A DNA stretch of 36,441 bases, from contig JACRGQ010000036.1 in assembly GCA_016217735.1 (NCBI GenBank), positions 1 to 36,441 of the forward strand. The letters run 5' to 3'. Numbering within the stretch: the first letter of the stretch is position 1; every line of letters starts with the position of its first letter. Made by a program: the position numbers and the translations under genes. The DNA is from Nitrospinota bacterium. GTDB lineage: Bacteria > Nitrospinota_A > UBA7883 > JACRGQ01. The notes under the pieces are model-generated. The model searched no databases, was not told the DNA's origin, and saw only the letters and a list, made by a program, of their open reading frames with translations. Shown here piece after piece: positions 1 to 36,441 of the stretch.

Positions 1-1
1 C

Positions 2-304
2 TATGTCCCCGGAGCGGGTTGGGTGCCGGCCGACCCGGCCGACGTGCGGAAGGCGATATTGGAGAAGAAGCTGGAAAACGATCCGGCGGAAGCGGCGAAA
101 TACCGTGAATACTATTTCAACGCCGTTGATCCGTATCGGGTAGTGGTGGCGACGGGCGGCAGGGGATATTACCTGAACCCGCCGCAGAAGGGCGGCCCGG
201 TGAACTACTTCATGTATCCGTATGCCGAGATCGACGGGAAACCGGTCGAATGGCTGGCGGCGCAAAAGGAATTGAAATACAAGATCACCTTCAAGAAATC
301 GTGA
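2..304 (+). CDS. C-terminal part of an unrecognised protein (cut by window edge)
   Basis: The frame is open from the first complete codon of the window to the TGA at 302-304, so this is the 3' end of a gene that begins outside. About 100 residues are visible. They are rich in Tyr and Pro, with a charged helix-like stretch (ILEKKLENDPAEAAKYREYY) followed by short beta-like segments. I see no signal peptide, cysteine motif or membrane segment in this part and I do not recognise the family. A GTG at 23 could serve as a start, but nothing resembling a ribosome-binding site precedes it, and the upstream codons read on smoothly, so a truncated gene is more likely. The PstS-like gene follows after 60 bases on the same strand. 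Confidence 0.6.
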   Translation, partial: YVPGAGWVPADPADVRKAILEKKLENDPAEAAKYREYYFNAVDPYRVVVATGGRGYYLNPPQKGGPVNYFMYPYAEIDGKPVEWLAAQKELKYKITFKKS

Positions 305-364
305 TCGGCCGCTGAGAACAAACAGGCCGCGGGAATCACCGCGAAATAGGAGAGGAGAAATGCG

Positions 365-1177
365 ATGCAAAAGAAACTGATAATGGCAATTGCTTTGGCC
401 GGCCTGGCGCTGGCCCCGGCGCTCTCGCATGCGGATGTGCAGACGCGGAAAATAACGCTTGCCGGCGACCCATGCACCATTCCGCAGGCCAAGGCGCTTG
501 CCGACGCGTTCACGAAAAAGACCGGTGTGGAAGTTGTGCTGGTGCAGGGGAAATGCAGGAACGGCGTTACCGAGGTGTTGGACGGCAAGGCCGATATCGG
601 GCTTGCCACGTTCAATTTCGACAAAAACGGGCTGGATAAAAGCCTGACGGACACCGTTGTGGGCAAAGCCCCCATCGTGATGGTTGTCAACAATGCAAAC
701 CCCGTGAACAATCTCTCCCAAGCCAATCTCAAGGCGATCCTTGCCGGCAAGATCAGGAACTGGAAAGAGGTGGGGGGCAAGGACATGGAGATAAAGAACG
801 TCTATCTTCAGCCCTGCGTGGTGGAGACTATGGCCTACCAGGCGGAGCATTACGGGCACGACATCAACCGCTTGAAGCCGGAAAAGCCGGGCAATCCCGT
901 GGCCGGAACGAATACGTTGGTCGAGCAGGACGAAGCGGCGATAGGGATGCAGTTGTACGGGCACGAAAGCCCGAACGTGAAGGTGCTGACGGTTGACGGG
1001 AATCTGCCGGACGCGAAGTCGTTCCCCGCGAAGTATGCGTTCTACGAGGACTATAATATGGTGACGAAGGGGGAGCCCTCCGGCGCGGTGAAAGAGTACG
1101 TCGATTTCGCGCTTGGCGATGAGGGACAGAAGATACTCGCATCGATAAAGCATATTCCGCTGAAGCAGGCGCGGTAA
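365..1177 (+). CDS. PstS-like periplasmic substrate-binding protein
   Basis: 270 residues with a Sec signal peptide (hydrophobic stretch about 5-20, cleavage after SHA near residue 23). The mature part is built like the PstS/PBP-like superfamily that binds phosphate or other small anions in the periplasm. It begins with a strand-loop (KITLAGDPCTIPQAKALADAF), has the DIGLAT segment near residue 77, the hallmark APIVMVVNNANPVNNLS followed by LKAILAGKIRNWKEVGG near 100-135, and an end like YVDFALGDEGQKIL. The SNWSGT-type phosphate-contact motifs of true PstS are not obvious. There are three cysteines in the mature protein. A strong AGGAG-type ribosome site precedes the ATG. No pstCAB transporter genes are in the window, so it may be an orphan sensor or binding protein. 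Ligand unknown. Confidence 0.8.
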   Translation: MQKKLIMAIALAGLALAPALSHADVQTRKITLAGDPCTIPQAKALADAFTKKTGVEVVLVQGKCRNGVTEVLDGKADIGLATFNFDKNGLDKSLTDTVVGKAPIVMVVNNANPVNNLSQANLKAILAGKIRNWKEVGGKDMEIKNVYLQPCVVETMAYQAEHYGHDINRLKPEKPGNPVAGTNTLVEQDEAAIGMQLYGHESPNVKVLTVDGNLPDAKSFPAKYAFYEDYNMVTKGEPSGAVKEYVDFALGDEGQKILASIKHIPLKQAR

Positions 1178-1199
1178 CCCCGCCGCCGGTTTTTTCCGC

Positions 1200-1235
1200 A
1201 ATGCGCGGGCCACCGCACAACGGCCCGCGCATTTT
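1200..1235 (+). terminator. Hairpin terminator after the PstS-like gene
   Basis: A perfect 12-bp stem (AATGCGCGGGCC / GGCCCGCGCATT) with a 10-base loop lies 23 bases after the stop codon and is followed by only a short T run (TTTT, then CCCTT). The stem is strong and the T tract poor, so it is a probable rather than certain intrinsic terminator. Confidence 0.7.
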
Positions 1236-1325
1236 CCCTTCCCCTTGCCGGATGTCCGCCGGATGATTTCACGAAGTATGTGCGATAATCGGAACCGCAC
1301 ATACACAACAACAGGGAGAACAATC

Positions 1326-2081
1326 GTGAAAAAAAAGGCTTTGGTGACGGGCGCCAGTGAAGGTATCGGGTATGTATTCGCAAAGCGGTTGGCCGCCGAG
1401 GGCTACGAGGTTACGGCGGTTGCCCGGAATGAAGACAAGCTGAAAAAGCTGGTGGAAGAAATAGGCGGCGGCCATTCGTATATTGCGGCCGACCTTACAA
1501 CCGAAGCCGGCCAGGATGCAATCATTCAGGCCATTTCAGCGCGGCATTATGACTTGTTGGTGAACAATGCGGGGATAGCCGCCATGGGCAAGTTCACCGA
1601 TATTCCCCTTAAAAGGCATGTCGATGTCTTAACGCTCAACTGCGAAACGGTGGTGAAACTTTCGTACGCGTACTTGAAAACGGCCACGGCGGGGGATGTC
1701 TTGATAAATGTTTCTTCGGCCCTTGCCTTCATGCCGATGCCGGTCATTGGGCTGTATTCCGCGACCAAGGCGTTTGTAACCTCTTTTTCCGAGTCGTTGT
1801 GGTTCGAGCAGAAATCGCGCGGCGTGTATGTGATGGGGCTGTGCCCCGGGATAACTTCGACGAACTTTAATGAAAACTCCGGCGGCGGAAAGGCGGACAC
1901 CCCCAAGCTGATGACGCAAACGTCCGAACAGGTGGTGGACAACGCATTGCAAGCGCTTAAATCCCGCAAAAAACCGACTGTTATATCGGGCCTGGTAAAC
2001 AATATTTTCGCGTTCATATCCCGGCTTATGTCCCGAAAGGCGATTGCCTCCATGATGGGGCAAATGGGGGCCAAGCAGTAA
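1326..2081 (+). CDS. Short-chain dehydrogenase/reductase (SDR family)
   Basis: 251 residues, the usual length for a classical SDR. The NAD(P)-binding Rossmann motif TGASEGIG is at residues 8-15, the structural NNAG at 80-83, the catalytic serine near 130 and the catalytic pair Tyr144-x3-Lys148 (YSATK). Such enzymes oxidise or reduce alcohols, ketones or sugars with NAD(P)H in the cytoplasm; the substrate cannot be read from the sequence. The GTG at 1326 was chosen because AGGGAGA lies 7 bases upstream and the Rossmann strand begins within four residues. An earlier ATG at 1278 is in frame but would add a tail of no recognisable kind. It sits alone between two hairpins, with no visible link to the respiratory genes. 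Confidence 0.85.
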   Translation: MKKKALVTGASEGIGYVFAKRLAAEGYEVTAVARNEDKLKKLVEEIGGGHSYIAADLTTEAGQDAIIQAISARHYDLLVNNAGIAAMGKFTDIPLKRHVDVLTLNCETVVKLSYAYLKTATAGDVLINVSSALAFMPMPVIGLYSATKAFVTSFSESLWFEQKSRGVYVMGLCPGITSTNFNENSGGGKADTPKLMTQTSEQVVDNALQALKSRKKPTVISGLVNNIFAFISRLMSRKAIASMMGQMGAKQ

Positions 2082-2112
2082 GCGGGGAATACAAAGGCGG
2101 CCGCCCCTTTAA

Positions 2113-2138
2113 CGGCCGGGCGGGATATAAACCGGCCG
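2113..2138 (+). terminator. Possible weak terminator hairpin after the SDR gene
   Basis: A 7-bp GC-only stem (CGGCCGG / CCGGCCG) with a 12-base loop lies 32 bases after the SDR stop. It is not followed by a T run, so it may only be a structured 3' end. Confidence 0.35.
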
Positions 2139-2169
2139 GGACAAATCTAAAAAAATTTTAAAAATATGG

Positions 2170-2197
2170 TTGACATATCATATAGGATAGATATAAT
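2170..2197 (+). promoter_or_regulatory. Sigma-70 promoter for the Rrf2 gene
   Basis: TTGACA (2170-2175) and TATAAT (2192-2197) both match the consensus hexamers perfectly and are separated by 16 bases. The spacer and surrounding DNA are AT-rich. The start codon of the Rrf2 gene is 70 bases downstream of the -10 element. Confidence 0.75.
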
Positions 2198-2221
2198 CCC
2201 ATTTAAACAGGACTAAATGGG
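2198..2221 (+). promoter_or_regulatory. Inverted repeat overlapping the transcription start: probable Rrf2 operator
   Basis: CCCATTTA, eight bases, TAAATGGG: a perfect 8-bp inverted repeat that begins directly after the -10 hexamer and therefore covers the expected start of transcription. Binding here would block the promoter. The nearest gene codes for an Rrf2-family regulator, so autorepression is the natural reading. The repeat does not match the IscR type 1 or the E. coli NsrR consensus as I remember them. Confidence 0.6.
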
Positions 2222-2267
2222 TGCACTAAGTCATGTTTTAATTGTCGGGAAAGGGGAATGTTAAGTT

Positions 2268-2777
2268 ATGTTTAAGTTGTCACGAAAAGGGGAGTACGCG
2301 ATACGGCTGATCCTCCATCTTGCGGCCAATCCCGGCAAGGTATGCACCACCGGGGAAATCGCGAAGGTTCAGGACATACCGTCCGCCTTCCTCAAAAAGA
2401 TAATCCAGGATTTGCGGCCATCCGGCTTCATCGCTTCCGCCAAGGGGCAAAAAGGGGGAATTTTGCTTAATACCCCCCCGGAAAATATATCGGTCAGCGA
2501 CATCATCCAGGCGGTTGAAGGGCCGTTGTTCCTGAACGTCTGCCTCGTGAAAAAAGGCGCCTGCTCCCGCGATGAGGTATGCCCGGTGCATGAAATGTGG
2601 AGAAAATGCCAGGAAGCCGTGGACGGTATCTGGAAGGCGAACAACTTCAAGGAAATGGCGGAGCGGGGCAAGCAACTGGCGTGGACGCAGGCGGGACGGA
2701 TGAAGAATGGCGGCGCGGGTGACGGCACGCGGGGACATATAAAAAAGTTAAAAGTCCGCAACGCGGATAAGGGTTAA
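2268..2777 (+). CDS. Rrf2-family Fe-S transcriptional regulator (NsrR/IscR-like)
   Basis: 169 residues. The N-terminal winged helix-turn-helix runs from SRKGEYAIRLILHLA to about residue 70, and the Rrf2 signature around QDIPSAFLKKIIQDLR is clear. Three cysteines (C92-x6-C99-x5-C105) stand where NsrR and IscR bind an Fe-S cluster, with one more residue between the first two than in IscR. The protein therefore probably senses nitric oxide, oxygen or Fe-S status and controls its own promoter and the oxidase operon that follows after 38 bases. The C-terminal 40 residues are basic and not typical of the family. The ATG at 2268 has only a weak upstream purine stretch. Which signal is sensed cannot be told from the sequence. 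Confidence 0.88.
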   Translation: MFKLSRKGEYAIRLILHLAANPGKVCTTGEIAKVQDIPSAFLKKIIQDLRPSGFIASAKGQKGGILLNTPPENISVSDIIQAVEGPLFLNVCLVKKGACSRDEVCPVHEMWRKCQEAVDGIWKANNFKEMAERGKQLAWTQAGRMKNGGAGDGTRGHIKKLKVRNADKG

Positions 2778-2815
2778 TACGGGTTGATTTAACAGTTTTA
2801 AAGGGAGGGATTTCT

Positions 2816-3574
2816 ATGAGCGCTCATGCAACAACAACCGGGCAGCACTGGGATACCAGTACGGCGCCCCTATTGGTGGCGGTGGGGTGTTTACTCGCCG
2901 TGCCGCTGCCATTCGCCAGCTATTTCCAGTACAACAGCCTGGGAATGGCGGTGGGATTTTTGGGGATCGGGGTGCCGGTCCTGCTGTCGGGCATTGCGAT
3001 CTGGGTGCAGGAAGGCGTAAGCCAGAAGCACGACCAGTTCGGCTATTCCCAAATGGCGTTGCCCATATTCATCACTTCAGAAGTGCTTATTTTTCTCGGC
3101 CTGTTCACAAGCTATTGGGCGCTTCGGCTTCTGGCCCCCTCGTGGCCGCCAGCGGGGACGCCGCACATTGGCACCACCATTCCCATTATAATGACCATCC
3201 TGCTTGTAACATCAAGCTATACCTACCACCTCGCGGAAGGGAAGTTGGAGGAAGGGGATACGGGCGGATTTAAGTCCATGCTCGGTCTTACCATGCTGCT
3301 GGGAGTTTTGTTCCTGGGGCTGAGCATGTTCGAATATAACCATCTCATCGGCGAAAACTTCACTCCGTCGGCCAACATTTTCGGGTCGGCGTTCTATTCC
3401 ATAACCGGTTTCCACGCCGCGCACGTTTTGATCGGACTTTGCACGTTCATCGCCGTTTTGCTTCCGGCGTTGAAGGGGAAGACGAACATGGATTTCGTGA
3501 AATGCGCCGGGGTGTACTGGCACTTCGTCGACATTGTATGGTTCTTCGTCGTTTCGCAGATATATTTCTGGTAG
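2816..3574 (+). CDS. Haem-copper oxidase subunit III
   Basis: 252 residues with about seven membrane segments and no haem or metal motif, as expected for CoxC. The conserved membrane glutamate (SEVLIFLGLF, near residue 92) and the late family signature (GFHAAHVLIG, then YWHFVDIVWFF at the C terminus) are present. It supports the catalytic subunit in the inner membrane. The ATG has AAAGGGAGGG eight bases upstream. It is the first structural gene of the operon III-SCO-II-I, an order that differs from the common II-I-III arrangement. SCO begins five bases after its stop codon. Confidence 0.9.
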   Translation: MSAHATTTGQHWDTSTAPLLVAVGCLLAVPLPFASYFQYNSLGMAVGFLGIGVPVLLSGIAIWVQEGVSQKHDQFGYSQMALPIFITSEVLIFLGLFTSYWALRLLAPSWPPAGTPHIGTTIPIIMTILLVTSSYTYHLAEGKLEEGDTGGFKSMLGLTMLLGVLFLGLSMFEYNHLIGENFTPSANIFGSAFYSITGFHAAHVLIGLCTFIAVLLPALKGKTNMDFVKCAGVYWHFVDIVWFFVVSQIYFW

Positions 3575-3578
3575 AACG

Positions 3579-4412
3579 ATGAAAAAAGCGGCATTCGGGA
3601 TGTTCTCGCGCATGGCGTTGCGGATATTATTTTTTGTGGCGCTTGCCACGGGGATAGCCTCCGCCGAGTATGGCCGCATTGCCGATTCCGCGATAGATGT
3701 TTCAACTCTCAAGATCGACGAAAGCAAATATTTAGGGAAGAAGCTTAATGGCGAAATAGCCCTTGTGGACCAGGATGGGATCCGTTTCAACCTCAAGGAT
3801 ATGTTCGGCAAGCCGCTTATTCTCATTCTTTCCTACTACGCGTGCGACGGGGTCTGTTCCACCGTGAATGCCGACCTGAGGGATGTCCTCGCAAAGGCCG
3901 GAAACGTGGAGATAGGAAAGGATTTCAACGTGCTGACCATTTCGTTCGATAAAAACGATACCGCCGGGGCTATCACCCATTTCCGCAGCGACCTTTCCCT
4001 TCCCCCTAACCAAGCCAGGGCATGGAAACATGCCCTGGCTCTTAATTCCAAAGATGTGGCGGATTTGGCCGCCGGGATCGGTTTCAAGTATTTCTGGTCG
4101 CCCAGCGATCGGATGTTCTTCCATCCCAACGTGTACATCTTCATATCTCCCTCGGGAAGGGCCGCCCGTTATCTGTACGCATCCAGCGTGGGGGCACTCG
4201 ACTTGGAAGTGGCTTTGACCGAAACGGCGGGGGACAAGTTGAGCCCCAGCCAGATCGGCAATCTGCTTGTCAGTTACTGCTACAGCTACAACTATAAAGT
4301 TGGGAAGTACACCCTGAACCTCCCGCTTTTCATCGGCCTCGGCTCGCTTACTATCGGGGGTATCTCGTTTCTTGTCGCCGCTTATGTTCACAAAAGAAAA
4401 AGAACCAATTAA
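3579..4412 (+). CDS. SCO1/SenC-type copper chaperone, membrane anchored
   Basis: 277 residues in a thioredoxin fold. The copper-binding CxxxC (C89-D-G-V-C93) and the distant histidine (FFHPNVYIF, H182) are both present, so it should deliver copper to the CuA centre of subunit II in the periplasm. There is an N-terminal signal (about 10-29) and a second hydrophobic segment close to the C terminus (about 246-268). The C-terminal anchor plus the stretch after the thioredoxin domain resemble SCO proteins of Nitrospira- and Deltaproteobacteria-type oxidase operons. The ATG at 3579 is five bases after the subunit III stop, with a poor ribosome site; the in-frame ATG at 3600 is an alternative and leaves a cleaner signal peptide. 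Confidence 0.88.
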   Translation: MKKAAFGMFSRMALRILFFVALATGIASAEYGRIADSAIDVSTLKIDESKYLGKKLNGEIALVDQDGIRFNLKDMFGKPLILILSYYACDGVCSTVNADLRDVLAKAGNVEIGKDFNVLTISFDKNDTAGAITHFRSDLSLPPNQARAWKHALALNSKDVADLAAGIGFKYFWSPSDRMFFHPNVYIFISPSGRAARYLYASSVGALDLEVALTETAGDKLSPSQIGNLLVSYCYSYNYKVGKYTLNLPLFIGLGSLTIGGISFLVAAYVHKRKRTN

Positions 4413-4425
4413 GGGAGGATCTTTT

Positions 4426-5178
4426 ATGCGTTATGTCTCAGCATTAAGAATTTTGGGAGCGGTTGCGCTAACCGCCGTTCCCGCGTTCGCGTCCGGCGGG
4501 GGAGGGGAAATCGCCGATCCCGCCCACGGATGGGATGTGCTCTGGGAGCACGTTCTGCTCGACCTATTCATCATCGGCGGCCTGTTCGCGGTGGTTGCCG
4601 CCTACTGGCTGTTCAAGTACCGGGCGGATAGTCCGACCGAGGTGGGAACAGGCCCCACGCTTACGCGGGCGCAGATGTTCGGATGGACACTCATTCCGGC
4701 GTTTATCTTCATGGCGGACGACTTTTACCTTGCCGCGAACGGATGGACCCTCTGGAACACCTACCGGACCGTCCCCAAGGACGCGCTGGAGGTCAAGGTG
4801 ACCGCTTCGATGTGGTCATGGAGCTTTGAGTATGACAATGGCGCCACTTCGGATGTTCTGAAGGTTCCGGCGGGGCGGCCCGTCGTGCTGCGGATGACGA
4901 GCGAAGATGTTGTCCACTCGTTCTTTTTGCCGAAGCACCGGGTGAAAGAAGACGTGATGCCCGGGCGGGTAACGTATCTCTGGTTCTACCCCAAAGAGGC
5001 GGGGAAAACCTATGTGACCTGCACCGAATTCTGCGGGGCGCAACACGCCGAGATGAACGCCGACGTTGAGGCGATTCCGGCGGAGGAGTTTAACACTTGG
5101 TTGGCATCGGCCGGCGCCAAGGCCGCGCCGGCGGCCGCCGGCGAGCAGCCTGCCACCGCACCGGGCAGCGCCCTATAA
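4426..5178 (+). CDS. Haem-copper oxidase subunit II with CuA centre
   Basis: 250 residues: signal peptide (cleavage after AFA, near 22), two membrane helices (about 40-62 and 84-104), then a periplasmic cupredoxin domain. All CuA ligands are there: H164 (DVVHSF) and C199-T-E-F-C203-x3-H207-x2-M210. It takes electrons from cytochrome c and passes them to subunit I. No cytochrome c domain is fused; the C terminus is an Ala/Pro-rich tail. The ATG was chosen because AAGGGAGGA lies just upstream. The intact CuA set here is a useful comparison for the altered CuA site of the NosZ-like protein at 7559. Confidence 0.93.
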   Translation: MRYVSALRILGAVALTAVPAFASGGGGEIADPAHGWDVLWEHVLLDLFIIGGLFAVVAAYWLFKYRADSPTEVGTGPTLTRAQMFGWTLIPAFIFMADDFYLAANGWTLWNTYRTVPKDALEVKVTASMWSWSFEYDNGATSDVLKVPAGRPVVLRMTSEDVVHSFFLPKHRVKEDVMPGRVTYLWFYPKEAGKTYVTCTEFCGAQHAEMNADVEAIPAEEFNTWLASAGAKAAPAAAGEQPATAPGSAL

Positions 5179-5198
5179 GATTGAGGAGAAAATAAAAA

Positions 5199-6761
5199 AT
5201 GAAAGAGTGGATTTTTACAACCGACCATAAACGGGTCGGCATCCTGTACCTTATCGGCTCCATGGCCGCGTTCGCTGTGGCGGGCATCATGGCGTTGCTG
5301 ATGCGCGCCGAGCAGTTCAACATCGGCCTGGGGGTGGCCTCGGAGCCGACCCAGTACAACACGTGGCTGTATTTTCACGGCGCCGCGATGATATTGGGCT
5401 TTTTGATCCCCGGACTCACCGGCTTCGCCGCCAATTACCTTATCCCCCTCATGATTGGGGCCAAGGACGTCGCGTTTCCCCGGCTGAACGCCCTTAGCCT
5501 TTGGCTGTTCTGGATGGGCATCGTCGTCGCGCTTCTTACGTTCGTCATTCCCGATGCGCCGGACATCATGTGGACCGGCTATCCTCCGTATTCCGTAAAA
5601 ACGGCCGGGAATACCGCGTTCTATGTTTTCACCGTGCATCTCATCGGCTTCTCGTCGATTCTGGGCGCGGTCAACTTCCTTACCACCATCATCTACATGC
5701 GCGCGCCGGGAATGGGCTGGATGCAGATGAACGTCTTCGTCTGGTCCCTCTTCACCGGCCTCATCGTCCAGCTTGTTTTCGTGCCGGTGCTCGCCGCGGC
5801 CGTGACGCTGCTCCTGTTTGACAAGTATCTGGGCACGCATTTCTTCGACGCCGCGGCGGGCGGGGACGTGCTGCTGTACCAGAACCTCTTTTGGTTCTAT
5901 TCGCACCCCGCCGTCTACGTCATTTTCCTGCCGGCGATGGGGCTTTTGTTCGAGATAATCTCAACGAACGCAAAAAACCGCCCGTTCAATTACAACGCCC
6001 TGATTGTCGGGATGTGCGGCATCGTTTTGATTACCGGCGAAGTGTGGGTGCATCACCTCTACACCTCCGGCATGCCCGACTGGATACGGATCGGCCAGAT
6101 GGTGACGACGCTCATGATTTCCGTGCCGGTGGGCGTCATGGTCATATCGCTGTGGGGAACGCTCTATAAGGGCGCCATCACGTTCAACACGGCCATGTAT
6201 TACGGCGTCTCCTGCCTTTTCCTGCTCTTGCTGGGAGGGCTTACCGGTATACCGCTGGCGATGACCGCGCTGGATCTGCACCTCTCCGAAACCTCGTTCA
6301 TTCACGCCCACTTCCATTTCATCATGGGCATTTTCGCGGCCTTCGTCGTGTTCGGCTCGGTCTACTTCTACTTCCCGAAGATGACCGGCAGGATGTGCAA
6401 CGAGGCGCTCGGGAAACTTTCGTTCTGGCTGAACTTTATCGGCGTGAACGTGACGTTCTGGCCGCTGTTCATCATCGGCGTGAAATATGGAATGCCGCGC
6501 CGCTACTACGATTACGCCAGGATTCCCGAGGCTGTGCCGTACCATCACGTTGCCACATTCGGAGCGGTGCTGGTGGCATTGGGTATAACCCTCATGCTCG
6601 TCAACTGGATTTACGGGGCCATCAAGGGACCGAAGGCGCCGGAAAATCCCTGGCGCTCCGCGTCGCTTGAATGGACGCACGCGGCCAGCCCTCCGCCGCA
6701 TGGCAACTTCCCCGCGCCCGTGACCGTTTCCTCTGATTGGACGCCGTACAACTACAAATAA
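5199..6761 (+). CDS. Haem-copper oxidase subunit I, A2-like, with altered proton-channel residues
   Basis: 520 residues and about twelve membrane helices. Low-spin haem ligands H60 and H373, high-spin haem ligand H371 (HAHFH) and CuB ligands H236, H285 and H286 are present. The tyrosine that cross-links to a CuB histidine in oxygen reductases is kept (Y240). The helix VI motif is YSHPAVY, which defines A2-type enzymes (no Glu in HPEVY). D-channel entry residues N79, D90 and N97 are conserved. The K-channel lysine of A-type enzymes (motif FKTPM) is replaced by Asn330 (FNTAM), which is unusual. It most likely reduces O2 in the inner membrane, but relatives of this superfamily that reduce NO often lose proton-channel residues. 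Start supported by GAGGAGAA upstream. Confidence 0.92.
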   Translation: MKEWIFTTDHKRVGILYLIGSMAAFAVAGIMALLMRAEQFNIGLGVASEPTQYNTWLYFHGAAMILGFLIPGLTGFAANYLIPLMIGAKDVAFPRLNALSLWLFWMGIVVALLTFVIPDAPDIMWTGYPPYSVKTAGNTAFYVFTVHLIGFSSILGAVNFLTTIIYMRAPGMGWMQMNVFVWSLFTGLIVQLVFVPVLAAAVTLLLFDKYLGTHFFDAAAGGDVLLYQNLFWFYSHPAVYVIFLPAMGLLFEIISTNAKNRPFNYNALIVGMCGIVLITGEVWVHHLYTSGMPDWIRIGQMVTTLMISVPVGVMVISLWGTLYKGAITFNTAMYYGVSCLFLLLLGGLTGIPLAMTALDLHLSETSFIHAHFHFIMGIFAAFVVFGSVYFYFPKMTGRMCNEALGKLSFWLNFIGVNVTFWPLFIIGVKYGMPRRYYDYARIPEAVPYHHVATFGAVLVALGITLMLVNWIYGAIKGPKAPENPWRSASLEWTHAASPPPHGNFPAPVTVSSDWTPYNYK

Positions 6762-6786
6762 ACGTTTTCCAAACGGAGCCGTATAG

Positions 6787-6819
6787 GCGGGAGCTGTGAA
6801 AGGCTCCCGCTTTTTTTTT
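6787..6819 (+). terminator. Intrinsic terminator of the oxidase operon
   Basis: Perfect 8-bp stem (GCGGGAGC / GCTCCCGC), 8-base loop, then nine T residues. It lies 25 bases after the subunit I stop codon. Confidence 0.92.
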
Positions 6820-7000
6820 GGTTCTTCCCGGCGGGCGGCCCATAATCCATTTAGGGCAATAATCCGCGGGGGAACTGCCCGGAAGTTGCGGGGACAGGCT
6901 TTCCGCGCACTTAACAATGGGATTGATTTTATTTCCCCAAAACCCTATATTGACCATGAACCGGGTTGCTCAATTATTTTCTTGATTTGGGTGTTGCTAG
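6820..7000. other. Non-coding stretch upstream of the NosZ-like operon
   Basis: No gene with a ribosome site or recognisable product is seen here. An 81-residue reading frame crosses the terminator and this stretch, but it lacks a ribosome site and its composition is random. The 3' half is AT-rich, as expected for an upstream regulatory region. Confidence 0.5.
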
Positions 7001-7018
7001 TTGTGGTATATTCCACAA
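7001..7018 (+). promoter_or_regulatory. CRP/FNR-family-type operator palindrome
   Basis: TTGTGG-TATATT-CCACAA is a perfect inverted repeat with the half-site length and 6-base spacing of CRP sites (TGTGA-N6-TCACA). A TATGAA element at 7037-7042 could be the -10 hexamer; the palindrome would then be centred near -40, the class II activator position. FNR, NnrR and DNR proteins of denitrifiers belong to this superfamily but usually prefer TTGAT-N4-ATCAA, so the regulator may be a CRP-like branch. The first gene downstream starts at 7124. Confidence 0.55.
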
Positions 7019-7123
7019 ATGACGTGCGATATGGCTTATGAAGGATGTTGCACCGATAAAAAAGGTGCGGGGTTTAAAGTTCTCTAAATTTAACATTTTT
7101 GGAATTAGGGGGGGTGATAGCAG

Positions 7124-7540
7124 ATGAAAATAAAGTCAATGGGTTTTGCTTTCGTGTTTGCTCTGGTCTCAATGGTCTTTTTGGCTCAGACCGCGGTTGC
7201 CGAATTGGGCAACGGTTCCACCAACAAAGACTGCTTGCAGGTTGGCACGATAACCAAACTGGGAAATCGTGAGCTTACGATTGCTACCAAATTCGAAAAG
7301 GATAGCAAGACGTACACCATGAAGTTGCATCCCGATGCATACGTGATGACCGGCGACAGAGGCGTCTTCAAAAAGTTTGCGGAATTGAAGGGCGGCGAGC
7401 TGGTTGCGGTGTACGGATGGAATCTGACCGGCAATGACTATGTGGCCAGAAGGATCGTTATTCTGGATTCTAACAGCTACCTGATTAAACGGCTTGACGC
7501 TGATGCCAAGGCCGGCGTTTATTACAAGCACGAAAAATAA
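7124..7540 (+). CDS. Small secreted protein of unknown function upstream of the NosZ-like gene
   Basis: 138 residues with a clear Sec signal peptide (about 1-26, cleavage after AVA). The mature part of about 110 residues reads as beta strands (VGTITKLGNRELTIATKF, then a second set ending ARRIVIL) and suggests a small OB-like barrel of the kind found in DUF5666-type periplasmic proteins; that comparison is weak. One cysteine, no haem motif, few histidines. AGGGGGGGTGA lies 7 bases upstream of the ATG. The NosZ-like gene begins 18 bases after its stop, so the two should be cotranscribed from the promoter near 7001. A helper or assembly role for the copper enzyme is inferred only from position. 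Confidence 0.8.
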   Translation: MKIKSMGFAFVFALVSMVFLAQTAVAELGNGSTNKDCLQVGTITKLGNRELTIATKFEKDSKTYTMKLHPDAYVMTGDRGVFKKFAELKGGELVAVYGWNLTGNDYVARRIVILDSNSYLIKRLDADAKAGVYYKHEK

Positions 7541-7558
7541 CGGAGGGGGTGGTAACTC

Positions 7559-9361
7559 TTGAAAAAAAAGCTATTTTCTTTATTGACTCTTTCCGCCGCG
7601 CTGGTTGCCCTTAACCTGCCCGCGGAAGCGAAAAAGACTATCCTTACGGATAAAGACGCGCGCGACTGGCACGTCGTTGCCCCGCAGGATAGCGATTACC
7701 CGTTGCGCGACTACGCCATCCTGTACGATGCAGGCGGCACTGACGGCGCCCTCGGGGTTATAGGTATTCCTTCCATGAAGACGTACCGCCACATCAAGTG
7801 CGGCACCGACCTTCACAACTTCCCGTTCTCCGGCTCCAACGCGGGTAACAACAACGGTACGCCCGATGGCAAGTACCTGTATGTTTCCGACAAGGGCGCG
7901 GACACGATCGCTGAAGTGAACCTGCAGACCGGCTGGGTGGAGCGCCTTTTCGCTTTGCCGAAACCGTTCGGCATTCACCACAGCGCGGCTTTGTCCCCTA
8001 ACGGCAAATACCTGTTTGCCACCGGCGAACTCACCGGCAAAATGCTGAAACTGCGGCTTTCCGACGGCGCGACGACGGTTCTTGATATACCGCCGGCCCC
8101 CAGCGCACCGGACTACCCGGATACCAGCAAAGACGGAAAGTACGTCTTCTCGGGCAACTACTATCACTCCGCGGTCATGGTGTTCAGCCAGGATCCGTTC
8201 AAGCTGATCAAGGAAATCCCGGTCGGAAAAAATCCGCACGGCACCAACGTCAGCCCGACGAACCGGATGGTATCGGTTTGCGACAAGCTCTCCGCCACGA
8301 TCTCCATCATCGACGTGGATCAACTGCGCGTGCGCAAGGTTATTCCGGTAGGCGCCGGTCCCCTGCACAACCAGTTCGACACCCTCGGGAAATACGTCTA
8401 CAACTCCTGCTTCGTGTCGGACTCCACTTCGAAGACCGACGTGATGCGTATGCAGTTGGTTGACGAATTCCCGATCCACTACCGCTGCGGTCACAACTCG
8501 ATCGCTCCGGACGATGCGTACTACATGTCCCAGAACAAGTTCTCCACCGGCCTGTTTACCCCGACCGGCATCATCTTTGCCGTTAACTTCGAGGAACAGG
8601 ATATCGACGAAACCAGCCCGACTTACGGCAAATCCGTTAAGCTGATGCCGGTTGACGGCGAGCCGCACGAGGGCCGCCAGATATTTGCCACGTACATCCA
8701 GAGATGGAATACGGGTAAAGGTGAAGATCTGTTTGAAAAGGGCTACGATCTCGGCGACTATCACGTCAGCTTCGGCGAAAAAGGCCGGCCGGGTCTTCCC
8801 GCGAACCAGCACCCGCAGCTCGAGCCGGTTCACACGGCCGACAGTAACCGCACTTGGATTCCCCGCGACGACGGCAAGCCCGGCGTGACGAAGGAAGGCG
8901 ATGTGTACGTTGTCAGGGTAAAAGGCTTCTCCTACGGCTATGTGCCCCGCTTCATCCACGTCCCCAAGGGCGCGAAAGTCCGCTTGATCTATACCAATAT
9001 AGACAAGGCGGCCGGTCTTACCAAGAACCCGGACGTTACCATGGGCTTCACGGCCGCTGGTTACTACGGTCCCCGGACGATGGTATTCGCCGTTCGTGGC
9101 ATGTCCGCGGTAAACGAGTTCGTGGCCGATAAGGCCGGCGAATTCGAATATTACTGCCAGCAGTTCTGCGGACCGTTGCATCTCGAAATGCGCGGCACGT
9201 TGTTCGTTGATCCTCCGGGCGGCAAAGCCTCCATGGGCGTCGGCGATTACGACGAGATGTCCAAGCAAGAGACCATGCTTGCACCGCAGGAACACAAGTG
9301 GATCGTCGGCACCAACAAGCTGATGAACACCTTGCAGGAAGGCAAAGAACCGGTCATTTAA
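7559..9361 (+). CDS. Divergent nitrous-oxide-reductase-like protein (NosZ-like), Sec type
   Basis: 600 residues. A Sec signal peptide (about 1-24) stands where clade I NosZ has a Tat signal. Residues about 45-390 form a seven-bladed propeller and 440-555 a cupredoxin. In NosZ the propeller binds the CuZ cluster, where N2O is reduced to N2. Matching segments here are DLHN (H86), FGIHH (H140, H141), NPHG (H227), GPLH (H270), CGHN (H312) and GEPH (H370): seven histidines, but N87 replaces the second histidine of the usual HH pair and H141 is extra. The cupredoxin has C533-x3-C537-x3-H541-x2-M544, but the first CuA histidine (DLTHGF in NosZ) is M495 (DVTMGF) and the Trp between the cysteines is Gln. 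Start is TTG with GGAGGGGGTGG upstream. Activity on N2O is inferred; the family fold is near certain. Confidence 0.85.
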   Translation: MKKKLFSLLTLSAALVALNLPAEAKKTILTDKDARDWHVVAPQDSDYPLRDYAILYDAGGTDGALGVIGIPSMKTYRHIKCGTDLHNFPFSGSNAGNNNGTPDGKYLYVSDKGADTIAEVNLQTGWVERLFALPKPFGIHHSAALSPNGKYLFATGELTGKMLKLRLSDGATTVLDIPPAPSAPDYPDTSKDGKYVFSGNYYHSAVMVFSQDPFKLIKEIPVGKNPHGTNVSPTNRMVSVCDKLSATISIIDVDQLRVRKVIPVGAGPLHNQFDTLGKYVYNSCFVSDSTSKTDVMRMQLVDEFPIHYRCGHNSIAPDDAYYMSQNKFSTGLFTPTGIIFAVNFEEQDIDETSPTYGKSVKLMPVDGEPHEGRQIFATYIQRWNTGKGEDLFEKGYDLGDYHVSFGEKGRPGLPANQHPQLEPVHTADSNRTWIPRDDGKPGVTKEGDVYVVRVKGFSYGYVPRFIHVPKGAKVRLIYTNIDKAAGLTKNPDVTMGFTAAGYYGPRTMVFAVRGMSAVNEFVADKAGEFEYYCQQFCGPLHLEMRGTLFVDPPGGKASMGVGDYDEMSKQETMLAPQEHKWIVGTNKLMNTLQEGKEPVI

Positions 9362-9400
9362 TTGACAGGTTTGAGTTCTTCTGCCTGATTGGCGGTATAA

Positions 9401-9438
9401 AGAGGGGCCGGTTGCAAAACCGGCCCCTCTATTTTTTG
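9401..9438 (+). terminator. Strong intrinsic terminator after the NosZ-like gene
   Basis: Perfect 13-bp stem (AGAGGGGCCGGTT / AACCGGCCCCTCT) with a GCAA tetraloop, followed by ATTTTTTG. It separates the NosZ-like gene from the cytochrome b operon. Confidence 0.95.
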
Positions 9439-9456
9439 TTGCGGAACATTGCTTAC

Positions 9457-9480
9457 ACGATGTAGTATACGTTGCATCGT
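9457..9480 (+). promoter_or_regulatory. Inverted repeat upstream of the lipoprotein gene
   Basis: ACGATG, twelve bases, CATCGT: a 6-bp inverted repeat between the terminator and the start codon at 9506. It may be an operator for the operon 9506-17097. I see no convincing -35/-10 pair, so this rests on symmetry and position only. Confidence 0.35.
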
Positions 9481-9505
9481 TGAATTACGGGGGATCGTTT
9501 AAGTT

Positions 9506-10006
9506 ATGAAGTTTGTTATGCGGGCGTTTGTTTGTTTAATTCTGGCGGCAGCCGTCTCTCCCGGATGCACAAAAAAATCGGCTAATTTTCCCGAGACAAC
9601 ACCTGAACTAGTCGCCACCCGGTTCTTCAAGCTTCTGGCGGATGGCGGACGTCTTGCCAATCAGGAAGCGTTTAAAATGGTATCCACAAAATATGGCGTG
9701 GTAAGCATCGACTCGTTCAGAAAATGGACGGAAAACATCGGATCGTCGAAGTCAAAGATTAAAGTGGCTCAGACGATTCTTCCGAAAGAGCCGAACAAAA
9801 ATGGCGACTGGGTCGCGGTGGTGAAACTGGAAGTGAGCTCACCATCGCTATTTGACGCCGATTTCACCACTTCAAGCCAGATGAATCTCATTCTTGATGA
9901 AAAGGCCGGTGAGTGGCAAGTGGATTTCAATGCTGAAACGATAGACGAAACGGCATTCATGAAAGACACCGCGGGCGCAAATAGCGCGGAAGCGGCTGCA
10001 AAATAA
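9506..10006 (+). CDS. Predicted lipoprotein of unknown function
   Basis: 166 residues. The hydrophobic N terminus ends in AVSPGC, a lipobox-like cleavage site at Cys21, so the mature protein is probably lipid-anchored in the periplasm. The rest (TPELVATRFFKLLADGG, then a strand-rich region ending WQVDFNAETIDETAF) resembles the small cone-shaped NTF2-like/DUF4878 lipoproteins, whose roles are mostly unknown; the match is only a general one. A GGGGGA is about 12 bases upstream of the ATG, rather far. It opens the operon that carries the cytochrome b genes; the next start codon is eight bases after its stop. Confidence 0.75.
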   Translation: MKFVMRAFVCLILAAAVSPGCTKKSANFPETTPELVATRFFKLLADGGRLANQEAFKMVSTKYGVVSIDSFRKWTENIGSSKSKIKVAQTILPKEPNKNGDWVAVVKLEVSSPSLFDADFTTSSQMNLILDEKAGEWQVDFNAETIDETAFMKDTAGANSAEAAAK

Positions 10007-10014
10007 GGCACACC

Positions 10015-10647
10015 ATGAAAAAAATTATCGGATGGATTGACGAACGCCTTGGAATTGTCCAATTCTACCACAATCAGGTGGCATTTGAGCTGCCTGAAAG
10101 CGTTACCTTATGGCATTTTTTTAGCGGCCTAACCATCGGTTGTGTAGGTATCCAGTTTCTGACCGGTTTCTACATGGTCATGTACTATGTTCCGGAACCG
10201 AATCTTGCCCACCAAAGCATCCGGGAGATGTGCCAGCTATCCAACTTTGGCGCGTTGATGCGAAACCTGCACCGCTGGAGCGCGACATTCGGCGCCCTTT
10301 TCGTCATGCTGCATGTTTTTCACACGATGGGAAGAAAAGCGTATAAAAGCCCCCGCGAACTGAATTGGTTCACCGGCCTCGTCTTGGGGGTGATTTTTCT
10401 TCTTTTTCTTATAACCGGCATTATCGCGCCGTGGGACTGGAGAAGCTATTGGGAACTGATCATATGGGCCGACTGGGTTGACCTGATTCCGGTGGTCGGC
10501 AATTGGCTGAAAGGTCTCATTTTGGGATCGTTCACCCTTGGCCGTAATTTTGCGGTGCATATCATTATGTTGCCGATATTGTTTTTCGCCGTTCTTTTTG
10601 TCCATATTGTATTGATGCGGCGGCTTGGAATGGCCAAGAAAGTATGA
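10015..10647 (+). CDS. Cytochrome b (b6/N-terminal domain type) of a bc-type complex
   Basis: 210 residues with four membrane helices. Two pairs of bis-histidine haem b ligands are visible: H86 and H100 (LHRWSATFGALFVMLHVFH), H182 and H196. The 14/14 spacing fits bacterial and mitochondrial cytochrome b; b6 has 14/15. The N-terminal FELPESVTLWHFFSGLT and TGIIAPWDW segments are typical of split cytochrome b6-like subunits. With the next gene it should oxidise quinol at the membrane and send electrons to the periplasm. A Rieske protein, the usual partner, is not in the window. The location between the NosZ-like gene and two propeller genes suggests it supplies electrons to the copper enzyme. 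Confidence 0.92.
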   Translation: MKKIIGWIDERLGIVQFYHNQVAFELPESVTLWHFFSGLTIGCVGIQFLTGFYMVMYYVPEPNLAHQSIREMCQLSNFGALMRNLHRWSATFGALFVMLHVFHTMGRKAYKSPRELNWFTGLVLGVIFLLFLITGIIAPWDWRSYWELIIWADWVDLIPVVGNWLKGLILGSFTLGRNFAVHIIMLPILFFAVLFVHIVLMRRLGMAKKV

Positions 10648-10672
10648 ACTGGCAAATAGGGGGAATCCAGCC

Positions 10673-11389
10673 ATGAACGATACAAACGCCGGTAAGAAAC
10701 GGGGATTATTCTGGTGGCCCACTTACCTGTTGATCCTTTCGATCATTATGGCCGCCTTGGTTGTGGTAATGGTCTATCTTTCGATCAAATATCCGGTGCC
10801 GTATTTGGCCCCCGACGAAGTCCCGATGCCGGACGAAGGTGAGAACATTCCCGGTCCCGAATGGATATTCCTGCTTTTCTGGCAGGGCTTTTGGTATTTT
10901 GGCGGCAGCATGAAAAAATTCCTTGTTTGGATGCCGGTCATTCCGATCTTGATGTTGGTATTTTTTATTTTTTTGCCGGCTATGTCCAAGGTGCCGTTTG
11001 ACCGCATACCGGGACTTAAGAATCTGATTGAAAAGGCAAGGGGATTGAAGCCTGGGCTTATAAGAAGCTTTACTTTTGCCTTGCCCGCGGTGATATTCGC
11101 TTTCGTTATTCTTATCGGGGTTTATAAGAGCGGTCATCAGGCAAAAGTCCTTGGTTGCGATTCGTGCCACAACGCCGCGATGGGGTCGAGAATGGACAAG
11201 GCCCCCGCGAACGTGGCGAAGTATTATGCAACGGAACGCGCGCTGCAAATCGGGGTTGGCAAGTATCGGGCCGGCAAACTTCTCGCCGAAGGCGACACAA
11301 GCGGAGAAGCAAGCAGGGATGAAGGGCAGGGATACAAGGACGCAAATTGGCAAATGAGGCACATGTATGAACCTACGTTCACCTGGTAG
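10673..11389 (+). CDS. Cytochrome b subunit IV fused to a c-type cytochrome domain
   Basis: 238 residues. The first 155 form three membrane helices with PEWI (62-65), a variant of the PEWY motif of the quinol-oxidation site. The C-terminal 80 residues hold one haem c site, C162-D-S-C165-H166. Fusion of the b-type subunit IV to a cytochrome c gives a direct exit path from quinol to the periplasm. ATG at 10673 was chosen because ATAGGGGG precedes it; a TTG at 10625 overlaps the previous gene and would add 16 polar residues. The cytochrome c part ends in RHMYEPTFTW, where Met is a possible sixth haem ligand. The next gene starts inside its last codons (23-base overlap), so translation is probably coupled. 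Confidence 0.9.
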   Translation: MNDTNAGKKRGLFWWPTYLLILSIIMAALVVVMVYLSIKYPVPYLAPDEVPMPDEGENIPGPEWIFLLFWQGFWYFGGSMKKFLVWMPVIPILMLVFFIFLPAMSKVPFDRIPGLKNLIEKARGLKPGLIRSFTFALPAVIFAFVILIGVYKSGHQAKVLGCDSCHNAAMGSRMDKAPANVAKYYATERALQIGVGKYRAGKLLAEGDTSGEASRDEGQGYKDANWQMRHMYEPTFTW

Positions 11390-12602
11390 CATTTCCCGGC
11401 GGACGTTTAAACCCCTATCCCTTTTGACCTCGGCGGGGTTGACGTTCTTGTTGGCCTTTACCGGAGCCGCGCGGGCTGCGGACGCGCCGGCAACGGGCCT
11501 CGGCGTAAAAGTAAAGCCGAAAATCACCGCCATCGCTCCAAAGGAAGTTAAAGGCGATGTGCGCATCGTTCAATATCCCGTGCCTTCCCGTTACGCCACG
11601 CCGTATGGCATAGCGGTGGACTCCAAAGACAGGGTATGGTGTACATTGATGAGCGCCAACTCGCTGCTCAGTCTTGACCCCGCGAAGGGCGAGTTCAAAA
11701 CTTACCGGATACCTTCCACCGAAGGGTTGCCGGAATCAGACTGGAAATACGACTCCAAAAACAGGACATCGCCGGATAAAGCCTACAACGTTTACAGTGT
11801 CGGCAGCCCCGGCAATGTGATCGTGGGGAAAAACGATATCATCTGGTTTGTGATGCATTTGGGCAACAGTATTGTCCGGTTCGATCCGGCCACCGAGGAA
11901 TTCACCGAATTTCTCTTGCCGACCAAAAACGGCCAGCCGTATGATTTGGCAGAAGATTTTCGCGGCCGGATATGGTTTGTGGAAAAGAACGGTTCGAAGT
12001 TCGGGTTCCTTGACACCGCTAATAAGAAAATAACCGAAATACCGCTTCCGGCCGGAAGCCAGTTGATGGGGATCGCGGTGGATGCCGCCGGGATTGTTTA
12101 CCTGAGCGAAGTCAGCAACAACTATATCGGCAAGTATGAACCGGAAACCCGGAAATTCAGGCAATTCCCGATTCCCGCGGTGAAGGCGCAGCCGGGGAAG
12201 ATGCAGTTCGGTAAAGCGGGGATGCTTTGGTTTTGTGCATTGCACTCCAAGCAGATCGGCGTTCTTTATACCGACAAAGGATTGTTTGGGCTGACCGAAC
12301 CGCCGGGCTACAATGCCGCTCCGCAAGCCATTGCTCCGGCCAAAGACGGGTATATCTGGTACATTGACAGCATGATGAACACTATCGGGTATTTTGACCA
12401 GCAGGCCGTCAGTTTCGGTACCTTCGAGCTTCCTTCGATGGGCGCCCAGCCGATGAGCATCGCCATCGATTCGAAAGGGGATGTCTGGTTTACCGAAAGC
12501 GACAGGGGCGCAAATCAGATATCAATGCTGATCCGTTCATCGGTTCCCAAAGGCAATGCGTTGCCCCACGTCCATGCGGCCCCTGGCGGCCATGCCCATT
12601 AA
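11367..12602 (+). CDS. Tat-exported seven-bladed propeller protein (Vgb/streptogramin-lyase-like) with His-rich tail
   Basis: 411 residues. The N terminus carries SRRTFKP followed by a hydrophobic stretch ending ARA near 37, a good twin-arginine signal, so it may be folded or loaded with cofactor before export. The mature part has seven repeats of about 42 residues of the type AIDSKGDVWFTE...N.I..FDP, characteristic of the virginiamycin B lyase (COG4257) beta-propellers. The His and Glu residues used for antibiotic cleavage in Vgb are not evident, so a resistance role is unlikely. The C terminus is HVHAAPGGHAH, a possible copper or nickel site. Its start overlaps the cytochrome gene. A part in copper supply to, or electron transfer with, the NosZ-like enzyme is inferred from context. 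Confidence 0.85.
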   Translation: MNLRSPGSISRRTFKPLSLLTSAGLTFLLAFTGAARAADAPATGLGVKVKPKITAIAPKEVKGDVRIVQYPVPSRYATPYGIAVDSKDRVWCTLMSANSLLSLDPAKGEFKTYRIPSTEGLPESDWKYDSKNRTSPDKAYNVYSVGSPGNVIVGKNDIIWFVMHLGNSIVRFDPATEEFTEFLLPTKNGQPYDLAEDFRGRIWFVEKNGSKFGFLDTANKKITEIPLPAGSQLMGIAVDAAGIVYLSEVSNNYIGKYEPETRKFRQFPIPAVKAQPGKMQFGKAGMLWFCALHSKQIGVLYTDKGLFGLTEPPGYNAAPQAIAPAKDGYIWYIDSMMNTIGYFDQQAVSFGTFELPSMGAQPMSIAIDSKGDVWFTESDRGANQISMLIRSSVPKGNALPHVHAAPGGHAH

Positions 12603-12622
12603 ATCCGGATAAAGAACTTCCC

Positions 12623-13747
12623 ATGGCGTTTTCGGCATATTCAAATCGCGGTTGCCACAGCGTGCCGCTTCAGCGGCGTTTGATGATGGGACGGTTGACC
12701 GGCTTGGCAAACGGTTCGGCTTTCAAGGGAATCCTGTTGGCCTTGATGTTGTCGGTTGCCGCCGCTCCGGTGGCGCGCGGCTATGAGCTGATAACAGAGT
12801 ACGATATCCCGCAAAAAGAGAGCTATCCCACCGCCATTACCTCCACGGCGGATGGCAAAATCTGGTTTATCGAATTCAATGCCAACGCGCTGGTAAGTTT
12901 CGATACTGAGTCGGGCGTAATGAAGGAATTTCCCATTCTTTCGGGTAAAAGCCACGCCATGGATATCGCCGCTGACGGAAACGGCATCCTGTGGGTGGCG
13001 GAGCAGGATGTCAACGTGATAGGGAGGTTCGATCCCCGGACGGGAACTTTTAAGGAGTATCTGATTCCATTCAAGGACGTCAACCCGATCGTGGTGTATG
13101 CCGCGCGTAACGGTGATATATGGACACTTGGCTGGAATAACAACATGCTGGTTCGTTTCCGGCCCGGCACCGAAAAATTCGACAACTTCCATATTCCGAC
13201 GCCGAACAGCAGCAGTTTTGATCTGACGGAGGATCACGCCGGCAACATATGGTTCGTCGAACGTGGCGGCAACAAGATCGCCATGTTCAACCCCGAAAAA
13301 AAGAAGTTCCGCGAGTGGGCCTTGTCGGAGTCCATACAGTCCCCCCTTGGCACGGCGATCGATTCCAAAGGGATGGTCTGGTACCTCAAAATGGTCGACA
13401 ACATGATTGTGCGTTTCGATCCGAAAACGGCGAAGCAAGAGACTTTCGACATGCCGAAAAACAAGGGAACCAAGGAAATAGCGATAGACCAATCGGATAA
13501 CATCTGGATGGTTCAACACACCGATAACAGGTTGCTCCGCTTCAACACCAAAACCGCCACGATGCAAACTTTCGATCTCGCCGAAGGGGAATCGAAGCCG
13601 AACTCCCTGGCGATAGACCACAAGGGGCGTGTTTGGTTTACCGAATCCGGCACCGGGAAACTAGGCATGCTGGACACCGCAAAGCTGCTTGACGAAAAGA
13701 GAAAGATGCGGGTTAAGATAAAGACCACCGAGAAACTATTCAGGTGA
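12623..13747 (+). CDS. Second seven-bladed propeller protein (Vgb-like), secreted
   Basis: 374 residues. Seven propeller repeats can be counted, with signatures such as GKIWFIE, GILWVAE, GDIWTLG, GNIWFVE, GMVWYLK, DNIWMVQ and GRVWFTE at about 42-residue intervals. A hydrophobic segment ending VARG (about 37-53) is a Sec signal. The stated ATG gives an unusually long n-region; the ATG at 12683 would make a normal signal peptide and may be the true start. Neither has a strong ribosome site. No His-rich tail and no metal motif is visible. It is related to the preceding propeller but clearly divergent, so the pair is an old duplication or two separate gains. Function unknown. Its stop overlaps the next GTG start. 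Confidence 0.82.
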   Translation: MAFSAYSNRGCHSVPLQRRLMMGRLTGLANGSAFKGILLALMLSVAAAPVARGYELITEYDIPQKESYPTAITSTADGKIWFIEFNANALVSFDTESGVMKEFPILSGKSHAMDIAADGNGILWVAEQDVNVIGRFDPRTGTFKEYLIPFKDVNPIVVYAARNGDIWTLGWNNNMLVRFRPGTEKFDNFHIPTPNSSSFDLTEDHAGNIWFVERGGNKIAMFNPEKKKFREWALSESIQSPLGTAIDSKGMVWYLKMVDNMIVRFDPKTAKQETFDMPKNKGTKEIAIDQSDNIWMVQHTDNRLLRFNTKTATMQTFDLAEGESKPNSLAIDHKGRVWFTESGTGKLGMLDTAKLLDEKRKMRVKIKTTEKLFR

Positions 13748-16629
13748 AAAGGGCCTTCCTTTTCGGTCTTTTTTTCATTTCAGGCTCCGCCGGCCTTATC
13801 TACGAGATTGTCTGGGTAAGGGAACTGACCCTTTTGCTGGGCGTAAGCATTTACGCGGTGAGCGCGGTGCTGGTCGCGTTCATGGGGGGCCTCGGCTTCG
13901 GCGCGGTATACTTTGGCAAAAAGCTGGATCGGGGCCTCGCTCCAATACGGCTTTACGCCGCCCTTGAGATGGCAATCGCGGTCTATGTGCTTTTATTCCC
14001 CTTTATCCTGCAGGGCCTTGAGAGGGCGTATGTACTGTTGCATCCGGGTGACGGGGGAAACCCGCTATACGTCATGGCGTTGCGTTTCGTTCTGGCGATA
14101 TCGGCGCTTTTGATCCCCACCGCCCTGATGGGGGGCACACTTCCCGCGTTAAGCCGTTATCTTGCGCAAAGCGGGCGAGGTATCGGCAAATCGGTGGGGA
14201 GCCTGTACGCGGTCAATACGCTGGGCGCGGTGGTTGGATGCGTTCTCGCGGGTTTTTGGCTGATCGAGCATATCGGCCTGTCGGGTTCCCTCAGGGTTGG
14301 CGCGGTGATGAACATCGTGTGCGGCATCGGCGCGTTCCTGCTGGCGGCGGAGGCCGGTTGGGCATCCGTTCCCGCCAGTGAAGTGAAAGCGGCTTCGACA
14401 TCGGCGGATGACTTCGTTTTACCGCGCAAATCCATCCTGTTCCTTTTCGGCGTTTCAGGTTTTTGCGCAATGGCCCTCGAAGTCCTTTGGACAAGGATGT
14501 TCATTCTCCTTTTGAATAACACCACTTATGCGTTCTCCCTGATATTGGCGATTTTCCTTTTGGGAATCGGCACCGGGAGCGCGTTGACGGCCCGCATGAT
14601 GAAAAAAGCGCCGCGCAACGGGGCGTTCCTGTTTGGCGGATTTCAGATGGGCATTGGGCTGTTCGCGCTGGTGTCGCTGGCGGGACTTCTTTTCAACCGG
14701 GAACTGATAGGTCTGGTGGGGGCCGCTGGCAGCGGTTTCCTTGCTTCCGTGATACCGGGCGGCAACCCGATGGCCGAAGCGGTTATTTTCTCCATGATAA
14801 TAGTATTTCCCGCCACGTTCCTCATGGGAGGCGGCTTTCCACTTATCCTCGGCGCCATTTTTTCCGTCCCGGAGAAGACAGGAGGCATGGTGGGCCGGTT
14901 TTACGCCATGAATATCGCCGGATGCGTTTTGGGATCCCTTGCCGCCGGGTATCTGTTTATCCCGCTTCTAGGCATACGGGCGGGCATTGTGACTGTTTCA
15001 TGGATAGCCATTTTCGCCGGCGTTTACCTTCAGATAAAATCCACGGACAGGAAGGAGCGGTCGCGCGCCGTTTTCGCGGTGGTTTGCCTGCTGGCAATAA
15101 CCATCGGCGTTGTTGCCGCCGGCGATACCGCCTACGCCCTGAGCGCCCAAAAACTGGAGGCTGGCAGCAGGGTGAAATACTACCGGGAAGGGCCTTCCGC
15201 GACAGTCCTGGTCTCCTCGCTGGATTCCGACCTGTCGGTGAACCGCAAACCGGTCACGCGGATATGGATAAACGGCGACCCGATAGCGGGGGCCTTCCGC
15301 GAGGCGTTGCAGCTTGAGCGGCTTCAGGCCCACATACCGCTCATGATGCACCCGTCGCCCAAAAAGGCGCTCGTCATATGCTTCGGCACCGGTTCCACCG
15401 CGGGAGCCGCGGCCGCACACGGCCTCCAGCGGGTAACCGCCGTTGATATTTCCCGCGAGGTGTTCGGCGCGGCGGACAAATTCGCCGAGGCAAACTTTAA
15501 CGTGGCGCGGAACCCGTCCTTTTCCATGGTGGAGGAAGACGGGCGGAATTTCCTGCTCACGACGCAAGAGACGTTCGATCTCATAACCTCCGAGCCGCCG
15601 CCCCCCTCCAATGCCGGCATCGTGAGCCTGTACACGAGGGAATATTACCTGCTGTGCAAAAAAAGGCTTGCCGAAAAGGGGATCGTGTCGCAGTGGATAC
15701 CGTTGCACCACCTTTCGGAGGAGGATTTCCGCGCGCTGGTGGCGACATTTGTTGACGTTTTCCCCAACGCCACGATGTGGTACACGAAGTGGGACGCCAT
15801 CATGATTGGGTCGAATGCCGGCGTTCCCCTCGATTTTTCCGGATTTCAGGATGGGATGATGAACGGTGCGGTCGCCGAAAGCCTGAAGGGGATCGGTATC
15901 GTGAACCCTTATCAGCTTCTTTCAAATTTCATGATGGATTCAGAAAATATCCGGCGGTTTGCGGCGGGCGCCGCGCCGGTCACCGACGACCGCCCGTACA
16001 TCGAGTTTTCCGCCCCCCGCATACACGAGACGGGCGTTGCCATAAAGGGGCGGAATCTTGAAAATCTCCTCAAATACCGCGGGCTGCCGAAAGCCGTGTT
16101 CGCATCGGCGGAGCAGGAAAAGGTTTTCCAGGGCTATTTCCGATCCGAAGAGGAGTTTTTGAGGGGTCAGATAGAGCAGAGCGACGGCCATTTCGGCGCC
16201 GCCGCCAAGCGGTTCAGCCGCGCCCTTGAGATAAACCCGGACAATCCGGACGCCCGGTACGCCCATCTTTCGCTTAACATCACGACGCTTTATTCGGCGC
16301 TGTCGAAAAACCAGCCGGATATGGGGCTGCAACTGCTTGCGGATACCGAAAGGATGGATACCGGCGGCCTTTTCAGGGTGCAGACCCATTTTCTCAAGGG
16401 GATGTTTCTCGCCGGCCGGGGAAGCAGCTACGAAGCCGAACGGGAATTCCTCGAGGCCCTTAAATTGGACCCCCAGTATATGATGGCCGCGGTAAACCTT
16501 GCGGGACTCTATGGTTTTGTGTTAAAGAATGAGATTAAAGCAAAAGAGTACTATAATTATGCGTTAACGCTTGATCCATCGGAAAGCGAGCGGCAAGCGA
16601 TACTTGAAGCTCTGGGCAAGTTGACGTAA
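13744..16629 (+). CDS. Membrane spermidine-synthase-like protein with C-terminal TPR repeats
   Basis: 961 residues in three parts. Residues 1-450 hold about 12-14 membrane helices, starting GSAGLIYEIVWVRELTLLLG, as in the fused transporter/spermidine-synthase-like family. Residues about 470-770 form a spermidine-synthase-like Rossmann domain with a glycine loop GTGS (548-551) and the acidic strand end D568. Residues 815-955 contain tetratricopeptide repeats (FSRALEINPDNPDARYAHL, AEREFLEALKLDP). The function of this family is unknown; many members occur next to periplasmic redox or export genes and lack proof of polyamine synthesis. GTG start at 13744 overlaps the previous stop by four bases (GTGA), showing tight coupling to the propeller gene. 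Confidence 0.85.
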   Translation: MKRAFLFGLFFISGSAGLIYEIVWVRELTLLLGVSIYAVSAVLVAFMGGLGFGAVYFGKKLDRGLAPIRLYAALEMAIAVYVLLFPFILQGLERAYVLLHPGDGGNPLYVMALRFVLAISALLIPTALMGGTLPALSRYLAQSGRGIGKSVGSLYAVNTLGAVVGCVLAGFWLIEHIGLSGSLRVGAVMNIVCGIGAFLLAAEAGWASVPASEVKAASTSADDFVLPRKSILFLFGVSGFCAMALEVLWTRMFILLLNNTTYAFSLILAIFLLGIGTGSALTARMMKKAPRNGAFLFGGFQMGIGLFALVSLAGLLFNRELIGLVGAAGSGFLASVIPGGNPMAEAVIFSMIIVFPATFLMGGGFPLILGAIFSVPEKTGGMVGRFYAMNIAGCVLGSLAAGYLFIPLLGIRAGIVTVSWIAIFAGVYLQIKSTDRKERSRAVFAVVCLLAITIGVVAAGDTAYALSAQKLEAGSRVKYYREGPSATVLVSSLDSDLSVNRKPVTRIWINGDPIAGAFREALQLERLQAHIPLMMHPSPKKALVICFGTGSTAGAAAAHGLQRVTAVDISREVFGAADKFAEANFNVARNPSFSMVEEDGRNFLLTTQETFDLITSEPPPPSNAGIVSLYTREYYLLCKKRLAEKGIVSQWIPLHHLSEEDFRALVATFVDVFPNATMWYTKWDAIMIGSNAGVPLDFSGFQDGMMNGAVAESLKGIGIVNPYQLLSNFMMDSENIRRFAAGAAPVTDDRPYIEFSAPRIHETGVAIKGRNLENLLKYRGLPKAVFASAEQEKVFQGYFRSEEEFLRGQIEQSDGHFGAAAKRFSRALEINPDNPDARYAHLSLNITTLYSALSKNQPDMGLQLLADTERMDTGGLFRVQTHFLKGMFLAGRGSSYEAEREFLEALKLDPQYMMAAVNLAGLYGFVLKNEIKAKEYYNYALTLDPSESERQAILEALGKLT

Positions 16630-16656
16630 ACCGAATATGCGGAAGAGGGGGCAAAG

Positions 16657-17097
16657 ATGAGAGCGGTTATCCTGGTGGTTGTGATGGTTATGGCACTCGC
16701 GTCGGGCGCTTCGGCGTTCAAGTTCGGCGGGTTTGGCGGCGGCGACAAGAAAAGCGCGGCCCCGGCTGCCGGGGGAAAGGCCGACGAGTTTCTTTTGGAA
16801 GCGCGCAGGGCCTACGGGAGCGCGAATTACTCCAAGGTGATCGAAGCCACCACCAGCGCGATAAAGGAATCGCCCAAGATGGCCGCCGCGTATGCGCTCC
16901 GGGGCAAGGCTTCCAAGGATATGGGCGATGTTGATAACGCGGTGAAGGATCTTAACCGCGCGATAGAACTGGATCCCAATCTTGGCGAAGCCTATTATGT
17001 CCGCGCGCAGGCCAACGAGATAAACGGTGAAATGAAAAAGGCCAAGGAAGATTATTCCAATGCTTGCGCAAAAGGGTACAAAGACGCCTGCAAGTAA
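16657..17097 (+). CDS. Small secreted TPR protein
   Basis: 146 residues with a Sec signal peptide (about 1-20, cleavage after ASA), a Gly/Ala-rich linker, and about three tetratricopeptide repeats (AYGSANYSKVIEATTSAI, AYALRGKASKDMGDVDNAVK, AYYVRAQANEINGEMKKAKE). The last 15 residues contain two cysteines (CAKGYKDAC) that could form a disulphide. It probably binds partner proteins in the periplasm. The ATG has GAGGGGG about 8 bases upstream. It ends the operon that starts at 9506 and is followed by a terminator. Confidence 0.85.
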   Translation: MRAVILVVVMVMALASGASAFKFGGFGGGDKKSAAPAAGGKADEFLLEARRAYGSANYSKVIEATTSAIKESPKMAAAYALRGKASKDMGDVDNAVKDLNRAIELDPNLGEAYYVRAQANEINGEMKKAKEDYSNACAKGYKDACK

Positions 17098-17117
17098 CTT
17101 TTTTGGGATACCAATAC

Positions 17118-17149
17118 GGGGAGCCTTGAAACGGCTCCCTTTTTTATTT
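17118..17149 (+). terminator. Intrinsic terminator ending the 9.5-17.1 kb operon
   Basis: Perfect 7-bp stem (GGGAGCC / GGCTCCC) with a 7-base loop, followed by TTTTTTATTT. It ends just before the convergent minus-strand gene. Confidence 0.88.
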
Positions 17150-17154
17150 GCGTG

Positions 17155-17622
17155 CTACGAAACGAGGATTTTATTTTCCGCCACCAGAATTTTCTTTATT
17201 TTCATTGCCATTGAGAGCAGCCTTCCCAGCAATAACCCGGTTAATATCGAGAGACCAAACGCATTTAACTCCGCGCCATGGAGCCAATGGCCAAAAACCC
17301 ATTTTCTCCCGGCTTCAAGCAGGATGTACAAAACTAAAATGACGATTCCAATTTTATCCAGGCGGGAAACGACCTTCTCGGTTTCGGGATGCCAAAAGAT
17401 TACAAACATCCTTCCCGCAAGAAGTCCGATCATGACGCCGAGCGCAAAACCGGCCCCCGCCAAAAGGGTGCTTATCTGTCCTTCAAAAATATCGTAAAAG
17501 ACAATGATTGAAAGGACAAACATAATGATAAAAAACACCGTCAGGCGTCTTGAGAGCCTGCCCTCCAGATGCTTTTTCGCGGTTTTTCTTTGATTGTTTA
17601 ACCGGCTTAATCGTTGTTTCAT
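17155..17622 (-). CDS. Predicted four-helix membrane protein, family unknown
   Basis: 155 residues. A basic N terminus (about 25 residues, rich in Arg and Lys) is followed by four hydrophobic segments near 27-46, 51-72, 89-106 and 118-140, with a basic C terminus. No metal, haem or catalytic motif stands out. The ATG lies in AT-rich DNA without a strong ribosome site. It is convergent with the TPR gene and 159 bases downstream of the ArsR-rhodanese gene on the same strand, so the two could be cotranscribed. I cannot assign a function. Confidence 0.65.
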   Translation of the reverse strand: MKQRLSRLNNQRKTAKKHLEGRLSRRLTVFFIIMFVLSIIVFYDIFEGQISTLLAGAGFALGVMIGLLAGRMFVIFWHPETEKVVSRLDKIGIVILVLYILLEAGRKWVFGHWLHGAELNAFGLSILTGLLLGRLLSMAMKIKKILVAENKILVS

Positions 17623-17780
17623 GTTACTTCGGCATGCCCCATTTTATCCATTCGCATGGGAAGGAATTCTACTAAACCGGGGGAAAAACATCAAAACAAT
17701 TTCACCCGCTGGCCTTTGCACGGCCCTTTTTTCAAGGGCATTGCGCGAAAAAAAGAAGCGCGAAAGTCGAGCGGGCGGGA

Positions 17781-18443
17781 TCAGCCCTTTTCGACCGGAA
17801 ACCCCCGGCGCTTCCATTCCGGGAATCCGTCCTCGAGCCGCTTGGCTTTGAACTTCTTTTCGCGCAGCTTTGCCACCGTGTCGTACGCCAACAGGCAGTA
17901 CGGCCCGCGGCAGTAGGCGATGACTTCCGTTTTTGAATTCAGCTTGTGGAGGTGCTTTTCAAGCTCTTTAAACGGCACGTTGAGCGCGCCGGGAATGTGC
18001 CCCGTGGCGTATTCGTCCGGCGGCCGCACGTCGAAGATGACGACGGTCCCGGACTTTACCCGTTCAAGCAGTTCTTCCGCCGGAACCGCTTCGAAACCGT
18101 CTTTGGATTTGAGGTACAGGGTTATCAACTGTTCGACTTCCGCGATGTTGCGTTCCGCGATTTTCCGGACAAGCATCATAAGGTCAACCGCCGTTTCGTC
18201 CGAAAGGCGATAGTACACCCGCTGCCCATCCTTGCGCGAGGCGACGAGCCCCACCTGCCGGAGCTGTTGCAGATGTTGCGACGTGTTGGCAACGGTGGAT
18301 TTGGTCATAGCCGCCAGGGTTTCGACGTTCTTTTCGCCTTGGGCGAGGAACTCCAGCATCTCGATCCGCGTGGCGCTTGAAATCGCTTTGCCGATGCGGG
18401 CAAATTGCTCAAGGAACATCTGTTTGGGGCTTGGGTCAGTCAT
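17781..18443 (-). CDS. ArsR-family regulator fused to a rhodanese domain
   Basis: 220 residues. Residues about 10-95 form an ArsR winged helix (RIEMLEFLAQGEKNVETLAAMTKSTVANTSQHLQQLRQVGLV). Residues about 120-218 form a rhodanese domain with FDVRPPDEYATGHIPGA and the active-site loop C178-R-G-P-Y-C183. The cysteine at the first loop position can carry a persulphide, and the second is well placed for a disulphide or polysulphide. The protein is therefore a likely sulphane-sulphur or redox sensor acting on DNA. It is transcribed away from the cytochrome cluster that begins at 19040, and the shared 600-base gap could be its operator region. The fusion itself is known from other bacteria. Confidence 0.88.
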   Translation of the reverse strand: MTDPSPKQMFLEQFARIGKAISSATRIEMLEFLAQGEKNVETLAAMTKSTVANTSQHLQQLRQVGLVASRKDGQRVYYRLSDETAVDLMMLVRKIAERNIAEVEQLITLYLKSKDGFEAVPAEELLERVKSGTVVIFDVRPPDEYATGHIPGALNVPFKELEKHLHKLNSKTEVIAYCRGPYCLLAYDTVAKLREKKFKAKRLEDGFPEWKRRGFPVEKG

Positions 18444-18743
18444 ATTGTCCTCATAAAATAATGCCCGTCCCGCCTTCTATATAGTTAGCGGATTATGCCA
18501 TCCCGCCTAAATGCTATCATAATGGGCGGTACCATAAAGCGTAAAAGTAAAACTCGCAAGAACCGAATTTTAACGAGGGCCATTGAACGTCCTGTTACAT
18601 CTGATATTAACGTGGTGTGCAGGCGGTTTGGTTTTTCAAAGCTTTTTTGCCATATTTATAAAGGCTAGCCCGATGAAATAACTACCCTTTTTAGGTAAAA
18701 ATAGCCCATTAACCGTATAAATTTAGTGGGATGAAAATATTTC

Positions 18744-18771
18744 TTGGCTTTTGGTTGTCTTATGCTAATAT
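18744..18771 (+). promoter_or_regulatory. Candidate sigma-70 promoter of the cytochrome cluster
   Basis: TTGGCT, 16-base spacer, TAATAT, with TG one base before the -10 element (TGCTAATAT), an extended -10 form. It lies in the AT-rich part of the intergenic region and points toward the bd-like cluster. Confidence 0.45.
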
Positions 18772-18782
18772 TGCTCGAATTG

Positions 18783-18798
18783 CGGCACGGCTCTTGTA
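18783..18798 (+). promoter_or_regulatory. Weak sigma-54-like element
   Basis: CGGCAC-N5-TTGTA resembles the -24/-12 pattern TGGCAC-N5-TTGCA with the correct GG-to-GT spacing of ten bases but one substitution in each half. A sigma-54 activator is encoded at 25969. Low confidence. Confidence 0.2.
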
Positions 18799-19039
18799 TT
18801 TAGTAGGACGCGCTTTAGCGTGTTAGGGTTCGTGTTGCATGAAAAGGCGGAGCGTTCCGGGGGGAATGCGGGATTTAATACAGGCAGACTGTTGGAAAAA
18901 GTGGGAGGTTGTTTTCGATTTTACCCAGCTTGCGGGCATTGGAAAATAAGCACAGTTTTGTCTTAACGGCGTTATGTTAGGGATTGAGAAGGTACTCTCA
19001 ACAACCTGGATTGGTACTAACTTGAAAAAGGGGGATGGT

Positions 19040-19159
19040 TTGAACCAAAAGTATTTTACGTTCTTGGCTGCCTTTGCGGTTTTCGCGGTTATTTTCTTTT
19101 CGGTGGATTACTTCCTTCAGGCTTATCAGGGCTTGGCGCTTTTTCCTAAAGGGGAATAA
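19040..19159 (+). CDS. 39-residue single-helix membrane protein upstream of the bd-like gene
   Basis: A TTG start at 19040 is preceded by AAAAAGGGGGA at good spacing and opens a 39-residue frame: a short polar start (NQKY), one membrane helix of about 20 residues (FTFLAAFAVFAVIFF...), and a short tail. The frame continues upstream to an ATG at 18974, but that version adds polar sequence and has no ribosome site. It ends 25 bases before the bd-like gene. Size, topology and place recall the CydX/CydS-type small subunits of cytochrome bd, although the sequence is not recognisable as one. A small structural subunit of the bd-like complex is my inference. Confidence 0.6.
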   Translation: MNQKYFTFLAAFAVFAVIFFSVDYFLQAYQGLALFPKGE

Positions 19160-19184
19160 GAATATTAACGGCTTAGGGGACAAA

Positions 19185-21116
19185 ATGAAGGTTAGGTTTA
19201 TGTTTTCACATCTCAAGAAAGTGTTGTTTCAACGTAGCCCCTCGGTTTACAGGTTTGGCGTGGCGCTTGCCTCGCTGCTTGTTATCCCGGCGGCGCTCTC
19301 GTTCAATTCATTGGATATCAGCCATCCGGTTCTGAAGGCGGCCGCCAATGCGGTCTCGGTTCAGAAGGTTTGGGCCAACGAAGCGGCTCCGGCCGCGGCG
19401 CCGGCTGCTGAAGCCAAGAAAGACGAGAAAAAGGGTCCTGAAGAATGGGCGCCTCAGTCGCCTCCCAAGCTGGAAGCGAAAGACTACCCGGTCGTTAAAG
19501 GCTTTAACAGCCGCATAACCGTGTGGTTCATCGCCCAGTTGCATCTGTTCTTTGGCGCGTTCGTTCTCGCGGTTCCGATCTTTGTGTGGCTCATCGAGCT
19601 TACCGGGGTCATGACGAAGGACGAGCGGTATGACCACATGGCCCACGAGTTCATGAAGGTGGCCATGACCGGGTTCTCGCTTGCCGCGAGCTTTGGCGGT
19701 CTTCTCTCCATCGCCCTTGTCGTTTTCTATCCCCAATTCATGACCTATATGGTGGGTATATTCGGCAAAGTGATGATTTTCTACGCTCTCGCGTTTTTCG
19801 CGGAAAGTTTCTTCCTGTACACCTACTACTACGGGTGGGACAAAATGTCCGAAGGGAAAGCCAAGACCCTCCACCTTGGTTTGGGCTTGGGCCTGAACCT
19901 GGCGGGTGTGTTCCTTATGATGGTTTCCAACTCCTGGGCGTCGTTCATGATGGCTCCCTCAGGGCTGGATGATGCGGGCGTATTCCAGGGAGATGTCTGG
20001 GCGGCCATTCAGGGCCACCTCTGGAACCCGATCAACATCCACCGTTTCGTCGCCAACATCGCTTATGGTGGTTCGTTGACCGCCGCTTATGCGGCGTATA
20101 AGTTCCTCACGGCGAAAACGCCGCAGGAAAAGGCGCACTATGACTGGATGGGGTACACATCGTTCTTCATCGCGATCATCGGTCTTCTTCCATTGCCGTT
20201 CGCCGGTTACTGGCTCACCAAGGAAATTTACGACTACTCGCAACAGATGGGCATCACCCTCATGGGCGGCGCCTTTGCGTGGCTGTTCATCCTCCAGGCG
20301 GTGCTCATCGGCACGATATTCCTTTCGGCCAACTACTACCTCTGGTGCTGTCTGGCGCGTTCGCCCGGCGCCAACAGATACGCGTTTATGATCAAGCCAA
20401 TAGCCATTGTCATCGTGGGGATGTTCCTTGCATGGTTCACCCCGCACACGCTGGTCATGACCTCGAAGGAACTGACGCAAATCGGCGGCGCGCACCATCC
20501 GTTACTCGGTAAGTTGGGCGTTATGGCCGCAAAGAACACGGCGGTCAACTTCCTTATCGTATTGACGTTCCTCAGCTTCCAGATTTATCAGCGGAGCAAC
20601 AAGCGGGCGGTCGGCGACAGCTTCTGGGCCACCAACGGCACCACGGTTCAAATTGCCCTTTACGCGGCGGGTTTGGCTAACATCCTGATCCTTGGGATAT
20701 ACAGCTACTATCTGCCCGCCAGCGTACGCATCGGCCTTTCCGTTCCACAGGTCAGCACAACCCTTATTGTGATTGTCACCTCCTTCATTCTTGACGGCAA
20801 AATCTTCAAGAAGAGCGAAGAGATGGGGGAAACCAAATGGGGGAATATGCCTGTCCGTTCGCAGTATGCCCTTTTCACCTTGACCATCGGTTTTACCTGG
20901 TTGATGGGGCTTATGGGGTACGTCCGGTCGGCCATTCGGCAGCACTGGCACGTTTACACTGTGTTCAGGGACAACTCGCCTGACGCGTTTACGCCGACGT
21001 TGCCCTATGCCGCGGGTGTGGTTACAGTGATCGTCTGTGTCTTCATCGCCCTTGTCCTTTTCATGTTCTGGATGCCGATGTTGGCAGCCAAAAAAGGTTC
21101 TTCAGGGGAGCATTAA
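19185..21116 (+). CDS. CydA-like cytochrome bd-family subunit (bd-like oxidase)
   Basis: 643 residues and about thirteen membrane helices. CydA landmarks: H120 (QLHLFFGAF) matches the high-spin haem histidine, E207 (FAES) the conserved haem-pocket glutamate, SNSW (248-251) the NGW segment, and H286 (HRFVANIAYGG) the low-spin haem histidine. Met322 (YDWMGY) might be the low-spin haem methionine. Missing are the second CydA glutamate (E99 in E. coli) and the GRQPW motif tied to quinol oxidation. An N-terminal helix (about 25-42) and an Ala/Pro/Lys linker precede the core. It resembles the bd-like oxidases of Nitrospira, thought to work with cytochromes c. ATG chosen for AGGGGA upstream. The acceptor could be O2 or another small molecule. 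Confidence 0.82.
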   Translation: MKVRFMFSHLKKVLFQRSPSVYRFGVALASLLVIPAALSFNSLDISHPVLKAAANAVSVQKVWANEAAPAAAPAAEAKKDEKKGPEEWAPQSPPKLEAKDYPVVKGFNSRITVWFIAQLHLFFGAFVLAVPIFVWLIELTGVMTKDERYDHMAHEFMKVAMTGFSLAASFGGLLSIALVVFYPQFMTYMVGIFGKVMIFYALAFFAESFFLYTYYYGWDKMSEGKAKTLHLGLGLGLNLAGVFLMMVSNSWASFMMAPSGLDDAGVFQGDVWAAIQGHLWNPINIHRFVANIAYGGSLTAAYAAYKFLTAKTPQEKAHYDWMGYTSFFIAIIGLLPLPFAGYWLTKEIYDYSQQMGITLMGGAFAWLFILQAVLIGTIFLSANYYLWCCLARSPGANRYAFMIKPIAIVIVGMFLAWFTPHTLVMTSKELTQIGGAHHPLLGKLGVMAAKNTAVNFLIVLTFLSFQIYQRSNKRAVGDSFWATNGTTVQIALYAAGLANILILGIYSYYLPASVRIGLSVPQVSTTLIVIVTSFILDGKIFKKSEEMGETKWGNMPVRSQYALFTLTIGFTWLMGLMGYVRSAIRQHWHVYTVFRDNSPDAFTPTLPYAAGVVTVIVCVFIALVLFMFWMPMLAAKKGSSGEH

Positions 21117-21125
21117 GAGGAAAAA

Positions 21126-21986
21126 ATGGAAGGAAAAAAAGGTAACTCAGAACTGGGGAAAATCCTCGGTTACGGCTTGTTTATCATGGTGGCCTTCGCG
21201 GGCTACGCAAAATTCGGAATACCGTTGGTTATTCCGGAAGCGCCCCCGGTTGAGGAAAAAATCACCGGCGCAATGACCAAAGACCAGTTTGTCGCGATGG
21301 GCGACAAGATATTCCACGGCAAGGGAACCTGCACACTTTGCCACAGTCCGGTCGGCGGCCGCGCCCCGATTCTTGACACCGTTGGTTCAAAAGCGGCCGA
21401 ACGCTTGAAAGACGCGCGCTACAAGGGCAAGGCCAAGACCGGCGAGGAATACATCCGCGAATCGATGGTTGACCCGTCGGCGTTTGTTGTCGCGGGGTTT
21501 GGTAAACCGGGATCCAACGATAGCGTAAGCCCGATGCCGAATATCAACAAGGGGGCCATCGGCCTTAACGATGTTGAGATCAACTCCGTTATCGCCTATT
21601 TGCAGAAATCAGGCGGCGCTGAAGTAACGGTTCCGCTTCCGACTGGCGCTGCACCAGCGGCACCGGCAGGCGCTGAAGCCGCCGCGCCCACACCGGCGGC
21701 AACAGCCGAAGAGGCCTTCAACAAGTTCGGTTGCGTAACTTGCCATAAGGTTCCCGGTATCGCCGAAGGCGGAGATATGGGACCCGATCTTACCAAGTTG
21801 GCGAAGGCCGCAGGTTCCAGGAAGCCCGGTATGAGCGGCGAGATGTACATCATCGAGTCGATATCGAACCCGAATGCGTATGTGGTTAAGGGATTTGAGC
21901 CCGATATGATGCCCGCCGATCTTGGCAATTCGGTCACCATGTCCGAGATGAACCTGATTGTCAACGCGCTGCTTGGGAAGAAATAG
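21126..21986 (+). CDS. Membrane-anchored dihaem cytochrome c
   Basis: 286 residues. One N-terminal helix (about 13-33) anchors the protein and is not followed by a cleavage site. Two cytochrome c domains follow with haem sites C69-T-L-C72-H73 and C203-V-T-C206-H207, joined by an Ala/Pro-rich linker (about 170-197). Each domain ends in a segment with methionines suited as the sixth ligand (SPMPNI near 140, DMMPADLG near 260). It should carry electrons on the periplasmic side toward the bd-like subunit, whose gene ends nine bases before it. GAGGAAAAA precedes the ATG. Confidence 0.92.
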   Translation: MEGKKGNSELGKILGYGLFIMVAFAGYAKFGIPLVIPEAPPVEEKITGAMTKDQFVAMGDKIFHGKGTCTLCHSPVGGRAPILDTVGSKAAERLKDARYKGKAKTGEEYIRESMVDPSAFVVAGFGKPGSNDSVSPMPNINKGAIGLNDVEINSVIAYLQKSGGAEVTVPLPTGAAPAAPAGAEAAAPTPAATAEEAFNKFGCVTCHKVPGIAEGGDMGPDLTKLAKAAGSRKPGMSGEMYIIESISNPNAYVVKGFEPDMMPADLGNSVTMSEMNLIVNALLGKK

Positions 21987-22004
21987 GGAGACGAGGGTAG
22001 AAAG

Positions 22005-22784
22005 ATGCATTTTTTAAAACCGATAATTGGTGTTTTTGTAGCCTATCTCCTCATAAAGATAGGAGTCCCGTTTTTAGGTTCGCTGTCCCATCCCGGCACG
22101 TGGCCGGTTGTGCCAACAGCCGTCATGAAAATGTACCTCTTCTTCATAATTGCGGGAGCTTTCTTGGCCAGCACGTTTAGCGAAGAGGGGTACAATGGGC
22201 TTGTCGGGCCGATAGTTGACCTGTACGGCAATCCGGCCAAGGCGAAACTTCGCCTTGGCGCCGTCACCGTCATCAGCCTCCTTGGTTGCTGGGTCGCCTA
22301 CCAGTATGTTAAGCCGACCTTCGAGGCACCGGTCGAACTGCGGTCGGTTCACCCCGCGCCTCCTTCCACGGCGAGCATGTGGGGCAAAACGTTTGAATTG
22401 CAGACGCTCAAAAATCCGTTCCGCGAAGACAAGGCGAATTTCGCCAAGAACGTGGAAGAGGGCGGAATCATCTATTACAAGAACTGCTTCTATTGCCATG
22501 GCGACAAGCAGGACGGTAAGGGACATTTCTACTCCGCATTCAACCCGATTCCCGCTAACTTTGTCGACGTTGGCACCATCGCGATGTTGACCGAGTCCTT
22601 CGTGTTCTGGCGTATCGGCACGGGTGGCCCCGGCCTTCCTTCCGAAGGTGCGCCGTGGGCAACCGCGATGCCGGTGTGGCACGCCATGCTTTCCGAGGAG
22701 GAAGTGTGGAAGGTTACAATGTTCATCTACGAACAGAGCGGGGTGCAGCCGCGCGTAACCGCGACTGTTGCAGAGAAGAAATAG
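22005..22784 (+). CDS. Membrane monohaem cytochrome c with three N-terminal helices
   Basis: 259 residues. Three hydrophobic segments (about 5-27, 36-55 and 80-98) are followed by a periplasmic cytochrome c domain with C161-F-Y-C164-H165 and the typical GDKQDGKGHFY segment after it. A late ATAMPVWHAML offers a methionine ligand. The combination of three helices and one cytochrome c looks like a membrane-docking subunit of the bd-like complex; I do not recognise a named family. Start supported by GGGAGACGAGGG upstream. It lies 19 bases after the dihaem cytochrome gene and 8 bases before the next start. Confidence 0.9.
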   Translation: MHFLKPIIGVFVAYLLIKIGVPFLGSLSHPGTWPVVPTAVMKMYLFFIIAGAFLASTFSEEGYNGLVGPIVDLYGNPAKAKLRLGAVTVISLLGCWVAYQYVKPTFEAPVELRSVHPAPPSTASMWGKTFELQTLKNPFREDKANFAKNVEEGGIIYYKNCFYCHGDKQDGKGHFYSAFNPIPANFVDVGTIAMLTESFVFWRIGTGGPGLPSEGAPWATAMPVWHAMLSEEEVWKVTMFIYEQSGVQPRVTATVAEKK

Positions 22785-22791
22785 GGGAGAA

Positions 22792-24354
22792 ATGACTACC
22801 ATGTCTTTATTTAAGAACGTACGAAAAACTGGCTTGGCGGTTGGGGCCCTGCTCTTCGCCGTAGCCACCCTTTTCGCCGTGCCTCAGGCCTTTGCCGCGG
22901 CCGGCGACGCCAAAAAAGGCGAAGCTATCTATCAGAAGCGCTGCTGGTGGTGTCACGGTAAGAAGGGTGGAGCCGATGGCCCCGCCACGAGCTTCCTGAT
23001 TCCGCCGCCGCGCGATTTCACGCTTGGCATGTACAAGTACAAGTCCAGCGAACCGAAAGCCGAAATCGTCAGGGATGAAGACCTATTCAAGATGATCTCA
23101 AACGGTATGCCGGGCACCGGTATGCCGAAGTGGGACGACATCCTGAACGAGCAGGACCGGTGGGACGTTGTTGCCTACATCAAGTCGCTTACCGACATGT
23201 TCGGCAAAACCCCGAATCCGCCCCAGATCGACCTGAGCAAGAAGATAAAAAGCTCGGCGGAAAGCATCGAACTGGGCAAGAAGGCGTTCCAGACCGCGAA
23301 ATGCTTCGAGTGCCATGGTCAGGTTGGCAAGGGCGACCTCACCAAAAAGCTGAAGGAAGACAGCGGCATCCGGGTGTGGCCGAGAAACCTCACCAAGCCG
23401 TGGACCTTCCGCGGCGGCACCACGGCGGAAGACATCTATGCCCGCGTGTCGAACGGCATTCCGAATACGCCGATGCCGTCGTTCGCGGCCGATGCCACCT
23501 CAAGCGGCAAGCTGTCGGTGGAAGACCGCTGGCACGTTGTCAACTACGTCATGTCCCTCGCCGAGCCGACCAGCAAGGTGAAAGACGGCGAAACCGTCGT
23601 GAAAGGCTTCAAGCGCGATGCGATGCCGAAGGACGAAAACGACGCCGCCTGGAGCGAAACGCAGGGTACCGCGTATTTCCTCGTTCCCCAGATAATCCAG
23701 AAAGAGCGCTTCTTCACCCCGGCGAACGACCTCGTCAAGGTGAAAGCGCTTTACAATGACAAGGAAATCGCGTTCCTTCTCGAGTGGGATGACCGCACCA
23801 AGAGCATCGCTGGCGATCCGGCCGCGGAACTCATCGCGTGGGACACCATCAGCCCCGACATGATCGCGGTTCAGACCCCGATCGTTCTCCCCACCGGTTC
23901 GGAAAAGCCGTACTTCGGCCATGGCGACGCTACCCATGCGGTTTCCATGATGGCTTGGAGTTCCGGCACATCCACCGTTCCGGCTGCTGGCATGATGGCC
24001 ATCTACACCGGTACCGGCAAGAGAACCGCTGGTGATGCGGCAGCCGCCGGTTTCACCTCCACCGGTTCTTACAAGGACGGCACCTGGAAGGTGATGATGA
24101 AGCGGAAGCTCGTCACCGCCAACAAGGACAAGGATACCCAGTTCGAGGTTGGCCGCTTCATCCCGATTGCGTTCGCAAACTGGGATGGCTCCAACGGCGA
24201 AGCGGGCTCCAAGCACACCATGACCTCCTGGTGCTGGCTGTTGCTGCAACCGCCCACCGGCAAAGAAGTGTACTTGGTTCCGTTGCTGGTGCTGATACTC
24301 CTCGCGGGTGGTCAGTTGGCGGCCGCGAAATACCTTGAGAAAAACCGAAAGTAA
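22792..24354 (+). CDS. Dihaem cytochrome c fused to an ethylbenzene-dehydrogenase-gamma-like haem domain
   Basis: 520 residues. After a Sec signal peptide (cleavage near residue 36, after AFA) come two cytochrome c domains with C51-W-W-C54-H55 and C171-F-E-C174-H175. From about residue 270 to 490 follows a beta-rich domain (FLVPQIIQKERFF, EIAFLLEWDDRT) of the kind found in gamma subunits of type II molybdoenzymes such as ethylbenzene dehydrogenase and nitrite oxidoreductase, where it binds a haem b. A C-terminal helix (about 497-513) anchors it. In those systems the gamma subunit passes electrons from the molybdenum enzyme to cytochrome c. No molybdenum subunit is in the window. The ATG at 22792 fits the GGGGAG site; the ATG at 22801 is an alternative. 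Confidence 0.88.
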   Translation: MTTMSLFKNVRKTGLAVGALLFAVATLFAVPQAFAAAGDAKKGEAIYQKRCWWCHGKKGGADGPATSFLIPPPRDFTLGMYKYKSSEPKAEIVRDEDLFKMISNGMPGTGMPKWDDILNEQDRWDVVAYIKSLTDMFGKTPNPPQIDLSKKIKSSAESIELGKKAFQTAKCFECHGQVGKGDLTKKLKEDSGIRVWPRNLTKPWTFRGGTTAEDIYARVSNGIPNTPMPSFAADATSSGKLSVEDRWHVVNYVMSLAEPTSKVKDGETVVKGFKRDAMPKDENDAAWSETQGTAYFLVPQIIQKERFFTPANDLVKVKALYNDKEIAFLLEWDDRTKSIAGDPAAELIAWDTISPDMIAVQTPIVLPTGSEKPYFGHGDATHAVSMMAWSSGTSTVPAAGMMAIYTGTGKRTAGDAAAAGFTSTGSYKDGTWKVMMKRKLVTANKDKDTQFEVGRFIPIAFANWDGSNGEAGSKHTMTSWCWLLLQPPTGKEVYLVPLLVLILLAGGQLAAAKYLEKNRK

Positions 24355-24388
24355 CAGGTTGAAATTTTAACCAGAAAGGATAGGGGAC

Positions 24389-25051
24389 ATGATAAAAAGA
24401 GGTATTACCGTATTTGCATTGGCGCTCCTGCTCGCGGTTCCGTCCGCGTTTGCGGCGGATGGGGGGGCAATCGTTAAACCGTGTGGCAGTTGCCACAAGC
24501 TGACCGGCCCGGCCGTAAAGACCATCGCGGAAGTGAAGGCCCGGAAAGCGCCCGACCTGTTCTACGCGGGCAGCAAGTTTAACAAGGACTGGCTGGTGGG
24601 GTTCCTTCAGAACCCGACCGTTATCCGTCCCGCCGGCACCGTGTATGCCAACAACATCAAGACCACGGGCGACACCGACACGGTGGCCGCTCCGCCGAAG
24701 TGCGCCTCCAAGCTGAGCGCCGGTGACGCCGCCGCGGCAGCCGATTACCTTATGACCCTCAAGGATGCCAGCATGAAGGCCGGCGTCGCGAAGATCGGCG
24801 AATTCTCCAAGGCCAAGGCCAAGATGCTTGTAATCAAGACCGAAGCCTGCAACGGCTGCCACTCCATCGAAGGCAACGGCGGTTTGTCCTGCCCGACGTT
24901 TGAAGGAATTGGCAAACGGTTGAACCCGGATTGGGTGTACTCCTTCGTGCAAGATCCGCAGCACTGGGATCCGAAGGTCTGGATGGCAAAGCGTGAGCTT
25001 GATGACGCGTCCATGCAGCTTGTTGTGAACTACATCGCTTCGTTGAAATAA
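24389..25051 (+). CDS. Periplasmic dihaem cytochrome c
   Basis: 220 residues. Sec signal peptide (cleavage after AFA near 22), then two haem sites, C32-G-S-C35-H36 immediately at the mature N terminus and C154-N-G-C157-H158. The parts around them (FNKDWLVGFLQNPTVIRP and LNPDWVYSFVQDPQHWDP) repeat each other, which points to an internal duplication of one cytochrome domain. It is soluble in the periplasm and probably shuttles electrons inside this cluster. AAAGGATAGGGG precedes the ATG, 34 bases after the previous stop. Confidence 0.9.
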   Translation: MIKRGITVFALALLLAVPSAFAADGGAIVKPCGSCHKLTGPAVKTIAEVKARKAPDLFYAGSKFNKDWLVGFLQNPTVIRPAGTVYANNIKTTGDTDTVAAPPKCASKLSAGDAAAAADYLMTLKDASMKAGVAKIGEFSKAKAKMLVIKTEACNGCHSIEGNGGLSCPTFEGIGKRLNPDWVYSFVQDPQHWDPKVWMAKRELDDASMQLVVNYIASLK

Positions 25052-25065
25052 GGAGGAGGTTATAG

Positions 25066-25449
25066 ATGAAAACGATGGTAATTTCAAAGTTCTCCGCGGC
25101 GATCTTCGCGGCGGCGCTCTTCCTGGCGGGCGGGATGGTTGGTTCGGCCTCGGCGGAAACCGCCGCTGATAATTACAACTTGTACTGTGTTCAGTGCCAC
25201 GGCACCGCCGGTACCGGCAAAGGGATCAACTCGCCGTATCTGGCGGTTGCCCCCAGAAATCACTCGGATCCAAAAGCGATGGGCGAGCTTTCCGATGCGA
25301 ACGTCGCGCTGGCTATCAAAGAAGGCGGTTCGGCGGTCGGCAAGTCCACGCAGATGCCCTCTTTCAAGCACAACTTGACCGATGCGGAAATAAAGGACAT
25401 CGTTGCCCTTCTCCGCACCAAGTGCAAATGCACGGGTGCCGCGAAATAA
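25066..25449 (+). CDS. Small periplasmic monohaem cytochrome c
   Basis: 127 residues. Sec signal peptide (cleavage after ASA near 30), one haem site C41-V-Q-C44-H45 followed by GTAGTGKG, and a methionine ligand candidate in TQMPSFKHNL (near 102). The family is the class I cytochrome c / CccA type. The C terminus holds two more cysteines (KCKC, near 120) that are not part of a haem motif. It is the last gene of the cluster, with AAGGAGGAGG just upstream of the ATG, and is a likely soluble electron donor or acceptor. Confidence 0.92.
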   Translation: MKTMVISKFSAAIFAAALFLAGGMVGSASAETAADNYNLYCVQCHGTAGTGKGINSPYLAVAPRNHSDPKAMGELSDANVALAIKEGGSAVGKSTQMPSFKHNLTDAEIKDIVALLRTKCKCTGAAK

Positions 25450-25461
25450 GGAATAACCTTA

Positions 25462-25486
25462 TTTACAGTTTTTAACGCGCTGTAAA
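25462..25486 (+). repeat. Inverted repeat between last cytochrome gene and terminator
   Basis: TTTACAG, eleven bases, CTGTAAA: a perfect 7-bp inverted repeat directly after the coding region, 15 bases before the terminator stem. It may be a 3'-end stabilising hairpin. Confidence 0.5.
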
Positions 25487-25500
25487 GCGATGGCTTATGG

Positions 25501-25532
25501 GGGCGGTGAGAAACACTCACCGCCCTTTTTTT
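25501..25532 (+). terminator. Intrinsic terminator of the cytochrome cluster
   Basis: Perfect 10-bp stem (GGGCGGTGAG / CTCACCGCCC) with a 5-base loop, followed by a run of seven T residues. Confidence 0.95.
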
Positions 25533-25624
25533 ATTCAAAGGCTTGCTATCGTCGCGATCCCGGCATTTCCTTCAAAATGATACATAATTGTTTTTCGATA
25601 CCAATAAGCCGATGGACGATTTTA

Positions 25625-25633
25625 TGATATACT
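25625..25633 (+). promoter_or_regulatory. Extended -10 promoter element
   Basis: TGATATACT at 25625-25633 fits an extended -10 box (TG-N-TATACT). No good -35 hexamer is seen at 17 bases. It would start a transcript about 60 bases before the small membrane peptide gene. Confidence 0.4.
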
Positions 25634-25696
25634 CAAATCCGGCTTAAACCTGAACAAAACATTAAAATGTTGACTTATTTAGAGGGGGAATTGCGA

Positions 25697-25825
25697 ATGG
25701 AAATGCGAATGCAAGTGCGGACGGTGTTGAAAAGCTTCACCCTGTTGGATTGGATGATTCACTTTGGGGTGTTTGCGAATATGGTGGTAACGCTTTATAT
25801 TGTCTGGTATGTAATTACAAAATAA
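25697..25825 (+). CDS. 42-residue single-helix membrane peptide
   Basis: ATG with GAGGGGG 8 bases upstream opens a 42-codon frame. The product has a short basic N terminus (MEMRMQVRTVLK), a hydrophobic helix of about 25 residues with conserved-looking aromatic residues (LDWMIHFGVFANMVVTLY) and ends ITK. It contains one histidine in the membrane segment. No relative is recognised. It stands alone after the cytochrome terminator and 134 bases before the response regulator gene. It may be a small respiratory subunit or a regulatory peptide; too short for firm assignment. Confidence 0.5.
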   Translation: MEMRMQVRTVLKSFTLLDWMIHFGVFANMVVTLYIVWYVITK

Positions 25826-25968
25826 AGGCTGTATATTCAATGTGTTGCGCGTGCGGGAGGTGTGGCTTTGGCACATTGCCTGAAAGCGTGATTTACTAAC
25901 GTCAATGTCGAGAGCCTGTCCGGTAACTTGGGGTGACGGATGTGGCGGTCTTTTAGAGGGTGATCGCA

Positions 25969-27426
25969 GTGGAAGAGATTGTTGAGTCAGGGCGAGCGGG
26001 AGCGGTGCATCGTCAGCCGATTGTCATTATCGACGATGACAAGGCAATCCGCAAAACCCTTCAATTGCATTTTGAACCTCAAGGCATGCAGGTCATTACC
26101 GCGAATTTTGCCAAGGAGGGATTGGAAAAGCTGGAACAACTGGATTCGGCAATCGTCATTCTTGATCTGCGGCTGCCCGATACGGATGGCGTGGAAATCC
26201 TCAAGGAACTCGGCAAAACGGGGAAGAACTACTATTCCATCATAATCACCGCGTATCCGGATATGGAGTCCACGGTCAAGGCGGTGCAGTGCGGCGTCGG
26301 CGAATACATTCACAAGCCGATAGACATTCAGGAACTGGACATCGCCGTGGCGAAAGCCGAGGATTTTTTCTCCAGCCTCAAGGCAAACAATGAATCGCTC
26401 GTGCCCGTGCCGCCGCTGGATAATTCCGACACCGTGTTCGTGGGCAAGGGCCAGCTGATGAAAGAGGTTTTCAAGATGGTGGGGATGGTCTCGATGAGCA
26501 AGTCCCCCGTTCTCATAACCGGGGAAAGCGGCACCGGCAAGGAATTGGTGGCCAAGGCGATTCACCTCTCCAGCAAGAATGCGTCATCCCCCTTTATTTC
26601 CATCAACTGTTCCGCCATCGTGGACACGCTGCTCGAATCGGAACTGTTCGGGCACGTTAAGGGGGCGTTTACGGGCGCCATAAACGCCAAAGACGGCAAG
26701 TTCGCCCTGGCCGGAGACGGAACCATATTTCTTGATGAAATCTCGGAAATGAGCTTTGGTCTCCAGGCGAAAATCCTGCGCGTGTTGCAAGAGCGCGAAT
26801 TTGAACAGGTGGGGGGAAAGACCCAGATAAAGGCCAACTGCCGCATCCTTTATGCGACCAACAAGAACCTTGAGCAGATGGTAAGGGAGGGGAAGTTCAG
26901 GGAAGACCTCTATTACCGCATAAAAGTGATAAACATACACATCCCCCCGCTGCGGGAGAGGGTGGAGGATATTCCGCACCTGGCGCTTTATTTCATCGCG
27001 AAAAAAGGGATGGAAACGGATCGCGGCATAAAACATGTTTCCCGCGAGGCCCTCAATTGGCTGATGAATCAGCAATGGCCGGGCAACGTTCGGCAGCTTG
27101 AGAATGCCATTACGCACACGGTTATCATGTCCCGCGGCGACAGGCTCTTCCTCAAGCATTTCATGGCGGCCCGCAATGGGAGCGCGGGCAACGAAGAGCC
27201 GGCGCAGGAGGCGGGCCTCGATGCTTCCGTGCTTACTCCAAAAGACGGTTATCGCCCGGTCTCCCTGAACGAGGTTGAAAAGGAACAGATCGCCCGGACG
27301 CTGAACCACACGAAATGGCACAAGGGCGAAACATGCCGGATACTCGGGATCACCCGCCCCCGTCTCGACAGAAAAATAAAGAAATACGGAATAGTTTCTT
27401 TGCATCAATACCTTCAGGACGACTGA
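25969..27426 (+). CDS. Sigma-54-dependent response regulator (NtrC family)
   Basis: 485 residues in the order receiver, AAA+ and Fis-type DNA-binding domains. The receiver has the acidic triad D22-D23-D24 and the phospho-acceptor D66 (VILDLRLPD). The AAA+ domain has Walker A GESGTGKE (185-192) and the sigma-54 contact motif GAFTGA (232-237), so it can activate sigma-54 RNA polymerase. The last 45 residues form the helix-turn-helix (ETCRILGITRPRLDRKIKKYG). GTG at 25969 was chosen because GAGGGTGA lies five bases upstream; a GTG at 25960 adds three residues. A PAS histidine kinase lies at the other end of the same gene group and is its likely partner. Its targets may include the genes in between. 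Confidence 0.93.
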   Translation: MEEIVESGRAGAVHRQPIVIIDDDKAIRKTLQLHFEPQGMQVITANFAKEGLEKLEQLDSAIVILDLRLPDTDGVEILKELGKTGKNYYSIIITAYPDMESTVKAVQCGVGEYIHKPIDIQELDIAVAKAEDFFSSLKANNESLVPVPPLDNSDTVFVGKGQLMKEVFKMVGMVSMSKSPVLITGESGTGKELVAKAIHLSSKNASSPFISINCSAIVDTLLESELFGHVKGAFTGAINAKDGKFALAGDGTIFLDEISEMSFGLQAKILRVLQEREFEQVGGKTQIKANCRILYATNKNLEQMVREGKFREDLYYRIKVINIHIPPLRERVEDIPHLALYFIAKKGMETDRGIKHVSREALNWLMNQQWPGNVRQLENAITHTVIMSRGDRLFLKHFMAARNGSAGNEEPAQEAGLDASVLTPKDGYRPVSLNEVEKEQIARTLNHTKWHKGETCRILGITRPRLDRKIKKYGIVSLHQYLQDD

Positions 27427-27451
27427 TGCCGCCGCGGCGAGGGGGGAATGC

Positions 27452-28114
27452 ATGGATCCGCTGATGGACCTTGCCCTTCTTGTCCAGCATGGCGAGAACA
27501 GGGAAGCGGTGCTGTGCGCCGAAAAGCTCCTCGCTGAATCGTACACCGTGGAGCAGGTGGTGGAGGCCGTTGCCAAAGGGGTCGCCATCCTCCGCAACAA
27601 ATGCACCATAGAGAATTTCCAGCTTTTGGACGTGCTGCTTGCCTGCCGGGCGATGACCGAGGTGGTGGACGAATGTGTGGCGATAAAGCTGAAACAGCGG
27701 ATGGACGGCGCGGCCGGGGATTATGAGCGCGCCGCCGGGGCGCCCCCGCGTAAAACGATCGTCATTGGAACGATTCAAGGGGACGTGCATGACCTCGGGA
27801 AGCATGTGATGGCCACGCTGTGCCGCTTCAACAACCTCAAGGTCGTCAATTTGGGAAAAGACGTTCCGGTTGAAAATTTTATTGTCGCCGCGCGCAAAGA
27901 GAAGGCCGATTTTGTCGGTGTTTCCAGTCTCATGAGCGTCTGCCTGCCCAAGATAAAAATGATAAAGCCGGCGTTGGCCGCGCAGGGGCTGGAACATGTA
28001 AAGGTCATTGGGGGCGGTTCCGCCGTTCAACAGAGCTCCGCGGAAATGCTGCGGCTCGATTACCTTGCCTTCGACGCTTTCGACGGGCTTGACTATCTTT
28101 GTAAGACAGTCTGA
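27452..28114 (+). CDS. Corrinoid (B12-binding) protein of a methyltransferase system
   Basis: 220 residues. The N-terminal 90 form the helical cap (B12-binding-2 type) and the rest a Rossmann-like corrinoid domain. The signature D111-V-H113-D-L-G116 supplies the lower-ligand histidine; the SxL (VSSLMS) and GG (VIGGGSA) segments that hold the nucleotide tail are also present. Relatives are MtaC, MtbC and the O-demethylase corrinoid proteins, which carry a methyl group between two methyltransferases in the cytoplasm. The stop codon overlaps the start of the next gene (TGATG), so the two are translationally coupled. Confidence 0.92.
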   Translation: MDPLMDLALLVQHGENREAVLCAEKLLAESYTVEQVVEAVAKGVAILRNKCTIENFQLLDVLLACRAMTEVVDECVAIKLKQRMDGAAGDYERAAGAPPRKTIVIGTIQGDVHDLGKHVMATLCRFNNLKVVNLGKDVPVENFIVAARKEKADFVGVSSLMSVCLPKIKMIKPALAAQGLEHVKVIGGGSAVQQSSAEMLRLDYLAFDAFDGLDYLCKTV

Positions 28115-31029
28115 TGCCCCAGCGTGTTGACACATCCGCCATGAACTCCTCGGAACGGGTTTTCTCCCTGTTGAAATTCCTGGAGGCCGACCGTCCCCCC
28201 GTTATCCCTGAAATATTCGGCGTGGCCGCCACGCTCACCGGCGAGACGCCGCGCAACTACGTCAGTTCCGGCTCCGTGCTGGCAAAGTGCCAGATCGAAG
28301 CGCGGAAGATGATCGGCCACGATGCCGTTTTCGCCGTCGCGGATTTGTGCGTCGAGCCGGAGGCAATCGGCTGCGGCATCGTTTATCCGGAAGACAACTA
28401 TCCGTATGTGAAGGAACCGGTTATTCAAAATCCCGCCGACTTCAAGAAGCTCTCCGTTCCGGATCCCCGCACCGGCGGGCGGATGCCGGAGATGCTGAAC
28501 GCGGTGCGTATCCTGAAAAAGGAAATGGGGGGGTGCATCCCGGTTGTGGCGGGGGCGAGCGGCCCGATGACGATAGCCTCGCGCATCATGGATATCGAGA
28601 AAATGCTTTATATGATCGTGGATGAACCCGCCCGCTTCCGCGAGATCCTGGATTATTGCGGCGAGGTGTGTTTCACCTGGATGTTCGCACTTGCCGCCGA
28701 AGGGGCGGATATCGTGATTATGTCGGATCCCGCGTCTTCGCCTTCGGTGCTGCCGGCGAAAATCTACCGGGAGTTCGCGGAAGGCTCCGTCCATTCCATT
28801 TTTACCCGCCTGAAGCAGGCGTTCCCCGAAAAATTCACTTGGTATTCCGTCGCGGGTCCGCTCCAGAACAACACCGCGATCATCAGCTATGCCGGGGCGG
28901 ACATCACGACGGTTGATTATGTCGTTCCGATTGAAGCGGCGATGGAGTATTCGGGCATTACGGCGATAAACGGAAACGTGAAGCCGCTTCTCTTCCTCGA
29001 ATCGAACCCGGATGAAATCCGCGCCGAGGCGCGGAAGCTGTTCAAGGCCACGCGGGTGCGGGAGCGCTTTATTTTGGGGAGCGGCTGCGAGATACCCCTG
29101 TATTCGGCCGCGGAGAACATCAAAGCGCTCGTGCGGGCGGCTGAAGAAGAAAAAACGTATTTTGAAGAAGTTAACAGCCATTTCAAAGGGGCGAAAACGG
29201 TTTCGATCTTTCCGCACAAGAAAAAGATATACGTGAAACCTGGGTCGGTGCTGCTGGATGCCATAAACCATTCCGGCGTTCAGGTAACAAGCTATTGCAC
29301 CCGGAGCGGTTCATGCGGGAAGTGCCTGGTCAAGCTGAAACGGGGCTCGGCGCATTATCCCGGGGAGCCGGAGTACATCCAGCTTCAAAGCCGGGACGGC
29401 GCTCCGGACGAGCGCTTGGCGTGCCACATACGGGTGGACGAGGAAATGGATATATACATCCCCTATTTCAGCAGGATACTTTCCAATTCCGCCGCGGCCG
29501 CGGAAGGGTTGATAAAGACGTCCGTTGAGGACGAGGTTGCTTCATACGGCTTTTCCCGCTCAATCGTAATCGAATCGATTGGCGAGGTGTCCCTGATGTC
29601 GTTGCCGATGCCGCTTTCCTGCGAAGAGTGGTTACGCGGGAGGTTTCCGGATTTCCGGATCGACCCCGATGTCATGGGCCGGTTTGCGTCGCTTGCGCAA
29701 GGGGAGGGGAGGCATCTGTTCGCCGTGCTGGACGCGGACAGGAAGGAGATTCTGGATTTTTCCGTTTCGGAGAAGATATACGGCCTCGCGGTGGATATTG
29801 GAACCACCACGATATCCGCATATGTGCATGACCTGCGGGATGGAAAATTGGTTTGTGTCGGCTCCACCGAAAACGCGCAGAACCGGTGGGGGCAGGACAT
29901 TATCACCAGAAGCACCAGCGTGATCAATGATCCGTCATTGCTTGGCCCGCTGCAGCGGAGCCTCGTTGAAGGGATAAACTATCTTATTTCCACGTTTCAC
30001 CAAAGCCACTCGCTGCCGAACAATCAAATTTACGATATGACCATCGTGGGGAACCCGGTGATAATCCATCTGCTGCTTGGATTGAACCCGGAACTGCTTA
30101 CCCAGTCCCCTTTTATTCCCACGGTAACGGGGTGGATTTCCATGACGGCGGGGGACTTCCATCCCCCCGCCGATTTTTCCGTCAATCCGAAATGCAGGGT
30201 GGAGGTATTGCCAAGCATCGGCGGGTTCGTGGGGGCGGACGCCGTTGCCGGCGTGCTTGCCGCCTCAATGCATAGAAAGGATGAAATGTCGCTTTTTGTG
30301 GATATCGGCACGAACGGCGAGGTGGTTCTGGGGAACAAATCAAAGTTATTCTGCACTTCCGTCGCGGCGGGGCCGGCGTTTGAGGGGCCCAGCCTGACGC
30401 ACGGCCACATGGTGAGAAACGGGATTATCAGTTCGATGAAGATAAACGGCGGCGGCGAGTTCGTCTTTAAAACTATCGGAGGCTCCGTGCCGCTGGGGTT
30501 GTGCGGTTCCGCCGTTATCGATATTTTATCCGAGTTCGTCCGCCACAAGTTGATCGATGACCGGGGGAAATTCCTGAATGAAGCGGAAAACCCGAACATC
30601 AAAAATGGGCACTATATCGTGGTCGCCAAGCAGAAGACCGCCATTTTCAAGCCCATTACCGTATCGGGCAAAGATATCGAGGAGATACAGAAAGCGAAAT
30701 CGGCCATCCGCACGGCCATCGATCTTCTCATAATGGAGGCGCACATACGCCCGGAGGATATTCGCAATATTTATTTGTCCGGCACCTTCGGCGTTTCGAT
30801 CAACGTCGAAAACGCGAAAATGATAGGGATGATCCCGGATTTCCCTTGGGCGAAAGTCCGGTTTATAAAGAACTCCGCGGGGGTCGGGGCGCGTATCGCC
30901 CTGCTCTCCCGCAACGCGCGGATGGAAGCCAGGGCCATCCCCGCCAGCGCGAAATACCTGAATCTCGCGAACCATCCGGAATTCATCGCCCACTTTATCG
31001 GGAATATGCTTTTTCCGGCGCCGCGATGA
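28114..31029 (+). CDS. Fusion of a UroD/MtaA-type methyltransferase with a RACE corrinoid-activating protein
   Basis: 971 residues. Residues about 10-345 form a barrel of the uroporphyrinogen decarboxylase/MtaA family. The zinc motif H-x-C of MtaA/MtbA is replaced by Y244-S-V246, while the later cysteine C325 (GSGCEIP) remains. From 360 to 450 lies a [2Fe-2S] domain with C395, C401, C404 and C437. From about 556 to the end runs an ASKHA ATPase domain (DIGTTT at 561, DIGTNGE at 730). The latter two parts are the layout of RACE/RamA proteins, which use ATP to reduce inactive Co(II) corrinoid. A methyltransferase and its corrinoid activator in one chain is uncommon to my knowledge. ATG at 28141 is a possible alternative start. 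Confidence 0.88.
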   Translation: MPQRVDTSAMNSSERVFSLLKFLEADRPPVIPEIFGVAATLTGETPRNYVSSGSVLAKCQIEARKMIGHDAVFAVADLCVEPEAIGCGIVYPEDNYPYVKEPVIQNPADFKKLSVPDPRTGGRMPEMLNAVRILKKEMGGCIPVVAGASGPMTIASRIMDIEKMLYMIVDEPARFREILDYCGEVCFTWMFALAAEGADIVIMSDPASSPSVLPAKIYREFAEGSVHSIFTRLKQAFPEKFTWYSVAGPLQNNTAIISYAGADITTVDYVVPIEAAMEYSGITAINGNVKPLLFLESNPDEIRAEARKLFKATRVRERFILGSGCEIPLYSAAENIKALVRAAEEEKTYFEEVNSHFKGAKTVSIFPHKKKIYVKPGSVLLDAINHSGVQVTSYCTRSGSCGKCLVKLKRGSAHYPGEPEYIQLQSRDGAPDERLACHIRVDEEMDIYIPYFSRILSNSAAAAEGLIKTSVEDEVASYGFSRSIVIESIGEVSLMSLPMPLSCEEWLRGRFPDFRIDPDVMGRFASLAQGEGRHLFAVLDADRKEILDFSVSEKIYGLAVDIGTTTISAYVHDLRDGKLVCVGSTENAQNRWGQDIITRSTSVINDPSLLGPLQRSLVEGINYLISTFHQSHSLPNNQIYDMTIVGNPVIIHLLLGLNPELLTQSPFIPTVTGWISMTAGDFHPPADFSVNPKCRVEVLPSIGGFVGADAVAGVLAASMHRKDEMSLFVDIGTNGEVVLGNKSKLFCTSVAAGPAFEGPSLTHGHMVRNGIISSMKINGGGEFVFKTIGGSVPLGLCGSAVIDILSEFVRHKLIDDRGKFLNEAENPNIKNGHYIVVAKQKTAIFKPITVSGKDIEEIQKAKSAIRTAIDLLIMEAHIRPEDIRNIYLSGTFGVSINVENAKMIGMIPDFPWAKVRFIKNSAGVGARIALLSRNARMEARAIPASAKYLNLANHPEFIAHFIGNMLFPAPR

Positions 31030-32063
31030 ACCATCACTTTTATAAAAGCCTTTTGGATAACGCCAGCGACCTGATTCTGGCGGCCGACGTGGACGGGCGC
31101 ATCACATACATTAACGGCAAAATCGCCGAATGGGGGTACGACAAGGACGAGCTTTTAGGAAAGCCGATGCTGGAACTGCTGAATGTGAAGCAGATGGGAA
31201 ACCGCATGAGCGAGCCATCGGAGCTTGGCATCAAGCGGAAGTTCGAGATGGTCATAGAGGACAAGCGGAGCGCCCTGCACCGGGTGGTCGTCAGTTCGTC
31301 GCCGTTCCATGATCGCGGGAACAAGATCATCGGCGTCATGGTTATTATCCACGACGTCACCGGAACGCATACTCTCCAGGAAAAGCTTAAGCACGAGGAG
31401 CGGCTCGCCTCGCTGGGGCGGCTGGCCACCGGCATAGCGCATGAAATCCGCAATCCGCTTTCGTCCATCAAGATGAATCTCGCCATTCTCGGAAAAAAAC
31501 TCAAGCTGCGCCCGGACGAACAGGCGCATTTCGAGATCGCCAACGAGGGTGTGGCAAATCTGGAAAAGATCGTCACCGAGTTTATCGACTACGCGAAGCC
31601 GATGCCGCTGAAAGTGGGACGGCAAAACCTCCACAAAACCATCGAGGACACCCTGGCGATGGTGGAGCCGCAATGCCTGGAAATGAATATTTCGGTGATC
31701 AAGGATTTCACGGCGGCCATGCCGATGGTTTCCATCGACAAGGTGAAGATTCAGCAGGCGCTTTTGAATGTCTTCCTTAACGCCGTCCAGGCTTCCCCAA
31801 AAGGGGGCGTGGTGGAGATCGCCACTGCACTTATCGAATCCCCGAACAGCCGCGCGCGGATAGAAGTGCGGGATCACGGCGGCGGCATCAGCGGCGAGGA
31901 CATTCAGTTTGTATTCGATCCCTTTTTCACCACCAAGAGGCAGGGGACGGGGCTGGGGCTTTCAATTGTGCGGAGCATCATGAAGAGCCACAACGGGACG
32001 GTCGACATCGAATCAAAAAACGGCGTTGGGACGGTGGTGGTTCTGGAATTTCCCATCGGCTGA
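31026..32063 (+). CDS. Soluble PAS-domain histidine kinase
   Basis: 345 residues without a membrane segment. A PAS domain spans about 5-115 (SDLILAADVDGRITYINGKIAEWGY, then VMVIIHDVTG). The HisKA helix contains the phospho-acceptor H139 (GIAHEIRNPLSSIKMNL), and the ATP-binding domain has N-box NVFLNAVQASP, DHGGGIS, FFTTKRQGTGLGLSI. It should phosphorylate the response regulator at 25969. The ligand of the PAS domain is unknown; no haem, flavin or metal motif is plain. The ATG overlaps the previous stop by four bases (ATGA). Being cytoplasmic and coupled to the corrinoid genes, it may respond to the metabolic state of that system. Confidence 0.93.
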   Translation: MNHHFYKSLLDNASDLILAADVDGRITYINGKIAEWGYDKDELLGKPMLELLNVKQMGNRMSEPSELGIKRKFEMVIEDKRSALHRVVVSSSPFHDRGNKIIGVMVIIHDVTGTHTLQEKLKHEERLASLGRLATGIAHEIRNPLSSIKMNLAILGKKLKLRPDEQAHFEIANEGVANLEKIVTEFIDYAKPMPLKVGRQNLHKTIEDTLAMVEPQCLEMNISVIKDFTAAMPMVSIDKVKIQQALLNVFLNAVQASPKGGVVEIATALIESPNSRARIEVRDHGGGISGEDIQFVFDPFFTTKRQGTGLGLSIVRSIMKSHNGTVDIESKNGVGTVVVLEFPIG

Positions 32064-32089
32064 AAAACTCCCGTGTCATCCTGCGGGAG
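32063..32089 (-). terminator. Terminator of the minus-strand metallopeptidase gene
   Basis: On the minus strand a 6-bp stem (CTCCCG / CGGGAG) with a 10-base loop is followed by TTTTT. It lies 29 bases after the end of the minus-strand gene and overlaps the kinase stop region; on the plus strand it has no T run. Confidence 0.5.
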
Positions 32090-32117
32090 CGTTGGCGGCC
32101 GAGGATACCTTTCCCTG

Positions 32118-32507
32118 CTAGGGCTTCTTTCGTTTCCGCTCTTCCTCGAGATCGTGAAGTTCGGATTCGTTTAATCCGAAGTGGTGGCCGATTTCGTGCC
32201 ACACCACTTCGCGCACAAGCTCCGTCATCTTTTCCGCGTCTCCATCGGCGAACGCCTCGATTGGTTGTTGAAAGATGGTGATTTTATCGGGCAACGCGCC
32301 GAAATATCCCGAATCCCGGTTGATTAGCGGAATGCCTTCGTAAAGGCCCAACAGCACCTCATCCCGCTTGATGCCGACCTCGCCCGATTTTTTGTGGCGG
32401 GGCCTCCGCTCAATCACTATTGCCACGTTTTTCATCGCTTCCCGCGCCTGCATCGGCAAGGCGGAGACGGCATCGGCAACAAGGCGTTCGAACATTTCCC
32501 TGCGCAT
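32118..32507 (-). CDS. Small zincin-like metallopeptidase
   Basis: 129 residues with the zinc motif H104-E-I-G-H108 in VVWHEIGHHFGLNESEL, close to the C terminus. The length and motif position fit the small zincin-like metallopeptidase family (PF06262, formerly DUF1025), whose substrates are mostly unknown. The earlier part (LLGLYEGIPL, then DKITIFQQPI) matches the family pattern as I remember it. Cytoplasmic, no signal peptide. It is on the same strand as pnp but separated from it by a terminator, so it has its own transcript. Confidence 0.85.
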   Translation of the reverse strand: MRREMFERLVADAVSALPMQAREAMKNVAIVIERRPRHKKSGEVGIKRDEVLLGLYEGIPLINRDSGYFGALPDKITIFQQPIEAFADGDAEKMTELVREVVWHEIGHHFGLNESELHDLEEERKRKKP

Positions 32508-32622
32508 ATTAAAATCCGGTGTTTGACGGGGTGAAAGATTTCACGTTCATGCTGGATATCCTTCGGAACCAATTCCACCATACGGCAATGAGCGGGATAT
32601 TTCAATGGACATCGCAAATGCC

Positions 32623-32654
32623 AAAAAAAAGCCCCGCCCGGAGGGGGGCGGGGC
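32623..32654 (-). terminator. Intrinsic terminator of pnp
   Basis: On the minus strand a 9-bp GC-only stem (GCCCCGCCC / GGGCGGGGC) with a short loop is followed by eight T residues, 21 bases after the pnp stop codon. Confidence 0.9.
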
Positions 32655-32675
32655 CGGTAAGCCGGTCGTGCCGGT

Positions 32676-34784
32676 TTAGCGTTTCGGCTGTTCGCCGCGG
32701 TCGGCCAACGCTTCCTTGTGGCTCAGGCGGATTTTCCGGGTGCGCTGATCGACGTCGATCACCTTTACCCAAATCTGCTCCCCTTCGGCCATCACGTCGG
32801 AAACGTGGTTGATGCGCTTGTCGGAAATGTGGGAGATATGCACCAATCCTTCGGTGCCGGGCGCGATTTCCACAAACGCGCCGAAATCGACGATGCGGGT
32901 GATCTTGCCGAGGTAGAGCTTGCCGATGGTGGCCGGCTCAATGATGGTTTCGATGAACGACTTGGCCTTCTCGGCATCGACGCTGTTGGCGGCGAAAATC
33001 TTCACGCTGCCGTCGTCTTCGATGTCGATCTGGGTTTTGGTCGCTTCGGTGATGGCGCGGATATTTTTCCCGCCCGGTCCGATGATGGCGCCGATCATGT
33101 CGTTCGGCACCTTCATGATGATCATGCGCGGCGCGTACTTTGAGATGTCCGGGGCGACGCTCGGCATGGCAAGCTGCATCTGGTCAAGGATGTGGAGGCG
33201 GCCTTTGAGGGCTTGCATCAGGGCCTGCTTCATGATCTCGATCTTGATGCCGGTCAGCTTGATGTCCATCTGAATGGCGGTGATGCCCTTGCGGGAGCCG
33301 GCCACCTTGAAGTCCATGTCGCCCAAGGCGTCTTCGATGCCGAGGATGTCGGTGAGGATGGCGAATTTATCCCCTTCGGCGACGAGGCCCATCGCCACGC
33401 CGGCCACCGGGGCTTTTATCTTCACCCCCGCGTCCATGAGCGCCAGCGTGCCGCCGCAGACGGAGGCCATCGAGGAGGAGCCGTTGGATTCCATGATCTC
33501 GGAGACGATGCGCAGCGTATAGGGGAATTCCTTCGCGTCCGGCAGCGTCCAGAGGAGCGCGCGCTCCGCCAGCGCGCCGTGGCCGATTTCGCGGCGGCCC
33601 GGTCCGGGCGCGCCTTTCGTTTCGCCCACCGAGAAGGGGGGGAAATTGTAGTGGTACATGTAGTTCTTGTTGGATTTGCCCTCGATGTTATCGATGAGCT
33701 GCTCGTCTTGGCCGGTGCCAAGCGTGACGGCGACGATGGCCTGCGTTTCGCCGCGGGTGAAGAGCGCCGAGCCGTGCGCGCGCGGCAGCAGGCCGGTGCG
33801 GATGGTGATCGGGCGAACCTCGGTAAGGGTGCGGCCGTCGGCGCGCAGCCCTTCGTTCAGTATCATTTCGCGCAGCACCTGCTGCTCCACGTCGTCGTAA
33901 GCGCCCTTTATTATCTTGCCCGCCGTTGCCTTGTTCTCGGCGGTGATGTAGTTGTCGACCAGCGATTTTTTGACATTCGCCATCGCTTCGATGCGGGCGT
34001 GCTTGTCTTTTATGCAGATGGCGTTTTTGATGTCGCCGCGGTGGACTCGGATTTTTTCGTGCCATTCGGTGTCGCGGTTGGCCGGGGCGAAGGCCATTTT
34101 CGGGCGGCCCACCTTCTCGGCCAGCTCTTTTTGCGCCGCGCAGAGCTTGTGTATGGCGGCGTGCGCCAATTCAAGCGCCTGTATGAGAAGTTCCTCGGAG
34201 ATTTCCTTGGCTTCGCCTTCCACCATGGTGATCGAATCGTCGGTGCCGGCGATCACGATGTCCATCTGGCTCTTCTTGCGCTCTTCGGCGGTGGGGTTCA
34301 CCACCAGCTTGCCGTCGATGTAGCCCATCCGCACGGCTCCGACCGGTCCATGGTACGGGATGTTGGAGACGAGCAGCGCGGCGGAGGATGCGATGACCGA
34401 CAGAACGTCGGGTTCGTTTATGGCGTCATAGGAAAGGGCATAGGTGAATACCTGCGTATCGTTCATGAAACCGTCCGGGAAGAGCGGGCGGATGGGGCGG
34501 TCGGCGAGGCGCGAGGTGAGAATTTCGCGCTCGGACGGCCGCGCTTCGCGGCGGTGGAAGCTTCCCGGTATTTTGCCGGAGGCGTAAAATTTTTCACGGT
34601 AGTCCATGCTGAGGGGGAACCAGTCCTGCCCTTCCTTGGGGGACGCGGCGGAGGTTGCGGCGCCGAAGACGATGGTTTCGCCGCAATAGATCATCACGGA
34701 GCCGCCGGCTTGACGGGCTATTTCGCCGGATTCGATGGCGATGGTTTTTCCGCCGATTTCAATTTCCACTCTGGTAGCAGCCAT
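32676..34784 (-). CDS. pnp: Polyribonucleotide nucleotidyltransferase (PNPase)
   Basis: 702 residues, normal length. Two RNase PH-like domains (first about 1-210, second about 310-540) are joined by a helical linker and followed by a KH domain (PNDMIGAIIGPGGKNIRAITE, about 555-610) and an S1 domain (LGKITRIVDFGAFVEIAPG, about 620-690). The enzyme degrades RNA from the 3' end with phosphate in the cytoplasm as part of the degradosome. Catalytic-domain signatures such as FPPFSVGETK and GRREIGHGALAERAL are present. AGGAG lies 9 bases before the ATG. The order rpsO-pnp is conserved in bacteria. Confidence 0.98.
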   Translation of the reverse strand: MAATRVEIEIGGKTIAIESGEIARQAGGSVMIYCGETIVFGAATSAASPKEGQDWFPLSMDYREKFYASGKIPGSFHRREARPSEREILTSRLADRPIRPLFPDGFMNDTQVFTYALSYDAINEPDVLSVIASSAALLVSNIPYHGPVGAVRMGYIDGKLVVNPTAEERKKSQMDIVIAGTDDSITMVEGEAKEISEELLIQALELAHAAIHKLCAAQKELAEKVGRPKMAFAPANRDTEWHEKIRVHRGDIKNAICIKDKHARIEAMANVKKSLVDNYITAENKATAGKIIKGAYDDVEQQVLREMILNEGLRADGRTLTEVRPITIRTGLLPRAHGSALFTRGETQAIVAVTLGTGQDEQLIDNIEGKSNKNYMYHYNFPPFSVGETKGAPGPGRREIGHGALAERALLWTLPDAKEFPYTLRIVSEIMESNGSSSMASVCGGTLALMDAGVKIKAPVAGVAMGLVAEGDKFAILTDILGIEDALGDMDFKVAGSRKGITAIQMDIKLTGIKIEIMKQALMQALKGRLHILDQMQLAMPSVAPDISKYAPRMIIMKVPNDMIGAIIGPGGKNIRAITEATKTQIDIEDDGSVKIFAANSVDAEKAKSFIETIIEPATIGKLYLGKITRIVDFGAFVEIAPGTEGLVHISHISDKRINHVSDVMAEGEQIWVKVIDVDQRTRKIRLSHKEALADRGEQPKR

Positions 34785-34897
34785 AGTTCAGATTCTCCTA
34801 AGTGTTACGAAAAGCCACGATGGCAGATTCGGCCGCTGTACTGCACATGGAACAATCGTATTCATGGCTAGTCGGCCGGAAAACGGAGGATCCGCGC

Positions 34898-35167
34898 CTA
34901 TTTGCGCAGACCCAGCGATTCGATGATGGTTTTGTAGCGGCTAACTTCAATCCGCTTGAGGTAATCAAGCAACCGGCGGCGGTGGTTCACCATCCGCAAC
35001 AGGGAGCGCCGGGAGTGGTTGTCTTTCTTGTGTGTTTCAAAGTGCTTGGTGAGGTAGCTGATCCGCTCGCTCAGGAGCGCCACCTGCACTTCGGGCGAGC
35101 CGCAGTCGTTTTCGCTTTTTTTATGGGTTCCGATGATCTGGGTCTTCTTTTCTTTCGTTAATGGCAT
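34898..35167 (-). CDS. rpsO: 30S ribosomal protein S15
   Basis: 89 residues, the standard length. Family signatures are [21 protein letters not shown] and [22 protein letters not shown]15 binds 16S rRNA early in assembly of the small subunit. AGGA lies upstream of the ATG. It precedes pnp by 113 bases on the same strand; in E. coli these two genes are cotranscribed. Confidence 0.98.
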
Positions 35168-35278
35168 AGTCCTGTTTCTCTTGCTCTTTCTTTGTTAAAC
35201 TTTTTTATTTCAGCGCAGAAATGTATCACAAGCGGCGCCGTTTTGTAAAGGACTTTTATGGAAGCGGAGGAGGGGGGG

Positions 35279-36283
35279 TTAACGGTAAATATCTTCCAGC
35301 GCCGCAAGCAGCCGTTTTTTGGCCTCTGCGATTGAGGTGTCCTCCATGCGGCAGCCGCTGGCGCGGGCATGGCCGCCGCCGCCGAATTGTTCAGCCAGCT
35401 TGTTCACATCCACGGCGTCGGTGCGGCTGCGCAGGCTGATCCGGAGCTTTCCTTTTTCCTTTTCGCGTATCAGGAAGGCGGTCTCCACCCCCTTGATGGC
35501 GAGCGGCTGGTTGACGAACCCTTCGTCGTCCATTTTTTTGCCGATTTCAGAGTTCATAAAGGCGTAATCGAGCCAGGCGGTGGCCGCTTTGCCCCCATGG
35601 TGCAATTCAATGGATTCGATGACTTTGGCAAGTCCGATCTTGGTTTCGATGGGGTCGTTGTAATAGAGGCGGTCGGCGAGAATATCCGGCACGGCGCCGG
35701 CTTCGACCAACCGGGCCGCCAGCCGGAAGACGGCGGGGGTGACATTGCTGAAGCGAAAACGGCCGGTATCGATGCTTAAGCCGACGTACAGCGCTTCGGC
35801 GCTGTTGGCGTCGAAGGTTTTGCCCAGTTCATCGTATAACATGGCGACGATCTGCGCGCTGGCGGCCGCCTCGGGGATTATGAGGTTCACCGTCCCGAAG
35901 TTCTCGCAGCTTATGTGGTGGTCGATTACCAGCATTTGGGCGTCTTTTTTCAGCAACGTTACCGTCGCGCCGACGCGGTCCATGTGCGGCGAGTCGATAA
36001 TGATCGCGGCGTCGAAGGATATTTTTCCCCGCATCGATTCGTCGAACGTCTCGATAATGTTGTAGGCGTGCAGGAAACCGAGCTTGTCCTGCGGCGGATC
36101 GGCGCAGATCACGTGGAAGCTCTTGCCAAGCTGGCGAAGCAGGCCGGCCAGCCCTAAAATGCTGCCGACGCCGTCGCCGTCCGGGTTGACATGCGAGGTG
36201 AGCAGGAAGTTGTCGTTGTCCCTGATAAACGCCGCCGCTTGTTTAACTGCCATCGGCGTAATGGTACCATACCGGTATGGCAA
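35279..36283 (-). CDS. DHH/DHHA1 phosphoesterase, NrnA-like (oligoribonuclease / pAp phosphatase)
   Basis: About 324-334 residues. DHH motifs are visible: HVNPDGDGVGS (metal-binding Asp pair), IIIDSPH, IDHH near 130 and the DHHA1 glycine motif GGGGHARASG near the C terminus. NrnA enzymes degrade very short RNAs and remove the 3' phosphate of pAp. The TTG at 36283 gives 334 residues; the ATG at 36253 gives 324 and starts nearer the conserved part, and I prefer it, though neither has a clear ribosome site. It stands 111 bases upstream of rpsO, in the ribosome-assembly neighbourhood where this gene is often found. Confidence 0.93.
   Translation of the reverse strand: MPYRYGTITPMAVKQAAAFIRDNDNFLLTSHVNPDGDGVGSILGLAGLLRQLGKSFHVICADPPQDKLGFLHAYNIIETFDESMRGKISFDAAIIIDSPHMDRVGATVTLLKKDAQMLVIDHHISCENFGTVNLIIPEAAASAQIVAMLYDELGKTFDANSAEALYVGLSIDTGRFRFSNVTPAVFRLAARLVEAGAVPDILADRLYYNDPIETKIGLAKVIESIELHHGGKAATAWLDYAFMNSEIGKKMDDEGFVNQPLAIKGVETAFLIREKEKGKLRISLRSRTDAVDVNKLAEQFGGGGHARASGCRMEDTSIAEAKKRLLAALEDIYR
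36261..36280 (-). promoter_or_regulatory. Two overlapping palindromes at the start of the nrnA-like gene
   Basis: ATGGTACCAT (36261-36270) and CCATACCGGTATGG (36267-36280) are each perfect palindromes and share CCAT. They cover the first codons or the leader of the nrnA-like gene, depending on the start used. A dimeric regulator could bind here; chance is not excluded. Confidence 0.35.
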
Positions 36284-36321
36284 AACAATTCCGATTTACA
36301 GGTGTTGCGAGCAAATAGAAA

Positions 36322-36356
36322 TGTCCGGTTTTGGAGCACATTACTTGTCCGGTTTT
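36322..36356. repeat. Short direct repeat TGTCCGGTTTT near the window end
   Basis: The 11-mer TGTCCGGTTTT occurs at 36322-36332 and 36346-36356, spaced by 13 bases. Closely spaced direct repeats of this kind occur near the ends of some insertion sequences (for example IS21-type). The neighbouring minus-strand frame is cut by the edge, so this remains a suggestion. Confidence 0.35.
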
Positions 36357-36367
36357 CCAAAATTACC

Positions 36368-36439
36368 TTAGCCGTGATTCTTTTTCAAGCGGCCTTCTTT
36401 TTTGTCTGTTTTACCTCCTTTCCCGTTACGTCGTAAAGC
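36368..36439 (-). CDS. C-terminal end of a basic protein (cut by window edge), possibly a transposase
   Basis: On the minus strand a frame is open from the edge to a TAA at 36368-36370. The 23 visible residues are very basic (ALRRNGKGGKTDKKEGRLKK...). The stop codon is followed within 50 bases by two copies of an 11-base repeat. A transposase tail beside an insertion-sequence end would look like this, but the piece is too short to identify. Confidence 0.25.
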   Translation of the reverse strand, partial: ALRRNGKGGKTDKKEGRLKKNHG

Positions 36440-36441
36440 GC

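Follow-up and report, generated by a model that had tools for sequence, protein, structure and literature searches.

The locus and its genes

The window analysed here, a 36,441-nucleotide contig (JACRGQ010000036.1) from a Nitrospinota bacterium, carries at 7559..9361 on the forward strand an intact open reading frame for a 600-residue protein that resembles the lactonase-type nitrous-oxide (N2O) reductases (L-NosZ), an assignment based on its match to the NCBIfam model NF052460, its position in a tree, and its fold. The gene has a TTG start codon, which is preceded by GGAGGGGG, and its product is composed of a Sec-type signal peptide (judged by eye, with no twin arginine), a seven-bladed propeller, and a C-terminal cupredoxin. 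Eighteen bases upstream of it lies the gene for a 138-residue partner protein (7124..7540, forward strand), which is a full member of the NOV5WD8W family (NF052405, 203.9 bits for a cut-off of 170; PMC10849945). Terminator-like hairpins on the same strand bracket these two genes: one is located between cox1 and the NOV5WD8W gene (6785..6812, 11 pairs and then a T run) and the other 3' of the L-NosZ gene (9401..9430, 13 pairs and then a T run). A functional tie to the adjacent cox operon was considered and rejected, because cox genes do not lie beside L-NosZ in sister loci and a hairpin intervenes.

Downstream, again on the forward strand, is a small lipoprotein (9506..10006) that has no Pfam or NCBIfam match and whose counterparts (22-71% identity) come after most L-NosZ genes of all phyla. 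It is followed by a cytochrome b6-type protein (10015..10647; PF00033, 114.8 bits), which is a probable quinol-side electron donor, by a membrane protein with one CxxCH haem-c motif at 11156 (10625..11389), its probable partner, and by two Vgb-lyase-like propeller proteins (PF24684; 11367-12602 and 12623-13747, together 11367..13747). Most Nitrospinota loci share this order, as do many of the L-NosZ loci in other phyla, including loci whose L-NosZ passes the NF052460 cut-off. Next comes a 961-residue protein with MFS/spermidine-synthase-like and TPR parts (13744-16629), which is conserved downstream of Nitrospinota L-NosZ and of which several genomes have a paralogue upstream of NOV5WD8W. Further along (28114-31029), a uroporphyrinogen-decarboxylase-like domain is fused to a RACo-type corrinoid-activating domain, in a gene that adjoins those for a B12-binding protein and a sigma-54 regulator.

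Relationship to known N2O reductases

The homology extends over nearly the whole of the clade III (lactonase-type) N2O reductase model NF052460, which the protein matches from position 2 to position 479 of 480 with 591.4 bits, below the equivalog cut-off of 700; all 16 Nitrospinota members fall below it (576-614 bits). The clade I and II models TIGR04244 and TIGR04246 give 115.1 and 158.5 bits, far under their cut-off of 625. Correspondingly, the Nitrospinota protein is about 54% identical to other L-NosZ and 26-28% identical to clade I/II NosZ. In the tree, the 16 Nitrospinota sequences form a monophyletic group (100/100) that a Nitrospirota L-NosZ joins at 98/99, and they lie with N2O reductases, inside the L-NosZ group, together with members that pass the cut-off and far from canonical NosZ; the branches are long and the deep root is unsure in this tree, which contains only four canonical NosZ and no L-NosZ of Firmicutes. 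For a structure model (pLDDT 76.9, which is middling; pTM 0.81), the top 50 fold matches in the PDB are N2O reductases without exception (E about 1e-30). The whole-chain TM-score of 0.47 is low, perhaps owing to a different placement of the two domains. The sequence-only reading of a copper protein that resembles NosZ and belongs to a divergent lineage is borne out by the NF052460 match and the alignment.

The suggestion that this might be an undescribed branch fares differently. Clade III, or lactonase-type, NosZ has been described (He et al. 2025, Nature 646:152; reference 6 of PMC13122619), and an earlier study already sets Nitrospinota/Nitrospirota members apart as a 'novel clade' in its tree of NosZ (PMC9562985). 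A branch independent of all known clades might be argued from the 26-28% identity to clade I/II NosZ, but L-NosZ that exceed the NF052460 cut-off are roughly 54% identical to the protein, and the protein lies inside their group. These findings refute such independence and leave it hardly credible; only the Nitrospinota sub-branch is distinct. Closest among named relatives are the Nitrospinales MAGs nzgw266 and nzgw267, whose genes, members of the Nitrospirota/Nitrospinota 'novel clade' of Sec-type NosZ, encode proteins 96% and 95% identical to that of 7559-9361 (PMC9562985; PMC11033732). A lactonase-like propeller has been recognised in the Nitrospirota members, and no discussion of the ligand changes or the partner genes was found in the passages of these papers that were covered.

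The protein shares with canonical clade I/II NosZ the propeller and cupredoxin, six of the seven CuZ histidine positions, the CuA cysteines, and the Lys/Glu/Phe conduit between the two copper sites. It differs in that it lacks the HH pair at the canonical place, has a Met for the CuA gate His, and is encoded in a genome that has neither NosL nor a recognisable NosD. With L-NosZ it shares the full-length match, the seven-His layout with H140-H141, the Met at the gate position, and the cytochrome b, haem-c and propeller neighbours, whereas its sub-cut-off score, several residues near the ligands, and its NOV5WD8W partner set it apart.

The propeller histidines

Alignment with four canonical NosZ assigns the seven CuZ His positions to H86, N87, H140, H227, H270, H312, and H370. 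The second His of the canonical HH pair is therefore N87, and the other six are kept; an additional His, H141, adjoins H140, such that seven histidines are retained with one of them moved. The residues that the sequence-only reading named are as it gave them. The corresponding codons, all on the forward strand, are at 7814..7819 (H86 and N87), 7976..7981 (the relocated pair H140-H141), 8237..8239 (H227), 8366..8368 (H270), 8492..8494 (H312), and 8666..8671 (H370 and E371). As expected for the inner strands of a propeller, the cluster histidines are spaced by about 43 residues (140, 227, 270, 312), with 184 marking a blade that has none.

H86, H140, H141, H227, H270, H312, and H370 are identical in all 33 intact L-NosZ that were aligned. 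This set is drawn from Nitrospinota, Nitrospirota, Deltaproteobacteria, and Proteobacteria, and it includes L-NosZ above the NF052460 cut-off (701-803 bits). The 33 sequences form 14 clusters at 80% identity, and the layout with H141 and with the Met of the CuA site discussed below, which all of them share, is not due to chance. The gene is genuine, intact, and conserved, and its oddities are those of a published family.

In the solved N2O reductase, each blade except IV contributes one CuZ His, and blade II contributes two in a row (PMC11573801). The double His of L-NosZ comes one ligand position later. In P. stutzeri, single replacement at six of the seven CuZ His abolishes metalation (PMC11573801), which means that H141 must substitute for the lost His if a cluster forms; we infer that it stands in for it. 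If H141 were to fail in this, N87 could be fatal, and copper would then be present only in the cupredoxin, or nowhere, leaving an electron carrier or copper store with a dead propeller site. The loss of metalation on most single CuZ replacements in P. stutzeri speaks for such an outcome, but it is quite improbable given that all seven histidines are invariant at a cross-phylum identity of 54-56% and that a truly degenerate relative looks different, having lost H140, H141, H370, M495, and the CuA Cys and His.

That relative, a Nitrospinota protein of 1143 residues (L044:1186-4614), has lost most copper ligands: NN replaces H140-H141, N replaces H370, P replaces M495, and its long C-terminal region has no Pfam match. 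It constitutes a natural degenerate control.

The CuA site

The cupredoxin retains C533, C537, H541, and M544 of the canonical CuA set of two Cys, two His, and one Met, within the motif C533-Q-Q-F-C537-G-P-L-H541-L-E-M544 (9155..9190, forward strand). The first His, which corresponds to H583 of P. stutzeri, is replaced by M495 (codon 9041..9043, forward strand). This Met-for-His pairing, put forward in the sequence-only reading, is found both in the alignment with canonical NosZ and in phmmer comparisons with solved N2O reductases. M495 is identical in 33/33 intact L-NosZ, and the four retained ligands, like the inter-site conduit K327-E368-F536, are likewise invariant in all 33. Consequently, the earlier claim that this protein alone has lost the ligand does not hold, although the neighbouring COX2 (4372-5178) does have a full CuA set, as had been noted with it. 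Similarly, the Gln reported between the CuA cysteines is present (Q535), but the change from Trp was rejected as a signal: the equivalent residue in canonical NosZ may be W, N, Y, or D. The ligand that this residue provides is a backbone carbonyl (PMC11573801).

In the solved enzyme, CuA1 is bound by a His and a Met and CuA2 by a His and the backbone carbonyl, with the two Cys bridging both; crystals show the CuA1 His (P. stutzeri H583) both swung in and swung out, and a role as a gate for electron and proton transfer has been proposed for it (PMC11573801). No published mention of a family-wide Met at this gate position was found in the literature searched, a search that did not extend to the text of He et al. 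2025.

Residues that distinguish the Nitrospinota branch

At 23 positions, the 16 Nitrospinota sequences are fixed differently from the 17 other L-NosZ. Five of the 23 are no more than two residues away from a cluster ligand (P=0.0016, in a rough test that ignores shared descent). Two of the five make up a reciprocal exchange beside H86 and H370: residue 87 is Asn in 16/16 Nitrospinota members and Glu in the 17 others (His in canonical NosZ), and residue 371 is Glu in Nitrospinota and Asn in the others. Further changes near the ligands are I313N, V272Q, and D230N. The matching ligands of the solved enzyme, H132/H133 and H490, are on blades II and I (PMC11573801). Because these blades are neighbours, it is plausible, from residue positions in the sequence, that a carboxylate of the cluster pocket has changed sides (from E87 to E371). 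The sequence-only reading did not touch on this exchange, nor on the NOV5WD8W partner or the lack of NosL and of a recognisable NosD; no published mention of the exchange was found in the literature searched, to which the text of He et al. 2025 did not belong.

These same changes could instead be the marks of a shifted reaction, in which the Nitrospinota branch has kept the fold and the copper sites and works on another substrate, such as another nitrogen oxide, or serves as a redox sensor. The clustering of branch-fixed positions next to the cluster ligands, the failure of all 16 members to reach the equivalog cut-off, and a fixed partner protein tied to this branch (a weak copy lies beside one Nitrospirota L-NosZ) speak for such a shift. 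However, every presumed metal ligand is conserved, as is the electron conduit; Glu and Asn have traded places instead of being lost; and the genes downstream follow the same order as for L-NosZ above the cut-off. A changed reaction is therefore judged unlikely.

The partner protein and maturation

Of the 24 Nitrospinota genomes, the 16 that encode L-NosZ also encode NOV5WD8W, whereas the remaining eight lack it (Fisher P=1.4e-6, without correction for descent); its gene always directly precedes that of L-NosZ in the Nitrospinota branch. Adjacency of this family to a nosZ gene has been published, together with a proposed CusF-like role in place of NosL (PMC10849945); the strict pairing over 24 genomes was not found in the literature searched. 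The idea of a CusF-like copper chaperone is weakened, because a comparison of 11 NOV5WD8W members reveals not one invariant His, Met, or Cys.

A canonical nos system has NosD and NosL in the genome. NosL (PF05573) was found in none of the 24 Nitrospinota genomes. No match to NosD (TIGR04247) exceeded its cut-off in these genomes or in 13 genomes from other phyla that carry L-NosZ; the idea that only Nitrospinota lacks NosD was therefore rejected. In several other phyla, a Gld-type ABC set (ATPase, permease, GldG-like protein, and DUF4340 protein) lies beside L-NosZ, as in L129:12837-17578, L131:12984-17672, L135:6984-11679, and L137:1-4149. Matches near L-NosZ that resemble NosF and NosY were reassigned to this set, where they accompany ABC_transp_aux and DUF4340 proteins. 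A GldG-like protein is present in 15/16 L-NosZ genomes of other phyla, in a few only as a distant match, and within Nitrospinota a copy above 375 bits is found in 15/16 L-NosZ carriers versus 2/8 other genomes (Fisher P=0.0013, not corrected for descent). In the four Nitrospinota genomes whose positions were compared, some 13-15 kb separate the Gld-type ABC copy from L-NosZ, and the genome that the window comes from has it on a different contig. No report of this association was found in the literature searched. The Gld-type ABC set is a candidate maturation factor for the cluster, possibly replacing NosDFY.

A working model

Taken together, these observations argue that the product of 7559-9361 is a working, periplasmic, Sec-exported N2O reductase that forms a Nitrospinota sub-branch of the lactonase-type family, a reading of the sequence to which we give a probability of about 0.72. 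N2O reductase function is likely because of the NF052460 match, the tree, the invariant ligands and conduit, the fold matches, the intact frames, the shared neighbourhood, the transcription of nzgw266/267 described below, and the title of He et al. 2025. By that title, the lactonase-type NosZ family reportedly reduces N2O. Counted against it are the scores below the cut-off, the altered neighbours of the active site, the lack of NosL and of a NosD above the cut-off (the latter equally missing from other L-NosZ genomes), the middling model, and its low whole-chain TM-score.

In the proposed mechanism, a CuZ-like copper-sulfide cluster would be held in the propeller by H86, H140, H141, H227, H270, H312, and H370, with one cluster His moved to the next blade and a single carboxylate nearby, which would be E87 in other L-NosZ and E371 in Nitrospinota. 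In the cupredoxin, a dinuclear CuA would be bound by C533, C537, H541, M544, and a backbone carbonyl, with M495 replacing the gate His. Electrons from quinol would pass through the neighbouring cytochrome b and haem-c membrane proteins, for which a route from quinol to cytochrome c is plausible, then to soluble cytochromes c and to CuA; from there they would travel by way of F536, E368, and K327 to the cluster, where N2O would be reduced to N2. Maturation would proceed without NosL or a recognisable NosD, with NOV5WD8W and the Gld-type ABC exporter as candidates. A bolder form of this model, which we offer tentatively as a possibility for the family as a whole, holds that lactonase-type enzymes reduce N2O without the CuA gate His, on a relocated seven-His cluster that needs one carboxylate (E371 in Nitrospinota, otherwise E87), and that the Gld-type ABC exporter (with NOV5WD8W in the Nitrospinota branch) matures them instead of NosL and NosD.

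Elsewhere in the window (19074-25449) are genes for a cytochrome bd-like subunit, cytochromes c, and an EB_dh haem protein. Such a set lies directly upstream of L-NosZ in one Gallionellales and one Sedimenticola genome (L036, L038) and in the same island as L-NosZ in four Nitrospinota genomes. An exclusive tie between the two is weakened by the occurrence of the set in 22/24 Nitrospinota genomes, some without L-NosZ. One may speculate that it is a route for NO reduction where norBC is missing.

Occurrence and implications

L-NosZ was found in 16 of the 24 Nitrospinota genomes searched, in each with a reading frame free of stops. The nzgw266 and nzgw267 genomes have been placed in class UBA7883 by a groundwater (aquifer) study in which their nosZ is the most transcribed nosZ per genome coverage (PMC9562985). 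The occurrence in 16/24 genomes is relevant to a 2024 paper according to which none of the Nitrospinota genomes that it analysed has nosZ (PMC10839748); presumably the lactonase-type gene was overlooked there because it was not recognised as such. Because an entire family carries Met where the gate His would be, the gating idea becomes directly testable, and the Glu/Asn exchange suggests that the cluster pocket contains a carboxylate, which mutation could probe. N2O is a potent greenhouse gas, and so sinks for it that have gone unnoticed in bacteria of groundwater and sediment matter.
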